Shown: positions 1 to 64,000 of the stretch, in pieces
Numbering within the stretch: the first letter of the stretch is position 1
Layout: every line of letters begins with the position of its first letter
Assembly (NCBI RefSeq): GCF_019931215.1
Contig: NZ_JAIOUB010000001.1
Location: forward strand, 1-64,000
DNA from: Alcanivorax limicola
GTDB taxonomy: Bacteria; Pseudomonadota; Gammaproteobacteria; Pseudomonadales; Alcanivoracaceae
Reading direction: 5' to 3'
Length of the DNA: 64,000 nt
Translations under genes and position numbers: made by a program
The notes under the pieces: model-generated
Database searches by the model: none
Told to the model about the DNA's origin: nothing
What the model saw: only the letters and a program-made list of their open reading frames with translations

Positions 1-96
1 GGCGGGGATGTATTTTCAGGACCCGCCGTAAATACATCCCTGTAGTCTTGTGTTCGGCATCCATGCCTCACACAGTCCTGAAAATACATCCCCGCC
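1..96. repeat. Large perfect inverted repeat (22-bp arms)
   Basis: Bases 1-22 are exactly the reverse complement of bases 75-96, with a 52-base spacer. The spacer carries a third, diverged copy of the TACATCCC end around 30-42, so the element is partly a direct repeat as well. It lies in DNA without a supported gene. It resembles dispersed intergenic palindromes of the REP/REPIN kind, but only one copy is visible here, so family membership is inference. The element may extend left of the window. Confidence 0.8.
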
Positions 97-201
97 CCCC
101 GAGGGCCGTCACGCGCAGCCCGGTTAATAGCTCCCAGCCAACTGGCGGTTTTGTTCCTCCAGAAAGTCGATAACCGCTACCGAACTTAGAATCTACTGCC
201 A

Positions 202-312
202 GCGTTGAGCCGGGGCACTCCCTGGAGGGACCTCTTTGGCCATGGATGGCCAAAGCGCGAGCGCCCATGGACGGCTTGAGCGGTCCCGGAAGGGAGTGCC
301 CCGGCTCAACGC
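202..312. repeat. Nested inverted repeat, 22-bp outer arms
   Basis: Bases 202-223 and 291-312 are perfect reverse complements. Inside them GGGACC (227-232) pairs with GGTCCC (282-287), and an 8-bp hairpin at 235-254 (TTTGGCCA/TGGCCAAA) sits in the left half. The structure could fold as a long cruciform or stable RNA hairpin. No transposase or short target-site duplication is visible. It is probably a dispersed palindromic intergenic element, and may also insulate transcription upstream of the Anbu locus. Confidence 0.8.
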
Positions 313-338
313 GTACTTGCTGGAGGGTGACCAACTCC

Positions 339-366
339 GCTGAGCCGCTGAGCCGCTGAGCCGCTG
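339..366. repeat. 8-bp tandem repeat, about 3.5 copies
   Basis: The unit GCTGAGCC is repeated three times and followed by a partial GCTG. It lies between the nested palindrome and the first gene. The rest of 1-548 shows no coding sequence I can support: short open frames exist but have no recognisable product or ribosome binding site. Confidence 0.75.
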
Positions 367-548
367 CCCGCTTCCGGCTTCGCCCCTATTTGGTGCGCTA
401 CCTGCCACCCCAAAGCGCAGGGTTGCGCATTTACCGTGCGACCAGGCCTGAGAACCCCGCGTCCCGTGGCGCAGAGCTGGCACGTCTTGTGCTTCGTACC
501 TGTGCTGCATCCATACATTCATATGGCATGAGCGAGGACGGGACGCAC

Positions 549-1985
549 ATGATCAAGGCAAGCAGTCCGCCTGCAGGCGGTTATGACGAAATGTTTGCCT
601 CCGGGGACAAGGTCCGCGACCACTACGCAGCCTACTGGCGCTGGCTGGAAGGCGTGTCCATGGATACGGTGGAGCGCAAACGCAAGGAAGCCGACCTGTT
701 GTTTCACCGGGTGGGCATTACCTTCAATGTGTATGGCGAAGACGAAGGCACCGAACGGCTGATTCCCTTCGACAGCGTGCCCCGGGTGATCCCCGCCAGT
801 GAGTGGGCCCTGCTGGAGCAGGGCATACTGCAGCGCGTGCGGGCCATGAACATGTTCCTGCACGATATCTATCATGAACAGCGCATCATTCGTGATGGCC
901 GCATTCCGGCGGCGCATGTGTTTGCCAATGCGCACTATCAGCCCTGTATGCAGGGCATCGATCTGCCCAATGATGTCTACGCGCATATTGCCGGGGTGGA
1001 TCTGATCCGTAACAACGACGGCGATTATTATGTGCTGGAGGATAATCTCCGCACGCCGTCCGGCGTGTCCTACATGATCGAGAATCGTCGCATGATGATG
1101 CGGCTGTATCCGGAATTATTTGCGCGTCACCGGGTGGCACCAGTGGATCATTATCCGGCCATGCTGCACGAGATGCTGGAGCAGAGCTGTCATATCACCA
1201 ATCCCTGTGTCGCATTGCTGACACCGGGCCGTTACAACAGCGCCTATTTCGAACATGCCTTTCTCGCCCGGCAGATGGGTATCGAGCTGGTGGAAGGGGC
1301 GGATCTGTTTACGCGTGATGGCGTTGTGTACATGCGCACGACGGCCGGGCCGCAGCGGGTGGATGTAATCTATCGGCGTGTTGATGACGATTATCTTGAT
1401 CCGCTGGCGTTTCATCCGGACTCCATGCTCGGTGTGCCGGGGTTGATGACGGCGTACCGCGAGGGCAATGTCATTCTGGCCAACGCGGTGGGTACCGGGG
1501 TGGCGGATGACAAGTCCATCTATCCGTTTGTGCCGGAGATGATTCGTTTCTATTTATCGGAAGAGCCGATTCTCAAGAATGTACCCACCTGGTTATGTCG
1601 TGAGCCTGACGATCTGAAGTATGTGATGGCGCACCTGCCGGAGCTGGTGGTGAAAGAGGTGCATGGTGCCGGGGGCTACGGCATGTTGATTGGCCCAGCC
1701 AGTACCACTGAACAGATCGAGCAGTTCCGCAGCCGGGTGTTGGCGAATCCGGATAACTACATTGCGCAGCCGACGCTGTCGCTGTCCAGTTGTCCGATCT
1801 TTGTGGAGGAAGGCATCGCGCCGCGCCACATCGATTTGCGGCCCTTTGTACTCAGTGGCCGGGAGATGCGCCTCGTGGCAGGCGGCCTGACGCGTGTGGC
1901 AATGAAAGAAGGTTCGCTGGTGGTGAACTCGTCCCAGGGCGGGGGCACCAAGGACACCTGGGTACTGGAGGCGCCGCCATGCTGA
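549..1985 (+). CDS. Circularly permuted ATP-grasp protein (Anbu-locus ligase)
   Basis: 478 residues in a family with a circularly permuted ATP-grasp fold (the old DUF404/DUF407 pair, COG2308). Such proteins are predicted carbon-nitrogen or peptide ligases; no substrate is established. Visible family hallmarks are the N-terminal YDEMF segment, the VPRVIP and LHDIYHEQ stretches, a glycine-rich KEVHGAGGYGM nucleotide-binding loop near residue 375, and the C-terminal RHIDLRPF segment. I chose ATG 549 because GAGGACGGG lies just upstream and the family start pattern follows. An in-frame ATG at 528 and a longer frame from 390 exist but have no good ribosome binding site. The stop overlaps the next gene's start by 7 bp, so the two are probably translationally coupled. 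Confidence 0.9.
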   Translation: MIKASSPPAGGYDEMFASGDKVRDHYAAYWRWLEGVSMDTVERKRKEADLLFHRVGITFNVYGEDEGTERLIPFDSVPRVIPASEWALLEQGILQRVRAMNMFLHDIYHEQRIIRDGRIPAAHVFANAHYQPCMQGIDLPNDVYAHIAGVDLIRNNDGDYYVLEDNLRTPSGVSYMIENRRMMMRLYPELFARHRVAPVDHYPAMLHEMLEQSCHITNPCVALLTPGRYNSAYFEHAFLARQMGIELVEGADLFTRDGVVYMRTTAGPQRVDVIYRRVDDDYLDPLAFHPDSMLGVPGLMTAYREGNVILANAVGTGVADDKSIYPFVPEMIRFYLSEEPILKNVPTWLCREPDDLKYVMAHLPELVVKEVHGAGGYGMLIGPASTTEQIEQFRSRVLANPDNYIAQPTLSLSSCPIFVEEGIAPRHIDLRPFVLSGREMRLVAGGLTRVAMKEGSLVVNSSQGGGTKDTWVLEAPPC

Positions 1986-2905
1986 GCCGGACTGCATCAG
2001 AACTCTACTGGATGTCCCGTCATCTGGAGCGTGCCGAGAACGCGGCGCGGATGCTGGATGTGGCCTGGAACCTGTCGCTTATTCCGTTTGCCGCCACGGT
2101 GGATGACGAGGTGGCGGCACCGCTGAAAATTACCGGGACGCTGGAGCGTTACATCGAGCGCTATGACACGGTGCAGGTCAATAATGTACTGCACTTCTTT
2201 TCGCTGGATGAGGAAAATCCGGGCAGCATTTATAACTGCATCCGCACGGCCCGTGAGAATGCCCATGCCGTGCGCGGGCGTATTACCAGTGAAGTCTGGG
2301 AGAGCATCAATACGACCTGGATCGAACTGCAGAATATCCGCCGTTATGGCCTGATTGCCATGGGTGCCAGCGCCTTTATGGATTGGGTCAAGGAGCGTTC
2401 GCATCTTTTCCGTGGCGCCGCCTATGGCACCATGATTCGTAATGACGCATTCCGTTTTATTCGTATCGGTACTTTTATCGAGCGCGCAGACAATACGGCG
2501 CGGATTCTGGACGTAAAACACCAGATTCATGCGCCGGGTAACGGTGCCGTGGATTACTACCGCTGGAATGCGCTGCTGCGTTCGGTGGGGGCCTATGAAG
2601 CCTATCGTGAGCTGTATACGGATCGGGTGACGGCAGAGAACGTGGCGGACATGCTGATCTTTCGTGCGGAGATGCCGCGCTCGCTACGTTCCTGTGTCGA
2701 TATGTTATGTGAATTGCTGCCGGCAGTGGAAGGCGACGCCGGTCTGGATGCCAAACGCCTGGCAGCAGTGTTGTATGCGCGTTTGCAATACGGTGATATC
2801 GGGCACGTTTTTTCCGTGGGGTTGCATGAGTATCTCACCGACTTCCTGCGCCGGATCAACGAACTGGCAGACAACATCCAGTCTGCTTACCTGGAATTGA
2901 TGTGA
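1979..2905 (+). CDS. Alpha-E domain-containing protein
   Basis: 308 residues, largely helical, opening with the family's typical MLSRTASELYWMSR start and followed by HLERAENAARM. Alpha-E proteins (COG2307) almost always sit beside circularly permuted ATP-grasp proteins and are thought to act with them; no enzymatic role is established. The open frame extends upstream to 1790 inside the ATP-grasp gene, but ATG 1979 in the 7-bp overlap gives the standard N-terminus. The stop region carries a short tandem duplication (2898-2918), and the transglutaminase gene starts 19 bp downstream. Confidence 0.92.
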   Translation: MLSRTASELYWMSRHLERAENAARMLDVAWNLSLIPFAATVDDEVAAPLKITGTLERYIERYDTVQVNNVLHFFSLDEENPGSIYNCIRTARENAHAVRGRITSEVWESINTTWIELQNIRRYGLIAMGASAFMDWVKERSHLFRGAAYGTMIRNDAFRFIRIGTFIERADNTARILDVKHQIHAPGNGAVDYYRWNALLRSVGAYEAYRELYTDRVTAENVADMLIFRAEMPRSLRSCVDMLCELLPAVEGDAGLDAKRLAAVLYARLQYGDIGHVFSVGLHEYLTDFLRRINELADNIQSAYLELM

Positions 2906-2918
2906 GAACTGATGTGAG
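2898..2918 (+). repeat. Tandem duplication spanning the alpha-E stop codon
   Basis: TGATGTGAG occurs at 2898-2906 and 2910-2918 (period 12). The first copy contains the in-frame stop TGA at 2903-2905. It belongs to the gene-boundary duplication pattern described in the findings. Confidence 0.7.
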
Positions 2919-2924
2919 GCTGCA

Positions 2925-3722
2925 ATGAAACTGTCTATCGAGCATCTCACCACGTATCGTTATGATGAAGAGGCGCGTCACAGCACCCAGTATATTCGTC
3001 TGACGCCGAAGCCCTCATCACGGCAGCGCATCCTCAACTGGCAGTTGGAGATGCCACAGGCGCCGCTGCTCAGCAGCGATGGCTTCGGCAACATCCTGCA
3101 CGTGCTGACGCTGGACCAGCCGCATTCCTCCATTTCCATTCTTGCGCGTGGGGACGTGGAGATTCTGGATGAAGTGCAGGAGGATGAGCTGACCGGATTA
3201 TCGCCGCTGGTCTATCTGCGCTATACGCGTTTGACCCGTCCGAGCCAGGCCATCACGGCATTCATGCGTCAATTTACGGGTGAGGGCCGGCCGAGCAACA
3301 CACTGGATCGCCTGGAGGCACTGATGCGCGGGGTGCTGGAGGTGATGCCCTATACACCGGGCGCCACCCATTCAGCCAGTTCAGCGGGCGAGGCATTTGC
3401 ACTGCAACAGGGGGTTTGCCAGGACCACACGCATGTCTTCCTCGCATGCGCCCGGCTGATGGCATTGCCGGCCCGATATGTCAGCGGCTACCTTTACAGT
3501 GAAGATGAGGGCCATGTGGCCAGCCATGCCTGGGCGGAGGTCTGGTGTGATGGTGTCTGGCATACCTTTGATATCACCAATCAGTCGCGGCAACCCCTGC
3601 AGCATCTCAAGCTGGCGGTCGGGCTGGATTACCTGGATGCCTGCCCGGTGCGTGGGGTGCGTTATGGCGGCGGCCCCGAGTCCATGCATGCGGTGGCGAC
3701 GGTGGCGCGGCTAGATCAATAG
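2925..3722 (+). CDS. Transglutaminase-like cysteine protease family protein
   Basis: 265 residues with an N-terminal bacterial transglutaminase-associated domain (about 1-90, LTTYRYDEEARHS) and a transglutaminase core. The catalytic triad is visible: Cys165 in GVCQDHTHVF, His201 in SHAWAEVW and Asp216 in TFDITN. Family members are peptidases or amide-forming enzymes acting on peptides or proteins; the substrate is unknown. No signal peptide is seen, so it is probably cytoplasmic. It lies third in the Anbu operon, 19 bp after the alpha-E gene, an order seen repeatedly for these families. Confidence 0.92.
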   Translation: MKLSIEHLTTYRYDEEARHSTQYIRLTPKPSSRQRILNWQLEMPQAPLLSSDGFGNILHVLTLDQPHSSISILARGDVEILDEVQEDELTGLSPLVYLRYTRLTRPSQAITAFMRQFTGEGRPSNTLDRLEALMRGVLEVMPYTPGATHSASSAGEAFALQQGVCQDHTHVFLACARLMALPARYVSGYLYSEDEGHVASHAWAEVWCDGVWHTFDITNQSRQPLQHLKLAVGLDYLDACPVRGVRYGGGPESMHAVATVARLDQ

Positions 3723-3835
3723 AGGCCGATTGATTGGCAGGTGTCGCGCCCGCCGCTGGCGGTGATTGCCTGCGTAACGCTATGCTATGCCGGAGCGGGC
3801 TCTCTGAAGTAGCCCGTCCCTGCCGGAGACCCCAG

Positions 3836-4561
3836 ATGACTTACTGCGTCGCCATGCGCCTGGAACAGGGCATGCTCTTTGCGGCGGATTCCCGCACCAA
3901 TGCCGGGGTAGACCAGATTGCCACCTTTCGCAAGCTGCACCGCTTCGAGCGTGAGGGCGAGCGCCTGATCGTGCTGTTGAGCGCCGGCAATCTCGCGACC
4001 ACCCAGAGTGTGTTGAGCCTGCTGCGTAGCAGGGCCGGGGACGACACGGTTCCTAATATGTATAACGCCCGCGATCTGTACGAGGTGGCGGGGCAGGTCG
4101 GGGCCACCGTGCGCGAGGTGATTGATCGCGACGAAGGGCAGGGGCAAGGCAGCGGGGTGGATTTTGGCGGCAGCTTTCTGGTCGGCGGGCAGATTCGGGG
4201 CCAGGGGTCGCGGCTGTTTCATGTCTACCCGGCGGGCAACTTCATCGAGGCCACGGTGGATACGCCCTATTTTCAGATCGGTGAGAGCAAGTACGGCAAG
4301 CCGATTCTGGATCGGGTGGTGGATTACCGCCTGCCCATGGACCAGGCCGTCAAGTGCGCGCTGATCAGCTTCGATTCGACCATGCGCTCCAACCTCTCGG
4401 TGGGCATGCCGCTGGACGTGCTGACATACCCGGAAGACAGCTTCGCCGGGGGGCAGCATTACAATATTGATGAGCACCATGCCTTCTATCGGGAACTGCG
4501 TGAGGCCTGGTCTGACGCGCTGAGCCAGGCCTTCCGGAATCTGCCCCCTTTGCGTCTGTGA
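3836..4561 (+). CDS. Anbu, proteasome-like beta-subunit peptidase
   Basis: 241 residues of the Anbu (ancestral beta-subunit) branch of the Ntn hydrolases, related to HslV and the proteasome beta subunit. Starting at ATG 3836 gives Met followed directly by Thr; Met removal would expose Thr as N-terminal nucleophile, with Asp17 (FAADSRT) and Lys32 (TFRKLH) in the expected places. This fixes the start, although the frame is open back to 3734. The family forms large open rings, and its physiological substrate and any ATPase partner are unresolved. The 113 bp separating it from the transglutaminase gene leave room for its own promoter. The stop region is duplicated (4561-4593). Confidence 0.93.
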   Translation: MTYCVAMRLEQGMLFAADSRTNAGVDQIATFRKLHRFEREGERLIVLLSAGNLATTQSVLSLLRSRAGDDTVPNMYNARDLYEVAGQVGATVREVIDRDEGQGQGSGVDFGGSFLVGGQIRGQGSRLFHVYPAGNFIEATVDTPYFQIGESKYGKPILDRVVDYRLPMDQAVKCALISFDSTMRSNLSVGMPLDVLTYPEDSFAGGQHYNIDEHHAFYRELREAWSDALSQAFRNLPPLRL

Positions 4562-4593
4562 TTTTTCCGAGCCCTTAATTTTTCTGAACCCTA
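4561..4593 (+). repeat. 17-bp tandem duplication after the Anbu stop
   Basis: The segment starting at the last base of the stop TGA (ATTTTTCCGAGCCCTT) recurs at 4578-4593 as ATTTTTCTGAACCCTA. The second unit is preceded so that a second stop, TAA, falls at 4576-4578. It is one of the gene-boundary duplications. Confidence 0.65.
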
Positions 4594-4657
4594 TGGCGAA
4601 CAGCCACGGCATTGCCTTACAGTTCAGGTCTGAAACCTCTTTCAGTCTGGTGCCGTG

Positions 4658-4677
4658 ATTCAGTGCCATTCAGTGCC
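4658..4677 (+). repeat. 10-bp tandem duplication upstream of the RimK-like gene
   Basis: ATTCAGTGCC occurs twice in perfect tandem at 4658-4667 and 4668-4677. A third AGTGCC follows at 4685-4690, immediately before the ATG at 4691. It lies in the leader of the next gene. Confidence 0.65.
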
Positions 4678-4690
4678 GTTAGGGAGTGCC

Positions 4691-6172
4691 ATGACGCATG
4701 TAATTCTGGTGGTCGAAGACCGCCGTGACTGGGCTGCTTATTACCCCGCCCGCCATCTGATGAGCGCCCGGGAGTACCTGGACAGCAGCACCAGTTTCCC
4801 TGCCGGACGGGTTCAGGTGATCAACCTGTGCCGCAGCTACCGTTACCTCAGCCCCGGGTACTACTGTTCGTTGCTGGCGGAGGCCCGCGGGCACCGGGTG
4901 CTGCCCTCCGTGCGTACCGTCAACGACCTGTCACGCAAGGCCTTGTACGGGCTGCATTTCGAGTCCTTTGATGCGGCGCTGGACAAGGCCATGAAGAAGC
5001 ATCGCCAGGACGGAGAGCGCCTGACGGTCAAAATATTCTTCGGCCAGACCGAACATGCCGGGCTGGCGGAACTGGCGCGGCAGATCTTTGATCAGTTGCC
5101 GTGCCCCATCCTGCAACTGGAATTCCGTCGTCGTGAGACCTGGACCGTCGAGCTGGTACGCCCGCTGGGGCTGCACCAGCTCAAGGGTAAAGAGGAAGAC
5201 GCCTTTGCGGCGGCGCTGGAAGCATTCAATGCCCGGGTCTGGCGCAAGGTCGGCAGCCGCCGTAAATACCGTTATGACCTCGCCATGCTGGTCAATCCGG
5301 ACGAAGCGATGCCGCCCAGCGACAAGGTGGCGCTGCGCAAGTTTGTGCGCGCTGGCGCCCAGCTGGGCATCAATGTGGAAACCGTGGGCCGTGAAGACTA
5401 TCCGCGGCTGGCCGAATACGACGCCCTGTTTATTCGTGAAACCACAGCGCTGGATCACCACACCTACCAGTTTGCCCGCAAGGCAGAGCAGGAAGGCATG
5501 GTGGTGATGGACGATCCGGGTTCGATCCTGCGCTGTACCAACAAGATCTACTTTGCCGAACTGATGCAGGGCAACAAGGTTGCGGTGCCGAAAACCCGTT
5601 TCCTGTTCCGGGATGGCCCCCTTGATATTGCCGCCATGGTGGACGATCTGGGTTTGCCAGTGGTGCTGAAGATTCCCGATGGCAGTTTCTCCCGTGGCAT
5701 TACCAAGGCGGATAGCGCGGAGGCCCTGGAGGCCGCCCTGGGCGAGTATTTCCGGCAGAGCGCCGTGGTGCTGGCCCAGGAATTCATGTACACCGACTAC
5801 GACTGGCGCATCGGCGTACTGAATAACCGCCCGCTGTTTGCCTGCCAGTATTTCATGAGCAAGGGGCACTGGCAGATTTACAACCACAAGACTGGCAAGA
5901 CCGTGTCCGGCACCTCCCGGACGGTGCCGGTGCAGGAAGTGCCGGCCAAGGTCCTGCGTACTGCACTCAAGGCAGCGCGCCTGATGGGTAACGGCCTTTA
6001 TGGCGTCGACATGAAGCAATCCGGCGACCGTGTGGTGGTCGTGGAGGTCAACGACAACCCGAATGTGGATGCGGGGGTGGAGGACGCCTGGCTGGGTGAA
6101 GATCTGTACCGCCAGATCATGCTGGAGTTTCTGCGGCGCATGGAGGCCCGCCGCCTCGGGTTGTCTGTCTAG
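4691..6172 (+). CDS. RimK-family ATP-grasp ligase with RimK-like N-terminal domain
   Basis: 493 residues: an N-terminal RimK-like domain (about 1-180, MTHVILVVEDRRDW) and a C-terminal ATP-grasp domain (about 285-490). The latter shows GLPVVLKIPDGSFSRG for nucleotide binding and VVVEVNDNPNVDAG, with the metal-binding Glu/Asn residues. RimK-type enzymes ligate amino acids, often glutamate, to a carboxylate; the acceptor here is unknown. ATG 4691 was chosen because AGGGAG lies 5-10 bases upstream; the frame is open from 4655. It follows Anbu by 129 bp on the same strand and is probably separately expressed. Relatives often occur beside a GNAT/C39 peptidase partner, which is absent here. Confidence 0.88.
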   Translation: MTHVILVVEDRRDWAAYYPARHLMSAREYLDSSTSFPAGRVQVINLCRSYRYLSPGYYCSLLAEARGHRVLPSVRTVNDLSRKALYGLHFESFDAALDKAMKKHRQDGERLTVKIFFGQTEHAGLAELARQIFDQLPCPILQLEFRRRETWTVELVRPLGLHQLKGKEEDAFAAALEAFNARVWRKVGSRRKYRYDLAMLVNPDEAMPPSDKVALRKFVRAGAQLGINVETVGREDYPRLAEYDALFIRETTALDHHTYQFARKAEQEGMVVMDDPGSILRCTNKIYFAELMQGNKVAVPKTRFLFRDGPLDIAAMVDDLGLPVVLKIPDGSFSRGITKADSAEALEAALGEYFRQSAVVLAQEFMYTDYDWRIGVLNNRPLFACQYFMSKGHWQIYNHKTGKTVSGTSRTVPVQEVPAKVLRTALKAARLMGNGLYGVDMKQSGDRVVVVEVNDNPNVDAGVEDAWLGEDLYRQIMLEFLRRMEARRLGLSV

Positions 6173-6181
6173 GCGTTTCTC

Positions 6182-6219
6182 GGAGCCCTCAGCGCTCGTT
6201 GGAGCCCTCAGCGCTCGTT
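6182..6219 (+). repeat. Perfect 19-bp tandem duplication
   Basis: GGAGCCCTCAGCGCTCGTT occurs at 6182-6200 and again, identically, at 6201-6219. It fills most of the gap between the RimK-like gene and the MFS gene. The unit contains the palindrome AGCGCT. Confidence 0.9.
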
Positions 6220-6249
6220 ATTAGTGCGCCACCTGTTACAATGCAGCGC

Positions 6250-7692
6250 ATGAAAATTGTCATGCTGTCTGTTATTGCATTGTTTATCAGCCTGGCACTG
6301 CTGGTCAGCGGCAGCGCCATGCTGGGCACCCTGATTGCCCTGCGCCTGGATATGGAAGGGGTAGCGGAAGCCACCCTCGGCCTGATCATGGCCTTCTATT
6401 CCGTGGGCTTTGTGCTCGGCGCGACCTACGCCGTCAGCATCATCCGCCAGGTCGGGCATATCCGCGCCTTTGCCGCTTTCGCGGCGGTGGCCTGTGCCAC
6501 GGTTCTGATGCATCCGGTGATTGTCAGCCCCGAAGCCTGGGCGATCATGCGTCTGGTGGTGGGCTTCTGTCTGGCGGGGCTGATGACTGTCTCCGAAAGC
6601 TGGATCAATGACCGGGCCACCAATGAGTCCCGCGGCAAGCTGCTGGGCATCTACACCATCAATTTCTATCTGGCTTCGGCCCTCGGCCAGTTGCTGGTCG
6701 GGCTGGGCAATCCCCTGGAGTTTGTCGCCTACAGCGTGGTGGCCATGCTGATTGTGCTGTCCATGGTGCCGCTGACGCTGACCCAGAGCCTGATTCCCAC
6801 GCCGCCGTCGCCCACAGAACACCTCGGTATCCGCAAGCTGATCCGCCAGGCGCCAGCCGGCATGACCGGTGTGCTGGTGTCCGGTATCGCCCTGGGCGCG
6901 TTTCTGGCGCTGGCGCCGGTGTACGCGTTGCGTGCCGGGCTGGCACTGGGGGAGCTGTCCCTGTACATGGGTTTTTCGGTGATCTGCGCGGTGGTGCTGC
7001 AGTGGCCGGCGGGCTGGCTTTCTGACCGCATAGGGCGCCTGCCGGTGCTGACGGGGCTGTTGTTTGCCGGCGCGCTGGCAGCGGCCATCACCTCGGTGCT
7101 CGGCGGCTTTTCCATGCTGGCGCTGTTTCTGTTCAGCGGCATCTTCTTCGCGGTGGCGGCGAGCACCTATCCGGTGAGCGTGGCACTGGCCAACGACCAG
7201 CTGCCCAATGATCAGCTGGTGGCGGCCTGCGCCGGGCTGTTGCGGACCTACGGTGTCGGCACCATGATCGGGCCGCTGGCCGGGGCCGCGCTGATGGGTG
7301 TTTTCGGGGCGCCCGCCCTGTTCGTGTTCATCAGTCTGGTGCTGCTGCTGGGCGGCGCGGCGGTCTTCTATCGCTTCCGTGCCAGCGACCAGGTGCCGTT
7401 GGCGGAGCAGGGGGAATACGTCACGGTGACGCCTGCCTCCACGCCAATGCTGGCCGAGATCGACCCCCGCAATGAGGACTTCGAAGAGCACCATACCGGC
7501 GAGCCGGCGGAGTGGGATATTGCGGACAAGCTGGAAATGCTGGTGGTCGGTGCCGAGGACACGGCGGCAGAGAAGCTGGCGGCGGATGAGGAGGCTGGCG
7601 AATCCGGGGAGCCGCTGTCCGGGGAGCAATCGTCCGGCGAGTCGCTGTCCGGCGAGGAAGAGGAACAACCGCCGGGGCCGCGTCGAGATTGA
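6250..7692 (+). CDS. MFS transporter with acidic cytoplasmic tail (YcaD-like)
   Basis: About 480 residues with twelve predicted membrane segments over the first ~395 residues and the MFS motif GWLSDRIGRLPV between helices 8 and 9. It resembles the YcaD-type branch; the substrate is unknown. The last ~90 residues are a hydrophilic, strongly acidic tail ending in near-repeats of SGEPLSGEQSSGESLSGE, unusual for this family and of unknown role. The start is uncertain: ATG 6250 gives a hydrophobic first helix directly, ATG 6241 adds three residues, and neither has a clear Shine-Dalgarno. The gene converges on the GST-like gene across a hairpin. Confidence 0.8.
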   Translation: MKIVMLSVIALFISLALLVSGSAMLGTLIALRLDMEGVAEATLGLIMAFYSVGFVLGATYAVSIIRQVGHIRAFAAFAAVACATVLMHPVIVSPEAWAIMRLVVGFCLAGLMTVSESWINDRATNESRGKLLGIYTINFYLASALGQLLVGLGNPLEFVAYSVVAMLIVLSMVPLTLTQSLIPTPPSPTEHLGIRKLIRQAPAGMTGVLVSGIALGAFLALAPVYALRAGLALGELSLYMGFSVICAVVLQWPAGWLSDRIGRLPVLTGLLFAGALAAAITSVLGGFSMLALFLFSGIFFAVAASTYPVSVALANDQLPNDQLVAACAGLLRTYGVGTMIGPLAGAALMGVFGAPALFVFISLVLLLGGAAVFYRFRASDQVPLAEQGEYVTVTPASTPMLAEIDPRNEDFEEHHTGEPAEWDIADKLEMLVVGAEDTAAEKLAADEEAGESGEPLSGEQSSGESLSGEEEEQPPGPRRD

Positions 7693-7700
7693 TCAAATAC

Positions 7701-7723
7701 CCGGGCCGCGCAATGCGGCCCGG
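7701..7723. terminator. Strong GC hairpin between convergent genes
   Basis: CCGGGCCGC (7701-7709) pairs perfectly with GCGGCCCGG (7715-7723) over a 5-base loop. It lies between the stops of the MFS gene (plus) and the GST-like gene (minus). There is no U-run on either side, so intrinsic termination is possible but not certain. Confidence 0.5.
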
Positions 7724-7731
7724 ATGGCTTG

Positions 7732-8490
7732 TTATGCGGTGTAGGTGTCCTTGAGGTACTGCACGATGCGTGTGGATTCGTACAGCTCAACATCCGTATT
7801 CACATCAATCAGATAGGGCACGGCCACGCGCCCGGTGCGTTCCATCAGTTCCACCCGGTTGCGCTGTGTGGGGCGATAGTCCGGGGCGATCCGCTCGCGC
7901 ATCGGCGGCAACACCCAGTCCAGCGCCTGGGTCCGCCCCGTCTGGCGCAGGATGTAGGGAATCTCCAACTCGGTCAGCAGCTCACGCACCGGCCGTGCAA
8001 ACGGGCTGGCCTCAAAGCTGAACAATTCCAGTGGTTCTTCCGGCAGGGCGGCATTTCTGGCACGCAGGCCGCGCCCGGCGCGCAGGGCGGAAGCGCCGAA
8101 CGAGCCCGCAGTGCGCGCGGTGCGCAGCAGCCACTGGCGCGGGGCCGGCTTGTTGCCGTAGGTGCTGTATAAGTAGTCGATGATCTCGGCTGACTCATAC
8201 ATGGCTTCGTCGGTATTCGGGTCCATCAGGAACGGGAACTGCTGCACACCGCCCAGTTTTTCCACCAGCGGCCGGAAACGCACACCGCCCTTGGGGCAGG
8301 GGTAGATCACCGCATCCAGATCCAGATCGGTCAGCGCTTCGCGGACCACGCGGCAGAACGGGCAGCCCTCCATGTCGTAGAGCTCCAGCAGCTCTTCCGG
8401 CTGGCGCCCGGCGGCGCTGGACTGCACGCCCCGGCCTTGCTCGCTGACCGTGGCCAGCAGGGAGGTGGTGATATCGAATACCGCACTCAT
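7732..8490 (-). CDS. Tandem glutaredoxin/GST-N domain protein
   Basis: 252 residues with two thioredoxin-fold GST-N/glutaredoxin-like halves. The first (about 36-120) has a dithiol CPFC motif at 43-46. The second (about 153-250) has SPFA in the same place and so lacks both redox cysteines. Each half carries the cis-Pro region (FPFLMDPNT, VPYLIDVNT) and the ESAEII/ESTRIV helix. This suggests a redox or glutathione-binding protein made by duplication with one half degenerate; the substrate is unknown. ATG 8490 was chosen because AGGAGT lies 7 bases upstream; the frame is open to 8550. Confidence 0.85.
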   Translation of the reverse strand: MSAVFDITTSLLATVSEQGRGVQSSAAGRQPEELLELYDMEGCPFCRVVREALTDLDLDAVIYPCPKGGVRFRPLVEKLGGVQQFPFLMDPNTDEAMYESAEIIDYLYSTYGNKPAPRQWLLRTARTAGSFGASALRAGRGLRARNAALPEEPLELFSFEASPFARPVRELLTELEIPYILRQTGRTQALDWVLPPMRERIAPDYRPTQRNRVELMERTGRVAVPYLIDVNTDVELYESTRIVQYLKDTYTA

Positions 8491-8734
8491 GGGTGCTACT
8501 CCTGATTGAACATCAGCAGGCACACTATGCCGAGCCTTCGGTGGGGTCAACGGGCGTGTTGTGTCCGGCGAGCACTATTGCCCTGAGTGGGCATTAACAG
8601 AAGTGCTCAATCGCTATGAGCTGTCCTGTCATTGTTTGTATACACGCGGTGGTGCAGTCTAATGGCCCTTCCGGGCGTCATGCCCGGCGACAACAGCCAC
8701 TCACAAGCTGACAGAAGGCGAGAGGACCCTCTCC

Positions 8735-9946
8735 ATGACCGAAGCCTATATTTTTGATGCGATTCGCACGCCCCGTGGCCGGGGCAAAAAGGACGGCGCC
8801 CTGCACACCGTGAAGCCCATTTCACTGGTGGTTGGCCTGATCCATGAGATCAAGGACCGTTTTCCGAACATGGACCCGGCGATGATTGATGACATCGTCA
8901 TGGGCATTGTGTCGCCGCTGGGCGACCAGGGTGGCGTACTGCCGAAAATTGCCGCGCTGGCGGCAGGGCTGCCGGAAACGGTATCCGGGCTGCAGGTCAA
9001 CCGTTTTTGTGCTTCCGGCCTGGAAGCGGTCAACCTGGCGGCGCAGAAAGTCGGCTCCGGCATGGAAGACCTGGTGCTGGCCGGTGGTGTCGAGGTGATG
9101 AGCCGCGTGCCCATGGGCTCCGACGGCACCCCCTGGGCACTGGACCCGCAGACCAACTACGACACCGGCTTCATTCCCCAGGGGATTGGTGCTGACCTGA
9201 TCGCCACCATCGAAGGCTTCTCCCGCCGCGATGTCGATGAGTACGCGGCGTCTTCCCAGAACCGCGCGGCGGCCGCCTGGGAGAAAGGCTATTTCAGCAA
9301 ATCAGTGGTACCGGTCAAGGACATGAATGGCCTGGTGGTACTGGAGCGTGACGAGCACGTCCGCGCTGGCACGACCGCTGACACGCTCGGTGGCCTGAAC
9401 CCGTCCTTCGCCATGATGGGCGAAATGGGTGGCTTTGACGCTGTCGCGCTGCAAAAGTACCACTGGATCGAGAAAATCGATCACGTGCATACCCCGGGTA
9501 ACTCCTCCGGCATTGTGGACGGTGCCACGCTGATGCTGGTCGGTTCCAAAGCCGCTGGCGAGAAAATCGGCGCCAAGGCCCGTGGCCGTATCGTTGCCAC
9601 CGCTGTCAGCGGTGCCGATCCGACCATCATGTTGACCGGTCCGGCTCCGGCGGCGCGCAAGGCACTGGCGAAAGCTGGCCTGAAAGCCGAAGACATCGAC
9701 CTGTGGGAAATCAACGAAGCCTTTGCCTCGGTGGCCATGCGCTTCATGAAAGACATGGGCATCAGCCATGACATTACCAACGTGAACGGTGGCGCCATTG
9801 CCATGGGGCATCCGTTGGGTGCTACCGGTGCCATGATTGTGGGCACTGTGCTTGATGAGCTGGAGCGTCGCGATAAGAAGTTTGGCCTCTGCACCCTGTG
9901 CGTCGGCGCAGGTATGGGTATCGCCACTATCGTTGAGCGCCTCTGA
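8735..9946 (+). CDS. Acetyl-CoA acyltransferase (3-ketoacyl-CoA thiolase)
   Basis: 403 residues of the thiolase family, catalysing CoA-dependent cleavage of 3-ketoacyl-CoA (last step of beta-oxidation) or its reversal. The nucleophile is Cys92 in [12 protein letters not shown]. The histidine loop GHPLGATGA and the second active-site cysteine in [10 protein letters not shown] are both present. The start has GAGAGGA upstream. It precedes the multifunctional enzyme by 26 bp in the thiolase-first order of FadI/FadJ- and FadA/FadB-like operons. Chain-length preference cannot be read from sequence. The upstream 244 bp (8491-8734) must hold the promoter, but I find no convincing -35/-10 pair. Confidence 0.93.
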
Positions 9947-9972
9947 GCGGCCACCGGACACGGAGAATTGAG

Positions 9973-12135
9973 ATGACTGAATCAACCATTCGCTGGGAAA
10001 AAGACGCGGATAATATTGTCACGCTGATCCTGGATGATCCGCAGCAATCCGCGAATACCATGAACGAACGATACACCCGTTCCATGCACGACATGGTCAA
10101 CCGTATCGAGAAAGAAAAAGCCGACATTGCCGGTGTGATCATCACGTCTGCAAAAAGCACTTTTTTTGCTGGCGGTGACCTGAAAGATTTGATCAAGGTT
10201 ACCAAAGAAGACGCCGGCAAGATGGCAGAAGGCGGGCGTGTGCTGAAGGGCGACCTGCGTCGTCTGGAAACACTGGGCATTCCCGTTGTTGCCGCGCTGA
10301 ACGGCACGGCATTGGGCGGCGGTCTTGAAATCGCGCTGGCCTGCCATCGTCGTATCGCACTGAACAATCCGAAAGCACAGTTCGGCCTGCCGGAAGTGTC
10401 ACTCGGCCTGCTGCCGGGTGCCGGTGGTGTGGTGCGTACCGTGCGCATGCTCGGTATCCAGAATGCGCTGATGAATGTGCTGATGCAGGGTCAGCGCATG
10501 AAAGCGGACAAGGCCATGAAAGTCGGCCTGATCGACGAAGTCGTCGAGACGCAAGACGAGATGATTGCCAAGGCCAAAGAGTTCATCAAGGCGAACCCGA
10601 AATCCCAGCAGCCGTTTGATGTCAAAGGCTACAAGATTCCGGGCGGCACCCCGAGCGTGCCGGCGTTTGCCATGAACCTGCCGGCGTTTCCTGCCAATCT
10701 GCGCAAGCAGATCAAGGGCGCCAACTATCCGGCCCCGAAGAACATCATGGCGGCTGCGGTAGAAAGCACCCAGGTGGATGTGGATAACGCCTTCAAGATC
10801 GAAGAGCGCTACTTCATTGATCTGGTGACGGGTCAGGTAGCCAAGAATATGACCACCGCGTTCTTCTTCAACTTGCAGGCGATCAATGGTGGTGCCAGCC
10901 GTCCGAAAGACGTGCCGAAGTTCAAGGCCGAGAAAGTGGGCATTCTGGGTGCTGGCATGATGGGCGCAGGTGTGGCCTATGTGACAGCACGTTCTGGTGC
11001 TATTGCTGTGCTGAAGGATGTTTCCATTGAGAATGCGGAGAAGGGCAAGCAGTACTCCAGCAATCTGCTCGATAAGGAAGTATCCAAAGGCAAGATGACC
11101 AAGGAGAAGAAAGAAGAAATTCTCTCCCGCATCATCGCGACGGCTGATGCCAAAGATTTCGACGGCGTGGATTTTGTCATCGAAGCCGTGTTCGAGAGCA
11201 CCGAGCTCAAGCACAAGGTGTTCCAGGAAATCGAAGACGTGGTCAAGCCGGATGCTGTGCTGGGCTCCAACACCTCTTCCTTGCCGATCACCGGCCTGGC
11301 AGCAGGTGTGAAGCGCAAGCCGGACTTTATCGGCATTCACTTCTTCAGCCCGGTCGACAAGATGCCGCTGGTGGAAATCATCTGCGGTGAAGAAACCAGC
11401 CCGGAAGCGCTGGCGAAAACCTACGATTACGTGCAGCAGATCAAGAAGACCCCGATCGTGGTCAACGATTCCCGTGGCTTCTTTACCACCCGCGTGATTG
11501 GCACCTTTGCCAACGAAGGGATTTCCATGCTGGGCGAAGGCCTGAGCGCCAGCTCTGTCGAGCAGGCTGCCATGCAAGCCGGTTACCCGGTGGGCACGCT
11601 GAACCTGATCGACGAGATCAACATGGAAACGGCGCTGCGTATCGGCAAGGCCGCCCGTGATGATGCCAAGCGTGAGGGCAAGCCGGAACTGCCTGAGCAT
11701 CCGGCCGAGAAAGTCATGAAGAAGATGGTTGAAGAACTTGAGCGTCCGGGCAAAGCCCAGGGCAAAGGGTTCTATGACTATCCTCAGGGTGGCAAGAAGA
11801 CCCTGTGGCCGGGCCTGAAAGAGGCTTTTGGTGGCGACAAGGAGATCCCGTTCGAGGACATGAAAGAGCGTCTGATGTTCGTGGAAGCCATCGAGGCGGT
11901 CAAATGCTTCGAGGAAGGCGTTATCGAGTCCGTCGCGGATGCCAACATCGGCTCCATCTTCGGTATCGGTTTCCCGGCCTGGAGTGGTGGTGTGATCCAG
12001 TACATCAACCAGTATGAAGGCGGGCTGCGTGGCTTCGTGAAACGCGCCGAGGAGCTGAAAGCCAAGTACGGCGAACGGTTCACTCCGCCGGCCCTGCTGG
12101 TCGAGAAAGCCGAAAAGGGCGAGATCTTCAAGTAA
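9973..12135 (+). CDS. Enoyl-CoA hydratase/3-hydroxyacyl-CoA dehydrogenase (FadJ/FadB-like)
   Basis: 720 residues, the usual size of FadJ/FadB alpha subunits. The N-terminal crotonase domain (about 1-190) has GTALGGGLEIALAC and LPEVSLGLLPGAGG, which carry the two catalytic glutamates. An NAD-binding Rossmann domain follows from about 315 (GILGAGMMGAGVAY), then the hydroxyacyl-CoA dehydrogenase C-terminal domain with GSNTSSLPI, HFFSPVDKMPLVEI and the C-terminal GIGFPAWSGG repeat. It hydrates enoyl-CoA and oxidises 3-hydroxyacyl-CoA, handing product to the upstream thiolase. The stop lies in a three-copy duplication, followed by an intrinsic terminator. Confidence 0.94.
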   Translation: MTESTIRWEKDADNIVTLILDDPQQSANTMNERYTRSMHDMVNRIEKEKADIAGVIITSAKSTFFAGGDLKDLIKVTKEDAGKMAEGGRVLKGDLRRLETLGIPVVAALNGTALGGGLEIALACHRRIALNNPKAQFGLPEVSLGLLPGAGGVVRTVRMLGIQNALMNVLMQGQRMKADKAMKVGLIDEVVETQDEMIAKAKEFIKANPKSQQPFDVKGYKIPGGTPSVPAFAMNLPAFPANLRKQIKGANYPAPKNIMAAAVESTQVDVDNAFKIEERYFIDLVTGQVAKNMTTAFFFNLQAINGGASRPKDVPKFKAEKVGILGAGMMGAGVAYVTARSGAIAVLKDVSIENAEKGKQYSSNLLDKEVSKGKMTKEKKEEILSRIIATADAKDFDGVDFVIEAVFESTELKHKVFQEIEDVVKPDAVLGSNTSSLPITGLAAGVKRKPDFIGIHFFSPVDKMPLVEIICGEETSPEALAKTYDYVQQIKKTPIVVNDSRGFFTTRVIGTFANEGISMLGEGLSASSVEQAAMQAGYPVGTLNLIDEINMETALRIGKAARDDAKREGKPELPEHPAEKVMKKMVEELERPGKAQGKGFYDYPQGGKKTLWPGLKEAFGGDKEIPFEDMKERLMFVEAIEAVKCFEEGVIESVADANIGSIFGIGFPAWSGGVIQYINQYEGGLRGFVKRAEELKAKYGERFTPPALLVEKAEKGEIFK

Positions 12136-12174
12136 GAGACCTTCAAGTAAGAGTCTTCAAGTAATCTGAAGTAA
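12126..12174 (+). repeat. Tandem copies of the fadJ-like gene 3' end
   Basis: CTTCAAGTAA, the last two codons plus the stop TAA (12133-12135), is repeated at 12141-12150 and 12155-12164. A degenerate CTGAAGTAA ends at 12174. The periods are 15, 14 and about 11 bp. The copies lie between the true stop and the terminator. Confidence 0.85.
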
Positions 12175-12184
12175 ACCCGGTAGT

Positions 12185-12218
12185 ACAAAAAAGCCCCGCC
12201 ACACGCGGGGCTTTTTTG
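12185..12218 (+). terminator. Rho-independent terminator after the beta-oxidation operon
   Basis: AAGCCCCGC (12191-12199) pairs with GCGGGGCTT (12205-12213) over a short loop, flanked by an A-run on the left and TTTTTT on the right. The symmetry means it could work on both strands. It ends the thiolase/FadJ-like operon. Confidence 0.9.
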
Positions 12219-12320
12219 TATCCCGATGATGGCAATCTGCCAGCATGGAAGCCCGATAAAGTCTGTGGACACTCACGTCAGCGCGCTGATACATTTCGCT
12301 ACATTATGCAACGAACCAGA

Positions 12321-12344
12321 TCCCATTAAATGGGACGCTAAAAT
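12321..12344 (+). promoter_or_regulatory. Palindrome and possible -10 box before the GNAT/collar cluster
   Basis: TCCCAT-TAA-ATGGGA (12321-12335) is a perfect inverted repeat immediately before TAAAAT at 12339-12344, a possible -10 hexamer 23 bp upstream of the acetyltransferase start. No good -35 is visible. An operator overlapping a promoter is inferred from position only. Confidence 0.35.
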
Positions 12345-12366
12345 ATGATCTGCCCTGGGGGGGCGT

Positions 12367-12894
12367 ATGTTGGGGTCGGGAGTGGATCTTCCTGGCGGGC
12401 TGTATCTCCGGCCTGTCCGTTCGTCAGACGCTGGCTTTCTGGCGGGGCTGTATAGCTCGACCCGTAATGACTTGCGCCTGATCGGCGATCGCGACCTGTC
12501 TGAATCCCTTATCGAAATGCAATTCACCGCCCAGAGCAACGCATACGGGCAGCGCTATCCTGATGCCATGCACCTCATTATCGGAGAGCTGGATACCGAG
12601 ATCGGTCGCCTGATTCTCGATTTCAGCGAGGGCGGCGTACACCTCGTTGACCTGTCCCTGCGCGCCGAAGCGCGCGGCAAGGGCCACGGCAGCGCCGTGA
12701 TCCGTGCCATGCAGCAGGTGGCGGCGCGCATGCCCGCGCCGGTCACGCTGTCGGTGCGGCAGGACAACCTGGCCGCGGCCGCCCTCTACCAGCGTCTTGG
12801 CTTTCAGATCGAACAGCAGGCGGGCGTCCATGCGCGCATGGTCTGGTACCCGGCGACCCTCACGGGCGGCCTGCGGGCGGGAGCAAACCGATGA
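12367..12894 (+). CDS. GNAT-family N-acetyltransferase
   Basis: 175 residues of GNAT fold. The acetyl-CoA loop is visible as LRAEARGKGHGSAV near residue 100, followed by the NLAAAALYQRLGFQ helix typical of the family. The target is unknown. The gene overlaps the next start by 4 bp (ATGA), tying it to the DUF6916/collar-protein cluster, where similar acetyltransferases are commonly found; modification of a cluster product is a guess. The start at 12367 follows a G-rich stretch that could serve as a ribosome binding site. Confidence 0.85.
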   Translation: MLGSGVDLPGGLYLRPVRSSDAGFLAGLYSSTRNDLRLIGDRDLSESLIEMQFTAQSNAYGQRYPDAMHLIIGELDTEIGRLILDFSEGGVHLVDLSLRAEARGKGHGSAVIRAMQQVAARMPAPVTLSVRQDNLAAAALYQRLGFQIEQQAGVHARMVWYPATLTGGLRAGANR

Positions 12895-13181
12895 TCCTTA
12901 CCCCTGAGCAGTTCCGGCCCCTGACGGGCAGTGATTTCGCTTTCGAGGTGGCAGAGGGCGCGCCGGTGGCCCTGCGGCTGGACAGTGTGAACGAGGCCCG
13001 CAGTGACCAGGGTTTTCGTCAGTTTTCCCTGTATTTCTCCGGGCCGCTGGACGCGCCGTTAATGCAGGGCACCTATCTGATCCGTCATCCGGTACTGGGT
13101 GAGGGGCCATTGTTTCTTGTACCAACCGGCAGGGATGCCGAGCAAATGTCTTATGAGGCTGCCTGTAGTTGCCAGGACTGA
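12891..13181 (+). CDS. Small DUF6916-like protein
   Basis: 96 residues starting MILTPEQFRPLTG and containing the FSLYFSGPLDAPLMQGTY region seen again in the next gene. I assign it to the DUF6916 family from memory of proteins that accompany microcystin-dependent/collar-domain genes; function is unknown. There is no signal peptide. It overlaps the acetyltransferase by 4 bp. The C-terminus carries a Cys-X-Cys (CSCQD). Confidence 0.65.
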   Translation: MILTPEQFRPLTGSDFAFEVAEGAPVALRLDSVNEARSDQGFRQFSLYFSGPLDAPLMQGTYLIRHPVLGEGPLFLVPTGRDAEQMSYEAACSCQD

Positions 13182-13229
13182 ATTGTCCGGCGCAGGTGGT
13201 CAGCGGCAGCGGGTTTTGCGGGGAATACT

Positions 13230-13664
13230 ATGAAACGACGTACTTTTGTCGCGGGTCTGGCAGCTGCCCCCTGGGTGCTGGCGGGCTGCGGCGCAGACAG
13301 TCAAGGCAACCGTTCGGGCGCCAGCGGGCACCCGCCCGCACCGGTCGTGCCGCAGGGTCTCTCGCGGCGGCATGACTTCGGCGCGCTGGAAGGTGACATC
13401 TTTTATGTCGCCCATCCGCGCTACGGGTCGGTGGATGCGCGCCTTGTCGGGGTGGAAGACAACACGCGCGATGCGCAACTGGAACAGTTCGCGCTGCGCT
13501 TCGAGTTGCCGCCGGGCAGCGCGCTTCAGGATGCGCTCTACCGCGTCGAGCACGCCCAGGCTGGCAGCTTCGATCTGTTCATGCAGCGCAGCCATGACGG
13601 CAGCCGTGACGACAATGTTGCCGGGGAAGGCTACGTGGCGTTTTTCAGCCACCTCACAGACTGA
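13230..13664 (+). CDS. Exported DUF6916-like lipoprotein with Tat-type leader
   Basis: 144 residues. The N-terminus has MKRRTFVAGLAAAPWVLAGC: twin arginines, a hydrophobic stretch and an LAGC lipobox with Cys20, so export as a lipoprotein (possibly via Tat) is likely. The mature part (about 50-144) repeats the pattern of the preceding protein (LEQFALRFELPPGSALQDALYRVEHAQ), suggesting duplication, with one copy kept cytoplasmic and one exported. It lies 48 bp downstream of its paralogue and 13 bp before the first collar gene. Function is unknown. Confidence 0.75.
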   Translation: MKRRTFVAGLAAAPWVLAGCGADSQGNRSGASGHPPAPVVPQGLSRRHDFGALEGDIFYVAHPRYGSVDARLVGVEDNTRDAQLEQFALRFELPPGSALQDALYRVEHAQAGSFDLFMQRSHDGSRDDNVAGEGYVAFFSHLTD

Positions 13665-13677
13665 AGGGAGAGGCATT

Positions 13678-14190
13678 ATGGGGGACCGCTATCTAGGCGA
13701 GATAAGAATGTTCGGCGGCAATTTTGCGCCTGCGGGATGGGCCTTCTGCGATGGGGCCTTGCTGCCCATCTCCGAGAACGACGCGCTGTTCGCACTGATC
13801 GGTACCACCTATGGCGGTGACGGCCAGATGACCTTCGCGGTACCGGACCTGCGTGGCCGGCTTCCGCTGCATCAGGGCACCGGCGGCGGGCAGACGTTCG
13901 TTATGGGGCAGTCGGGCGGTACGGAAATGGAAACGCTGACACTGCAGCAGATTCCGGCACATTCCCATGTGCCGGTGGCGTCGTCGGCGGAAGCGAGCAG
14001 TACCAATCCTGCCGGGCATGTCTGGGCCGCAACAGCCAGCAATGCCTATGCGACAGCGGGCTCACCCTCAGCCATGGCGCCCAACCTGAGCGACGGCGTC
14101 GGCGGCGGCCAGCCGCACGAGAATCGCATGCCGTATCTGGCGGTCAGTTTCATCATTTCCCTGTATGGCATTTTTCCCACCCAGACCTGA
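13678..14190 (+). CDS. Phage tail collar-domain (MdpB-type) protein 1
   Basis: 170 residues with the tail-collar pattern: GNFAPAGWAFCDGALLPIS, YGGDG, FAVPDLRGRLPLH, a histidine pair (AHSH) and the C-terminal NRMPYLAVSFIISLYGIFP. Chromosomal relatives are annotated microcystin-dependent protein or phage tail protein, but they occur in non-phage clusters like this one and their role is unresolved. ATG 13678 has GGGAGAGG upstream; the frame is open back to 13246 inside the previous gene. It is the first of three paralogues and has no signal peptide. Confidence 0.85.
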   Translation: MGDRYLGEIRMFGGNFAPAGWAFCDGALLPISENDALFALIGTTYGGDGQMTFAVPDLRGRLPLHQGTGGGQTFVMGQSGGTEMETLTLQQIPAHSHVPVASSAEASSTNPAGHVWAATASNAYATAGSPSAMAPNLSDGVGGGQPHENRMPYLAVSFIISLYGIFPTQT

Positions 14191-14215
14191 GCGGCCGACG
14201 TCGGAGGATATTTTT

Positions 14216-14716
14216 ATGAGCGAACCCTTTCTTGGCCAGATCTCGGTCTTTTCTTTCAACTTTGCACCCAGGCATTGGGCCTTGTGCAATGGGCAGCTGT
14301 TGCCGATCAACCAGAACCAGGCGTTGTTTGCCTTGATGGGCACCATGTATGGCGGCAACGGACAAGTCAACTTTGCGTTGCCAGACCTGCGCGGTCGTGC
14401 CCCGGTGCATGTCGACGGTGGCATCGTTCAGGGGCAACCGCTCGGTAGCGCCGCCGTGACGCTGAGCCAGGCTGAGATGCCGCCCCATACACACCCGGTG
14501 TCGGCCAGTAATACGGCGGCTGATCGCACCACGCCGGTGGGTAACATCTGGGCGCGCCCGGCTGCCAATGCCTACGGTGAGCCGGTGAGTGGAACCGCGA
14601 TGCGTGGTGATCTGGTCACCGACGCGGGTGGGTCGCAGCCGCACAACAATATGCAGCCCTATACCGTGCTGAGTTTCTGCGTGGCCCTTCAGGGCCTCTT
14701 CCCCAGCCGGAATTGA
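14216..14716 (+). CDS. Phage tail collar-domain (MdpB-type) protein 2
   Basis: 166 residues, a paralogue of its two neighbours. Matching segments are FNFAPRHWALCNGQLLPIN, YGGNGQVNFALPDLRGRAP, HTHP and the ending QPHNNMQPYTVLSFCVALQGLFP. ATG 14216 gives the family N-terminus (MSEPFLGQI) and follows GGAGG; the frame is open to 14165. It starts 25 bp after protein 1. No membrane or export signal is seen. Confidence 0.87.
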   Translation: MSEPFLGQISVFSFNFAPRHWALCNGQLLPINQNQALFALMGTMYGGNGQVNFALPDLRGRAPVHVDGGIVQGQPLGSAAVTLSQAEMPPHTHPVSASNTAADRTTPVGNIWARPAANAYGEPVSGTAMRGDLVTDAGGSQPHNNMQPYTVLSFCVALQGLFPSRN

Positions 14717-14731
14717 TAAGGAGCTTCCAGA

Positions 14732-15259
14732 ATGTCTGATCCATTTGTGGCCGAAATCAGAATTTTCTCATTCGACTTTGCACCAAGGACCTGGGCCGAA
14801 TGTAACGGACAGTTGATGCCCCTTTCCCAGAACACGGCGCTGTTTGCCTTGTTGGGCACCATGTACGGCGGTGACGGCAAGAGCACCTTCGCGCTGCCGA
14901 ATCTGGAAGGTCGCACGCCACTGATGTGGGGGCAGGGCCCCGGATTGAGTGCGTATGACCAGGGCGAGATGGGCGGCGCGGAAACGGTGACGCTGACGGA
15001 AGCGAACCTGCCCCCGCACGCGCACCAGTTTCGGGCGTTGCCGGGTACGCCATCCAGCCGTTCGCCGGCCGATGCCGGCTGGGCGGGAACCGCCCGGGCG
15101 CAGGTCACGCATTATGCCGCCAGCGGCCAGGCCGATGTGCAGATGTCGCCCGCCGCGCTGGCCCCCACGGGGAGCGGCATACCGCATAACAATCGTCAGC
15201 CCTGTCTGGGCCTGAGATTTTGTATCGCTCTGCAGGGCATTTTCCCGCCGCGTAGCTGA
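14732..15259 (+). CDS. Phage tail collar-domain (MdpB-type) protein 3
   Basis: 175 residues, the third collar paralogue. It shows FDFAPRTWAECNGQLMPLS, YGGDGKSTFALPNLEGRTP, PPHAHQ and the terminal NNRQPCLGLRFCIALQGIFP. The middle region is longer than in the other two. It starts 15 bp after protein 2 with AAGGAG upstream. The next gene, encoding the giant surface protein, begins 78 bp downstream on the same strand, so co-transcription is likely. Confidence 0.87.
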   Translation: MSDPFVAEIRIFSFDFAPRTWAECNGQLMPLSQNTALFALLGTMYGGDGKSTFALPNLEGRTPLMWGQGPGLSAYDQGEMGGAETVTLTEANLPPHAHQFRALPGTPSSRSPADAGWAGTARAQVTHYAASGQADVQMSPAALAPTGSGIPHNNRQPCLGLRFCIALQGIFPPRS

Positions 15260-15337
15260 AGCCGGGTGGAAAAGGACAAGCAAGAAAGAACGGCGCACAC
15301 ACGACGCTGAACACGTAACATTTTGGGGGCACAAAAA

Positions 15338-18300
15338 ATGGAGTTTGATTCGGTAGCGCAGGGAGGCGAGCTGAAGCAGCCATCCCGCAGCAGAGGGTAT
15401 CGTCAGTCCGGCAGCTGGCTGATGGGTCTGCTGCTTATGTTGATGGTGGTTTTGCCCGCTACGGCGTCGGCACTGACCTTCGTGGTCAACAGTACCGCGG
15501 ACACGACGGCGGGCACCCATTGCCAGGCCGGTGGCACCAACACCTGTACACTGCGTGCTGCCATCAGTGAGGCCAACGCGATCCCCGAGGCGGCCCACCC
15601 GGTGATTACCGTGCATATTCCGGCGGACACCTATACGTTGGGTGATGTGTTGCAAGTGCGTCGCAGCATGACCTTTGTGGGCAGTGGCGGTAACCGCGAA
15701 GGTGATCCGCGCGCCACCATCATTCAGGCCGGTGCCACGGCGAACAATCCCGCCAACGGTCAGATCATGCTGGTCAATCCGGATTGGGATACCGGCTTCG
15801 ATACCGTATTCGAAGCGCTCTGGTTCCGCCATGGTTACAACACCACCAGCGAGTACGGTGGCGCCATCGACTGGGATGGCAGTGAAGGAGAGCTGGTGCC
15901 GCATGTCGGCACCCTGAGCATCTACAACACGGTTTTTTCCGATAACGTCATCAATACCAACGTGGGCCACGGCGGTGCGCTGGGCGCCTATTTTGGTGAG
16001 CAGATCACCATCGAGCGCACCGAATTTCGCAATAACCGCGCACTGGGCACCGGCGGTGCTGCCGGTGCACTGGAAATCATCGGCACCAATAATGTGGTGC
16101 TGCGCGGCGTGACCATCGACGATAACAGCGCCGAAGTGCAAGGCGGCGCGGCCATCACTCGGCTGGGCAATCTGGTGATGGAAAATACCACCGTGTCGCG
16201 TAACCGTGCTGAAGGGGATGCGACCAGTAGCGTAGGCGGTCTGGCGATTCTTGAGTATTACGGCGATGTGCGGATTACCAACAGCACCATCTCCGGGAAC
16301 ACCGCATCAGGCACGGTGGGTGGGCTGGAACTGGCGCCCCACGAGAGCGCCAATGAGGCACGGCTGACGCACGTCACCATCGCTGACAACCGCTCCGGGC
16401 TGGTTAACGCCAATGCCAGCGCCGGGGGGCTGCGCGTTGTCACCACCGACGCGCCGACGCGCTTGTACAACACGCTGGTGGCCGCCAACTTCCGCGGCGC
16501 CGGTGATACGGCGGATGACATCTTCGGTGTGTTGCACAGCAGCAGCCAGCACAACCTGATCGGCACCGGCGGCGCCGGTGGCCTGTCGCATGGCGCCAAT
16601 GCCAACCAGATCGGTGTGGCGGACCCCGGGCTGTTCCCGCTGGCGAATTATCATGGCGCTACTGAAACTCACGCCTTGCGCAATGGCAGTCCGGCACTGG
16701 ATGCGGGTAACACCACACTGCCCGGCGTGACCGCTAACGACCAGCGCGGCTGGCCGCGTGCGGTGGCCGCCGCCTCATCGACCCCGACAAACCAGACCGA
16801 CATCGGCGCCTACGAGGCCCATCCGACGCTGGGCCTCATCGCCGATCAGACGGCCATGGCCCCGCTCAGTGGCACGCGTACGGAAAGCATCTCGTTCCTG
16901 GTTGGCGACGCCAGCCTGGGCGTGACCGTGAGTGCCACCTCTTCGAACCAGAGTGTGCTGCCGGACAGCGCCTTGTCGTTAACCGGTACCGGGCATGAAC
17001 GCCAGTTGGTGGTGACCTTGTCGCCGTCGTCGCAAGGGGTCACGGACATCACGCTTTCCGTCTCGGGCCAAATCAGCGGCAACCAGCGCGAGCGCGATGA
17101 AACCTTTAGGTTGACGATCGTGGCGCCACCTGCGCTGAGTCTCAGCAAATCCCATGAAGGCAACTTCTATCAGGGGCAGACGGATGCCGCCTACACCCTG
17201 GTGGTGAGCAACACCGGCCAGGGGCCCACGAACGGCTCCGCCGTCACCTTGACCGATACCCTGCCGGACGGCATGACGGCGGTCAGCATGGCAGGCACCG
17301 GCTGGGGCTGCACCCTGTCACCGCTGGCATGCCAGCGCAGTGACGTGCTGCCCAGTGGCGAGAGCTATCCGGCCGTGACACTGACCGTCTCTGTGGCCAC
17401 TGACGCTGAAGCCGAACTGGTGAACGCCGCGGCGGTCAGCGGTGGCGGTGATGCCGACGGGGACAGCACGACGGACCCGACCACGATCCTGTACGCCACC
17501 AGCACCTCGCTGAGCAGCGGCGGCAGCACCTATGGTCAGGACTTCGAACTCGTCGCCACGGTTCAGCCTGACGATACGGATGTGACGGGCAATGTGGTGT
17601 TCCAGCGGTATAACGGCAGCGACTGGGTCGATATCGGCACAGCGCCGCTGGCTGCTAATGTGGCGGTCTTTACCGTTGATGGCGAGGCCTACGATGCGGG
17701 CTTCCAGTCGTTCCGCGGGATTTATTCCGGTGACACCGCTCATCGTGGGTCTCAATCAGGCTCGCATTCCCATGCTATTGCCCAGGCCACGCAGACGATT
17801 ACCTTCGCCTCACCGGGCGGTGCGACGTTCGGGGATAGCCCGGTCACGTTGAGCGCGTCGGCCAACTCGGGCTTGCCGGTCACGTTGACCAGCAGTGACC
17901 CCACGGTAGCCACCCTCAGTGGCACCACCCTGACGATCGTGGGTGCGGGCAGCAGCACGCTCACCGCGACGCAGGCAGGTAACACCAACTATCTGGCCGC
18001 GACGCCCGTTGAACACACCTTCATCGTGCAGCGCGCGCAGGCCAACGCGTCGATCAGCAACACCGAGCAGGTCTATGACGGCACACCGCGTGCCGTCACC
18101 GTGACCACCGATCCGGTGGGTGTCAGTGTCACCGTGACCTATGAAGGCAGCACCGAGCCGCCCACGGATGCCGGCACCTATGACGTAGCGGTCGTGATCA
18201 ATGACGACAATTACGAAGGCGGGGAAACCGGCACGCTGGTGATCAGCAAGGCGGATCAGGTCATTACCTTCAATGCCCTGGCAGCGCGTACCGTCGGCGA

Positions 18301-21300
18301 TGCAGATTTTACGCTGGATGCCGTGTCGGATTCCGGCCTGCCGATCAGCTATGTCAGTTCAGACCCGTCGGTGGCTACCGTCTCCGGTAACACCGTGACG
18401 ATTGTTGCGGCGGGCGACACCGACATTACCGCGAGTCAGGCCGGTGACGACAACTACAACGCAGCCACCGCAGTGGTCCGCACACTGGAAGTGAATCGTG
18501 CCGAGCAGGTCATTACCTTTGCTGCGCTGGCGCCGGTGACGTTTGGTGATGCGCCCTTTACGCTGACGGCGACAGCGGATTCCAACTTGCCGGTGAGCTT
18601 TGCGTCGTCGGATGACAGCGTCGCGACCGTATCCGGCAACACCGTCACCATCGTTGGCGCAGGCGAGGTGGATATCACGGCGAGCCAGGCAGGCAATGAC
18701 GACTATGCGGCCGCCGTGGACGTGGTGCGTACGCTGCAGGTGCAGCAAGCCGCCCAGACGCTGGATTTCGATGCCATCAGTGACACGAGCATCAGTGGCG
18801 AGGCGTTCACGATCACTCTGACTGCCAGCGCCTCGTCCGGCGCGGAGGTCAGCTTCGAGGTGCTCAGTGGTCCGGCCAGTCTCCAGGATGATGAACTGGA
18901 GGTGTTCGGCGCGGGTGAGATCACGGTACGGGCCACAGCGGATGGCGACGCCAACTACCAGGCCGTGCAATTGCAGCGCAACTTTACCGTGACCGCCACG
19001 GCGGACGCGGTATGGCGGGTGACCCGGTGTGACAGCGGCGAGCGGGGCAGTCTTGATCGCCTGCTGGATTACGCCGTCAGTGGTAACCGCATCGAATTCG
19101 AGCCTGCGCTGAGCTGTCGTGGTGAAAACGCCATTTCGGCGGCAGCAGCCGGTCCCTTCAATATCGATCAGAGCCTGACCATAGACGGGGCCGGGGCGGA
19201 TATCGAACTGACCGGGGAAAGCACCTCGCCGGTCCTGTACGTGGCCCCCGGGACCGCGTCCTTCACCCTGCGTAACCTGCGGGTCAGTGATGGCCGTGCC
19301 AGCCTGCATGGCAGCGAAGGCCCTCTGGAGTTCCGTGGCACCAGTACCACGATCGAGGATGTGATCTTTACCGGGCATCATGGTCCTGTACGGATCTCTC
19401 CCCAGATCGCGGGCGGTGAGGTTCTGGTCCGCAATGTGGTCATCGAGAACGGGCAGAGCGGTAGCGGGGCCATCTACCTGCGCGGTGAGGCGATCGGCGG
19501 TACCACCATCGTCGCCACCCTGGAAAACGTGGTGATCCGCCATCAGAGCGGTGGGCTCGGTGCCTTTGCATTTACCGAGAACTGGAGCAACTGGCAACTG
19601 ACATTGCGGCACATGACGGTCGTTGATAATGACGCCCAGGGTGCGATTTATCTGGAGCGGTTCGATGCCAATACCACCATTCTGGTGGAGAACAGCGTGC
19701 TCTGGAACAACGCTGGCAGCAATTACCGTCTCTGGGGTACCGCCGGGGATGTGCTGACGTTGCGCCATAACGTGACAGAGGGCGGTTCCGGCGGCGAAGC
19801 GATCCGCGATGGCGATCCGTTGCTGTTCCCCGTCAGCAGTGCGGGTGCCTTGCCCTATGTGGCGCTGCTGCCCGGCAGTGCTGCGCTGGGCGCGGCAGAT
19901 GCCGCCACCTGTGCCGACACCGACATCCGTGGCATCGCACGCGACGGCGATCGCTGTGATGCCGGTGCCTTCCAGTCGCGCGGTTTCGTCCTGGCCGAGG
20001 CAGGCGGGGATGAGCAGGAAACCCCTATCAATAGCGACTTCCCGGTACCGCTGAGCGCAACCGTGACCAGCGACTTCGACGAGCCCGTCGTGGGCGGGCA
20101 GGTGACCTTTACCGCCCCCGCCACGGGCGCGTCGCTGGCCGATCCGGTCAGCGTCGTGTCGATTGCTGCCGAGGGCGCCGTAGCGCTGCCGGTGACGGCA
20201 AACGGCGTGGTGGGCAGTTACCAGGTGACGGCGGACACCGCCGGTGCCGCCGCGCCGCTGCACTATGATCTGGAAAACCTGATCATCACCACCTCGCTGC
20301 TGCTCAGCAGCAATGCGGCCATGCTGGAAAGCGGTGATGACATCGTGCTGACCGCCGTGCTCAGTGCCAATGGTGCGCTGCCGAGCGGCGATATCGTATT
20401 CCAGCGGCTGGATGACGACGACGAGTGGGTGGCGCTGTCGTCGTCTGCGCTGGTGGACGATACGGCCAGCCTGACGGTATCGACCAGTGCGCCGGGCGCG
20501 CAGCAGTTCCGTGCCCGTTTTGCCGGTAACGCGACCCATGCGGCCAGTGACTGGCAGATGGTGACGGTAGAGGTCTTCGACGCGGTCAGCGTCAGTGATC
20601 CGCAGGGCGGACCCTTGCAGCCAGGCAGTGGTCGTGACCTGCTGCTCGCCGGGGGCGAGGGCAGCACCTATGACATCGTCGTCAACGGGCCGCAGTCGTT
20701 CAGCACCTCGGTGACCTGTACCGCGTCACCGTGCACGTACCGCTTTACCGCGCCGGAGACAGGAGCGTTTGCCGGGACCTATACCGTAGCGGTCGTCGAC
20801 CCCCATACCGACTGGTCCGATTCGTTGCTGGTCGACGTACCGTTGCGTGTGAGCGTGGCGCGCCCGGTCATGCTGAGCCTGGATACCGCACGTAACCACA
20901 CCGAGGTGCTGGTGTCGGGTGCAGCACCGGGTGTCACCACGCAGTTGACGGTGGATGCCACGGCGGACGCTGCGGGTATTCTGGTCAGCGGCAGCGGTGA
21001 AGCGACCGACGATACCGAGGCGGGTCATCCGGCCGTGTTCACGGTGACCTTGCCGGATGATCTGGCGGGCTCGCTGCCCACGGTGTCACTGAGCGCAGAA
21101 GGGCCAGGCCTGCCGACCGGGCAGGCGGCGCTGGCGGCGCTGGCAGCGCAGCTTTATCACGGCAGCGTGAGCGGACCACTGGGCGAACCCGTTGTCGGCG
21201 GCATCGTGACCCTCTTGTCGGATACCACGCCGATTGAGGACAGCGACGGGCGCTATGAAACACTGACGGATACCTACGGTGATTTCACGCTGATCGCGCC

Positions 21301-22840
21301 CCCGATTGAGTCAGATCATCGGGTCGAGGTGATGGCGACGGGCTACCAGAGCGTGACGGTGTCGAGCGCGGACTGCACCACCTCTTGCGACCTCACCATG
21401 GTCGCCGCCGTGACCGCCGAAACGCCACGTTTCAACCCGCCCGCCGGTGAATACGAGGGCTGGGTGACGGTGCGCCTGGAAAGCACGACGGTGGGCGCCA
21501 TGCTGCGTTACACCACAGACGGCACTACCCCTACGCTGTCCCATGGCACCGAGGTGGCGAACAACACCGAACTGCTGCTGAACAGCGAGACCACGCTCAA
21601 GGTGATCGCCTATCAGGTGGGCCTGAATGTGTCCGAGGTGGCGGAAGCCACCTACACCTTCCGTGATGCGCGCTTCACCAGCAAAGGTGGTGCGGCCTGG
21701 TCGCTGCTGCCGCTGCTGGCGCTGATGCTGCTGCGCGTGAAGCGTCGCGCTGTGCTGTTGACCGTTCTGCTGCTGGCATCACTGACGTTGCCCGCTCACG
21801 CGGGTGATGGCTGGTACCTGGGCGGCGCGCTCGGCTGGGCCATGACCGACATCGACGCCAACGACGTCGAGCAACGGCTGGCGAACGAAGGCCTGCCCGG
21901 TACCGCAACGGTGGATGACGAGGATCGCCTGGGTTGGAAACTCCTCGGTGGTTATGGCTGGCGTTATCTGGCTGTGGAAGCCGGTTATGTTGATCTCGGT
22001 GAAATCACCACCGGCCTGGCCGGTACCGGGCCGGTCACCATCGATCAGCTACGTGGTATACCCGCGGCGTCCGGCAGTGGCGCCGAGGCGGCGCTGCTGC
22101 TGCGCTATCCCTTTACCGAACGCCTGGCCGCTTATCTGCGTGGCGGGGCGTTGCGCTGGGAAACCGAGTACGGCCTGGCCGGTGACACAAAACGCTTTTC
22201 CGGCACCGATGCGACGTTCGGCGCCGGGATGCAGTATGGTCTGGCGACGCATTGGGTCATGCGGTTGTCCTGGGATCGCTACACGGTTGAAGACGACGAT
22301 AGCGATTTGCTGTCTCTGGGGCTGTTTTACCGTTTTGGCAGGCCAGCGCCCCGGTCTGCGCCGGCATCGGAGCGCGCGTCTGAAGCAGCGAGCACGCCAG
22401 CGCCCGAGCCTGTGTCGGAGCCTGCGTCTGAGCCAGAGCTGCAACCGGCACCGCAACCAGACCCAGAGCCACAACCTCAACCACAGCCACAGCCGCGCCT
22501 GGCGCCCGCTACTCCCTTCACCGTGGGCGTGGTGACATTCGGTTTTGACACCAACGAGCCGGTGCAGGCTGACCTTGATCAGGTCGTGACCTATCTCCAG
22601 GCGCACCCGGAGGCGCAGGTGGTGGTGCGCGGCTACACGGACAACACTGGCCCGCAGGCTCACAACGACGCACTTTCCCTGCAGCGTGCCGAGCGCGTGG
22701 TGATGCTGTTGGAAGCGGCGGGGATTGCCAGTGCCCGGCTCAGTGCAGAAGGGCGGGGTGCTGCATCACCACTGGCGGACAACAACACCCGTGAAGGGCG
22801 CATGCAGAATCGCCGTGCAGAAGTGATTCTCAAGCCCTGA
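15338..22840 (+). CDS. 2500-residue CSLREA/beta-helix/Ig-like/OmpA megaprotein (apparent fusion)
   Basis: Domains by approximate residue: signal peptide 1-45; CSLREA-like segment 47-80 with variant CTLRAA; right-handed beta-helix 80-490; DUF11-like repeat 598-717; Ig-like domain to 815; repeated VATLSG/VATVSGNTVTIV modules with an MBG-like domain 818-1220; second beta-helix 1225-1545; further Ig-like domains 1550-1930; carboxypeptidase-regulatory-like domain 1938-2028; chitobiase-C-like domain 2029-2108. Residues 2117-2137 (GGAAW, hydrophobic run, RVKRR) look like a GlyGly-CTERM-type sorting tail. Residues 2138-2155 end in AHA like a signal peptide and lead into an OmpA-type barrel (2156-2335), a Pro/Glu/Gln linker and an OmpA peptidoglycan-binding domain (2392-2500). 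ATG 15338 follows GGGGG. An outer-membrane adhesin or scaffold is inferred. Confidence 0.9.
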   Translation: MEFDSVAQGGELKQPSRSRGYRQSGSWLMGLLLMLMVVLPATASALTFVVNSTADTTAGTHCQAGGTNTCTLRAAISEANAIPEAAHPVITVHIPADTYTLGDVLQVRRSMTFVGSGGNREGDPRATIIQAGATANNPANGQIMLVNPDWDTGFDTVFEALWFRHGYNTTSEYGGAIDWDGSEGELVPHVGTLSIYNTVFSDNVINTNVGHGGALGAYFGEQITIERTEFRNNRALGTGGAAGALEIIGTNNVVLRGVTIDDNSAEVQGGAAITRLGNLVMENTTVSRNRAEGDATSSVGGLAILEYYGDVRITNSTISGNTASGTVGGLELAPHESANEARLTHVTIADNRSGLVNANASAGGLRVVTTDAPTRLYNTLVAANFRGAGDTADDIFGVLHSSSQHNLIGTGGAGGLSHGANANQIGVADPGLFPLANYHGATETHALRNGSPALDAGNTTLPGVTANDQRGWPRAVAAASSTPTNQTDIGAYEAHPTLGLIADQTAMAPLSGTRTESISFLVGDASLGVTVSATSSNQSVLPDSALSLTGTGHERQLVVTLSPSSQGVTDITLSVSGQISGNQRERDETFRLTIVAPPALSLSKSHEGNFYQGQTDAAYTLVVSNTGQGPTNGSAVTLTDTLPDGMTAVSMAGTGWGCTLSPLACQRSDVLPSGESYPAVTLTVSVATDAEAELVNAAAVSGGGDADGDSTTDPTTILYATSTSLSSGGSTYGQDFELVATVQPDDTDVTGNVVFQRYNGSDWVDIGTAPLAANVAVFTVDGEAYDAGFQSFRGIYSGDTAHRGSQSGSHSHAIAQATQTITFASPGGATFGDSPVTLSASANSGLPVTLTSSDPTVATLSGTTLTIVGAGSSTLTATQAGNTNYLAATPVEHTFIVQRAQANASISNTEQVYDGTPRAVTVTTDPVGVSVTVTYEGSTEPPTDAGTYDVAVVINDDNYEGGETGTLVISKADQVITFNALAARTVGDADFTLDAVSDSGLPISYVSSDPSVATVSGNTVTIVAAGDTDITASQAGDDNYNAATAVVRTLEVNRAEQVITFAALAPVTFGDAPFTLTATADSNLPVSFASSDDSVATVSGNTVTIVGAGEVDITASQAGNDDYAAAVDVVRTLQVQQAAQTLDFDAISDTSISGEAFTITLTASASSGAEVSFEVLSGPASLQDDELEVFGAGEITVRATADGDANYQAVQLQRNFTVTATADAVWRVTRCDSGERGSLDRLLDYAVSGNRIEFEPALSCRGENAISAAAAGPFNIDQSLTIDGAGADIELTGESTSPVLYVAPGTASFTLRNLRVSDGRASLHGSEGPLEFRGTSTTIEDVIFTGHHGPVRISPQIAGGEVLVRNVVIENGQSGSGAIYLRGEAIGGTTIVATLENVVIRHQSGGLGAFAFTENWSNWQLTLRHMTVVDNDAQGAIYLERFDANTTILVENSVLWNNAGSNYRLWGTAGDVLTLRHNVTEGGSGGEAIRDGDPLLFPVSSAGALPYVALLPGSAALGAADAATCADTDIRGIARDGDRCDAGAFQSRGFVLAEAGGDEQETPINSDFPVPLSATVTSDFDEPVVGGQVTFTAPATGASLADPVSVVSIAAEGAVALPVTANGVVGSYQVTADTAGAAAPLHYDLENLIITTSLLLSSNAAMLESGDDIVLTAVLSANGALPSGDIVFQRLDDDDEWVALSSSALVDDTASLTVSTSAPGAQQFRARFAGNATHAASDWQMVTVEVFDAVSVSDPQGGPLQPGSGRDLLLAGGEGSTYDIVVNGPQSFSTSVTCTASPCTYRFTAPETGAFAGTYTVAVVDPHTDWSDSLLVDVPLRVSVARPVMLSLDTARNHTEVLVSGAAPGVTTQLTVDATADAAGILVSGSGEATDDTEAGHPAVFTVTLPDDLAGSLPTVSLSAEGPGLPTGQAALAALAAQLYHGSVSGPLGEPVVGGIVTLLSDTTPIEDSDGRYETLTDTYGDFTLIAPPIESDHRVEVMATGYQSVTVSSADCTTSCDLTMVAAVTAETPRFNPPAGEYEGWVTVRLESTTVGAMLRYTTDGTTPTLSHGTEVANNTELLLNSETTLKVIAYQVGLNVSEVAEATYTFRDARFTSKGGAAWSLLPLLALMLLRVKRRAVLLTVLLLASLTLPAHAGDGWYLGGALGWAMTDIDANDVEQRLANEGLPGTATVDDEDRLGWKLLGGYGWRYLAVEAGYVDLGEITTGLAGTGPVTIDQLRGIPAASGSGAEAALLLRYPFTERLAAYLRGGALRWETEYGLAGDTKRFSGTDATFGAGMQYGLATHWVMRLSWDRYTVEDDDSDLLSLGLFYRFGRPAPRSAPASERASEAASTPAPEPVSEPASEPELQPAPQPDPEPQPQPQPQPRLAPATPFTVGVVTFGFDTNEPVQADLDQVVTYLQAHPEAQVVVRGYTDNTGPQAHNDALSLQRAERVVMLLEAAGIASARLSAEGRGAASPLADNNTREGRMQNRRAEVILKP
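21686..21802 (+). other. Internal sorting-tail plus signal-peptide junction (fusion point)
   Basis: Codons 2117-2155 of the megaprotein encode Gly-Gly, a hydrophobic stretch rich in Leu, a basic RVKRR patch (the order of a C-terminal GlyGly-CTERM-like tail), then a second Leu-rich stretch ending Pro-Ala-His-Ala before GDGWYLGGALG, the typical start of an OmpA-type barrel. The reading frame runs through without interruption. Confidence 0.7.
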
Positions 22841-22845
22841 AACGA

Positions 22846-22876
22846 CCGCACACCGCTTCTTGCAGGCGGTGTGCGG
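22846..22876. terminator. Perfect 11-bp hairpin between convergent genes
   Basis: CCGCACACCGC (22846-22856) pairs with GCGGTGTGCGG (22866-22876) over a 9-base loop, 6 bp after the megaprotein stop and before the end of the convergent DCC gene. There is no U-run. It is probably a shared transcription end or 3' stabiliser. Confidence 0.6.
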
Positions 22877-22897
22877 CCGGCTCACTCCGGCGCGTAG

Positions 22898-23320
22898 CTA
22901 AAAGCGATCATTGTTGTCCAGATCGAGATTGTTGATACGGGTCTTGCGCAGCACTTTCAGCAACAGATTACGACAGGCTCGCAGCACCGGATAAAGCACC
23001 CGTGCCAGCCTCGCAGAGCGAAATACCTGATAGTTGATACGGTTGAAAAAGCCGCTGTCGCTGCCGAGCAGGGCCAGCGCGTGAATGGCATCGGCGCCGT
23101 AGTACAACTGTTCATCGACCTTCAGCACCATGCCCTGATCAATATCCAGCCCCAGTGCCGTCACTTCATCCAGCAGTGGCCCCGGCTCTCGTGCGTCTAC
23201 CAGCACCAGCTCACCCACGGACTCCCGTATCCGCACCAGGTTGCAATAATAATCGCAGGCCGGGCAGGCGGTATCGTAAAGCAGCCAGATCTTGCGCGTC
23301 GGAGGCGTGTCAGTGGGCAT
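22898..23320 (-). CDS. DCC-family thiol-disulfide oxidoreductase-like protein (DUF393)
   Basis: 140 residues with the diagnostic N-terminal LLYDTACPACDYYC, containing a CPAC dithiol motif in a thioredoxin-like setting, and the later VLKVDEQLYYGADAIHAL region of the family. The biological substrate is not established. It is a single gene, convergent with the megaprotein and divergent from the DUF1244 gene. Confidence 0.87.
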   Translation of the reverse strand: MPTDTPPTRKIWLLYDTACPACDYYCNLVRIRESVGELVLVDAREPGPLLDEVTALGLDIDQGMVLKVDEQLYYGADAIHALALLGSDSGFFNRINYQVFRSARLARVLYPVLRACRNLLLKVLRKTRINNLDLDNNDRF

Positions 23321-23412
23321 GGCATAAAACCGTCAGTGATCGGGATGCAGGGCTGTCAGAAGTCTCCGACAAGGTTACCATGAGACACTCTGACGCTGTA
23401 ACGGAGCCTGCC

Positions 23413-23661
23413 ATGACTGATGACGACACCCGCCGTGATATCGAAGCCGCCGTATTTCGCCGTTTGCTGGCGCACCTGGACGATAACAAGGCGGTGCAGA
23501 ATATCGACCTGATGAACCTGGCCGGCTTTTGCCGCAATTGCCTGGCCAAGTGGTACGTCGCCGCAGCAGAGGAGCGGGGCGAGGTGCTGGATTACGAAAG
23601 TGCCCGTGAAACCATCTATGGCATGCCGTACAGTGAGTGGAAGGCGCGCTATCAGAAATAA
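23413..23661 (+). CDS. DUF1244 family protein
   Basis: 82 residues matching the small DUF1244 family: an N-terminal helix, the NIDLMNLAGFCRNCLAKWY core with Cys-X2-Cys, and a C-terminal YGMPYSEWKARYQ motif. Function is unknown. The ATG at 23413 has GGAGCC upstream and gives the usual family length; the frame is open much further back (23155), overlapping the DCC gene on the other strand, which is unlikely to be coding. It is followed after 24 bp by the DUF6394 gene. Confidence 0.88.
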   Translation: MTDDDTRRDIEAAVFRRLLAHLDDNKAVQNIDLMNLAGFCRNCLAKWYVAAAEERGEVLDYESARETIYGMPYSEWKARYQK

Positions 23662-23685
23662 CGCTATACACAAGGATCGTCATTC

Positions 23686-24069
23686 ATGAATCTGGAAAAA
23701 GTGATCTTCGGGTTTTTCATTTTATTGGCGCTGACCCTGAACTTCGGGTTTTTTCTGGGTGAGATCGACAACCCGGAACACCATAACGTCTATGAGCTGT
23801 TTGCAGCGATCATTGTCAGCCTGATTGCCACGGTGCTGAAGTTTGGCGAGCGCACCCAGATTGGTGCGGTGCTGCTGGCATCGAGCCTGGTTGCGGATCT
23901 GCAGTTGATCACTGCTGCCGTGGTCTGGGCTGTCGCGGTGCATGTGCTGGACGTGGGCCTGACGCCTGCGGTGATGGCAAGTATCGTGTCACTCTCTGGC
24001 GGTGCCTTGCTGGCCAACGCGGTGTCCACGATCCTGTTGACCGTCGAAACGGTCACGCTGCACCGATGA
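23686..24069 (+). CDS. DUF6394-like small membrane protein
   Basis: 127 residues with four probable membrane helices (about 5-25, 38-56, 62-85, 92-120). Recognisable segments are FGFFLGEIDNPEHHNVYELF and VLKFGERTQIGAV. I assign it to DUF6394 from memory, with moderate certainty. It ends 7 bp before the K+ channel gene on the same strand, suggesting an accessory membrane subunit or co-regulated partner; that role is inference. Confidence 0.75.
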   Translation: MNLEKVIFGFFILLALTLNFGFFLGEIDNPEHHNVYELFAAIIVSLIATVLKFGERTQIGAVLLASSLVADLQLITAAVVWAVAVHVLDVGLTPAVMASIVSLSGGALLANAVSTILLTVETVTLHR

Positions 24070-24076
24070 TGCAACC

Positions 24077-25795
24077 ATGACGCCAATGCGCTCTGTCTTT
24101 CCGATCATCATGCGGCGCATGCGGCCGCCGATGATCGTGTTGATCAGTGCCTATGCGCTGGCGGTGTTCGGTTTTACCCTGATGCCCGGCGTGGATGATC
24201 AGGGTGAGCCCTGGTCCATGACGTTCTTTCAGGCGTTCTATGTGGTCAGTTATACCGGCAGCACGATCGGTTTCGGCGAAGTGCCCTATGACTTCTCCAA
24301 TGCCCAGCGCCTGTGGACCATGGTCAGTATTTACCTCACCGTGTTCGCCTGGCTGTACTCCGTCGGTACCATCATTTCCCTGATCCAGGACCCGGAATTC
24401 CGCAATGCGCTGATCCGCAGTCGCCAGTTGCGCAGCATGGGCGGGCTGCGCGAACCCTTCTATCTGATCTGTGGCTACGGCGATACAGGCAAGCTGCTGG
24501 CTCGCGCATTAATCGGACGCGGGTATCGCATCGCCGTGATTGATCAGGACGCCGGCAACATGGAACAGTTGCGGAGCCAGGATTCGGGTATTCATGTGCC
24601 GGCCTTCTGCATGGATGCGGAGGTTCCCGGCAATCTGATTGATGCGGGCTTGCAGCACCCGTGGTGCGCCGGGGTGCTTGCCGTGACCGATAGCGACCAC
24701 ACCAACCTCAAGGTCGCTATCGCAGCGAAGCTGCTCAATCGCGAGATACTGGTGTTTTGTCGTGCCGACAGTGAAGAGACGGCCAACAACATGTTGTCTT
24801 TCGGTACTGATCTGGTGGTTAACCCGTGTGAGGATTTTGCCCGGCGCCTGCTGATGGGCATGGTCGAACCGGACGGGCATCGCGTCTACGACTGGCTGAC
24901 CTCGTTGCCCGGTGCCCGACTGCCGCAACGCCCGGAGCCGCCGCAAGGGAACTGGATCATCTGTGGTTTCGGTGACTTCGGCCAGGCCGTGTATCGTGTG
25001 CTGCGCGAAGCCGGGATGGAGGTCACGGTGGTGGCGGAAGATCTGACGATGTGTCCGCCCGGCAGCATCCAGGGCAAGGGCACAGAAGCGGTGACGCTCA
25101 GGCAGGCGGGTATCGACAAGGCCTCCGCCCTGGTGGCGGGCACGGATGACGATGCGGACAATCTGTCCATCATCATGACGGCACGCCAGATCAACGCGCG
25201 CGTTTATATGGTGGCGCTGGAAAACCGGCTCTATAACCATGGCTTGTTCAAGCTGGCAAAACCGGAGCTGCCGGTACAGACAAGTTATCTGACAGCGAGC
25301 CGTTTCATGTCCGTGCTCAGCGCCCCGATGCTGAAGGATTTTCTGGATATGGCGGCGCAGCAGGGCAACACCTGGAACCAGGCACTGGTAAAGCGCCTGG
25401 CAGATATCAGCGGCGACCTGACGCCGGACTGCTGGAGTGTGAATATTTGCGAGCGCAGCGCGCGCGCAGTGACCTTGTCGCTGCAACTGGGCGAGACGGT
25501 GGCGCTGGGCAATATTTGCCGGGACCCTCGCAAACGCAAGAATATGCTGGATCTGGTGCCGCTGATGCTGCGGCGTGGTGGCGAGAGTTTTCTCTTGCCT
25601 GGCCCGGAAACGACGTTACAGAGCAACGACCGCCTGTTGTTCTGCGGTACCGGGAGAGCGGCGGCGCTGCTGGGCTGGAGCCTGCACAACCGTAACTCCC
25701 TGCGCTACGTGCACACTGGCGAGCACCGGCCCGATGGCTGGGTCTGGCGCACGCTGGCACGTCGTCGGCGCGCCAGGGCGAAGGTGGACGGTTGA
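24077..25795 (+). CDS. Two-RCK potassium channel/TrkA-N protein
   Basis: 572 residues: two membrane helices (about 15-37 and 75-98) enclosing a pore loop with filter Thr63-Ile-Gly-Phe-Gly-Glu68 (canonical TVGYG), then two RCK/TrkA-N Rossmann units. The first begins near 128 (LICGYGDTGKLLARAL), the second near 295 (WIICGFGDFGQAVYRV). This matches GsuK- or BK-like channels with both RCK domains in one chain, gated by nucleotide or ions. ATG 24077 or 24086 could be the start. It is probably co-transcribed with the DUF6394 gene. The Phe in the filter is found in some real K+ channels, so conduction is plausible. Confidence 0.87.
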   Translation: MTPMRSVFPIIMRRMRPPMIVLISAYALAVFGFTLMPGVDDQGEPWSMTFFQAFYVVSYTGSTIGFGEVPYDFSNAQRLWTMVSIYLTVFAWLYSVGTIISLIQDPEFRNALIRSRQLRSMGGLREPFYLICGYGDTGKLLARALIGRGYRIAVIDQDAGNMEQLRSQDSGIHVPAFCMDAEVPGNLIDAGLQHPWCAGVLAVTDSDHTNLKVAIAAKLLNREILVFCRADSEETANNMLSFGTDLVVNPCEDFARRLLMGMVEPDGHRVYDWLTSLPGARLPQRPEPPQGNWIICGFGDFGQAVYRVLREAGMEVTVVAEDLTMCPPGSIQGKGTEAVTLRQAGIDKASALVAGTDDDADNLSIIMTARQINARVYMVALENRLYNHGLFKLAKPELPVQTSYLTASRFMSVLSAPMLKDFLDMAAQQGNTWNQALVKRLADISGDLTPDCWSVNICERSARAVTLSLQLGETVALGNICRDPRKRKNMLDLVPLMLRRGGESFLLPGPETTLQSNDRLLFCGTGRAAALLGWSLHNRNSLRYVHTGEHRPDGWVWRTLARRRRARAKVDG

Positions 25796-25833
25796 GCGTC
25801 ACGATGTGCAACGTTGGCACCGAGACAGGACGG

Positions 25834-26466
25834 TTACGCCTGCAAGCAACGCAGATGCCGGCATAACGCCGCACAGGCGTTGTCCAGCCGCTTGTTGAGC
25901 GCTGCATCTGTGAGCTGCCCCGTGTCGTCAAAGGCTTGTCCGGCGCGGGGCACAGAGACCTGATTCGGCAGCACCAGGACCCCCAGATTGGTGAGTAGCT
26001 GACGCACCGTTTGCAGGCTGCGCATACCGCCGAGCGCTCCCGGGGAGGCGGCCAGTATCACGGCAAGTTTGTCCTCGAAGAGCGCCAGGCCGCTGGCATC
26101 GCCGTCCGATCGGGAGATCCAGTCCAGCGTGTTCTTCAGCAGCGGCGTGATAAAACCATTGTACTCCGGGGACGCAATCATCAACCCGTGATGTGCTGCA
26201 AAGAGCGTTTTCAGTTGCCGTATCGCCGGCGGAATACCGTGCTTCTCCTCCAGATCACCGTCATACAACGGGGCCGGGTAATCGCGCAGGTCCACCAGCG
26301 TCACATCAGCGCCCTGACGACGCGCGCTTTCCGCTGCCGCGCGGGCAAGCTGCTTGTTCAGGGAGGCGCTGCGTGCGCTGCCAGCGAAGGCCAGAATGCG
26401 CGGCGTGTCTGCGGGGTTGTTTGTGGCGTTGTCTGTGGAGTTGCCGGGAGGGGTATCGGTCGTCAT
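25834..26466 (-). CDS. NADPH-dependent FMN reductase-family oxidoreductase
   Basis: 210 residues of flavodoxin-like fold. The FMN-phosphate loop is ILAFAGSARSASLNKQLA, the mid-protein SPEYNGFITPLLKNTLDW motif is diagnostic of the NADPH-dependent FMN reductase/azoreductase family, and a second flavin loop ASPGALGGMRSL follows. The physiological acceptor is unknown (quinone, chromate or azo compounds are typical in vitro). The first ~22 residues are a low-complexity Thr/Asn/Pro extension. Start 26466 has AAGGAG 6 bases upstream. It is divergent from the MDR dehydrogenase gene across 63 bp, a likely shared promoter region. Confidence 0.9.
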   Translation of the reverse strand: MTTDTPPGNSTDNATNNPADTPRILAFAGSARSASLNKQLARAAAESARRQGADVTLVDLRDYPAPLYDGDLEEKHGIPPAIRQLKTLFAAHHGLMIASPEYNGFITPLLKNTLDWISRSDGDASGLALFEDKLAVILAASPGALGGMRSLQTVRQLLTNLGVLVLPNQVSVPRAGQAFDDTGQLTDAALNKRLDNACAALCRHLRCLQA

Positions 26467-26529
26467 GTGCGCTCCTTATCATGGGTCTCTGGCAAGCATA
26501 CCGTTTCTGCCAATGCTGTGGAGCCCGTT

Positions 26530-27495
26530 ATGAAAGCCCTGAAATTTGATCATGCCGGTGCGCTGGATGCGCTGGCGCTTGCAGAGATGCCGCGACCGGT
26601 ACCGGCCGATGGCGAGGTGCTGGTGCGGGTGTGCGCCGCAGGCCTCAACCCCAGCGATCTGAAAAATGTACTGGGGCGTTTCCCTTACACCACGCTGCCG
26701 CGTGTCCCGGGCCGGGACTTTGCCGGCATTGTCGAGGACGGGCCGGCAGCACTGAAAGGCAAGGCGGTCTGGGGCTCCGGCAAGGGCATCGGTTTTACCC
26801 GCGACGGCAGCCATGCCGACTACCTGGCGCTGCCGGCAGCGGCGGTGTCACTGAAACCGGAGAGCCTGAGCTTTGCCCAGGCCGCCAGTTGCGGTGTGCC
26901 CTGGATTACTGCCTGGGAAGCCATTGAGCGTGCCGGCGTTACCGCAGGGGCCACGGTCATCGTGATTGGGGCTAGCGGTGCGGTAGGGCTTGCGATGTCG
27001 GCGTTGGCGAAGGCAAGAGGGGCGCGCGTCATTGGTGCCGTGCGGCGCGCAGCGCAATTGACCGAGTTGGCGATTGTGGCGCCGGATATGGAAGCGCTGT
27101 TGCTGGGTGAGGCGGATGATTTTGTCAGCCGGGTCAGCGAAAAGTGCGAGGCGGGTGCGGATATCGTCATCGATACCACCGGATTCTGGCTGGCGCCGGC
27201 GGTGGCGGTGCTGGCGGATCGTGGACGTCTGGTATCTATTGCAGCGCCCGCAGACGGCATGACAACGCTGCCAGTGCTGGCCTTCTACCGGCGTTCTGCG
27301 ACCTTGATCGGGGTCAACTCGTTGCTGCATGACAGCGCCACCTGCGCGGCCATGCTGGCGCGTCTCGGGGCCGAGTTTGATCAGGGCGCCTTGCCCTTGC
27401 CACCGCCGCCCCACGAATGGCCGCTCGCAAACGGTGTGGCGGCCTACGAGGCCCTGGAAGCCGGTGGTGCGGGCAAGATTGTTCTGGTGCCCTGA
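26530..27495 (+). CDS. Quinone oxidoreductase-like MDR dehydrogenase
   Basis: 321 residues of the medium-chain dehydrogenase/reductase superfamily: a GroES-like N-terminal domain (NPSDLKNVLGRF, VPGRDFAGIV) and an NADPH-binding Rossmann domain (VIVIGASGAVGLAMSALAKARGARVIG). The structural and catalytic zinc cysteines are absent, so a zinc-independent quinone- or enal-reductase activity is more likely than alcohol oxidation. ATG 26530 gives the standard MKALKF start; the open frame upstream overlaps the divergent reductase gene and is not coding. Divergent pairing with a flavin reductase suggests shared redox or electrophile stress control (inference). Confidence 0.88.
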   Translation: MKALKFDHAGALDALALAEMPRPVPADGEVLVRVCAAGLNPSDLKNVLGRFPYTTLPRVPGRDFAGIVEDGPAALKGKAVWGSGKGIGFTRDGSHADYLALPAAAVSLKPESLSFAQAASCGVPWITAWEAIERAGVTAGATVIVIGASGAVGLAMSALAKARGARVIGAVRRAAQLTELAIVAPDMEALLLGEADDFVSRVSEKCEAGADIVIDTTGFWLAPAVAVLADRGRLVSIAAPADGMTTLPVLAFYRRSATLIGVNSLLHDSATCAAMLARLGAEFDQGALPLPPPPHEWPLANGVAAYEALEAGGAGKIVLVP

Positions 27496-27500
27496 AGGGC

Positions 27501-27538
27501 GTCAGAGGCGGGATGTCAGAGTCCGGATGTCAGAGGCT
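27501..27538 (-). repeat. 14-bp tandem triplication at the SulP stop codon
   Basis: GTCAGAG recurs at 27501, 27515 and 27529 with an exact 14-bp period. On the minus strand each unit reads CTCTGAC, and the one at 27529-27535 contains the SulP stop TGA (27530-27532). Two further copies of the gene end lie downstream. Confidence 0.85.
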
Positions 27539-29263
27539 TTGGTCAGGCTGAAGTGACTCCAGTGCGGCGGCCAGTGTGGGGGTAAACCGCAACTGGCCGG
27601 GCACCGGTGTCAGGTCCGCACGCGCCAGCGTTCGTAATGGTTGAAATTGCAGGTCGGCGACGACGATTTCGGTGCCCGCCCGGGCGGCCTTGTCCAGAAA
27701 CTTCATGAAGGCGTTGAGGCCGCCGGCGTCCAGAATCGGCACACCATCCATGTACAACACCAGCCCGCGCTGCCCCTCGCATTCCTCCAGCAAATCATCA
27801 AACACGCGATCTGCGGCAGCAAAGAACAGGGGCCCGGTAATCTTGATCAGATGCCAGCCCTCCGGCAGCGGCGTGTCGCCCGTGAGCTTGCGTTGGCTGC
27901 TGACATCGCTGACACGGGTCATGCCGGCCAACTGCTGCATGAACAGCAACGAGGCCAGGACGATGCCGACACCGATGGCAATCACCATATCGAACACCAC
28001 GGTCAGCGACAGGCAAACCAGCAACACCAGCACATCTTCCCGTGGTGCCCGCTGCAACAGGTGTTTTACCTTGGGGGCCTCGCTCATGTTCCAGGCCACC
28101 ATCAACAACAGTGCTGCCATGGAGGCCATGGGCAGATAGCTGAGCCAGCGAGCGAAGAACAGTACCGCGGCCAGCAGTACCAGAGAATGGACGATGGCGG
28201 ACACCGGCGACGTCGCGCCCGCGCGGTAATTGGCGGTAGAGCGCGCCAGCGCCGCTGTTGCTGCAAAACCACCAAAGAATGGCGCCACCATATTGCCCAG
28301 CCCCTGGCCGAGCAACTCGCCGTTGGCGTTATGGCGCCGGCCACTCATGCCGTCGAGCACCACGGCGCACAACAGCGATTCGATGGCCCCGAGCATGGCG
28401 ATGGTAAAGGCGGCCGGCAGCAACGCGCGCAGAATATCCAGCGACAGCAGGCTGCTGCCTGCAGGCGTCTCCCAATGCCACGGCAGGCTGAACTGCGGCA
28501 GAAACGGCGGAATGCCCTGGCCCGTGGTGCCATCCGGCCAGAGAAAGCTGAAACGGCTGCCAATGGTGGCGATGTCGTGGCCGAAATGCGCGAGCAACAG
28601 TGACGCTATGACCCCCAGCATTACCGCCGGTAAATGGCCGGGGATGCCGGTGCGCAGGCGTGGCCAGATGATCAGCGTCGCCAGGGTGACAGCGCCGGTC
28701 AGCAGGGTAGGCCAGTGGACATCGCGAAGGTGGCTGCCCAGTGTCAGCAGCTTGTCGATAAAATCCGGTGGCATTCCGGCAATCGGCAAGCCGAAGAAAT
28801 CACGCACCTGCAGCAGTGCAATGACGATGGCGATGCCGGACGTAAAGCCCAGGGTGACCGGCTCCGGAATGTATTCTATGAAGCGTCCGAAGCGAGCCAG
28901 TGCCATCAACACCATGATGACGCCGGCCATCAGTGTGGCCAGCAGCAACCCGCCAGGGCCGAACTGGAAAACGACGGGCTGCAATACCACGACAAAGGCG
29001 GCGGTGGGCCCGGACACCGAAAAGCGCGAGCCACCGGTCAGGGCGATCACCAGACCCGCGATGATCCCGGTGTACAGGCCATACTGCGGCGCTACGCCGA
29101 TGGCGACGGCTAGCGCCATCGCCAGGGGGATAGCAATGATGCCCACCGACAGCCCCGCCAGCAGGTCTTGCCGCAGGCGGCTGCGGGTATAGGGTTCGCG
29201 CAGGCACGCCTGCTGCAAGGCGCTGGCAAAGCGCACGGTGGTCAGATGTGAGCGATCGGCCAT
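27530..29263 (-). CDS. SulP-family anion transporter with STAS domain
   Basis: 577 residues. The membrane domain (about 25-430) has the SulP signature region GLYTGIIAGLVIALTGGS and the later LSYLPMASMAALLL. A C-terminal STAS domain (about 450-565) has VLYMDGVPILDAGGLNAFMKFL. SulP proteins carry sulfate, bicarbonate or dicarboxylates, and the sequence does not decide which. No carbonic anhydrase gene is adjacent. ATG 29263 (MADRSHL) follows a G-rich stretch; a longer frame to 29281 exists. Confidence 0.9.
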   Translation of the reverse strand: MADRSHLTTVRFASALQQACLREPYTRSRLRQDLLAGLSVGIIAIPLAMALAVAIGVAPQYGLYTGIIAGLVIALTGGSRFSVSGPTAAFVVVLQPVVFQFGPGGLLLATLMAGVIMVLMALARFGRFIEYIPEPVTLGFTSGIAIVIALLQVRDFFGLPIAGMPPDFIDKLLTLGSHLRDVHWPTLLTGAVTLATLIIWPRLRTGIPGHLPAVMLGVIASLLLAHFGHDIATIGSRFSFLWPDGTTGQGIPPFLPQFSLPWHWETPAGSSLLSLDILRALLPAAFTIAMLGAIESLLCAVVLDGMSGRRHNANGELLGQGLGNMVAPFFGGFAATAALARSTANYRAGATSPVSAIVHSLVLLAAVLFFARWLSYLPMASMAALLLMVAWNMSEAPKVKHLLQRAPREDVLVLLVCLSLTVVFDMVIAIGVGIVLASLLFMQQLAGMTRVSDVSSQRKLTGDTPLPEGWHLIKITGPLFFAAADRVFDDLLEECEGQRGLVLYMDGVPILDAGGLNAFMKFLDKAARAGTEIVVADLQFQPLRTLARADLTPVPGQLRFTPTLAAALESLQPDQSL

Positions 29264-29404
29264 GTTTCCCCCCCGCGCCATACGCCCTCGACGCCCTGCG
29301 GATGACGTGCTGTCAGGGCGGCCCGAAATGGCGAGTATACAACTGATCTTGCCGCAGCTGTGCCTTCACTTGCACCTGACCTTGGTCGAGGCATGCTCAA
29401 CAGC

Positions 29405-29758
29405 ATGAAAATGTCGATCAGCCAGCTCAAGAATATTGTTGTCGGGCGCCTGCGGATCCGTTCGGTGGACCTGTCTCTGTACACCGTGGAAGTGCAGTTG
29501 GGCGGTGACTGGCATGTGCTGGCTGATGATGACGGCAAGGTGCTCAGCTTCCGCAGTATGGAGGCCGTGCGCAAAGCACTGTCCTGCCTGAAAGTCCTCG
29601 AGGCAACGTTACTGCATGCCTCGCCGTACAACGAAATGATCGGCATCGAACCCAGTCGGGTCCCACCTATGGAAGTGCCCATCGATTGGCCGGGCCCCGC
29701 CGGCACTACCGCGCGGCGGCGCATGCGTCGTGGCGGTTTTGGTGGTGCGCTGCGTTGA
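29405..29758 (+). CDS. DUF6482-like protein
   Basis: About 117 residues, soluble, starting MKMSISQLKNIVV. It shows VQLGGDWHVLADDDGKVLSFRSMEAVRKAL and a conserved-looking LLHASPYNEMIGIEP block, then a basic, glycine-rich tail (TTARRRMRRGGFGG). I assign it to DUF6482 from memory; function is unknown. The start is uncertain, with ATGs at 29360, 29393, 29405 and 29411. It is a single gene divergent from SulP. Confidence 0.7.
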   Translation: MKMSISQLKNIVVGRLRIRSVDLSLYTVEVQLGGDWHVLADDDGKVLSFRSMEAVRKALSCLKVLEATLLHASPYNEMIGIEPSRVPPMEVPIDWPGPAGTTARRRMRRGGFGGALR

Positions 29759-29837
29759 TGACCTGGGTCATCGTGCTGATCCGTCAGGTTATCGTATAGT
29801 AAGGCTCTGAACTCATTGCACGGAGCCTGATGACCTG

Positions 29838-31517
29838 ATGCTGGACGCATGGCAGTTGTTGGCGGGTCTTGGCCTGTTCCTGCTTGGCATGGATTACATT
29901 GAACGGGGCCTCAAGGGACTGGGCAATGACGTGCTGGTGCGGGTGTTGCGTGGCAGCACCGGGCGCGCCTGGACCGGCGTCCTGGTGGGCGCAGCGGCCA
30001 CTGCACTGATGCAGAGCAGCTCGCTGGTTGGTCTGCTGGTGCTGGCCTTTGTGGGCGCGGGCATCATGCCCATGAAGAACGCCCTCGGCGTTGTGGTGGG
30101 CACCCATGTCGGCACCACTGTCACAGGCTGGATCGTCGCCACCGTCGGTTTCAAGCTGGATATGGGGGCCTTGTCCCTGCCGCTGCTGGGGCTTGGCGGG
30201 CTGGGTGTTGCCATGCTGGCCGAACACAATCGCCCCGGTGCCGCGGCGCGTCTGTTGCTGGGTTTCGGTCTGTTGTTGTCCGGCCTGGGGTTCATGAAAG
30301 AAGGCGTTGAGACCTTCGCCTCCACGGTGGACATGGTCTGGCTCGCCGATTATCCGGTAGCAATTTTTGCTGTGGTGGGGCTGGTACTGGCGACGCTGCT
30401 GCAATCCAGTTCTGCGACTATGATGATCAGTCTGTCAGCCTTGCACGCTGGCGTGATCACGCTACCCATGGGCGCGGCGATTACCATCGGCGCACACATC
30501 GGTACTACCAGTACCATGGCGCTGGGCGCGTTGCGCGGCGATGCCGCCAGCCGCCGGGTTGCGGTGTTCAATGTCATCTACAGTACGGCCACGGCGGTGT
30601 TTGCCTTGCTGGTGCTGTTGCCCTTCGTTGCACCAATGCAAGCCTGGCTGGGCATCGAAGATCCGCTCTACAGCCTGGTGGCCTTTCATACCCTCTTTAC
30701 GCTGCTCGGTGTGTTGATGTTCTATCCTTTGCTGGGCTACGCCGCGCCGTTGCTGGAAAAGTATGTGGCGGGCCGTCGCAACCAGGTCAGCCAGTTTGTC
30801 AGCAAGGTGCCGCCGTCCATCAGTGAGGCCGCCGTGGCAGGTCTCGAAAAAGAAACGCTGCATGCGCTGGGGCGGGCCATGCAGCTGACGGCCAGCGCAT
30901 TTGGTGGTCGAACAGGGCAGGCGTTGCGCCCCGCCTCGGTGCCGCGCCGGCGTCTGACCGGTGCGCCCGGTTTTCTGGATGAGTACCAGGCGCTGAAAAA
31001 TCTGGAAGGCGAAATCCTGACATTCATTACTGCCATGCAGACCAGCGAGCTGTCGTCTGCACAGGCCGAGCGGGTCAGCGCACTGGCCGCCGCGACGCGC
31101 GACGCCGTGTACGCCTCCAAGGCGGTCAAGGATGTGCGCAGTAACCTGGATGATATGCGTTTGCGCACAGCCACCAGCGCCTGGGTCAGCGACTTGAGTG
31201 CGCATGTGCTGTCGACGCTGAACACGCTGGAGACGTTGCTGATTGGAAAGATGGGTTTGTCGGGGCATGAAGCGCCGCACAGTGGCGTCTCGGCGAACAC
31301 ACTCGCGGCGCTGACAGAGCGCCACAGCGACACGATGCGTCAGTTGCTGATGCAGCTTCAGCAACGTGGGTGGCAGGGCTTGCTGCACTCAACGGCACTC
31401 AACGTGATTCGGGAGCTCGATCAGAACCTGATAGGGCTGATACGCGCCGTGCAGGCCTGTATGAACACCGAAAGCTCCCCGGATGTTGAGCCAGTGGACA
31501 CAGAAATACAGGGCTGA
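29838..31517 (+). CDS. Na/Pi-cotransporter family protein (NptA/YjbB-like)
   Basis: 559 residues. The membrane half (about 1-310) holds the two inverted repeats of the Na/Pi-cotransporter II family, each with a glutamine-serine signature: ALMQSSSLVG and TLLQSSSATMM. The C-terminal half (about 335-545) is helical and PhoU-like. These proteins move phosphate with sodium; the bacterial YjbB type probably exports it. Upstream 76 bp separate it from DUF6482. The 235 bp downstream (31518-31752) hold the control region of the following regulator. Confidence 0.88.
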   Translation: MLDAWQLLAGLGLFLLGMDYIERGLKGLGNDVLVRVLRGSTGRAWTGVLVGAAATALMQSSSLVGLLVLAFVGAGIMPMKNALGVVVGTHVGTTVTGWIVATVGFKLDMGALSLPLLGLGGLGVAMLAEHNRPGAAARLLLGFGLLLSGLGFMKEGVETFASTVDMVWLADYPVAIFAVVGLVLATLLQSSSATMMISLSALHAGVITLPMGAAITIGAHIGTTSTMALGALRGDAASRRVAVFNVIYSTATAVFALLVLLPFVAPMQAWLGIEDPLYSLVAFHTLFTLLGVLMFYPLLGYAAPLLEKYVAGRRNQVSQFVSKVPPSISEAAVAGLEKETLHALGRAMQLTASAFGGRTGQALRPASVPRRRLTGAPGFLDEYQALKNLEGEILTFITAMQTSELSSAQAERVSALAAATRDAVYASKAVKDVRSNLDDMRLRTATSAWVSDLSAHVLSTLNTLETLLIGKMGLSGHEAPHSGVSANTLAALTERHSDTMRQLLMQLQQRGWQGLLHSTALNVIRELDQNLIGLIRAVQACMNTESSPDVEPVDTEIQG

Positions 31518-31620
31518 AGCTGGCGCGAACGTACTGCTTCCGCCCTGGTGAATGTGCGCTGGTTCACGAAACATGTCTTTCTTTCCGCCTTTTTACAAAA
31601 TTAATAATTCGTGCCCGCTT

Positions 31621-31649
31621 TTGACAAGAATCTTGTCGATCAGATCAAT
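31621..31649 (+). promoter_or_regulatory. Candidate promoter of the first AraC gene
   Basis: TTGACA (31621-31626) is followed after 17 bp by ATCAAT (31644-31649). The -35 is consensus and the -10 weak, as expected for an activator-dependent promoter. The same TTGACA-N17-ATCAAT arrangement occurs at 34706-34734 before the Ash-domain protein gene. Confidence 0.5.
31623..31637. promoter_or_regulatory. Perfect palindrome GACAAGA-A-TCTTGTC (candidate operator)
   Basis: A 15-bp perfect inverted repeat overlapping the -35 box and spacer of the candidate promoter. GACAAG half-sites recur upstream of the second AraC gene. A further pair of direct repeats (AATAATAAGA at 31670-31679 and 31689-31698) lies downstream in the AT-rich leader. 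Confidence 0.5.
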
Positions 31650-31752
31650 GAATGCCCGCGCAGGAGAATAATAATAAGACAGGAAGGCAATAATAAGAAA
31701 ATGACGAACTGGGGGGAATAACAACTAACCTGTATCTGGCGCGAGAAAAATA

Positions 31753-32805
31753 ATGTACAGAGCAGACAGCATGGCATTTGAAGTGCCTATTATATCAGTT
31801 CGTTATGTGCGCGCGTTTGTCAGCTTCATGGAAAGTAGAGGCATCAGTCGGCAGATGCTTCTCACTGGTACGGGCGTGCGCGAAACGACACTGGATGACC
31901 CCAATCGATTCTTCTCCATGGTTCAGGTTGTGCGCGTGCTCGGCCGTGCGGAAATGCTGCTGGAGGATGACCAGTCAGGCTTTGCATTTGGTCAACGCCT
32001 TGATCTGCAAGGTCACGGCGTACTCGGGTTCGCGTTGTTGCAGCAACGCGATCATCGCACGTTGATAAGAATGATCGTGGACTACCTTCGTGTCGCCCTG
32101 CCGATTATGGACATGCGTATCAAGTGTTTCGGTGATGAGGTCAGTATTGCTCTCGCCGATACCTGGGAGCTTGGGGCGTTACGCCCCTTTGTGGCCAAAA
32201 TGTACATGGGCAGCATTCATACGCTGGCGTCTCTGGTGTGTCGCGATTTCGTATTCGAGTTCGATTTTCCGGCAGACAAAAGCACATCCTCATGGTTGAC
32301 CCTCACACGCGGTGCCGAAGTGCGTTTCGGCTGTGATAAGAACCGCATTGTAATGCCGCTGTCCGGGTACCGGCCGTGGGGTAACGAAGATGGTCTGGCG
32401 CGTCGCCTGGCGGCAGCGAGGTCGAGAGAAAGCATCGAGGTCGACACACACCGGGATACGGGCACGCTGCAATCAGGAAGTGCGGTGGAAGTCGTTGTGC
32501 GCGTGAAGCAGCACGTCATGAATAACCCGGGCCGCAATGGCTCGCTGGATCGTGTTGCGGATGAGTTGGGCATGAGCCCGAGATCGGTGCGCTATCATCT
32601 GAATCTGGCCGGTTTCGCCTTTCATGATATTCGCAACAGCATCAGGGAGACCTATGCGACCCGCTACCTCAAGGATACGCGTTTGCCGTTGAGTCGCATT
32701 GCCGAGAAGGTGGGCTACAGTGACCAGGCCAGCTTCACGAAGGCCTACCGGGGCTGGACGGGTAAGACACCGGGCGATGTCAGGCGTGCAAGCAGAATGC
32801 TATGA
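31753..32805 (+). CDS. AraC-family regulator with arabinose-binding-like N-domain (OruR type), copy A
   Basis: 350 residues. The N-terminal domain (about 1-215, AFEVPIISVRYVRAF) belongs to the Arabinose_bd group of AraC/OruR-like regulators that sense amino acids, lipids or related metabolites. The C-terminal DNA-binding domain (about 245-345) has two HTH units with SLDRVADELGMSPRSVRYHL and the diagnostic RIAEKVGYSDQASFTKAYRGWTGKTPGDVRR. It overlaps the GspN-like gene by 4 bp. Copy B lies 0.8 kb downstream and is clearly homologous throughout. It is the likely activator of the lipase/FadL cluster. Confidence 0.92.
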   Translation: MYRADSMAFEVPIISVRYVRAFVSFMESRGISRQMLLTGTGVRETTLDDPNRFFSMVQVVRVLGRAEMLLEDDQSGFAFGQRLDLQGHGVLGFALLQQRDHRTLIRMIVDYLRVALPIMDMRIKCFGDEVSIALADTWELGALRPFVAKMYMGSIHTLASLVCRDFVFEFDFPADKSTSSWLTLTRGAEVRFGCDKNRIVMPLSGYRPWGNEDGLARRLAAARSRESIEVDTHRDTGTLQSGSAVEVVVRVKQHVMNNPGRNGSLDRVADELGMSPRSVRYHLNLAGFAFHDIRNSIRETYATRYLKDTRLPLSRIAEKVGYSDQASFTKAYRGWTGKTPGDVRRASRML

Positions 32806-33518
32806 CGGTGAGCGAGCGCGTGCTACTGAGTGCGGTATTTCTTGTCAGTCTCTGCGGCTTTCTGCTTGCCGGTATTCCTGCCGCAACGGTGCTTTCTCCG
32901 CTACTGACAATGGATGCAGAATCAGAACGCCCGATCATTACACGTGTACAGGGCGTCTGGTGGGATGGTGCTGTGCAGGGCAGGTGGCGGGAACACCACT
33001 TCCTGGCACGCTGGAGGCTGGAACGGCGTGGCCTCTCGCCCGGTGTGCGCTTGAGCATTGATGCGGGCGGCTTCGATGCCTCGGGTTGGGCGGGTCGCGG
33101 TTCGCGAGATTGGCGCCTGGAGCAGTGGCTCGTGACGTTGCCCGTCATGCTCGTGGAGGACCTGCTGCCAGATGTGAGTGCCGACGGTATCTTTGAAATT
33201 GATATAGAGGCGTTGGCACTGAGCAACAGCACGCTGAAACACGTCGATGGCAAGCTCCGCTATGGTGGTGGAAAGGTATCCTGGCGGGAACTGGAGAGTG
33301 TCAGTGTGCCAGCCCTGGACGGCGTGCTGGGCATGGTGGAGGGCCGGCCCGAATTTTCCATGGCGGGGCCGGCGGGCGAGACACTGATGCAGGCACGGTT
33401 GGGGCAAGATGAAGTGTCGTTACGTATTTATACGGCGTTGCTACAGTTATTTGGCATGACCGAGGACGGTGACCCGGCGAGTGAAATATTCCATAACACG
33501 TATGCGTTCCCCCATTGA
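32802..33518 (+). CDS. Orphan GspN-like bitopic protein
   Basis: 238 residues: a short cytoplasmic N-terminus, one membrane helix (about 7-30, VLLSAVFLVSLCGFLLAGIPAATV) and a periplasmic domain. The pattern VQGVWWDGAVQGRWREHHFLARWRL and later LGMVEGRPEFSMAGPAG fits the type II secretion GspN family, although no other Gsp genes are present. Its start overlaps the regulator stop (ATGA), so its expression is tied to the AraC protein. A periplasmic accessory role for secretion of the lipase cluster is inferred. Confidence 0.65.
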   Translation: MTVSERVLLSAVFLVSLCGFLLAGIPAATVLSPLLTMDAESERPIITRVQGVWWDGAVQGRWREHHFLARWRLERRGLSPGVRLSIDAGGFDASGWAGRGSRDWRLEQWLVTLPVMLVEDLLPDVSADGIFEIDIEALALSNSTLKHVDGKLRYGGGKVSWRELESVSVPALDGVLGMVEGRPEFSMAGPAGETLMQARLGQDEVSLRIYTALLQLFGMTEDGDPASEIFHNTYAFPH

Positions 33519-33543
33519 CAAGCAAGGCGGCATTCTGGACAAG
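33515..33543 (+). promoter_or_regulatory. GACAAG direct repeats upstream of the second AraC gene
   Basis: GACAAG occurs at 33517-33522 and 33538-33543, exactly 21 bp apart (two helical turns), a geometry AraC-family proteins favour. The first copy lies within TTGACA (33515-33520) at the GspN stop codon. No convincing -10 follows. Confidence 0.35.
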
Positions 33544-33627
33544 ACGCGCCGGCGTCGGGGACACGATAATCTGCAATATGTATAGATTTTCAGGTGTTCC
33601 GGCACATCGAGGTGGGCGACATCCGTC

Positions 33628-34656
33628 ATGTTGCATAAGAAGAACAGCACGGCCTACGAAGTACCTTTGATTCCCGTGCGCTATGCACGCCAGTTTCTGG
33701 ATTTTGTTGGCGCACAGGGTATCGCGAGAGATGCCGTGCTGTATGGCGCTGAGTTGGATATTCGGGAACTGGATAACCCGGATATGATGCTGAACATGCG
33801 ACAAACCATCCAGATCCTTGATCAGGCGCGTCGATTGCTCGACGATGAGCGTGCCGGTTTCCGCTTTGGTCAGAAGCTGGATCTGCTCGGGCATGGGCTG
33901 CTGGGTTTCTCCTTGCTCTGGCAGCAGGATCAACGTGATCTGATCAGAATGCATGTGCAGTACATTCGTGTCGCGCTGCCCATTATGGATATGGATATCC
34001 AGTGTGTCGGTGGAGAGATTCGCGTCCGGCTGCATGATGTGTGGGATCTTGGTGGTTTGCGACCCTTCATTGTGGCCGTTTACATGGGCAGCGTTCATTC
34101 ACTGGCCTCTCTGGTATGCCGGCATCTGCGTTTCGAGTTCGATTTTCATGCACAGCGCCCCGCGAACGAGTGGGAAAGCATGGTTGAAGGCTCGAGTATG
34201 GTGTTCGGTGCACCTGTCAGCCAGGTATTGATGCCGCTTTCAGGGCGGCCGCCCTGGAGCAATGATGCGTCGCTCTCCTACTATCTGGCCGGTGCGCGCT
34301 CGCGCGAATCCTTGCAGGCCAATGGCGATATGGAGGTGGTCGCACTGGTTCGCCAGAAGTTGCTGGATAACCCGGGGCGCGACAGCACCCTGGAGCGGGT
34401 GGCGGAGCGTCTGGAGATGAGCCCCCGCTCTGTGCGCCATCACCTGCGCCGGGCCGGGGCGTCCTTCCATGGTATGCGCAATGAGATACGCGAGGCCTTT
34501 GCGACACGCTACCTGACGGAAACTTATCTTTCCTTGCAACGTATTGCCGAGGTGCTCGGGTATAGCGATCAGGCCAGTTTTACCAAAGCCTATCGGGTCT
34601 GGACGGGCACGACGCCCGGTGAGGTTCGTCGTCGCAAAAAGAAAAACGATGCATGA
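33628..34656 (+). CDS. AraC-family regulator (OruR type), copy B
   Basis: 342 residues, aligned end to end with copy A at 31753: AYEVPLIPVRYARQF at the start, the LGHGLLGFSLLWQQDQRDLIRMHVQYIRVALPIMDM block, and the HTH region TLERVAERLEMSPRSVRHHLRRAG with RIAEVLGYSDQASFTKAYRVWTGTTPGEVRRR. A lineage duplication with GspN left between the copies is the simplest explanation. It may divide effector recognition with copy A. The 200 bp after it hold a candidate promoter for the secreted-protein genes. Confidence 0.92.
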   Translation: MLHKKNSTAYEVPLIPVRYARQFLDFVGAQGIARDAVLYGAELDIRELDNPDMMLNMRQTIQILDQARRLLDDERAGFRFGQKLDLLGHGLLGFSLLWQQDQRDLIRMHVQYIRVALPIMDMDIQCVGGEIRVRLHDVWDLGGLRPFIVAVYMGSVHSLASLVCRHLRFEFDFHAQRPANEWESMVEGSSMVFGAPVSQVLMPLSGRPPWSNDASLSYYLAGARSRESLQANGDMEVVALVRQKLLDNPGRDSTLERVAERLEMSPRSVRHHLRRAGASFHGMRNEIREAFATRYLTETYLSLQRIAEVLGYSDQASFTKAYRVWTGTTPGEVRRRKKKNDA

Positions 34657-34705
34657 TGTAGCACCGGTCATGACGTGTTTCACAGGTTTTTCCATCATTC
34701 CCGAT

Positions 34706-34734
34706 TTGACAACATCATTGCCGTTTACATCAAT
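34706..34734 (+). promoter_or_regulatory. Candidate promoter of the Ash-domain secreted protein gene
   Basis: TTGACA (34706-34711), 17 bp, ATCAAT (34729-34734), the last followed by GA as in the regulator promoter at 31621. The match in -35, spacing and non-consensus -10 suggests a shared regulon. The gene starts 122 bp downstream, leaving a long leader. Confidence 0.5.
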
Positions 34735-34856
34735 GACCCCCTCCGTCTCCCCGAACAGATAATGATCGCGCTGATTATGCTTCGTTGTTTTGAGCATTCC
34801 CTATCGGAGCATTCTGCATCAAGAACGCCAATAACAGGGATACGGAGGAAAGTATC

Positions 34857-36749
34857 ATGGAGTCCACAAGTAACAGACGCCCGCCATGCGGGATAAGAAA
34901 GAAACTGGCCACAGCTGTTTTGATAGCGGCTGCCGGCGGTATGGGCAGCAGCGTCGCCATCGCTAATTCGGTCGATGTTGATCTGCAGCTGATGTACAGC
35001 TGTGAATATCCTTTGATCGGTGTGCAACCACTGAGTGCGGACATCAGTTCGCATATGCCGCTCACCATACCCGTCAACGAGCCCACCGGGGCGTTTGATC
35101 TGAATATCGTTGCCACGGCGATGGGCAATACCTGGACCGGGCTGAATATCGTCAGCGCCACGACGATTGAAGGCATGGCCTACGCCGATTCGAATCTGTC
35201 CGGCAATAACCTCAATCTTGATCTGACCGTGCCGATGATCATTGATCAGCAGCCGGTGCCTCCGTCCGCCGGGGATTTCGACTTGATCGCCTATGGCGAA
35301 ACGCCATCACTGACCTTCATGGAGAATAATGAAGGGGAGGTGATCATTGCGGTCGAAGACAATTTGCGTATGGCCATGATCGCGCGCCGTGCCGATGGCA
35401 GCTACGTTGATTTCGGCGGCAGCTGGCACTCGGACCCGGATAACCCGGAAGCCTTTATCGTGTCCTGCGCAGTAGATGCCGGACAGGATCAGGAGCTGCA
35501 TCGCTTTACGGTGGGTGGCGATACGCCGACAGAACCGCGTATCAGCGTGACGCCGGACGAGCTCGATTTCGGCAATGTTCAGGGTGGTCTGACCGTCACG
35601 GAATCTGTCACCGTCTCCAATACGGGCGGCGCAGAGCTGGGTATCAACAATATTACCCTGGCAGGTCCTGATGCCGGTGCGTTCTCTGAAAGCAACGATT
35701 GCACCACCGTTGCGGCCGGCGACAGCTGCACGATTGATGTGACCTTCTATCCTGTCAATGAGGACAGCTTCAGCGCGGAACTGGTGATCGAGTCCAACGA
35801 CGCCGAAGAGCCGAGCGTCTCTGTGGCGCTGATGGGTTCCAGTGTCATGACACCGACCCCGGAGATCACCGTGAACCCGGAGTCTGTCAGCTTCGGCATG
35901 GTGCAGGTCGGCGACGCCGCGACGCAGACGGTGACGATAGGCAACACGGGCCTGGAATCCTTGTTTGTCGACAGCATCAGCATTACCGGTTCTGAAGCCA
36001 GCGAGTTTATTGAAAACAATGACTGCACGACGGTCGCGCCGGATGCAACCTGCGCCATCACCATCTCTTTCTCGCCCACGGCCACCGGCAATCGCGCGGC
36101 CACGCTTGAAATCGAATCCAACGCGGCGGACACCGCCACGCTGGTGCCGCTGAGCGGTCAGGGTTCCACCGGGGGCGGGAATACCGTCGATTTCCCGATG
36201 AGCCTGACAGGTGAGTCTTTCATCAAGAAACCTCACGGCACGGTACCGCTGACGGGTGGCATTCAAGCCGTGCTGGATCTGGCAACGGGTGACTTCGTCG
36301 CTGATCTCACGCTTGATCCGTCCCACGGCGAATTCGAGATTCTCTATCCGCTTTACAATATTCCGTTCCTCGGTCCGATCATGGGCTGGATTACATCGGA
36401 CGCGGATGTGGAGTTCGAGATGGTCGGGCAAACCACCGGCACCCTGGTGGATGGCGTGCTCACCGCTCACGCGACCATGTATATCAAACTGCCGCGCGTG
36501 CGAGTGATCGGCCTGGGTATCCCGCTGCCGATTGGCGGGGGTGATGAGTGCCGGACCAGCGAAGCGATCGAGATTGAGCTGAAGACGCCTGAAGGCGAGC
36601 AGTTTGATCCCTTCCTGGGCGGTAACCTCGAGGCGACCTACACCCTGCCTCCGGTTGAAAACTGTGGTGGCTGGTTCGACGGCTTTATCAACATGTTCAT
36701 GGCCGGTCCGGATAACACCATTCATGTCTCACTTGAGGCTGACCTCTGA
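34857..36749 (+). CDS. Secreted DUF6801-like protein with two inserted Ash-type Ig domains
   Basis: 630 residues. A long leader (about 1-36, ending VAIA) precedes a beta-rich domain (38-218: LMYSCEYPLIGVQPLSADIS). Two choice-of-anchor D/Ash domains follow (about 228-330 and 335-435), each with PxELDFGNVQ or PESVSFGMVQ, a VSNTG/IGNTG turn and CTTVA..SC. The C-terminal domain (440-630) has GGGDECRTSEAIEIEL and PVENCGGWFDGFINMF. N- and C-terminal parts match the next protein, so the Ash pair looks inserted. I link the ends to DUF6801 from memory. Function is unknown; a surface ester- or lipid-binding role is inferred from the lipase and FadL neighbours. Confidence 0.8.
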   Translation: MESTSNRRPPCGIRKKLATAVLIAAAGGMGSSVAIANSVDVDLQLMYSCEYPLIGVQPLSADISSHMPLTIPVNEPTGAFDLNIVATAMGNTWTGLNIVSATTIEGMAYADSNLSGNNLNLDLTVPMIIDQQPVPPSAGDFDLIAYGETPSLTFMENNEGEVIIAVEDNLRMAMIARRADGSYVDFGGSWHSDPDNPEAFIVSCAVDAGQDQELHRFTVGGDTPTEPRISVTPDELDFGNVQGGLTVTESVTVSNTGGAELGINNITLAGPDAGAFSESNDCTTVAAGDSCTIDVTFYPVNEDSFSAELVIESNDAEEPSVSVALMGSSVMTPTPEITVNPESVSFGMVQVGDAATQTVTIGNTGLESLFVDSISITGSEASEFIENNDCTTVAPDATCAITISFSPTATGNRAATLEIESNAADTATLVPLSGQGSTGGGNTVDFPMSLTGESFIKKPHGTVPLTGGIQAVLDLATGDFVADLTLDPSHGEFEILYPLYNIPFLGPIMGWITSDADVEFEMVGQTTGTLVDGVLTAHATMYIKLPRVRVIGLGIPLPIGGGDECRTSEAIEIELKTPEGEQFDPFLGGNLEATYTLPPVENCGGWFDGFINMFMAGPDNTIHVSLEADL

Positions 36750-36759
36750 AGTCAGTCCC

Positions 36760-36799
36760 CCGGATTGCCTGGCCTGCCTGGGCAATCCGGCTTTTTTTT
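36760..36799 (+). terminator. Rho-independent terminator between the two paralogues
   Basis: CCGGATTGCC (36760-36769) pairs perfectly with GGCAATCCGG (36781-36790), followed by C and eight T. It lies 11 bp after the Ash-protein stop and 13 bp before the ATG of the next gene in the same direction. It may set the expression ratio between the first secreted protein and the lipase genes. Confidence 0.93.
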
Positions 36800-36811
36800 C
36801 GGGATACCTGC

Positions 36812-38017
36812 ATGAAATCAGTGATACGGCCGGGCCGACTGATCAGCACCTGTGTGCTGTCTGCGGCGTTCTGGGGCGGCATCGCCACCCTGGCACCGGC
36901 TCATGCCGAAGACGATACCCCCTCATTGATGCTGGAGTACACCTGTGTATTCCCGCTGCTGGAAGAACAGCCCCTCACGGTGGCGATCACCGCCGAGATA
37001 CCGGATACGGTGCCGGTGGGTGAGTTGACGGAGGCGTTCCGGATAAACGCCGAGGCGTTGGTCAGCGGGCAAGCTGGCAATGCGCTGGATTTTCTCGGTT
37101 CGCGCACGCTTTCGGGCACGGTTCAGGCTCAGGCCCGGATCGACGGCCCCGCGTTGACGCTGGACCTCTCGGTGCCCATGACGGTGCCCGAGCAAGCCAT
37201 GCCGGGAGCGCCCGGCGATTTTCAGATTGACGCGCAGGGCGAGACGCCGCCGTTGATATTTGAACAACAGAATGCGGGCGAGGTGGCGATCAGGGTTGAG
37301 CATCTGGTCATGACACTGCGACCGCTGGACGCGCAGGGCGCGCTGACCGGTATCGGCGAATTCGAAGCCGAGTGTCTGCTTGAACCGGATCAGGATAACG
37401 TCCTGCATACCCTGATCGTGGGTGAAGGCAGCGCAGGCGGAGAATTTGCCTTGCCGATAAGCGGGCAGACGCTGATTCGTGCCGCAGACGGCACGGCGGC
37501 GTTACAGGGCCAGATCAGCGGCGTGCTGGAAGACGACGGCGCGCTGGCCGCCGACATGCATTTCGCGCCTGCCCACACCCGGCTGCACATGCGCTGGTTG
37601 TTGCGTTTGCTGACGGCCGACGCCGAGTTGCTGTTCGAGCCGGTGGCACAGACCCAGGGCCACCTCGACGGCGAAACCCTGACAACGGAAACGCTCATGC
37701 ACGTGCGGGTGCCCGCCATCAGCGTGCGCATGCTGGGTCTGCCGTTGCTGTCGGGTGGCGGCGAAACCTGTCGAACCGCCACACCGATAACGCTGCATCT
37801 GGCAACCCCCTCCGGTGGTGCGTTTGACGTGGAAGCGGGAGGCGTTCTGGAGGGCGTCTATCTGGAGGGGACCTACGATATGCCGACGTTCGAGAATTGT
37901 GGCGGCCTGGAAAGCTTTATCAATCTGTTCATGACCGGCACGGGCAATCGTATGGCGCTGGCAATGGGCCTGGCACCGAGTCTGGCACCGGGCGCAACAG
38001 AGAGGACGCAACCATGA
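36812..38017 (+). CDS. Secreted DUF6801-like protein without Ash domains
   Basis: 401 residues with a signal peptide (about 1-32, ending APAHA). It is homologous to both ends of the previous protein: YTCVFPLLEEQPLTVAITAEI at the N-terminus and GGGETCRTATPITLHL with ENCGGLESFINLFMTG at the C-terminus, with conserved cysteines that could form disulfides. Function is unknown. Its last codons overlap the lipase start by 4 bp (ATGA), so it is translationally coupled to the lipase and could be its partner or chaperone (inference). It starts only 13 bp after a strong terminator, so it needs read-through or a hidden promoter. Confidence 0.82.
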   Translation: MKSVIRPGRLISTCVLSAAFWGGIATLAPAHAEDDTPSLMLEYTCVFPLLEEQPLTVAITAEIPDTVPVGELTEAFRINAEALVSGQAGNALDFLGSRTLSGTVQAQARIDGPALTLDLSVPMTVPEQAMPGAPGDFQIDAQGETPPLIFEQQNAGEVAIRVEHLVMTLRPLDAQGALTGIGEFEAECLLEPDQDNVLHTLIVGEGSAGGEFALPISGQTLIRAADGTAALQGQISGVLEDDGALAADMHFAPAHTRLHMRWLLRLLTADAELLFEPVAQTQGHLDGETLTTETLMHVRVPAISVRMLGLPLLSGGGETCRTATPITLHLATPSGGAFDVEAGGVLEGVYLEGTYDMPTFENCGGLESFINLFMTGTGNRMALAMGLAPSLAPGATERTQP

Positions 38018-39249
38018 TCGACGCAACCAGGATTGACACAAGACGCACCAGAGGACGTCTCACGGTGTTGCTGACCGCGCTGCTGACGGCGCTGTTGACG
38101 ATAGTGATCAGCGGCCCGCTGATCGCCGTCGCCGATGACTGGTATCAGCCCCCGGTCCCGCTGCCTGCCGGTGAGCCGGGCGACATCATCAAAACGCGTG
38201 AGGTCAACGCGGGGCCGCCGTCCGCGCGCGCCATGGCACGTGCCTGGCAGGTCATGTACCGCTCCACGGATGCCCTCGGTGAAGCGAATGCGGTGACGGG
38301 CACGTTGGTGGTACCGCGCGCGGGCGATCCGGGCAGCATGCCGCTGATCGGCATGGGCCCGGGGACGCATGGGCCGGCGGCGCGCTGCGCACCTTCGCGC
38401 ATGATCGACAAGGGTGCTTTTTATGAACAGGCCACCCTCAACGACATGCTGCAGCGTGGCTATGCCGTGCTGGTGACCGACTATGAGGGCTATCACCCGG
38501 ACCCGGCCACCACCTACATGGTCGGCCGATCCATGGGCGCCGCCCTGATCAACGGCGTGCGTGCGGCGCAGCGCTTTCCCGAGGCCGGCCTTTCCGATCT
38601 GGCGCCCGTGCTGTTTCGTGGCTATTCCCAGGGCGGCGGTGCGGCGATGTGGGCCGGGCAGATGCAACCGGATTACGCGCCGACCCTGAATCTGGTGGGT
38701 GTGGCCGGGGGCGGTGTGCCCGCCAATCTGGCGGCGGTGGCGCTGCCGCTCAACGGGGAGCCCGGTTTTGGCGTCATGTTTTATGCCTTGCTGGGGCAGG
38801 ACCATGCGTACCCCGAGCTGTCGTTGGCGCCCTTTGTGAATCAGGCGGGCATGGCGGCGTTGCAGGCAATGCAGGAGGACATGTGCGTGCTGGAGCTGCT
38901 GCAGGGGTTTGCGGGTATCACGCTGGATGATCTCACCGACATCAATCCCCTCAATGCCGAGCGTTTCAATCGCATTGCCGAGAACCAGCTTGGTGATCAA
39001 CCCATTCCGGTGCCGGTGTATCTGTACCACGAGCAGCAGGACAGTCTGGTGGCCTATGGGCAGGCGCAAACCCTGCGCGATGACTACTGCGCCCTCGGCG
39101 TGGACGTGACCTGGCAAAGCCATGACACCGGCGGCGACACCGGCGTGATCCGTCATCTGAATCTGGTCTATCACGGCAATGAGGGCGTCAACGCCTTTAT
39201 CGAACAGCGGCTGGCCGGGCAGCTGCCGGCATCCCATTGTTTTCCCTGA
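38014..39249 (+). CDS. Secretory lipase (LIP family, alpha/beta hydrolase)
   Basis: 411 residues with an N-terminal signal/anchor (about 14-40, repeated LLTALLTALLT, ending IAVADD). The nucleophile elbow is GYSQG with Ser205; Asp343 (EQQDSLV) and His381 (VIRHLN) are placed to complete the triad. The family includes Candida secretory lipases and actinobacterial homologues that hydrolyse triacylglycerols or other esters. Supporting segments are TGTLVVPRA and YAVLVTDYEGYH. The start is fixed by the ATGA overlap with the preceding gene; the frame is open to 37897 inside that gene. The FadL-like porin gene follows after 22 bp, fitting hydrolysis outside and uptake of the products. Confidence 0.9.
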   Translation: MIDATRIDTRRTRGRLTVLLTALLTALLTIVISGPLIAVADDWYQPPVPLPAGEPGDIIKTREVNAGPPSARAMARAWQVMYRSTDALGEANAVTGTLVVPRAGDPGSMPLIGMGPGTHGPAARCAPSRMIDKGAFYEQATLNDMLQRGYAVLVTDYEGYHPDPATTYMVGRSMGAALINGVRAAQRFPEAGLSDLAPVLFRGYSQGGGAAMWAGQMQPDYAPTLNLVGVAGGGVPANLAAVALPLNGEPGFGVMFYALLGQDHAYPELSLAPFVNQAGMAALQAMQEDMCVLELLQGFAGITLDDLTDINPLNAERFNRIAENQLGDQPIPVPVYLYHEQQDSLVAYGQAQTLRDDYCALGVDVTWQSHDTGGDTGVIRHLNLVYHGNEGVNAFIEQRLAGQLPASHCFP

Positions 39250-39271
39250 GCGGTATCGCGGAGGCAACCTT

Positions 39272-40609
39272 ATGAAAATAACAACGATTGCGGGTACGTT
39301 TTTCGGTGCAGCGCTGAGCCTGGCGGCGACACCGACGCTGGCCGCCATGGGCAACGCGCCGTCCACCTACGGTGTGTTGCCTCATGATGTGGCCACGGCG
39401 CAAGCACTGTCCCTGTTCAGCACACAGGTCTCGTCGGTCTACTACAATCCCGCCGCCCTGGCGCGGGACGGCCGAGGTGAACTCACGGGCGGTCTGTTCC
39501 ATGCGGACCATACCTTGCGTGCGGAAAGCCTCGGCGGCGCGGCGCCCGCGCAACGCAGTGGCAGTGTGCTGGACGACACCCCGTCGCAGCAGTTGTTGCT
39601 GGGTCTGAAAACCGATCTGAGCAACCTGACAACGTTCCGGCATCCCCTGTACCTCGGTTTCATGTTGGGATCAGAGCGGTATGCGCAGGAGATGCTGGCG
39701 TTCAATGCCGAGACATCCGAGTTCGGCCAGTTCCTGCACTACGGTCGGCAACCGTTGTTCCTGTCGATCGGCGTCGGCACCCAATTGTGGCGAGGCATTA
39801 ATTTCGGCGCAGCGCTCCGGTTGACGCTGCACAGTGACGCCAAGCTGTATACCGAGACGAATCTCCAGGGAGATACCCGCCGCGAACGACTGGATGTCAC
39901 CGCCGAGCCGGTGCTGCGGCCGATCCTCGGGTTCCACGTCAACATGGGCGAGACGTTCTGCAGCGTGCAAGACTGCTGGATGGATCATCTGGATATTGCA
40001 CTGGGCTATCGCGGCTATTCCAACACCCGTGTGCGTGTGGATGCCGAGGCAGAAATTCCCGGCACCGTGACCGGGCCGGGACTTGAGCTGGCCATCAGAG
40101 CCATCGATTCATTTCAGCCGGAGATTACCACCCTGGGCATACAGTACGCGTTTGCTGGCCGCACCCGTGTGGGGCTGACCGGGGAATACCAGACATGGCA
40201 ACGGCTGAGCCGCGAATTCGAAGGGGACACCGTGCGCGATCAGGCCGAAGCACGTTTTCGCGATATCGTGATTCCACGCCTCGGCCTTGAACACGACGTC
40301 AGTGAGCATTTTACCGTCAAGACTGGCGCCGCCTGGGAGCGTTCGGCGTTGCGCAGCACGCGCACCCCGGACGTCAATTATCTGGATAACGACAAGCTGG
40401 TGCTGGGTCTGGGTTTGAGCGTGGTGGCCCACCGCCTGCCGTTCATGGCGCATCCGGTACAGATTGATGTCGGCTACCAGTTCCATCATCTCAAACATCG
40501 CGAGTTTGATCTGGTGACGTCGGACCCGTCAGATCCCGACCCACTGGAAACCGTGCGCGCCAAGGGCGAGGTGCATGTTTTTGCGGGCAGCGTGACGCTG
40601 CGATTCTGA
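39272..40609 (+). CDS. FadL/TodX-family outer-membrane hydrophobic substrate porin
   Basis: 445 residues with a signal peptide (about 1-25) and a barrel beginning with the FadL-like segment FSTQVSSVYYNPAALARDG, in which Asn-Pro-Ala-Ala is diagnostic. Alternating strands run to a terminal Phe (SVTLRF). The family moves fatty acids or hydrocarbons across the outer membrane by lateral diffusion. ATG 39272 has GGAGG upstream; an open frame from 39179 overlaps the lipase gene. Lipase upstream and lipoprotein downstream suggest uptake of released acyl chains. Confidence 0.88.
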   Translation: MKITTIAGTFFGAALSLAATPTLAAMGNAPSTYGVLPHDVATAQALSLFSTQVSSVYYNPAALARDGRGELTGGLFHADHTLRAESLGGAAPAQRSGSVLDDTPSQQLLLGLKTDLSNLTTFRHPLYLGFMLGSERYAQEMLAFNAETSEFGQFLHYGRQPLFLSIGVGTQLWRGINFGAALRLTLHSDAKLYTETNLQGDTRRERLDVTAEPVLRPILGFHVNMGETFCSVQDCWMDHLDIALGYRGYSNTRVRVDAEAEIPGTVTGPGLELAIRAIDSFQPEITTLGIQYAFAGRTRVGLTGEYQTWQRLSREFEGDTVRDQAEARFRDIVIPRLGLEHDVSEHFTVKTGAAWERSALRSTRTPDVNYLDNDKLVLGLGLSVVAHRLPFMAHPVQIDVGYQFHHLKHREFDLVTSDPSDPDPLETVRAKGEVHVFAGSVTLRF

Positions 40610-40632
40610 CCGGGCGTAGTAAGGAGCACATC

Positions 40633-43600
40633 ATGACAGGCATCAGGTTACCTGCATTCAATGCGCCGCTGATCGGGGCGCTGCTGATGAGCGCGCTGCT
40701 GCTGGCCGGTTGCGGGGATGACAAGGCGGACATCCGGCAAGGGCCGGATCGCTACGCCGGCCAGCAAGGGTTGGTATACAGCTATCCGGCGCCGCAACAG
40801 ATTGAAGTGCCCGCGTCGGCACCGCTGGTGCTGCGCTTCAGCAGCGAGATCACCGCGTCGCACCCGGAGAGTCGTCTGACGTTACTGGATGGCGAGGGGG
40901 AGACGGTGGCGTTCAGCCATCGCGAGGTGGGCGAGGGGCGCGGCCTGGTGCTTGTGCCCGAGGCACGCCTGGCGCCCTTGAGTGAATACACCTTGCAGAT
41001 CGAGGCACTGAGTCTGGCTGCCGGAGAGATGGCACCGACCAGCTTCTCGTTCACCACGGGCGCGGCCGCAGAAGGCCCGCGTGAACAGATGGCCAGCAGC
41101 ACGGGTTTTACTGTGCAGCGTCAGATTCCGGATGGCGAGGCGTTGCCCATTCTGGCGTTCTCCAACTTCCGGTTGCTGTTTACGCAACCGCTGGCGCGGG
41201 ACACGGTGCGCTATGGCGATACCCTGAGCCTGACCGACAGCGAGGGTGCGCTGGTGCCAGCGCAGGTGCTGGTGCGCGGGCGTCACCTGACGCTTGATCC
41301 CCTGACCGAGTTGCTGCCGGGTGAGGACTACACCCTGCAACTGCTCGGCGGCATCCGAAGTGCCTATGGTGATGCGCTGGACGCGTACAGCCTGACGTTC
41401 TCGCCGCAGGACACGGGGAATCGCTCCACCATGGTGCAGGAAGTGCCGGACGCGCAGGGCGGGGCAGTTGTGTCGCCGCTGACCGGCGAGCCGGTCAATA
41501 TGGTGCCCATGGCCTCGGTATTGCTGGGCGAGGACAACAGCACCCAGCAGAGCGGCGACATACGGGCCGAGCTGGCCCATATCCCCACGTTTCCGGATAC
41601 CTCGCCGTTGCGTATTGCGCGCGGCTCGCGCCTGAGCGGTACGTCTCTCGAGGTGCTGATTGGCGGCGCCGTGCCGGCCGGTTTCGACTCGGGCGCGGTG
41701 GAGATCCAGTTTGTATCGGACGCCATGGGTTACATGCTGGAGAATCCCTACAGCAGCCTGCCCGGTGCGCCGCGCTGGCTGAAACTGTACATGGACGTGG
41801 CCATTACCACGGAAGATCCCCGGGCCAATGCGGCCGTCACGCAGAACCTGATGCATCTTGAGCTGGTGGGCACCGTGTTTGTCGAGGAGGGCAGGCTGGT
41901 CGTCGATGCGGTGGGCGTGGCGGAGCCTCGTATCCTGGGCGACGAATCTGCGCGCAGTGTGCTGAGTTTTTCCATGCGCTCCTATCTGGATCAAAACCAC
42001 CCGCCGCCCCCGTTGGACGACACGACGCCGCCCGAGCTGCAGAGCGGGCTGCCCGGCACCCACCCTGAGCTGATCCGTCCCGGCGATCCGCTGGTCCTGA
42101 ATTTCACCAAGGTTCTCGACCCCACCACACTGGTCGGGCGTGTGCACCTGTATGAGAACGGTCTGCTGGCGGAGACGCCCCGTGTTCACACCGACGGTGC
42201 CGCCCTGGTCATTCGACCGGTGGAACCGTTGATCTACAGCCCTGATGCCACGCCGCGCGAATACAGCCTGGTGCTGGAGGACGGCATTACCGACCTGGCG
42301 GGCAATGCCCTGGCGGTGCAGGAAGATACGTTTGCCTTGCCGACCTTTGTCACGGAGCAGCCGCGTGCCCCGGTGGTGCTGAGTGCCTATCCGGGCTTCC
42401 CCTGCGTTACCGAACAAGCCGACCTGGCGAACCATGATGCCGGCCGTTGCCTGGGTGGGAAGCCGGACGACGATCACCTGCCGTTGGCGCGCCTGCCCGC
42501 GGATCGTTCCTTGAGGGTTACCTTCTCCCAGGACATGGATCCGGATTCGGTGACCGCAGACACCCTTGTGGTGGAGGAGATTGACGCCGCAGGCGATCCG
42601 GTGGGTGATCCGGTTGACGGCCAGGTGACGGTCGGGATGCGCACGCTGACGTTTACCCCGACCGCGCCCTGGACGGTCGGCAGTCTGTATCGCTATACCC
42701 TGCGTTCGTCCGAGCTGGATCCGGTCTGCGGCAGCGACGCCATCTGTGACCGGCGCGGCTTGCCGCTGCAAACCCGGTTACTGGCGCAAACCCCCGACGA
42801 GGCCGTGCCGGCGACGGCAGGCGGGCCGGATATGGCCATTCATTTTCTGGGCGCGCCGCCCTCACATGCCGTGATGCAAGCCTTGCGCAATCTGCCCGGG
42901 GCGGACGTGAATGCCAATTTCGTATTAGACGCCGGTGAGACGCTGCCCTCCGTGGACCCGATGGCGCTGGCAAACAGCACGCGGCTGTCACGCAATCCGG
43001 ATGCCAACCCTGATGCTGATGGCACAGCGGCCTCGGGCAATGCCCTGCGCGATGCCAATGTGGGGTGTGGTTTTGATGCCGACGATGCGCCGCTGGATTG
43101 CCCTGACGAGACCTACCTGTTTCTGAACGGCAATCTGGATGTGGAGGTGTACGGCTATGTACCGCCGGAAGACATCGACGCGGCCGATCCGGGCATTCCC
43201 GACCAGGTCAAGGATCAGGGGGGTGTGCTGGCCTATATCCATCCCACCCAGGTGCTGCTGTCCGGCACTGTGGTGCACGTCGAGTTGTCAGATATCGCTG
43301 CATCGCTGAACTTTGAGGCGCTCCCCGCGCAGACAGGGCCGCAGGTCATGCGCATGCGTTATACCTGTAACGCGGCCTCTGGAGAGTGTGAAGCGCCGGA
43401 TTACGGCCGCATCAAGGGGTGGATCGTTGAGGAGGCCGGCGAGGCGCGTTTCATGGCGCAACTGTCACTGTACCTGGACGCGCCGGAACTGGACCCCGAG
43501 GTCGTGAACCATAACCTGGGCGGTGAACTGTTGCCGGTGGCGCACAACCTGCGCAGCTATCCGCTGACGCTGGAGCTGAGCGGGGCGCTGACGTTTCTTG

Positions 43601-43776
43601 ATGATGGCCGCCTGCAGATTCGACAGCAGAACCTGTCACCGATCGCGCTGACCATTGAGCTGGAAATCGGCCAGCCGGTGCTGCTGACCGGCGCGCTCTA
43701 CCTCGGCATCGAGACCGGCGACGCGCAACTGGAGTATGTGTCTGAACCGATCATTTCAGCACCGGCAGAACCTTGA
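40633..43776 (+). CDS. Large Ig-like (Big_5-type) surface lipoprotein
   Basis: 1047 residues. The leader ends in the lipobox LLAGC with Cys27. Several Big_5/SbsA Ig-like modules follow, recognised by LVLRFSSEI, FRLLFTQPL, LVLNFTKVLDPTTL and LRVTFSQDMDPDSV, each leading to a Y(T/S)LxL strand (about 45-145, 150-265, 475-585, 615-710). The last ~300 residues are a different beta-rich domain with few landmarks. No catalytic motif is seen. It lies 23 bp after the FadL-like gene and is probably co-transcribed. A surface scaffold or substrate-binding role in the lipase module is inferred. Confidence 0.85.
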   Translation: MTGIRLPAFNAPLIGALLMSALLLAGCGDDKADIRQGPDRYAGQQGLVYSYPAPQQIEVPASAPLVLRFSSEITASHPESRLTLLDGEGETVAFSHREVGEGRGLVLVPEARLAPLSEYTLQIEALSLAAGEMAPTSFSFTTGAAAEGPREQMASSTGFTVQRQIPDGEALPILAFSNFRLLFTQPLARDTVRYGDTLSLTDSEGALVPAQVLVRGRHLTLDPLTELLPGEDYTLQLLGGIRSAYGDALDAYSLTFSPQDTGNRSTMVQEVPDAQGGAVVSPLTGEPVNMVPMASVLLGEDNSTQQSGDIRAELAHIPTFPDTSPLRIARGSRLSGTSLEVLIGGAVPAGFDSGAVEIQFVSDAMGYMLENPYSSLPGAPRWLKLYMDVAITTEDPRANAAVTQNLMHLELVGTVFVEEGRLVVDAVGVAEPRILGDESARSVLSFSMRSYLDQNHPPPPLDDTTPPELQSGLPGTHPELIRPGDPLVLNFTKVLDPTTLVGRVHLYENGLLAETPRVHTDGAALVIRPVEPLIYSPDATPREYSLVLEDGITDLAGNALAVQEDTFALPTFVTEQPRAPVVLSAYPGFPCVTEQADLANHDAGRCLGGKPDDDHLPLARLPADRSLRVTFSQDMDPDSVTADTLVVEEIDAAGDPVGDPVDGQVTVGMRTLTFTPTAPWTVGSLYRYTLRSSELDPVCGSDAICDRRGLPLQTRLLAQTPDEAVPATAGGPDMAIHFLGAPPSHAVMQALRNLPGADVNANFVLDAGETLPSVDPMALANSTRLSRNPDANPDADGTAASGNALRDANVGCGFDADDAPLDCPDETYLFLNGNLDVEVYGYVPPEDIDAADPGIPDQVKDQGGVLAYIHPTQVLLSGTVVHVELSDIAASLNFEALPAQTGPQVMRMRYTCNAASGECEAPDYGRIKGWIVEEAGEARFMAQLSLYLDAPELDPEVVNHNLGGELLPVAHNLRSYPLTLELSGALTFLDDGRLQIRQQNLSPIALTIELEIGQPVLLTGALYLGIETGDAQLEYVSEPIISAPAEP

Positions 43777-43783
43777 ACCCGGG

Positions 43784-43816
43784 CACGCCCCGGTGCGCGA
43801 GGCAGACCGGGGTGTG
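43784..43816 (+). terminator. Hairpin after the Ig-like lipoprotein gene
   Basis: CACGCCCCGGT (43784-43794) pairs with ACCGGGGTGTG (43806-43816) with one G-U pair. There is no U-run. It may end the lipase operon before the small barrel gene, whose own control region would be 43817-43918. Confidence 0.45.
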
Positions 43817-43918
43817 ACAAGGGGAGCCAGAACGATCAGGTTGCCGGGTGCTTGTGCCGATGATGACCGCGCGGTAGGCTTTCTGTGGGGCTATATCTAC
43901 AAGATTGAGGGATTAATT

Positions 43919-44560
43919 ATGAATAAAATCAATGGACTGGCTGCGGCCATCGCGTTGGCCGCCGTGCCTTTCGCGGCTTCAGCCCAAAGCCTGATTAGTT
44001 ACGACTATTTGCAGCTGGACATTATCGTCGACGGCGAGCTCTCGGAGAGCGGATTCTCTGAGGATGTGGATGGCTTTGCGCTTGAGGGATCTGCTCTGCT
44101 GCACCCGAACGTATTCATTGCTGGTCAGAGTACACAGGGTTATTTCGATGACAGTGGTGATGATGCCGCATTTGATCAGTTCTCCTTCGGCGTGGGCGGG
44201 CGTTTTGGCCTGATGGAGAGCGCAAGCAGTGCCCTGGACGTTTATGGTGTCTTGAACTACGAGAACATATCTTTCTTGGGCGCCTCTTTCTCGGGTTTTG
44301 GCATTGGTGCAGGTCTGCGCTGGGCGCCGGCGGATCAGTTTGAAATCAATGCGTCTGTCAGCCATGTCGATTATGGCAAGAACGTGGGCGCTGAGATTGA
44401 GGCCCTGCGCTATCAGTTACGTGGCCTTTTCCACGCTACTGAAAATCTGTCTTTTGCTCTGGACTTCCGCTTTGAAGAGCTCGATATCGATTTCGGTGGC
44501 GGGGCTGGTGGTGATCTTGATTACGATCAGATTCGCCTGGGTGCCCGCTGGAATTTCTGA
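43919..44560 (+). CDS. Small outer-membrane beta-barrel protein
   Basis: 213 residues: a signal peptide (about 1-22, ending ASA) and eight or so amphipathic strands ending in the outer-membrane Phe signature (LGARWNF). The pattern FGVGGRFGLMES, YGVLNYENISF and GIGAGLRWAPADQFEINASVS resembles OmpW/OmpX-sized barrels of the outer-membrane beta-barrel group. Function is unknown. ATG 43919 has GAGGG 7 bases upstream; the frame is open to 43736. Base composition is visibly more AT-rich than in its neighbours. Confidence 0.82.
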   Translation: MNKINGLAAAIALAAVPFAASAQSLISYDYLQLDIIVDGELSESGFSEDVDGFALEGSALLHPNVFIAGQSTQGYFDDSGDDAAFDQFSFGVGGRFGLMESASSALDVYGVLNYENISFLGASFSGFGIGAGLRWAPADQFEINASVSHVDYGKNVGAEIEALRYQLRGLFHATENLSFALDFRFEELDIDFGGGAGGDLDYDQIRLGARWNF

Positions 44561-44575
44561 GGTATCGTACCAGCA

Positions 44576-44614
44576 CGGGATGACCGGGAGTTCAGCCCCC
44601 TCCCGATCATCCCG
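44576..44614. terminator. Hairpin between convergent barrel and photolyase genes
   Basis: CGGGATGACCGGGA (44576-44589) pairs with TCCCGATCATCCCG (44601-44614) with one mismatch. It lies 15 bp after the barrel stop and 2 bp before the end of the minus-strand photolyase gene. There is no U-run. It is probably a shared transcription end. Confidence 0.55.
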
Positions 44615-44616
44615 GT

Positions 44617-46176
44617 TTACAAGGGAGGCTCAAGCTCGGCCTCTCCGGGTTTCCGCTTCAGCCTCGTCAGCAGCTTCTCCGCGCGCCGAAGGATGGCGTC
44701 ACGTTTTTTGCCATCCATCTTCTCCCAACTCCGATAGATCATTGCCATCCGTGGGTGGTTCGCAAAGCGCTTCTCATGCCGCTGGATGAAATGCCAGTAG
44801 AGGCTGTTGAACGGGCAGCTATTGTCTTGTTCAGCAGTGCTGACAGAGTAGGGGCAGTCAGCGCAATAGTCGGACATGCGCTGTATGTATTTGCCGCTGG
44901 CGGCATAGGGTTTGGAGCCCAGATAGCCGCCGTCCGCATGCATGACCATGCCCAGGGTATTGGGTAACTCCACCCACTCATACGCGTCTGCGTAGACCGC
45001 CAGATACCATTCATGGATGGCTTTGACGTCCACACCCAGCAGCAGAGCCAGATTGCCGGTGACCATCAAGCGCTGGATGTGATGGGCGTAGGCGTGTTCG
45101 CGGGTGGCGCGGACCGCCTCGCTGACACAGCGCATGCGCGTGTTGCCGTCCCAGTAAAACCAGGGCAGCGGGGCATGGCTCTCCAGGCGGTTTTCGTCGA
45201 GATACCCGGGCATGGTCAGCCAGTAGATACCGCGCACGTATTCTCGCCAACCGATGATCTGCCGGATGAAACCTTCCACGGCATTCAGCGGTGCATGGCC
45301 GCTGTAGTAGCGCTCTGCGGCGGCATGGCAGACCTCACTGGGAGTCAGCAGGCCGCAGTTGATGGCCGGCGATAACACCGAATGAAACAGAAAGTCGTCG
45401 GCGCTGGTCATGGCATCCTGATAATCACCGAAGGCGGGCAGGCCCTTGTCCATGAAATGCGTCAGCGCCTGGCGTGCCTGCTTTCGCGTCACCGGTAACC
45501 AGAAGGGTGTGCTGTCACCGAAATGATCGGGGAAGTGTGTTTCGACATCCGCAATGACCGCGTCGGTGATGGCGTCTGGCGTAAACTGCATCGGGCGTGC
45601 GAGAGGGCGGCTGCCGTCAAAGCGTTTGCGGTTTTCGGCATCAAAATTCCACTGGCCGCCCTCGGGCTTGCCATCCGGGGTCATCAGCAGACCCGTCTGG
45701 CGACGCATGTCTCGGTAGAAGTACTCCATGCGCAGTTGCTTGCGGCCGCTGGCCCAATCAGCGAATTGCGCCTTGTCGCAGAGGAAGCGGTCGTCGGTGA
45801 GGATGTCGACGGGCAACTTCAGCTGCTCAGGCCAGCTGCGGATGTCCTGATCCAGTCGCCATTCGCCACACTCGGTGGTCACAATCCGTTCGCTGTCATG
45901 TTGCGCGGCGCTACGGGCCACGGCCGCCGCGATATCCGGCAGGCCATCGTTGATGGTGAAGTAGTCGACGTGCCAGCCCTTGCTGCGCAAGGTGTCGGCA
46001 AAGTGACGCATGGCCGAGAAGATCAGAATGATCTTCTTCTTGTGATGGCGCACATAGGTGGCCTCGGCCAGCACTTCCGCCATGACCACCTTGTCGCGCT
46101 TCGGGTCCGCCGCGGCGAGGCAGCTCAGGGTGTCGGTGAGCTGGTCGCCGAGGATCAGTACCAGCTTGCCACTCAC
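44617..46176 (-). CDS. FeS bacterial cryptochrome/photolyase (PhrB/CryB type)
   Basis: 519 residues of the cryptochrome/deoxyribodipyrimidine photolyase-related family. The N-terminal Rossmann domain opens LVLILGDQL and the helical FAD domain contains HHIQRLMVTGNLALLLGV. The four [4Fe-4S] ligands are Cys350, Cys438, Cys441 and Cys454 (MRC; YCADC; NSCPF), with spacing and numbering identical to what I recall for Agrobacterium PhrB. These enzymes repair (6-4) photoproducts with FAD and a lumazine antenna, or act as photoreceptors. It lies 3 bp downstream of folE on the same strand, so the two are one operon. Confidence 0.93.
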   Translation of the reverse strand: MSGKLVLILGDQLTDTLSCLAAADPKRDKVVMAEVLAEATYVRHHKKKIILIFSAMRHFADTLRSKGWHVDYFTINDGLPDIAAAVARSAAQHDSERIVTTECGEWRLDQDIRSWPEQLKLPVDILTDDRFLCDKAQFADWASGRKQLRMEYFYRDMRRQTGLLMTPDGKPEGGQWNFDAENRKRFDGSRPLARPMQFTPDAITDAVIADVETHFPDHFGDSTPFWLPVTRKQARQALTHFMDKGLPAFGDYQDAMTSADDFLFHSVLSPAINCGLLTPSEVCHAAAERYYSGHAPLNAVEGFIRQIIGWREYVRGIYWLTMPGYLDENRLESHAPLPWFYWDGNTRMRCVSEAVRATREHAYAHHIQRLMVTGNLALLLGVDVKAIHEWYLAVYADAYEWVELPNTLGMVMHADGGYLGSKPYAASGKYIQRMSDYCADCPYSVSTAEQDNSCPFNSLYWHFIQRHEKRFANHPRMAMIYRSWEKMDGKKRDAILRRAEKLLTRLKRKPGEAELEPPL

Positions 46177-46179
46177 GCC

Positions 46180-46740
46180 CTAGCCCTTGATCAGTGACAG
46201 GAACTCACTGCGGGCTGCGGCTGACTCCCGCAAGGTGCCCAGCATGACGGAGGTGGTGGTGGATGAGTGCTGCTTCTCCACACCGCGCATCATCATGCAC
46301 AGATGTTGGGCATCCATCACCACCCCCACGCCTTTGGCGCCGGTGACTTCCTGGATGGCGTGGGCGACCTGGAATGTCAGTGTTTCCTGGATTTGCAGGC
46401 GGCGGGCAAACATGTCCACCACCCGTGCAAATTTGGACAGGCCCAACACTTTGCCATCCGGAATGTAGGCAATATGGCAGGTGCCGAAGAAAGGCAGAAT
46501 ATGGTGCTCGCACAGGGAATAGAATTCGATGCCGCGCACCACGACCATTTCGTCACTGGCCGATTCGAATACTGCGTTGTTGGTGACGTCTGACAGCGAG
46601 CGAGTGTAGCCCTCGGTCAGGAAAGACATGGCCTTGGCAGTGCGTTTGGGTGTGTCACGCAGGCCCTCGCGATCCGGGTCTTCGCCGATGTCGACAAGAA
46701 TCTGACGGTAGTGCTCGGTAAGGCTGTTGATAGCGCTCAT
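46180..46740 (-). CDS. folE: GTP cyclohydrolase I
   Basis: 186 residues of FolE, which converts GTP to dihydroneopterin triphosphate, the entry to folate and pterin synthesis. Zinc ligands are visible in [12 protein letters not shown] (Cys and His) and [11 protein letters not shown] (Cys), and the family signature [18 protein letters not shown] is complete. The N-terminus ([27 protein letters not shown]) is standard. It is the first gene of the pair with the photolyase. This may be an accessory light-linked folE rather than the only copy; that cannot be judged from the window. Confidence 0.95.
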
Positions 46741-46836
46741 GGCCGCTTCCCCTCTTTATAATCCGCCGAGTATTCACGGATGTTGGTCAAGAGGGCGTCA
46801 ACCGGCCGCCAGGGCGGCTGGTTGCGCGGCCATTCG

Positions 46837-46875
46837 CTCAGGTGCTTTCCTCAGGTGTTCTCCTCAAGTGTTCTG
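46837..46875 (-). repeat. 13-bp tandem triplication at the SDR stop codon
   Basis: Units CTCAGGTGCTTTC (46837-46849), CTCAGGTGTTCTC (46850-46862) and CTCAAGTGTTCTG (46863-46875). The last contains the SDR stop (TCA at 46864-46866, TGA on the minus strand). The two downstream units repeat the gene end, including the stop. Confidence 0.85.
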
Positions 46876-47766
46876 CAGATTGCCGAGCATTGCCATGATG
46901 GCTTCCTGGCCATTGCCGGGGTGGTCTGCATCGGTGAAGTCGGTGATCGCGGACCACTGCTCCACGATCGCCTCGGGGGTCAGGGGTTGCGAGATGGGGA
47001 AGCCGTGGCCTTTGGAGCGCTCCCAGTGCAGCTTGCCGATCCAGCCTGCCCCTACCTCATAGAGACTGCCGCTGTCGCGGTGCGCCTCATGGCAGAGCGT
47101 GAGCACCAGTGGCGTGACGAATTCGGGTTTCAGTTGCTCGACGATCTGTGGCGGCATGATGGTGGCGGTCATGCGGCTGCCGGCAATCGGGGCGATGGTG
47201 TTGACGACGATATTGCGCTTGGCCCCTTCGATGGCCAGGCTCTGGGCCATGCCATGCAGCCCCAGCTTGGCCATGGCGTAGTTGGCCTGGCCAAAGTTGC
47301 CATAGATGCCGGCAGCGGAGGCGGTGAAGATGATGCGCCCGTACTCCTGTTCCCGCAGATGGGGCCATGCGGCGTGGGTGACCTTGAAGGCGCCTTTGAC
47401 ATGCACGTTGTAGACCAGATCCCAGTCGTCCTCGGTCATGTTATGAAACGATTTATCGCGCAGAATGCCGGCGTTGTTGATGACGATGTCCACCCGGCCA
47501 AAGTTGTCCAGGGCGCATTGGACAATGCGGTCGCCGTCGGTCACGGAGTCATGGTTGGCGACAGCTTCGCCGCCGGCGGCGGTGATCTCGTCCACGACCT
47601 TGTCCGCCGCTGAGCGGTCGGCGCCCTCTCCGGTGGCGGAGCCGCCGAGATCGTTGATCACAACCCGGGCGCCCCGGGCGGCGAAGGCGAGTGCATGACT
47701 GCGGCCCAGACCGTTGCCAGCGCCGGTGACGATTACCACTTTGTCATCGAAATTCAGTGTGGACAT
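46864..47766 (-). CDS. SDR 3-hydroxyacyl-CoA dehydrogenase, MFE-2-like
   Basis: 300 residues of the short-chain dehydrogenase family: cofactor loop [23 protein letters not shown], Ser in TASAAGIYG and the catalytic pair in YAMAK. The C-terminal [18 protein letters not shown] is typical of the dehydrogenase unit of peroxisomal multifunctional enzyme 2 (17-beta-HSD4), which oxidises (3R)-hydroxyacyl-CoA. A role in an alternative beta-oxidation or sterol/branched-chain route is inferred. ATG 47766 has GGAGGA 8 bases upstream; the frame is open to 47853. It is divergent from the third AraC gene. Confidence 0.9.
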
Positions 47767-47830
47767 CTGCTGTTTCCTCCTTGGCGGAAGATGGTATGGT
47801 CTGCGTCCTGCGGGGCTTCGCTCAATGACG

Positions 47831-47855
47831 TAATGTGCCAATCTGGCTGACATTA
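47831..47855. promoter_or_regulatory. Imperfect inverted repeat in the SDR/AraC divergent region
   Basis: TAATGTGCCA and its near reverse complement TGGCTGACATTA flank a short centre (47831-47855), about 65 bp upstream of the SDR start. The 267-bp divergent region (47767-48033) also holds the AT-rich stretch GATATGATTTATAAAG near 47929-47944, a possible AraC-gene promoter area. An AraC-family binding site is inferred from position. Confidence 0.35.
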
Positions 47856-48033
47856 ACTATCATGGTGCGTCGCGTGAGCGCTGAGCCCTCGGGTATGCCT
47901 GGATGATAGTGGCTGCGCCGTCTGTAGTGATATGATTTATAAAGAGAATTTCTGGTCGGTGGGAGCTGCGTTGCCGGGTTGCCCATCGGGGTGAACAAGA
48001 ATTCAGGGCGGCGCGCGCCGCAATGGCATCAGG

Positions 48034-49053
48034 ATGTTTAGACGCAACACCATCGCAATCAGTCACGTGATCCGTGTGCTTCAGGGGGCTGCGCGCTCCG
48101 GCGCCTCGATTCCGGCGCTGCTTGAAGCCGCCAGTATTCCCCGGGCGCTGCTGGACGACCCCGATGCCCGCATCGGGCGGGATGCCTTCATCCGTCTGAT
48201 GCTGGAAGTGATGCAGCAGACTCAGGATGAGTTTCTGGGCTTCGGCCAGGGGCGCAAGTCGAAGCCCGGGACCTTCAGCATGATGGCCCATGCCGTCATC
48301 AATTGTTCCAATCTGGAGAAGGCCATACGCCGGGGCATCCAGTTCTACGACCTGTTTGACCTGCATGTGCACACTGAGCTGCATCGGGAGGGTGAGCGCG
48401 CCTGGCTGGTGGTCAAGGCTGATCCGCGTCTGGATTTCCGTGAGGTCATCATTGAATCAACGCTGATGTTGTCGCTGCGCTTCATGAGCTGGCTGGTGGG
48501 CAAGGCCATTGAAGGTCAGCGGGTGGAGTTCGATTTTGCCAAGAGCGGCCCGGTAGATGAAGATTACAAATCCGTGTTTGTCTGTCCGGTGGTCTTCGAA
48601 TCCGAAACCAATGTGGTGATCTTCAACAGCGATTATCTGGATTTGCCACTGGTGCAGAACCAGTTGTCGCTGTCACGTTTTCTGAGGGACTCCCTGGCGC
48701 AGCTGATCGACGGCAATATCCACAACGTGGGGCTGCCGGCACAGATTCGTGCCATCATCTCCAAGGAATACGGCAATAATTTCCCGGATTTCTCGGAGAT
48801 CTGCGAAAAGCTGAACATGACGCCGCAGACGTTGCGCCGGCGCCTGAAAGAGGGCAACACCAGTTATCAGGAGATCAAGGACACGATCCGTAAAGACGCC
48901 TCGATCTACTATCTGTCGAAACCGGACCTTTCCATTGATGAAATTGCGTTGTTGATGGGCTTCAGCGAAGCCAGCTCGTTCCATCGCGCCTTCAAGAAAT
49001 GGACCGGCAAGACCCCGTCGGCGTACCGGAGAGAATATTTTGGCGAGCATTGA
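48034..49053 (+). CDS. AraC-family regulator (OruR type), copy C
   Basis: 339 residues with an Arabinose_bd-type N-terminal domain (about 8-200) and a C-terminal AraC HTH domain (about 235-335: EICEKLNMTPQTLRRRLKEGNTSYQEIKD and EIALLMGFSEASSFHRAFKKWTGKTPSAYRRE). It is more distant from copies A and B than they are from each other. It is divergent from the SDR gene and is its likely regulator. The 3' end overlaps the purU start. Confidence 0.92.
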   Translation: MFRRNTIAISHVIRVLQGAARSGASIPALLEAASIPRALLDDPDARIGRDAFIRLMLEVMQQTQDEFLGFGQGRKSKPGTFSMMAHAVINCSNLEKAIRRGIQFYDLFDLHVHTELHREGERAWLVVKADPRLDFREVIIESTLMLSLRFMSWLVGKAIEGQRVEFDFAKSGPVDEDYKSVFVCPVVFESETNVVIFNSDYLDLPLVQNQLSLSRFLRDSLAQLIDGNIHNVGLPAQIRAIISKEYGNNFPDFSEICEKLNMTPQTLRRRLKEGNTSYQEIKDTIRKDASIYYLSKPDLSIDEIALLMGFSEASSFHRAFKKWTGKTPSAYRREYFGEH

Positions 49054-49942
49054 GCCGGACCTGAAGAGCGGCCAGGTGGTGGATGCCACCACGGCACGGC
49101 TGCTGATCACCTGTCCTGACCAGCCAGGCATCATCAGCGCGGTAAGCACCTTCCTGTATCACCATGGTGCCAATATTACCGACTTCGATCAGCACGCCTC
49201 TGATCCGGATTCCGGCACCTTCTTTTTGCGCATGGAATTCCAGACACCGGGCCTGGATTGCTCCTGGGATACGCTGAAAAATGCCTTCGAGTCACGGGTG
49301 GCACGGCAATACGGCATGGACTGGCAACTGACCCTGGCAGCGCAGAAGAAGCGCATGGCGATCATGGTGTCACGCCACGACCATGCGCTGATGGAGCTGC
49401 TCTGGCGCACCATGGGTGGCGATCTGCCGGCGACCATCAGCATGGTGATCAGCAATCATGATGATCTGCGTGGTGAGGTCGAGCGTTTCGGCATTCCGTA
49501 TCACCATATTCCGGTGACCGCCGACAACAAGGCTGAAGCGGAGCAGCAGGCGCTGTCTTTACTGGAAGGGCAGGCGGATCTGGTTGTGCTGGCGCGTTAC
49601 ATGCAGATTCTCAGCCCGGCATTCGTGGCCCAACATCCGCACCGCATCATCAATATCCATCACTCGTTCTTGCCCGCCTTTGTGGGTGCCAATCCCTACC
49701 AGCAAGCCTGGGAGCGGGGCGTCAAACTGATTGGCGCCACCAGCCATTACGTGACCGATGACCTGGATCAGGGGCCGATCATCGAGCAGAACGTGGCGCG
49801 GGTGTCACACCGTCATGGCCCGGCAGACCTCAAGGCGCTGGGGCAGGATGTGGAGCGCAGTGTGTTACTGCGCGCCGTGCGCTGGCACCTGGAAGACCGC
49901 GTGATTGTGGATGGCAACAAGACGGTGGTGTTCGTCCGCTGA
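49040..49942 (+). CDS. purU: Formyltetrahydrofolate deformylase
   Basis: About 300 residues. An N-terminal ACT domain (about 18-95, LLITCPDQPGIISAV) precedes a formyltransferase-like catalytic domain (about 100-290) with the Asn/His/Asp site in NIHHSFLPAF and GATSHYVTDDLDQGPII. It hydrolyses 10-formyl-THF to formate and THF for purine synthesis. No ATG fits: the best start is TTG 49040, preceded by GGAGAG 7 bases upstream, overlapping the AraC gene by 14 bp. GTG codons about 35 bp downstream are alternatives. The unusual start may lower expression. Confidence 0.9.
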   Translation: MASIEPDLKSGQVVDATTARLLITCPDQPGIISAVSTFLYHHGANITDFDQHASDPDSGTFFLRMEFQTPGLDCSWDTLKNAFESRVARQYGMDWQLTLAAQKKRMAIMVSRHDHALMELLWRTMGGDLPATISMVISNHDDLRGEVERFGIPYHHIPVTADNKAEAEQQALSLLEGQADLVVLARYMQILSPAFVAQHPHRIINIHHSFLPAFVGANPYQQAWERGVKLIGATSHYVTDDLDQGPIIEQNVARVSHRHGPADLKALGQDVERSVLLRAVRWHLEDRVIVDGNKTVVFVR

Positions 49943-49947
49943 GGGCG

Positions 49948-50694
49948 TCAGAAGCGCAGATGCAGGCCCGCAGCGAAACTGTCCACATTCTCTGATTCGA
50001 TCCGATAGCGGGTGACGTCCAGCACCAGACTGATGTCCTGGACCAGCGCCACATTGATGCCCAGGCCGGCATAGGTCCCGGTGCCGGACAGGCTGTCTGT
50101 GGCAGCAACGGGCTGCACCGTGACGCTACCCGTGCTGCCATTGTAGGTGAGCACACTGTTGTTGCGTGTCTTGGTCCGGTAGGCCAGCAAGCCGCCGCGA
50201 ATATAAACGATCTTCTCATGCATCAGCCTGCCGCCGATCTCGAACCCGCTGATGTCCAGCCGGTCCTGGGCGCGGACATCCACGTCCTCGAGCGTGCCGA
50301 TGCCGCCCGGCGGGGCCGCGATTTCCTGCGGGGTCGGGTCGCGGGTAAATTCGCTGTCCCGGGTGTCGCGTACGAACTGGCTGAGGGCACCTTCCAGGGC
50401 AACTTCCACGCCGTGGCGCTCAAGGCTGTTGAACCAGATGCCGCCGCGCAAACGGTACCCCTCGGCACGGCTGTCCTGATCAAACTGACGCAAGTCGGCC
50501 CGGGCGTACTGCACCTCGGCAAAGAGATCGACATCCGGCGGCGCAAGCGCGTCGCTGGCACCGGCGGCCGCGCCGTGCAGCATGGCAAGCGTCAGCAAGG
50601 CCCCACGCAGTGCCGGGCGAACAGCACTGGCGCGAGAGATCCAGGCAGAGATCAGGCGTGTGGGCGGCAGGGCCCTGAGAGCGAAAGGTGTCAT
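49948..50694 (-). CDS. Predicted outer-membrane beta-barrel protein
   Basis: 248 residues. A signal peptide with a long basic N-region (about 1-48, ending AAAGAS) precedes a barrel-like mature part with alternating strands (DVDLFAEVQYARADL, YIRGGLLAYRTKT, YAGLGINVALVQD) and a terminal Phe (FAAGLHLRF). Family and ligand are not recognised. It converges with purU (5 bp between stops). The ATG is preceded almost directly by a perfect 14-bp tandem duplication. Confidence 0.75.
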   Translation of the reverse strand: MTPFALRALPPTRLISAWISRASAVRPALRGALLTLAMLHGAAAGASDALAPPDVDLFAEVQYARADLRQFDQDSRAEGYRLRGGIWFNSLERHGVEVALEGALSQFVRDTRDSEFTRDPTPQEIAAPPGGIGTLEDVDVRAQDRLDISGFEIGGRLMHEKIVYIRGGLLAYRTKTRNNSVLTYNGSTGSVTVQPVAATDSLSGTGTYAGLGINVALVQDISLVLDVTRYRIESENVDSFAAGLHLRF

Positions 50695-50695
50695 A

Positions 50696-50723
50696 GTTGT
50701 TTTACTTTTGTTGTTTTACTTTT
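50696..50723 (-). repeat. Perfect 14-bp tandem duplication at a gene start
   Basis: GTTGTTTTACTTTT occurs at 50696-50709 and 50710-50723. On the minus strand this is AAAAGTAAAACAAC twice, ending one base before the ATG (50694-50692) of the barrel gene, in the place of its ribosome binding site. Confidence 0.88.
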
Positions 50724-50768
50724 TAGAGAGACGACAATGGCGTTCATTGTAACCACCTGAGGTAACTC

Positions 50769-51839
50769 ATGACCATCCTCGACAGTCTGCTGGTGCTTTG
50801 CCGGCCCGGTTTTGAGGCGGATTGCGCAGCAGAACTGACCCAGCGCACGGCGGAGCGGGGCATGGGCGGCTATGCCCGGGCCCGGCAAGACGCGGGCTGG
50901 CTGACCTGGCACACCCCCGGGCAGGATGCCGGGGTTCTGTGTAGCGGGTCTTCGGGGCGCCGGGGGCTGATCTTCCCGCGCACGGCCTGGCCGGTGGTGC
51001 AGGCATTCTCGGATTTGCCGCCTGCTGATCGCGTGACACCGCTGGTGGCGATGGCCCGGCCACTGGGGCCGTTCAGCGCTGTGCGCCTGGAATACCCGGA
51101 CACCAATGAGGGCCGTGGCCTGCAACGCTTCATCAAGGGCTTTCGTCAGGCGTTTGAGCGGGCGCTCAAACAGCAAGGCCTGTTACAAGAAGTGCCGGAC
51201 GAGAGCAGTGGGCGCATTCTGCACCTGTTCTTCGAGGATTCCGGGCGCGGCGTCATGGGCTGCGCCGATGCCGGGCAGATTTCGCTCTGGGAAAACGGTA
51301 TTCCCCGCCTGCGGTTGCCTGCTGTGGCGCCCAGTCGCTCGGCGCTGAAACTGGAAGAGGCCTGGCTGACGTTGATGACACCCGCAGAGCGGGCCCACTG
51401 GCTGCGCGCTGGCCGCTCCGGCGTGGATCTCGGCGCCGCGCCCGGGGGCTGGACCTGGCAACTGGCGCGCCATGGTGTCCGGGTGACAGCGGTGGATCAC
51501 GGCAAATTGGCGTCGCATCTGCTGTCGGACTACCCGGTGACCCATGTGTCCGGGGATGCGTTTACCTGGCGCGCGCCACGCACGCTGGACTGGCTGGTCT
51601 GCGACGTGGTGGACAAGCCATCACGCACGCTGGCGCTGATGGAGAAGTGGCTGGTCAACGGCTGGGCCAACGTGGCGGTGTTCAATCTGAAACTGCCGAT
51701 GAAACAGCGCCACGCGACGGTGGATGAATTACTGCAGCGTCTGGAGGGCGCGTTGGCAAGCCGCAATACAGGGCATAGCGTTCGTGCCGCGCAGCTGTAT
51801 CATGACCGCGAGGAGATTACCGTGGCCGTGGTGCGTTAA
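50769..51839 (+). CDS. rlmM: 23S rRNA (cytidine-2498 2'-O)-methyltransferase
   Basis: 356 residues matching RlmM (E. coli about 366). It has an N-terminal THUMP-like region and a C-terminal Rossmann methyltransferase with SAM motif DLGAAPGGWTWQ at about 220-231, VTAVDHGKL, DWLVCDVVDKP (catalytic Asp/Lys context) and FNLKLPMKQR (Lys). It 2'-O-methylates C2498 in 23S rRNA. It converges with the ABM gene so closely that the stop codons overlap (TTAA at 51836-51839). Confidence 0.94.
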   Translation: MTILDSLLVLCRPGFEADCAAELTQRTAERGMGGYARARQDAGWLTWHTPGQDAGVLCSGSSGRRGLIFPRTAWPVVQAFSDLPPADRVTPLVAMARPLGPFSAVRLEYPDTNEGRGLQRFIKGFRQAFERALKQQGLLQEVPDESSGRILHLFFEDSGRGVMGCADAGQISLWENGIPRLRLPAVAPSRSALKLEEAWLTLMTPAERAHWLRAGRSGVDLGAAPGGWTWQLARHGVRVTAVDHGKLASHLLSDYPVTHVSGDAFTWRAPRTLDWLVCDVVDKPSRTLALMEKWLVNGWANVAVFNLKLPMKQRHATVDELLQRLEGALASRNTGHSVRAAQLYHDREEITVAVVR

Positions 51840-52132
51840 TGGCGACCGTGCAGCGGCTCCAGCAGGGTAATGCGCTCGGGCTCTTCCAGAAACGGGCTGA
51901 TATCGTTGAGCGCATCGCGGCGCTCACTGGAGTGCAGCCAGCGCATCCATGCCGCGCGACTCTGCCAGGCAGAAAGAATGAAGTGATGCTGCGGGCGATT
52001 GGCATCGCGCAATGATTCGCCGGAAAGATAGCCCGGCGCCCGGACGATCGCTTGCAGCATACCGGTAACGGCCTGGCTGTAGGGTTGTTCCAGCCCTTCG
52101 ACAATCTGTCTTTCGATCAATACCCGAATCAC
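51836..52132 (-). CDS. Antibiotic biosynthesis monooxygenase (ABM)-domain protein
   Basis: 98 residues of dimeric ferredoxin-like ABM fold. Visible features are MIRVLIERQI, APGYLSGESLRD, HHFILSAWQSRAAWMRWLHSSERRDAL and a final strand. Such proteins include quinol monooxygenases and heme-degrading IsdG relatives, and this one cannot be placed. Its stop codon overlaps that of rlmM in TTAA. The AmpG-like MFS gene diverges 70 bp upstream. Confidence 0.83.
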   Translation of the reverse strand: MIRVLIERQIVEGLEQPYSQAVTGMLQAIVRAPGYLSGESLRDANRPQHHFILSAWQSRAAWMRWLHSSERRDALNDISPFLEEPERITLLEPLHGRH

Positions 52133-52202
52133 GCGTGCATCTCCCCTGGTGCCGTTTTATCAGGGCGCAAGTGTAGCCAATGATGCGCTGGACAGGTAGA
52201 GG

Positions 52203-53474
52203 ATGGACATGATGGCTTCTTCCCTGACGACATTGCGTCAGCATCCTGTCTGGCAGCATCGCTCCTTGCTGGGCGTGCTGGCATTGTTCTATTTTGCCCA
52301 GGGCCTGCCGTCGGGGCTGATGGCCAAGGCGCTGCCAGCGCTGGCCCGCGACGCGGGCATGTCGCTGCCGCATATCGGGCTGCTGAGCCTGGCGGCCTTG
52401 CCCTGGGCATTGAAGTTTATCTGGGCGCCCTGGGTCGACCGGGTCGGCGCCGGGCAACCGAATCACCGCAAGCGCTGGATCATCGGCTGTCAGGCGGCTG
52501 CCGCGATGGTGGTGCTGGGTGTGGCTCTGATTGATCCGGCGACGCTGTTCAGCACCCATCTGTTTATCCTGATCGGCCTGCTGGGGCTGCTGAATCTGTG
52601 CTGCGCGACCCAGGATATTGCGGCGGATGGCCTTGCCGTGCGGTTGCTGACGGCGCGCCTGCGCGGGCCAGGCAACAGCATTCAGGTGGCGGGCTACAAG
52701 CTCGGCATGATGCTCGGAGGCGGCGCCCTGTTGATCTGGGTGGGCCTGCTGGGCTGGACCACCACGTTTCTGCTGGTGGCGTTGCTGTTGCTGCTGATGC
52801 TGTGGCCGGTATCGCGTTTTCCGGAGCCCGCGACGCAGCAAGATCCGGCCAGCCGTCAGCGGCTGGATTTTCGCGCCTGGCGCCGGGAAATCACCCGTTT
52901 CTGGGGGCGGCCGGGCATGCTCTGGTGGTTGCTGTTGTTGCTGGGCTACAAGGTTGGCGACAGTTTCGGGTCGCGCATGCTCAAGCCGTTTCTGGTGGAC
53001 AGTGGCTGGACCCTGCCGCAGATCGGCGTCCTGGATCTTTCCGTCTCTGTGGCAGGGCTGCTGGCCGCCGTGGTGGGTGGCCTGCTGATGATGCGGCTGG
53101 CGCGCCCGGTGGCGTTGACGGTATTTGGCCTGTTGCACGCGCTCGCCTTTGCCGGCTGGGCCTGGCTGGCGGCCGGCGAGGCGTCGACAGGGCAAATCTG
53201 GGCACTGGCCATGGCGGAGCAGTGTGCCGATGCCATGGCGACGGTCGCGCTGTTCACCGTGATGATGGATCAGTGCCGGGCCTGGCATGAGGGGGCGGAT
53301 TACACCCTGCAGGCCTCCATGCAGTTGATGGCGGTGGGGCTGTTTGCGCTGGCCAGCGGCTTCAGTGCCGAGTGGCTGGGCTTCAGCGGCCATTTTCTGT
53401 TCTCGGCACTGCTGTGCCTGGCGGCTATAATGGCCATCCCGTTATGGTGGCGCAGCCAGCAAGCGCGTCGCTGA
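52203..53474 (+). CDS. AmpG/acetyl-CoA-transporter-like MFS permease
   Basis: 423 residues, twelve predicted helices. YFAQGLPSGLMAKALPALARD and LPWALKFIWAPWVDRVG are the signature of the AmpG/SLC33-type MFS group, which includes muropeptide permeases and RhtX/FptX siderophore transporters. QDIAADGLAVRLL is the conserved helix-4 region. The substrate is undecided: no AmpC/AmpD or siderophore genes are adjacent. The following tusA gene starts 61 bp later across a 16-bp triplicated repeat. Confidence 0.83.
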   Translation: MDMMASSLTTLRQHPVWQHRSLLGVLALFYFAQGLPSGLMAKALPALARDAGMSLPHIGLLSLAALPWALKFIWAPWVDRVGAGQPNHRKRWIIGCQAAAAMVVLGVALIDPATLFSTHLFILIGLLGLLNLCCATQDIAADGLAVRLLTARLRGPGNSIQVAGYKLGMMLGGGALLIWVGLLGWTTTFLLVALLLLLMLWPVSRFPEPATQQDPASRQRLDFRAWRREITRFWGRPGMLWWLLLLLGYKVGDSFGSRMLKPFLVDSGWTLPQIGVLDLSVSVAGLLAAVVGGLLMMRLARPVALTVFGLLHALAFAGWAWLAAGEASTGQIWALAMAEQCADAMATVALFTVMMDQCRAWHEGADYTLQASMQLMAVGLFALASGFSAEWLGFSGHFLFSALLCLAAIMAIPLWWRSQQARR

Positions 53475-53498
53475 TCAGGCCTGCAGGCTGACATGCAA

Positions 53499-53546
53499 GT
53501 TGAATAAGTCACACGCTGAATGAGCCACACGTTGAATGAGTTACAC
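53499..53546 (+). repeat. 16-bp tandem triplication upstream of and into tusA
   Basis: Three contiguous 16-bp units at 53499-53514, 53515-53530 and 53531-53546 follow the pattern GTTGAATGAGTCACAC with a few differences. Unit 3 contains the first possible tusA ATG (53536) and unit 2 a matching ATG (53520). Confidence 0.88.
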
Positions 53547-53802
53547 CATGACTGAACCCTCCACAGAACAGGCGCCAACGGCCCAGCATCATCTGGATGC
53601 CAGTGGTCTGGTATGCCCTGAGCCGGTGATGCTGCTGCACAACCGGGTGCGCGACATGGCTTCCGGCGAGGTGCTGGAGGTGCTGGCCACCGACCCGTCC
53701 ACCACCCGTGACATTCCACGTTTCTGCCAGTTTCTCGGCCACACGCTGGCGCACCAGCGTGTGGAGGGGGCGCAGTTTCGCTTCTGGATTCGCAAGAAGT
53801 AG
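53536..53802 (+). CDS. tusA: Sulfurtransferase TusA
   Basis: 88 residues (84 if ATG 53548 is used). The TusA/SirA core has LDASGLVCPEPVMLL with active-site Cys27 in the CPxP motif, then the beta-alpha-beta fold ending HQRVEGAQFRFWIRKK. TusA relays persulfide sulfur from IscS for 2-thiouridine in tRNA. The start region lies in a triplicated repeat, so the first ATG may be a by-product of duplication; neither ATG has a strong Shine-Dalgarno. Confidence 0.92.
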   Translation: MSYTMTEPSTEQAPTAQHHLDASGLVCPEPVMLLHNRVRDMASGEVLEVLATDPSTTRDIPRFCQFLGHTLAHQRVEGAQFRFWIRKK

Positions 53803-53815
53803 CCAACGACCAGAC

Positions 53816-53854
53816 AAAAAAATACCCGCGCGCGATTCCGTTGTTCGCTGCGGG
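53816..53854 (-). terminator. Possible intrinsic terminator for the minus-strand unknown gene
   Basis: Read on the minus strand, a GC stem (GCGGG/CCCGC, continued by TCGC/GCGA with an internal loop) is followed by TATTTTTTT (53816-53825). It lies about 140 bp past the stop of the gene at 53996. A second, U-less hairpin (GTGATAGC/GCTATCAC, 53963-53983) lies directly after that stop. Confidence 0.4.
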
Positions 53855-53995
53855 CATTCCATATTGGCGGTGAGCGCCGGATCAAAGAGAGGTGTTGCGA
53901 CGTCTGATGTTGCCAGATTACGGGCCACGGCGCTGCGTCAGAAGTGGTATTCCCTGATTCCTGTGATAGCAAACCGCTATCACGGCGGGCTGTGG

Positions 53996-54727
53996 CTACT
54001 CTGCCAGGGTGGCAATGGCCGCCAGCGCCTCGGGGTCCTGGTCCTTGATGCGGTTGGCAATGCCGTGCTGGAAGAAGTAACAGAAGTCCGCATGGGTCTG
54101 GGCATCAGACAGGCAGGGGTCACCAGGGAGCACCGGCGTGCGGGTGATTTCTGTCTCATCGGCGACCAGCGCGTGGACTTCGCCGCGGGTGGTGAGCTGC
54201 CAGCTGACCACTTCCACCAGCCGGATCGTGTGAAAGCCGTCGCTGGAAAACACGGCATGGGTGCCGATGGTGTCGGGAATTTGCTGACCACTCGCGCCGT
54301 GACCGAAAAAGTCTACAGCAGCATTGAGTTCCTGCACCTTGTGATCGGGGATATCGGTGAACAGATAGTCGCTGCCCGGCAGGCGATAACCCATCCAGCG
54401 GCCATTGAGCGGGTCCTCCAGCTGTTCTGCGGCCACAACGCGTTTCAGCCAGGGCACCAGGGCGGTGATGCTGTCGTCATCAAGCATGGCCCAGGCGAGC
54501 ACTTTCAATGAGAAGAGTTTGTCCGGGTGGCGATCGTTGGCGTAAAGCAGCTCTATGCCGTCGTATTCCGGCGACAGACGCACAATGTGTGCGGGCGGAG
54601 ACAGGCCCGTATCATCGTGCCGGGCGCGGCGCTGGTTGCGGTGGTGGCATAGCGAGACAACCTTGTTGTCACCGGCTTTGCCGCCGTGCTCGCCGCTGTG
54701 GGGAGGCTGGTGGTGCATGTTGGGCAT
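53996..54727 (-). CDS. Uncharacterised soluble protein
   Basis: 243 residues, not recognised. There is no signal peptide or membrane helix. The N-terminal 50 residues are His/Arg-rich (MPNMHHQPPHSGEHGG, LCHHRNQRRARHDD), possibly metal-binding. The rest is mixed alpha/beta with LFSLKVLAWAMLDDDSITALVPWLKRVVAAEQLEDPLNGRW and an acidic C-terminus. ATG 54727 was chosen because AAGGAGG lies 6 bases upstream; the frame is open to 54841. It stands between tusA and the MATE gene. Confidence 0.75.
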   Translation of the reverse strand: MPNMHHQPPHSGEHGGKAGDNKVVSLCHHRNQRRARHDDTGLSPPAHIVRLSPEYDGIELLYANDRHPDKLFSLKVLAWAMLDDDSITALVPWLKRVVAAEQLEDPLNGRWMGYRLPGSDYLFTDIPDHKVQELNAAVDFFGHGASGQQIPDTIGTHAVFSSDGFHTIRLVEVVSWQLTTRGEVHALVADETEITRTPVLPGDPCLSDAQTHADFCYFFQHGIANRIKDQDPEALAAIATLAE

Positions 54728-54767
54728 GTCGCCCTCCTTGCAGTGCGGTTCACCAGTTTGTTCGCAC

Positions 54768-54818
54768 AGCCTGACGCGTCGTAAAAGCTGACTTGTCGTA
54801 TAGCCTGACTTTACGTTA
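54768..54818. repeat. 17-bp tandem triplication upstream of the unknown gene
   Basis: Units at 54768-54784, 54785-54801 and 54802-54818 share AGC(C/T)TGAC...CGT. They lie 40-90 bp upstream of the minus-strand start at 54727 and 27 bp after the MATE stop, so they could belong to the promoter region or derive from the gene boundary. Confidence 0.75.
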
Positions 54819-54844
54819 GCTGCTTGCGACGAGCGCCGCAAGTG

Positions 54845-56236
54845 CTAGCCGCCGCTGCCGCTGCCCGGAGCGCTGTTGCGCAGTAGTCGGTTCTGCAGCC
54901 GCATCCCCAACAGCACTGCCGCGCAGGTCAGGCCCGCCAGCAGGCCGATCCAGAACCCGGCCGGGCCCATGGCGGGCACCAGCAGATCGGTGCGGCCCAG
55001 CACGAACCCCAGCGGCAATCCGACACCCCAGTAGGCCAGCAGGGTATAGAACATCGGCACGGTAGTGTCCTCGAAGCCGCGCAGGGCGCCATTGGCCGTG
55101 ACCTGGAAGGCATCCGACAACTGATACAGCGCGGCAAACAGCAGCAATCCGGCTGCCAACTGACGTACCTGCTCGTTATCGGTATAAATCGCCGGCACCT
55201 GGTGTCGCAGCAGCAACAGCAGCAGTGCCGCAGTCAGGCCGCAGAGCATGGTCAGCCACAGTGCCGTGCCGGTGGCTCTGACCACGGCAGCGTGATCCTT
55301 GCGGCCACGCTCATGGCCGATGCGTACGGTCACGGCGATGGCCATGCTTAACGGCACCATGAACAACAGTGAGGCGAAGTTCAGTGCAATCTGGTGGCTG
55401 GCCACCACCACCGGCCCGAGGCTGCTGATCAGCAGCGCGATCACGGCGAAGATACTGACCTCGAAAAAAATGGTCAGCCCCACCGGCAAGCCCAGTCGCA
55501 GCATGTAGCTCAGGGTGCGAGGCTCCAGTGATAGCTGGCGGAAGTTGAGTCGTGCGCGCTGGTACGTCTGGTGGCTGGCCACATAGCCGGCCATCATCAG
55601 GGCCATGCTCCACATCACCAGTGACGTGGCCCAGCCGCAGCCAACGCCGCCGAGGGCAGGGAAGCCCAGCTTGCCGTAGATCAGCACGTAATTGGCGGGC
55701 ACGTTGATGACCAGCCCGATCACGCTGATCCACAGCACCGGCCGGGTATGGCTCATGGCCTCGGTATAACTGCGCAACGCCAGAAACAGGGCGACGGCGG
55801 GCATGCCCCAGCTCAGCGCGCTGAGATAGCCGAGCACCATGGGCCGCATGCTCTCGTCCACGTCCATCCAGTCCAGCACCGGGGCCATGCTGCGCAATAC
55901 CGCAAAGCCCACCATGCCGAGGCCCAGCGCCAGCCAGAGGGCTTGCTGTGTCAGCGGGTTGATACGATGGTAAGCTGCGCCACCGAGATGGCGGGACAGA
56001 ATGGGGGTCGTGCTCATCAGCACGCCGGCCATGAACAGGTAGACCGGCACCCAGATGCTGGCGCCCACCGCGACGGCCGCCAGATCGGTGGCGCTGACGC
56101 GGCCGGCCATGACGGTATCGACAAAGCCGTTGGCGGTCTGCGCCAGCTGGCCGCCCAGGATGGGCAGCGCCAGACGCAACAGCAACGTCAACTCGGTACG
56201 GCGTTCAGCGGAAACAGGTAACCAGGACACAGGCAC
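54845..56236 (-). CDS. MATE-family multidrug efflux transporter (NorM-like)
   Basis: 463 residues, twelve helices in two MatE repeats. Typical segments are LALPILGGQLAQTANGFVDTVMAGRV at the N-terminus and GLPVGLTIFFEVSIFAVIALLIS in the second half. It is a drug/cation antiporter driven by Na+ or H+; the substrate is unknown. The best start is GTG 56236 (or GTG 56230), with no strong ribosome binding site. Only 14 bp separate it from the divergent epmC gene, so at least one promoter must lie inside the other gene or a start is misplaced. Confidence 0.9.
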   Translation of the reverse strand: MPVSWLPVSAERRTELTLLLRLALPILGGQLAQTANGFVDTVMAGRVSATDLAAVAVGASIWVPVYLFMAGVLMSTTPILSRHLGGAAYHRINPLTQQALWLALGLGMVGFAVLRSMAPVLDWMDVDESMRPMVLGYLSALSWGMPAVALFLALRSYTEAMSHTRPVLWISVIGLVINVPANYVLIYGKLGFPALGGVGCGWATSLVMWSMALMMAGYVASHQTYQRARLNFRQLSLEPRTLSYMLRLGLPVGLTIFFEVSIFAVIALLISSLGPVVVASHQIALNFASLLFMVPLSMAIAVTVRIGHERGRKDHAAVVRATGTALWLTMLCGLTAALLLLLLRHQVPAIYTDNEQVRQLAAGLLLFAALYQLSDAFQVTANGALRGFEDTTVPMFYTLLAYWGVGLPLGFVLGRTDLLVPAMGPAGFWIGLLAGLTCAAVLLGMRLQNRLLRNSAPGSGSGG

Positions 56237-56250
56237 GGGAAGGGTCTCTC

Positions 56251-56820
56251 ATGAGGGTGGCTAATCTAACCCATTACACCAACGCTGGCGAGGCGGATCA
56301 GCCTGTCGAGCCGGTGCATCGTGCGCAGGATCTGGAAGCCCTGTTTGCGCAGACGTTTGCTGCACACTACAACACCGTGTTGTGCGGGGGCGCTGAAGAG
56401 CCGCTGTATCAGCCCGGTGCGCCGCACCGCATTGTTTATACCCGGGATTATTTTCGCAGCGCCTTGCATGAAGTGGCGCACTGGTGCGTGGCGGGCGAAA
56501 AGCGTCGGCAGTTGCCGGATTACGGGTACTGGTACGCACCGGACGGCCGTGACGCGGTGCAGCAGCAGGCATTCGAGCAGGTTGAGGTCAGGCCGCAGGC
56601 GCTGGAGTTGCTGTTCTGCGAGGCCTGTGGGCATCCCTTCAGCGTGTCGCTGGATAACCTTGAGGGTCTGTCGGGTGTGTTGGGTGAGGCGGCCAGCCGC
56701 AATGACGCATTTGCCCGGGCCGTAGCATCGCAGGCCGAAGTGTTTCGCGCACAGGCGCGTGAGCAGCGTTGGGCGCGCTGGGTGAGGGTGTTACGTGCGC
56801 ACTATACATTGGGCAGGTGA
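56251..56820 (+). CDS. epmC: Elongation factor P hydroxylase
   Basis: 189 residues matching EpmC (YfcM), which hydroxylates the beta-lysyl-lysine of EF-P. The family motif HEVAHW carries the metal-ligand histidines (His73, His77), followed by DYGYWYAPDGRDAVQQQAFEQVE and the cysteine pair in LLFCEACGHPF. The N-terminal ~22 residues are an extension compared with E. coli, so a start at GTG 56314 is possible, which would widen the very short divergent gap to the MATE gene. Confidence 0.9.
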   Translation: MRVANLTHYTNAGEADQPVEPVHRAQDLEALFAQTFAAHYNTVLCGGAEEPLYQPGAPHRIVYTRDYFRSALHEVAHWCVAGEKRRQLPDYGYWYAPDGRDAVQQQAFEQVEVRPQALELLFCEACGHPFSVSLDNLEGLSGVLGEAASRNDAFARAVASQAEVFRAQAREQRWARWVRVLRAHYTLGR

Positions 56821-56940
56821 ATGGGCGGGCGAATGAGCAGGCCAACAGAGCAGGGGACTGCCGTGCGGGAAAATGCCGGTGCCATGGCATTTCCCGCAGA
56901 CAGCCGTGTCGAAACCGGGCGCTGATCTGCCCGGTCAGCG

Positions 56941-57879
56941 TCAGCCCGGGAAGAAGTTGATCGGGTAATCCCCCTTCCAGACAGAGACGGGCAGCGCGCC
57001 AAAGTCCATGCTGCGGACCACCATCAGGATGCGCCGTTCCAACTCGTCATCGTTCAACTCCGAAGAACGGATGGACACGTTGGTAACGCTGCCGTCCGGC
57101 GCGATTTCCAGTGCCAGCACCACGGTGCCTTCCAGGGTGGGATTGCCGCGCAATGCCCGCTGGTAGACGCTGTTGATGCGGCCACCGTAGCGGTCGAAAG
57201 TACGGCGTAGCTGCTCGGTGGTCCGGCGGCCTGTGCCATCGGGCCGCTGTTCTACGGTCGCCGCTGCCTGGGCGCTGGCGGCAATCTCGCTTTCCACCTG
57301 CGCCATCTGGCCGCCTTCCAGGCCACCGCCGCCACCACCACTGGACACACTGCCGGTGCTGATACCGCCGGAGCTGCGCCCTGCACGGCTGGTGAGCAGG
57401 TCACGCTGGACCTCGGTGGTCTGATCCCCGCCCCGGCGCAGTTCGCGCGCCGAGGATACCGGCGGGGCCAGATCCCGTAGCCCGGCCAGAGAATCCTCGA
57501 ACACCTGAACTTCCTGGCGCGCACGTTCGCGGGCCTGCTCAACCCGTTCGGGAGTGCGTTCCGGTGGCGGTGTCTCCGGTTCAGGTTTTGGCTCTTCCTC
57601 CTTGGGTGCCTCCGGTTCCGGTTCGGGCTCTGGCGGCTTGGGGGGCTCGGGTTGCTGCTTCTGCTCAATCACCAGTCGCGCCAACCGTTCCGGAATTTCA
57701 TCGGCGCTGGTATCGCGTTTCGGCACGTCCGTGGTTTCGATGATGTAGACCAGCGGGATGAGCAGTAACAACAGCACCGCCAGAATACCGTACTGGCGGC
57801 GGCGTTCTCCGGGGAGCGGGTCCCAGGGCAGCATGCCATCAGAGAGGAGGACGGACTTGCGTGATGCTTTTGCCATCAT
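56941..57879 (-). CDS. AgmX/PglI C-terminal-domain TonB-like protein
   Basis: 312 residues: a cytoplasmic N-terminus, one membrane helix (about 30-47, ILAVLLLLLIPLVYII), a long Pro/Glu linker (about 75-110), a Gly-rich segment (about 175-190) and a C-terminal AgmX/PglI domain (about 215-312: FDRYGGRINSVYQRAL, GTVVLALEIAPDGSVTNVSI). It is organised like TonB/TolA and relates to Myxococcus GltG/PglI-type proteins. It would transmit energy from the ExbB/ExbD motor through the periplasm. It is the last gene of the operon, overlapping the ExbD stop by 4 bp. Confidence 0.9.
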   Translation of the reverse strand: MMAKASRKSVLLSDGMLPWDPLPGERRRQYGILAVLLLLLIPLVYIIETTDVPKRDTSADEIPERLARLVIEQKQQPEPPKPPEPEPEPEAPKEEEPKPEPETPPPERTPERVEQARERARQEVQVFEDSLAGLRDLAPPVSSARELRRGGDQTTEVQRDLLTSRAGRSSGGISTGSVSSGGGGGGLEGGQMAQVESEIAASAQAAATVEQRPDGTGRRTTEQLRRTFDRYGGRINSVYQRALRGNPTLEGTVVLALEIAPDGSVTNVSIRSSELNDDELERRILMVVRSMDFGALPVSVWKGDYPINFFPG

Positions 57880-58379
57880 TCGTCCTCCCCGCTGATGCGC
57901 AGCACTGCGAAGGAGACCTTGTTGTAGTCAGTCTGGCTGGCGCTGTACATGATGCGTTGAATGACGGCGAAATGAGCATGCCGGTCGCCCAGGATCATCA
58001 ACTCCCGATCTTCGTCGTTGCTGCCCAGACGTCGCGCTCGCTCGGAATAGGTATTGAGCACCTCCACCAGAGCGGGAATCACGCGGTCGTCGCCGGACAA
58101 CGCTTCGCTGACAGACACTACGGGCCGTTCCTGCACCAGAATGTCCCTGGCACTGATCTGTACCGTCAGCACTTCATTGGGCACTTCCTGGGCAATGGAT
58201 GCCGGCAGCGTGATATCCGGGTTGTCTGGCAGCTGCTGGGTATTGGTCTGATTGACCAGCAGGAAGAACACCAGAATGGTGAAGATATCCATCAACGCCG
58301 TCAGGTTCAGCGGCATGACTTTCTTGCGTCTGCTGTAGTGACGGCCTTTGCGCTTGGCGCGGGGGGATCGCTGTCTCAT
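57876..58379 (-). CDS. ExbD/TolR-family protein with membrane Asp (second copy)
   Basis: 167 residues. A basic N-terminus (RAKRKGRHYSRRKK) leads into one helix with LNLTALMDIFTILVFFLLV, where Asp31 is the conserved proton-path residue. A periplasmic domain of about 115 residues follows. It is a stator-unit partner of the TolQ/ExbB protein upstream. Both junctions with its neighbours are 4-bp ATGA overlaps, so translation is coupled. Confidence 0.92.
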   Translation of the reverse strand: MRQRSPRAKRKGRHYSRRKKVMPLNLTALMDIFTILVFFLLVNQTNTQQLPDNPDITLPASIAQEVPNEVLTVQISARDILVQERPVVSVSEALSGDDRVIPALVEVLNTYSERARRLGSNDEDRELMILGDRHAHFAVIQRIMYSASQTDYNKVSFAVLRISGEDE

Positions 58380-58903
58380 GACGTACCTCCCGCACTGTCA
58401 GCACGTTGCGTATCCGGCGGCGCCGAACCGATACCGATATCCGGGAACAGCTCACGGCGAATACGTTGCCCGTTCAGTTCCACCTCGCGCAGGCGCACGG
58501 TGTCCATGGTCTGGATCAGCAACTCATAGGGCGTGTCATCCTCGCACAGCAGGGTAATGTCGTTGACGTCCGGGAAGCGGCCTTTTACTTCCAGCAAATA
58601 CTCATGCAGGCCACTACGGTCGTGCTCGCCATTCTCCGTATTGGGCAGGATCTTCAATGGCCCGCTCTGGCGGTCAATCACCTCATAGCGGTCCTGATAG
58701 ATCATGACTTCCAGCACGATGGCGCGTTGGTTTTCTGATTCCGAGGGCGCGGCGTCATCCGACGGCAGGTTCAGCTGCAGGATGGCGACCTGGGCGAATA
58801 CTGCATTGAGCAGCAGGAACGGAATAAGCACTACCATCAGGTTCAGAAAGGCAGTGATGTTCAGTTCCACCTCGGTATCACGTTCTCGTCTGCGAAAGCG
58901 CAT
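58376..58903 (-). CDS. ExbD/TolR-family protein lacking the membrane Asp (first copy)
   Basis: 175 residues, ExbD-like topology with a single helix (LNITAFLNLMVVLIPFLLLNAV) and a periplasmic domain. At the position of the essential ExbD/TolR aspartate it has Asn21 (FLNLM against the usual LVDVM). It therefore should not carry protons itself and may form an asymmetric pair with the Asp-bearing second copy. It lies 14 bp after the ExbB-like gene. Confidence 0.9.
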   Translation of the reverse strand: MRFRRRERDTEVELNITAFLNLMVVLIPFLLLNAVFAQVAILQLNLPSDDAAPSESENQRAIVLEVMIYQDRYEVIDRQSGPLKILPNTENGEHDRSGLHEYLLEVKGRFPDVNDITLLCEDDTPYELLIQTMDTVRLREVELNGQRIRRELFPDIGIGSAPPDTQRADSAGGTS

Positions 58904-58917
58904 ACCGGGCTCCTGGC

Positions 58918-59628
58918 TTATTCGGCTTCAGCTTTACGCTGTTCCTGCTGGGTCATGGCATGGCGATAGACATTGATGAATTTCACCGAGGCCATTTCCA
59001 TGCTGTCGACAATCTTGTTGGTCATCGAGTTGATGAACGCATGGGCGAGCAGCAACGGAATCGCCACCATCAGACCAAATGCCGTGGTGTTCATGGCCAC
59101 AGAAATAGAGGCAGAAAGCAGATCCGCTTTTTGTGCCGGGTCAGCACTGGCTACCGCAGTAAACGCTGCGATAAGACCCAGAATGGTCCCGAGCAGGCCG
59201 AGCAGGGTGGCGATGTTGGCCAGCGTGCCGACGTAACCGGTGCGGGTTTCCAGACGTGGCAGCACTTCCATCAGGCCCTCTTCCATCGCCAGCTCCACGT
59301 CTTCGTGGCGGCGTGATGTGCGGGCGCGATCCAGGCCATAGCCGATGACGCGTGCCAGACCGGTTTCCTTGTTTTGCACCGCTTCCATAGCCTGGCGGAA
59401 CTGTGCCTTGGAGAGCAGTGGAAACACTTCTTTCCAGGTTTTCTGGTTACGGCTCTTGATGCTCTGCAGATAGATGATCCGCTCCAGCACGATGCCGAGA
59501 CCGACGGCCAGTACAACAAGAATGGGATACATGAACGGACCACCATTCTGGATGAATCCGATGATGGTAGCGACCAGGCCCGGATCTGCAGCCGGTGAGG
59601 TGGCGGCGTCGAGTGTGGATGTGGGCAT
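58918..59628 (-). CDS. MotA/TolQ/ExbB proton-channel family protein
   Basis: 236 residues with three membrane helices (about 35-55, 130-155 and 175-200) and a large cytoplasmic loop (ETGLARVIGYGLDRA). The conserved channel segments TLANIATLLGLLGTILGLIAAFTAVA and MNTTAFGLMVAIPLLLAHAFINSMTNKIV are clear. It forms the proton-conducting pentamer around an ExbD dimer. Together with the two ExbD genes and the AgmX-type gene it makes a complete motor module. Confidence 0.94.
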   Translation of the reverse strand: MPTSTLDAATSPAADPGLVATIIGFIQNGGPFMYPILVVLAVGLGIVLERIIYLQSIKSRNQKTWKEVFPLLSKAQFRQAMEAVQNKETGLARVIGYGLDRARTSRRHEDVELAMEEGLMEVLPRLETRTGYVGTLANIATLLGLLGTILGLIAAFTAVASADPAQKADLLSASISVAMNTTAFGLMVAIPLLLAHAFINSMTNKIVDSMEMASVKFINVYRHAMTQQEQRKAEAE

Positions 59629-59676
59629 GCCTGTCTCCTGAGATATGCCTGATATGCAGGCGTTACGGTTTAAACG

Positions 59677-59988
59677 TTATTGTCCGGACGACGCATTGAG
59701 TCGCTGGTGGTATTCGATCTCCCGCAGCAACACGTCCTGATCAAGCGGTTCAAGTACACGATCAAGCAATGATGACGTGGGATCTTTGCGTTCCAGTTTT
59801 ACTTCGCGCTCTTTCCAGGGCACCACATTCAACACCGTAGGTGCTTCCTGGCTGCCGATGATATTAGTGCCGACGCCGGCGCGGTTGCTGCTGCCTGTGT
59901 CACGCTCTTCGGCAAAGACGAGATTGCCGAAAAGTAACGTTGCCAGGGTGCCGAGCAGGATACCGAGAGTACTGAAATGCCGCATCAC
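59677..59988 (-). CDS. Small exported protein of the motor operon
   Basis: 103 residues with a signal peptide (about 1-26, LGTLATLLFGNLVFA). The mature part is polar: GTNIIGSQEAPTVLNVVPWKEREVKLERKDPTSSLLDRVLEPLDQDVL. It is not recognised as a family. Its start overlaps the TPR-lipoprotein stop by 4 bp and it precedes the ExbB-like gene by 48 bp, so it is probably a periplasmic component of the same machine. Confidence 0.75.
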   Translation of the reverse strand: MMRHFSTLGILLGTLATLLFGNLVFAEERDTGSSNRAGVGTNIIGSQEAPTVLNVVPWKEREVKLERKDPTSSLLDRVLEPLDQDVLLREIEYHQRLNASSGQ

Positions 59989-60716
59989 AATGTCTCCTCG
60001 GTAACGTCAGGTTGTCGCCGTTCAAGATCTGTAATCCAGTTGGCCACCGTGCTGTCGGGTTGCCGTTGCAGCGCCTGATACGCCTGGAAGTGCGCCAGGG
60101 CTTGCGGTATGTCCTGCAGATACAGTTCGGCCAGCACGCCGAGATTGAAATGGGCCCGCGCGTACAACGGATCAAGCGTCACAGCGTGTTGATAGTGGTC
60201 CGCCGCCTCAGCGAAGCGTCCTTGTTCGCGCAAGGCGATACCCAGGGCGTTGTGTGCGTAGGGGTTTTGTGCATTGACGTCCAGCGCCTGGCGCAATGCA
60301 GCCTCGGCGTCTTGCCAGTTTTGCTGGCGCAAGGCGATCAGGCCGACATTGACCCACGGCCCCGACAAGGCCGGGTAGCGTGCTGTGAGCGACTGGAACA
60401 CCACCAGTGCGCGGGGCAGGTCATCATTGCGCAGATACTGCAGCCCGCGAAAGTATTCTTCCGTGGCGGCCGCCGCCATGGGGCGAACGGCCGGATCATG
60501 GGGCACCGGCGGGATATGTTCGGCATCACTGTCAGCAGCGGCAATGCCGACACGCTGGGCAGCATGGCGTGATTCGCCGGGCTGGCCGCTGCCTTCCAGG
60601 CCATGTTCCGGATGGCTGGCGCAGCCACTGAGCAGGGTCAGCGCCAGTACTGGCATTAACAGTACCGGCATCAACAGTGCCCGGTGCCGCTGCAACTCAA
60701 TAGATGATGTCGACAT
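59985..60716 (-). CDS. TPR lipoprotein (GltE-like)
   Basis: 243 residues. The lipoprotein leader has lipobox LLSGC (Cys32), and the leader contains a perfect in-frame duplication (LMPVLLMPVLA, DNA at 60646-60675). Residues about 80-225 hold four TPR units (FRGLQYLRNDDLPRALVVF, NVGLIALRQQNWQDAEAAL, NALGIALREQGRFAEAADHY, NLGVLAELYLQDIPQALAHF). ATG 60716 has GGTGGAG upstream and overlaps the large TPR gene by 20 bp. It is similar in type to the outer-membrane TPR lipoprotein GltE of Myxococcus; orthology is not shown. Confidence 0.87.
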   Translation of the reverse strand: MSTSSIELQRHRALLMPVLLMPVLALTLLSGCASHPEHGLEGSGQPGESRHAAQRVGIAAADSDAEHIPPVPHDPAVRPMAAAATEEYFRGLQYLRNDDLPRALVVFQSLTARYPALSGPWVNVGLIALRQQNWQDAEAALRQALDVNAQNPYAHNALGIALREQGRFAEAADHYQHAVTLDPLYARAHFNLGVLAELYLQDIPQALAHFQAYQALQRQPDSTVANWITDLERRQPDVTEETL

Positions 60717-63700
60717 AGGGCTCCACCTGTTCATATTTGGCATAGCGACCGGGCAGCAACTCGCCCAATGCACTGAAACTGCGTTTTACCCAGTCGTCAT
60801 AAATGTCGTCAGCGACCATGTCGGTGTTGGCCATGTACAGATCAATGGCCTGGTCTTCGTAGGGCAGGGCCTGCTCTTCCAGCAGCAGCTCATACATTTC
60901 CAGTTCCAGTTCATCCAGGCCGCGGGGGCGTTCGCTGTCCATGATGTCGCTGGCGAGCACGCGGTACATTTCGCCAATCTGGAATTGCGCTGCGGTGGCA
61001 TATTCGGCAACACCGATGGCTGCCACATTTTCATAGCGTTGCAGGGCCTCGCGCATGGCGTCTGTTTTCTGCGTCAGGCTGCGGCGCAGGGGCTGTGTCA
61101 GGCGGATGCTGCTGAACGCCTGAAACTTCTCTTCTGCGAGGGTGAAGCCAGCCCAGGCACCGAGCCAAGCAACACGGTCACTGGCGTCGTCACCGGCATC
61201 GGCGAGTGTTTCCACCAGTTTCTGCAACCAGAAGTCACGGCGTTCATTGTCCTGCTGCGCGGTATAAAGCGAGGCCAGGCGATACTGACCTTCGGCGCGC
61301 ACGGCGACGGGTTCCGGCCAGGCCCACACGTACTTGCGATACAGCCGAATGGCGCCCTCGGTATGTTCGCGGCTGCCTGTTGCCTCGATCGCCTGATCCT
61401 GCATTGCTGCGGCTTGCCAGAGGGCCTGGCGTGACAATTCCGGATCGCTTTCCTCGCTGGCATCAGCGATACGTTCCAGCTCCAGAGCAGCGGCGGCGAA
61501 GTTGCCGGTGGCCTCATAGGCGACGGCGAGCTTGTCTGGCACCGTTTCGGTCAGGACATCATCCGGATAGCGCCGACGGAAATCTTCCAGCACCTTGATG
61601 GCGGAGGTGTGGTCGGCTTCCGCGATATACAGGGTGGCGGCGTCAAATTCTGCATTCTTTCTGATGCTGGCTTGCGGATAGACCTGGCCGACCCGCATGA
61701 ACATGGCGGCGGCAGCGAGCGTGTCACCCTGTTCATCACGCAGTGTTTCGGCCTGCCGGTAAACGCTGGCAGCGAGCTGCTCGCGATAGCGGCCTTGTTC
61801 GGCGTCGCTCAAGCCGGGCAGGGCCAGCAGGGTGCTGTAGGCATACTCGGCCACATCATGGCGCCCCAGATCGAATTCCCCATTGGCAATGGTGGCCCAG
61901 CCATAACGCAGCATGGCGTCATCGGGTTGCGGCTGGCGATTCACCAGAATGCCGGCAGTGCGCACGGCGCCCCGGGTATCGCCGCTGGCGAGCTGATCTT
62001 CCGTCAGGCTGTACAGCACTTGCGGCACCCGTTCATGGGTGGCGAAGGTGCTGGCGAACAGCAGGCCGCTGCGAATCTTGCGTTGTCGCAGATCATCCTG
62101 TGCGGCCTGGGCCTCGGTGCTGGCATCAGATGCCGCCTTCAGGCGTTCCTGCTCTGCTTGATAAGCCACCAGCGCAAAGTAACCGGCGTCGCCAGCGTCG
62201 GCGTATTCCGGATAGCTGTAGGCGGTACGTTCGAATTCGGTAATGGCCTGCTCGAATGCCTCGCTGGCGAACAGCACTTCGGCATAGCGGTGATTGATGT
62301 CTGCTTGTGCTTCACCCGGCGGCGGCGTGTCCAGATACTCGCGGTACCATCTTGCTGCCAGCGCATAGTCAGTGGCGTTGGTACCGGATTGGGCTACGGC
62401 ATGATAGTGCCGGGCCAGATCAAGAATGTGGCCTTTCAGCTGGTCCAGATACTGGGCGCGGATATCTGGCTGAGCCAGCCAGAACTCGCTGCTGACGCCG
62501 TAACGTTCAACAAACTGTTCCTTGGCCGGTAGCACCAGCGACGGAAAGCCACCACGCTGATAGGCCTGGATTTCTCGGGTAGAGAAGGCCGGTGCGCGAT
62601 GGTCCGCCGGATAGACACGGACAAACGTATCGAAGGTATCTGCCGCATCGCGATAGCGTTCCTGCTGCAGGTAGACCTCGCCGAGGCTCTCGTAGATATC
62701 CGCCTCGTAGTTTCTGTGGCCGGTGCGCGCAAACCAGTTGCGCACGGATTCTGCACCATCAAGATTGATGAAGGTGAGGCTGACAGCACGCCGCGTATCC
62801 TGCATCAGCTTGGCCTGCATGGAGGTGTCGCTGGCCATGGCCGGGTGCGCATGCAAGTGATCAATCAGACGGAAGAAATCAGCGAGGGCACGCTGGAAAT
62901 CACCCATCAGGTATTCGCTCCAGCCACGCTTGTAACGCGCCTGTTCGTAGAACTCGCTACGGGGCTGCGCGGCGATCACGGTGGCATACGCGCTGGCGGC
63001 TGTGTCGTACTCGCTGTTCATGAAGAGCAGCTCACCACGGCGGAATTCCGCTTCGACCACGTACTCGCTGTCCGGATATCGCTCAACCAGGTTTTCCAGC
63101 GCTACCAGCGAGCTGTCCAGATCACCGGCCAGCTCATGGACTTTGGCCAGGCTGTACCAGGTATGGGCCAGTTGGTCCGGGTCCTGTGAGGTTTCCAGCA
63201 GGCTGTGATAGAGCATGATGGCGGTGCTGAGATTGGCATTCAGCTTGCCGCCCTCCAGATCAGCCGCCACGTTGCTGGCCAGGCCGAGTAGCGCGAACTT
63301 CTCCTCGGGATCATGCGTGTCCTGTGCGCTGCGCATGAAGTTGTCATACAGCATGGCATCGATATCGGCATCAACGCTGCGGTCGGCGCCAGCAAGTGTG
63401 TCGACTTGCGGCTGCTCCCTCAGATCTTCGGTGCGGAACTGCTGGTCTTCTGCCGCCGACACGGCCAGATCCGCCATGCGCTGCAATGGTGCCACGCGCT
63501 GCGCCGGGTCCTGGAACAGCTCTACGGCGCGGCGATAACTCTCCAGCGCCTGCTGCGGTGTAGCACGTTCCAGCGCTTCCGGCGCCACTGCGATATCCAT
63601 CTGCTCCAGATCGGCCAGCGTGGTGCCGCCGTAACGCACCGGTTCGGCAGTCTGCTGGCTGGCGCAGCCAGCCGTGAGCAGCATGACCATCGCGGCCAGC

Positions 63701-63729
63701 GTCTGGCGGCGGAAGCCTGGCACGCTCAT
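60697..63729 (-). CDS. Large TPR lipoprotein (1010 residues)
   Basis: The leader (about 1-22) ends in lipobox LTAGC, giving a predicted outer-membrane lipoprotein. Most of the mature chain is TPR-like helical repeats, e.g. HTWYSLAKVHELAGDLDSSLVALENLVERYPDSEYVVEAEFRRGELLF and ESLGEVYLQQERYRDAADTFDTFVRVYP, with further degenerate units to about 950. This suggests a periplasmic scaffold, in the place of the large TPR/GltD-like component of Agl-Glt-type clusters. It overlaps both neighbours. Confidence 0.87.
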   Translation of the reverse strand: MSVPGFRRQTLAAMVMLLTAGCASQQTAEPVRYGGTTLADLEQMDIAVAPEALERATPQQALESYRRAVELFQDPAQRVAPLQRMADLAVSAAEDQQFRTEDLREQPQVDTLAGADRSVDADIDAMLYDNFMRSAQDTHDPEEKFALLGLASNVAADLEGGKLNANLSTAIMLYHSLLETSQDPDQLAHTWYSLAKVHELAGDLDSSLVALENLVERYPDSEYVVEAEFRRGELLFMNSEYDTAASAYATVIAAQPRSEFYEQARYKRGWSEYLMGDFQRALADFFRLIDHLHAHPAMASDTSMQAKLMQDTRRAVSLTFINLDGAESVRNWFARTGHRNYEADIYESLGEVYLQQERYRDAADTFDTFVRVYPADHRAPAFSTREIQAYQRGGFPSLVLPAKEQFVERYGVSSEFWLAQPDIRAQYLDQLKGHILDLARHYHAVAQSGTNATDYALAARWYREYLDTPPPGEAQADINHRYAEVLFASEAFEQAITEFERTAYSYPEYADAGDAGYFALVAYQAEQERLKAASDASTEAQAAQDDLRQRKIRSGLLFASTFATHERVPQVLYSLTEDQLASGDTRGAVRTAGILVNRQPQPDDAMLRYGWATIANGEFDLGRHDVAEYAYSTLLALPGLSDAEQGRYREQLAASVYRQAETLRDEQGDTLAAAAMFMRVGQVYPQASIRKNAEFDAATLYIAEADHTSAIKVLEDFRRRYPDDVLTETVPDKLAVAYEATGNFAAAALELERIADASEESDPELSRQALWQAAAMQDQAIEATGSREHTEGAIRLYRKYVWAWPEPVAVRAEGQYRLASLYTAQQDNERRDFWLQKLVETLADAGDDASDRVAWLGAWAGFTLAEEKFQAFSSIRLTQPLRRSLTQKTDAMREALQRYENVAAIGVAEYATAAQFQIGEMYRVLASDIMDSERPRGLDELELEMYELLLEEQALPYEDQAIDLYMANTDMVADDIYDDWVKRSFSALGELLPGRYAKYEQVEPYVDIIY

Positions 63730-64000
63730 CGTTGATCTCCTCGGGTGGTAGTGCCAGGTCGTGTACCTGAGTAGGCGGCATCCTGCAGGCGCGCGATGGC
63801 CAGATGTGCCTCGCCGAGCTGCTCGCCCAGGCGAGCGCGCCGTTCGGCCAGCACGCGCAGGGCTTCATTTTTTAATTGCTGACCAAGTTCGGCCAATGCG
63901 TCGTCGGCGTCGTTGATCAAGTTGGCAATGTCAGCTTCTCGTGCTTGCAACCGGGTGGCCAACTGCGTTTTGCCGGCCGCTTCAGCGTCGTTGAGCAGCT
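63726..64000 (-). CDS. C-terminal part of a coiled-coil protein (runs off the window)
   Basis: About 90 codons are visible, open to the window edge, ending at 63726. The visible part is charged and heptad-rich (LQAREADIANLINDADDALAELGQQLKNEALRVLAERRARLGEQL), followed by a short tail ending in TTTRGDQR, and is probably coiled coil. The stop overlaps the TPR lipoprotein start by 4 bp, so it is the upstream member of the same operon. Its family cannot be judged without the N-terminus. Confidence 0.7.
   Translation of the reverse strand, partial: LLNDAEAAGKTQLATRLQAREADIANLINDADDALAELGQQLKNEALRVLAERRARLGEQLGEAHLAIARLQDAAYSGTRPGTTTRGDQR

Follow-up and report, generated by a model that had tools for sequence, protein, structure and literature searches.

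Little is understood of how oil-degrading bacteria bring hydrophobic substrates to their envelope and through it. The window analysed here, a stretch of 64,000 nucleotides from Alcanivorax limicola (contig NZ_JAIOUB010000001.1), comes from a genome of the Alcanivoracaceae, a marine oil-degrading family, and contains a secretory lipase gene flanked by genes for two secreted proteins, an outer-membrane pair and two regulators. The original prediction took these for one extracellular lipid- or ester-processing module.

Gene layout and regulators

All eight predicted genes were retained, each being an open frame on the + strand with family support (Table 1). Two starts were corrected: the coding start of AraC-A lies at 31753 and not at 31621, and LIP starts with the ATG at 38014. 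The two 4 bp couplings proposed originally were found to be real, as ATGA overlaps at 32802-32805 (AraC-A and the GspN-like gene) and 38014-38017 (D68S and LIP), and gaps of 22-23 bp were present from LIP to AupA to AupB. By its sequence, the eight-gene locus is not one simple operon: D68L and D68S are separated by a hairpin that resembles a terminator and has a T-run, and a 200 bp gap precedes D68L.

Table 1. Features of the locus, with positions in the window
Feature	Position	Strand	Basis
AraC-A, AraC-type regulator (Arabinose_bd + HTH_18), 350 aa	31753..32805	+	open frame, family profiles
GspN-like protein, second copy in the genome (PF01203), 238 aa	32802..33518	+	open frame, profile match
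AraC-B, AraC-type regulator, 342 aa, immediate upstream neighbour of D68L	33628..34656	+	open frame, family profiles
D68L, predicted secreted protein, 630 aa (DUF6801, two Ig repeats of the HYDIN/choice-of-anchor-D type, D68C)	34857..36749	+	profiles; signal peptide by eye
D68C domain of D68L, 189 residues	36180..36746	+	no Pfam match above cut-off; conserved Cys pair; model pLDDT 93.5
Hairpin resembling a terminator (13 pairs with a T-run behind), D68L-D68S interval	36760..36790	+	terminator scan, folding
D68S, predicted secreted protein, 401 aa (DUF6801, D68C)	36812..38017	+	profiles; signal peptide by eye
D68C domain of D68S	37439..37969	+	profile comparison
LIP, CALA-type secretory lipase (predicted), 411 aa, Ser205 (GYSQG)/Asp343/His381	38014..39249	+	PF03583, alignment
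AupA-like FadL-family outer-membrane protein, 445 aa	39272..40609	+	NF041571 match
AupB-like Big_5 Ig lipoprotein, 1047 aa	40633..43776	+	family profile; lipobox LLLAGC by eye
Approximate extent of the island that G001 and G004 lack between matching flanks	31517..43797		flank comparison

Folding, done with no shuffle control, showed a hairpin in the D68L-D68S interval of ten Alcanivoracaceae and three actinobacterial stretches, two of them extending into coding sequence; T-runs outside the window were judged by eye. The terminator scan picked up the window's hairpin only (L031 has the identical sequence).

The two AraC-type proteins share 182 identical residues over 353 alignment columns. Their description as twin regulators applied to the window and the sister genome G005 only, the nine other Alcanivoracaceae loci and nine Marinobacteraceae loci having one AraC each. 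Neither protein received a specific NCBIfam name, the best being QhpR, whose cut-off of 250 bits was missed with scores of 123 and 117; the label 'OruR-type' was neither backed nor contradicted by these scores. The GspN-like protein (PF01203, 37.3 bits, cut-off 29.6) is not encoded beside other T2SS genes. The genome carries gspN-gspC-gspD on contig C6, and the two GspN copies are 29-30% identical.

The lipase and the two D68 proteins

LIP matched PF03583 with 150.3 bits (gathering score 23), and the PDB sequence search revealed homology to 9jcb, 3guu, 2veo and 3zpx, of which 3guu and 2veo are CALA. The catalytic triad named in the original prediction was conserved across the aligned LIPs: among 43 cassette-type rows, which count the window's LIP twice, Ser205 was kept in all and Asp343 and His381 in 42, the remaining row being gapped there. 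Asp343 and His381 were also present in 18/18 other LIPs. LIP is a predicted CALA-type secretory lipase. With Candida antarctica lipase A and the bacterial Fungal-Bact_LIP lipases, for example LipR (Rhodococcus) and LipSm (Stenotrophomonas), it shares PF03583, the triad order and an N-terminal signal-like segment, and its elbow GYSQG is close to the GHSQG and GYSGG given in passages on these enzymes (PMC5806266, PMC6622161). Unlike LipSm and LipR, the window's LIP falls in its own subclade with DUF6801/D68C partner genes, with sister lipases that carry a fused D68C; no DUF6801/D68C-type partner is mentioned in the passages on LipSm and LipR (PMC5806266, PMC6622161). In the LIP tree, the Alcanivoracaceae cassette LIPs grouped together (12 rows, the window's twice, 100/100) and joined the actinobacterial D68-linked LIPs (43 rows, 99/99), followed by eight fusion LIPs (97/93); the tree left out seven fusions found later.

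Polyester degradation was also considered. The enzymes in two Alcanivoracaceae polyesterase papers are others, and 'secretory (lipase)' was not found in passages of either (PMC12886402, PMC7187450). The passages of a marine lipase screen made no mention of Alcanivorax or Marinobacter (PMC13304423).

The new part of the locus is the two secreted D68 proteins. D68L and D68S have in common an N-terminal DUF6801 (PF20611), which scored 64.4 and 81.3 bits, far over the gathering score of 26 (E 1.1e-22 for D68S in the profile search), and a further C-terminal domain, D68C, with a conserved Cys pair. An internal duplication, with DUF6801 homologous to D68C, was unsupported (hhalign 0.4%). The term 'DUF6801' was absent from the literature searched. 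Against PDB sequences, the D68S profile matched nothing up to E 1 and the D68C profile only Sarol-1, at a non-significant E of 0.037-0.041. With Foldseek neither model reached E<=0.001, the lowest E values being 0.02 for D68S (OmpU) and 0.027 for D68C (HtaA haem-binding domain), which gives no support for a lipid-binding fold; weaker matches to NPC2, OmpW and HtaA are leads only. PHROGs was uninformative, with a single match to LIP and another to the Ig region of D68L.

The original prediction had staked its reading on the secreted pair and the lipase being conserved neighbours, and this was borne out, including in another phylum. D68L, a D68S-type protein and LIP were side by side in 10 of the 11 DUF6801-bearing Alcanivoracaceae genomes; the exception, G011, has a shortened DUF6801 protein (a copy of D68S without D68C) behind LIP, and its D68L is on a different contig. 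Among 43 actinobacterial DUF6801 loci, LIP was within the fetched stretch in 31 (21 of them Amycolatopsis), with none in reach at the other 12, and the gene order in Actinomadura hibisca was D68L-D68S-LIP. In 12 of 14 actinobacterial genomes, the LIP closest to that of the window was <=5 kb from DUF6801, compared to 1 of 61 other LIP matches, the former figure being inflated because 10 of the 14 genomes were chosen from loci already known to hold LIP. D68L was also found with no LIP in the fetched stretch at 9/9 Marinobacteraceae loci and at L056 and L062. Because of these loci and the 12 actinobacterial ones, the D68 proteins must have other roles too.

LIP and D68C were additionally found fused in a single frame, with D68C at the end of LIP, in 15 genomes (eight, then seven more), four of which also have the cassette. 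In profile-profile comparison, the fused D68C matched the D68C of the D68 proteins at 98.5% (E 3.7e-15) with both cysteines aligned, while the control against the DUF6801 half gave 2.4%. Sub-cut-off Pfam matches over D68C in fused lipases, PATR in L141 (E 0.0013) and Read-through in L144 (E 0.037), were not adopted. The genome comparisons show that D68C accompanies this lipase group: it is joined to the C-terminal end of a related LIP, or else carried by the separate proteins D68S and D68L from adjoining genes. Conserved adjacency and the fusions support the earlier proposal that the DUF6801 proteins may be lipase partners in an extracellular lipid or ester module.

Two other roles were weighed. 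D68L and D68S could serve as adhesins or matrix proteins on hydrophobic surfaces, linked to LIP only ecologically through a shared niche and gene block. The Ig repeats, the lack of any visible anchor in the window's D68L and D68S, the longer versions in relatives, which have hydrophobic tails and, in the two scanned, 7 and 11 Ig repeats, and the Marinobacteraceae D68L without LIP fit this idea; the covalent D68C-LIP fusion and the linkage of D68 to the LIP subclade nearest the window's argue against it, and it was considered rather unlikely. Alternatively, the two proteins may be foldase-like helpers in the export or folding of LIP, since their genes adjoin LIP (with a 4 bp overlap in the window) and a GspN-like gene is nearby in 11/11 Alcanivoracaceae cassette loci outside G011, the window included. 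Lipase foldases are separate, membrane-bound proteins, however, whereas D68C can be part of the lipase chain itself, at the C-terminus of related enzymes. D68 proteins also occur in actinobacteria, which are without a T2SS-type outer membrane, and the Ig or fn3 spacers present in D68L proteins would be odd for a chaperone. A foldase-like role appears unlikely.

The AupAB-like pair and the proposed pathway

The genes first described as a FadL-like porin and an Ig-like lipoprotein were retained but are better named AupA-like and AupB-like. The AupA-like protein matched NCBIfam NF041571 over nearly its full length with 506.8 bits, below the equivalog cut-off of 840; judged by this profile, it is a homologue and is not filed as an AupA equivalog. 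The aupA and aupB genes follow each other on the same strand with a 23 bp gap, which is the AupAB operon arrangement. The Big_5 protein is homologous nearly end to end to the gene behind an NCBIfam-qualified AupA in G136 and G104 (33.8 and 35.3% identity for AupB, 45-46% for AupA). The pair shares the NF041571 match and a Big_5 lipoprotein gene right behind AupA with the AupA/AupB of Marinobacter hydrocarbonoclasticus SP17, and differs from it in scoring 507 bits against 840 and in sitting downstream of a lipase cassette (PMC5989066). The claim that no such system had been described does not hold for this pair, which belongs to the AupAB alkane-uptake group presented in that paper (PMC5989066).

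It is quite possible, though somewhat short of probable, that the adjacent AupAB is merely one of several alkane-uptake copies with no tie to the lipase. The window's genome has four strong AupA copies, all with an AupB-like gene behind them, plus a weak partial match, and several nonidentical AupAB copies per Alcanivorax genome have been published (PMC5989066). AupAB adjoins the cassette in 4 of the 11 Alcanivoracaceae genomes and not in six, all of genus g8, G011 being not judgeable. The Marinobacter aup mutants described showed an effect on alkanes but on none of the other substrates tried, with normal biofilms on wax ester and the triglyceride tripalmitin (PMC5989066); because of this, the tie between AupAB and the lipase cassette is the weakest part of the reading. 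On the other side, the four linked AupA proteins, from two genera, form one clade (SH-aLRT 99, in a quick tree of 43 rows of a longer list that did not sample all paralogues), the intergenic gaps are short, and AupAB was exchanged between species along with LIP, though neighbours can co-transfer by chance. The word 'lipase' is absent from the main text of the AupAB paper, which indicates that alkane assimilation requires a still unidentified protein secreted by the type II system (PMC5989066).

The favoured and fairly probable reading of these genes is that D68L-D68S-LIP is a cassette for an extracellular CALA-type lipase with dedicated partners, with AupAB downstream in some genomes for product uptake. 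The three proteins would be exported through Sec and then, probably, through the type II system. D68S may dock on LIP via D68C, acting like a colipase or a substrate-binding subunit, and so hold LIP at the oil-water interface. D68L, with its Ig spacers and a terminator behind its gene, could be a longer form whose role is to anchor the complex to droplets or within the biofilm matrix, or to distribute it there. Where an AupAB copy of the one clade lies downstream, as in the window's genus and one sister genus, it would take up the hydrophobic products, and the AraC upstream of D68L is the likely activator. As substrate, the best guess is long-chain esters (acylglycerols, wax esters or steryl esters) present in oil.

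This arrangement would work like colipase, the partner of pancreatic lipase, or like a lipase with a substrate-binding domain, in that a non-catalytic beta domain travels with the lipase in cis or in trans; D68C and D68S are not members of these groups, and neither had a significant match by sequence (PDB) or structure (Foldseek). More tentatively, D68C may be an undescribed lipase-cofactor domain, used in cis by CALA-type lipases (three gammaproteobacterial families sampled) and in trans in D68S/D68L, common to Actinomycetota and oil-degrading Alcanivoracaceae and, in some of the latter, wired to an AupAB importer as one pathway that leads from an ester outside the cell to the uptake of a hydrophobic product. 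The locus names candidate secreted partners for one lipase subclade and offers a first hypothesis on what DUF6801 and D68C do. The natural LIP-D68C fusions and the species with and without the island make the partner idea easy to test. A cofactor domain of this kind would be of practical interest because CALA-type lipases are used in industry.

Exchange of the block and the empty site

Third-position identities indicated that D68L-D68S-LIP-AupA-AupB had been exchanged between two species as a block. The values were 91% for D68L, 98% for D68S, 99% for both LIP and AupA, and 97% for AupB, compared to 57% for NaPi in the upstream flank, 63% for AraC-A, 50% for GspN and 65.5% for AraC-B. AraC-A and GspN are outside the exchanged stretch and AraC-B is at its edge. 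No plasmid carrier was found: the plasmid collection gave no DNA match to the block and only one weak protein match to D68S, from Streptomyces. Judged by these genome comparisons, D68L-D68S-LIP is a conserved, horizontally shared cassette. Five genomes of the same genus have no DUF6801, and the empty-site test was feasible in two of them, the sister species G001 and G004; both had the same flanks with the island absent. Of the other three, G003 has its flank genes on different contigs, and for G002 and G006 at least one of the two flank genes was not recovered.

The lipase and the domain shared by the two DUF6801 proteins

The eight genes that the original prediction had grouped into a surface lipid/ester module were all found where it had placed them, on a single strand, and both of the 4-bp overlaps it had noted are genuine. 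Its family assignments were confirmed with Pfam and NCBIfam, the porin being renamed an AupA homologue. The lipase, LIP, belongs to PF03583 and is related to Candida antarctica lipase A (3guu, 2veo); the proposed Ser205 (GYSQG), Asp343 and His381 are conserved, and it was the sole match of its family at E<=0.001 in the 3.55 Mb genome.

Positions of the module genes and of other features discussed in the text
Sequence	Positions	Strand	Feature
Window	31753-32805	+	AraC-A
Window	32802-33518	+	GspN-like
Window	33628-34656	+	AraC-B
Window	34857-36749	+	D68L
Window	36812-38017	+	D68S
Window	38014-39249	+	LIP lipase
Window	39272-40609	+	AupA-like porin
Window	40633-43776	+	AupB-like Big_5 lipoprotein
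Window	43919-44560		Small porin (OmpO/Ax21-like)
Window	48034-49053		Arabinose_bd/HTH_18 AraC regulator
L032	13542-17987		Third, very long DUF6801 protein
L034	13207-16461		Third, very long DUF6801 protein
L040	2500-5604		Third, very long DUF6801 protein
L174 (G000:C1)	1775-9478		Two AupB-like lipoproteins

The two secreted DUF6801 (PF20611) proteins, D68L and D68S, have a common architecture of an N-terminal DUF6801 followed by a C-terminal domain, termed D68C. Pfam left D68C unmatched in every stand-alone protein scanned and gave it two weak, sub-cut-off matches in lipases to which it is fused. The open frames of the fetched DUF6801 loci contained 102 D68C matches, and two cysteines were invariant among 54 aligned sequences. 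D68C was modelled with high confidence (pLDDT 93.5, pTM 0.86) and full-length D68S with pLDDT 86.0 and pTM 0.53; neither model matched a PDB entry at E<=0.001.

In three of the fetched loci, a third, very long DUF6801 protein is encoded after LIP. The two scanned (as L058, L048) carried 11 and 7 Ig repeats, and these very long proteins have a hydrophobic tail, which we take to be GlyGly-CTERM-like.

Fusion and linkage of D68C with LIP

A profile scan of open frames revealed eight proteins in which LIP comes first and D68C last (605-663 residues, counted from stop to stop), in genomes G007, G008, G009, G013, G014, G023, G024 and G031, and the D68C profile agreed. This profile matched in 29 of 389 genomes, and the loci then fetched added seven fusions (L209-L215) from two further families, giving a total of 15 genomes in three families, with L204 the only D68C match of G357 read for this count. 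Four genomes (G007, G014, G023 and G031) have both a fusion and the D68L-D68S-LIP cassette. In profile-profile comparison, the fused C-terminal domain matched D68C at 98.5% (E 3.7e-15, 152 columns, both cysteines aligned), compared with 2.4% for the DUF6801 half as a control. The first eight fusion lipases were also the nearest group to the cassette lipases in the LIP tree (support 97/93).

When a domain occurs fused to an enzyme and is also encoded beside it, this classically points to a functional partnership, and D68C bears this relation to the lipase. The comparison supports the partner relation well, and D68C is very likely a partner of LIP.

Of 143 genomes, 13 contain DUF6801 (12 of them with a score above the family cut-off); the window's genome is one of the 13, and 11 belong to the host family, Alcanivoracaceae. 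The expected co-occurrence of the DUF6801 pair with the lipase was borne out, as D68L, a D68S-type protein and LIP adjoin in 10 of these 11. G011 is the exception: there the gene after LIP encodes a shortened DUF6801 protein that lacks D68C, and D68L lies on a separate contig. Among actinobacteria, LIP was present inside the fetched stretch in 31 of 43 DUF6801 loci (8 on the same strand, 23 on the opposite), although these are not independent, since 21 of the 31 are from Amycolatopsis. Across 14 actinobacterial genomes, the LIP with the greatest similarity to that of the window lay within 5 kb of DUF6801 in 12, compared with 1 of 61 other LIP matches; the 12/14 figure is inflated because ten genomes were picked from loci already showing LIP, and the informative part is the contrast with the other LIPs of the same genomes. 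The remaining four had been picked for a LIP-less locus, and in two of them the best LIP adjoins another DUF6801 gene.

Counting against the link, D68L occurs without LIP in the fetched stretch of all nine Marinobacteraceae loci, as well as of L056 and L062. The Marinobacteraceae loci (L041, L050-L055, L060 and L105) exhibit a three-gene unit of AraC, D68L and a small protein, identified as DUF6160 in the one scanned, with homologues in the remaining eight. This unit is a different use of D68L.

A DUF6801-LIP cluster was also seen in L087, from a MAG titled Bifidobacterium breve; with a 5-Mb assembly and 11 LIP matches, the title looks wrong for its content.

The AupAB pair and a proposed role for the module

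The porin matched the AupA model NF041571 at 507 bits, under the equivalog cut-off of 840. Only two genomes, G136 and G104, had AupA above the NCBIfam cut-off, and the next gene in each encodes a protein of 1061 or 1107 residues with 34-35% identity to the window's Big_5 protein over near full length and, by eye, a lipobox-like stretch at its start. Based on this similarity, the Ig lipoprotein is identified as an AupB homologue. Of the AupA matches in the window's genome, four are strong and have an AupB-like gene behind them; a fifth is weak and partial.

According to PMC5989066, aupAB is an operon for alkane uptake, and Alcanivorax can have as many as six copies of it. The porin and lipoprotein half of the module, proposed as undescribed, therefore falls within a known group. 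The same source reports that biofilms of aup mutants were unaffected on wax ester, triglyceride, fatty alcohol and fatty acid, which weakens a simple reading of the pair as importer of lipase products, although the window's AupA copy falls in another clade.

Most likely, LIP would act extracellularly; D68S would serve it as a docking or interfacial subunit, and D68L would be a longer counterpart with spacers. AupAB, where in the same block, may take up the lipase products. We infer the biochemical nature of the D68C-LIP partnership, T2SS secretion, the substrate, AraC regulation and the coupling to AupAB. The individual known parts of the module are ordinary. What appears to be new is a domain that partners CALA-type lipases of two phyla, both in cis and in trans. 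No such domain was found in the literature on DUF6801, on Alcanivorax secreted lipase, alkane uptake or polyester, or on CALA-type bacterial lipases, a search with most subscription papers outside its scope.

In L174, the two AupB-like lipoproteins share ~25% identity with the window's; each gene is followed by one for a ~300-residue protein, with no AupA match adjoining.

Control region and history of the block

The gene immediately upstream of D68L encodes a close AraC homologue in nine of the 11 cassette loci of Alcanivoracaceae (the window and L031-L040; G011 excluded) and in 9/9 Marinobacteraceae loci. In L032 and L033 (genus g2), an opposite-strand GspN-like gene lies between AraC and D68L. 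The twin AraC arrangement holds for the window but not as a general feature: among the loci viewed, a second AraC was present elsewhere only in the sister species G005. A GspN-like gene is nearby in all 11 cassette loci, and the window genome's own gspN-gspC-gspD is located elsewhere. D68L is followed by a terminator-like hairpin and T-run, and when the intergenic stretches of nine further loci were folded, strong hairpins, as judged from folding alone, appeared there too; expression of D68L may therefore exceed that of the downstream genes.

A near-identical hairpin motif, GCTGTGCCC...GGGCACAGC, was seen in the D68L-D68S gap of five Alcanivorax loci (L034-L037 and L039). The further AraC regulator ~4 kb past the module neighbours a gene that by eye is short-chain dehydrogenase-like.

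The LIP tree was midpoint-rooted, and its outside rows include long branches. In it, the Alcanivoracaceae cassette lipases formed a single clade (100/100; 12 rows, with the window's counted twice), nested in a set that includes actinobacterial D68-linked lipases (43 rows, 99/99), and stood apart from the family's other lipases. Between the window and G005, third-position identity was 91-99% from D68L to AupB, compared with 50-66% for NaPi, AraC-A, GspN and AraC-B, indicating that the effector block was recently exchanged, with AraC-B at its edge. Across 35300-46100, DNA identity to L031 (G005) climbed from ~80% to reach 97-100% across most of D68L-AupB, with a second rise to that level in part of the photolyase-like gene; on sequence identity, this region is a recent recombination tract. 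The empty-site comparison rests on two of five same-genus genomes without DUF6801; in these two, which lack the island, the NaPi and photolyase-like flank matches end 195 bp (G001) and 865 bp (G004) apart. The small porin gene is kept in the G004 gap, is represented by its 3' end alone in G001 and is missing in G005, and its retention in G004 and remnant in G001 place it in the old flank, outside the module.
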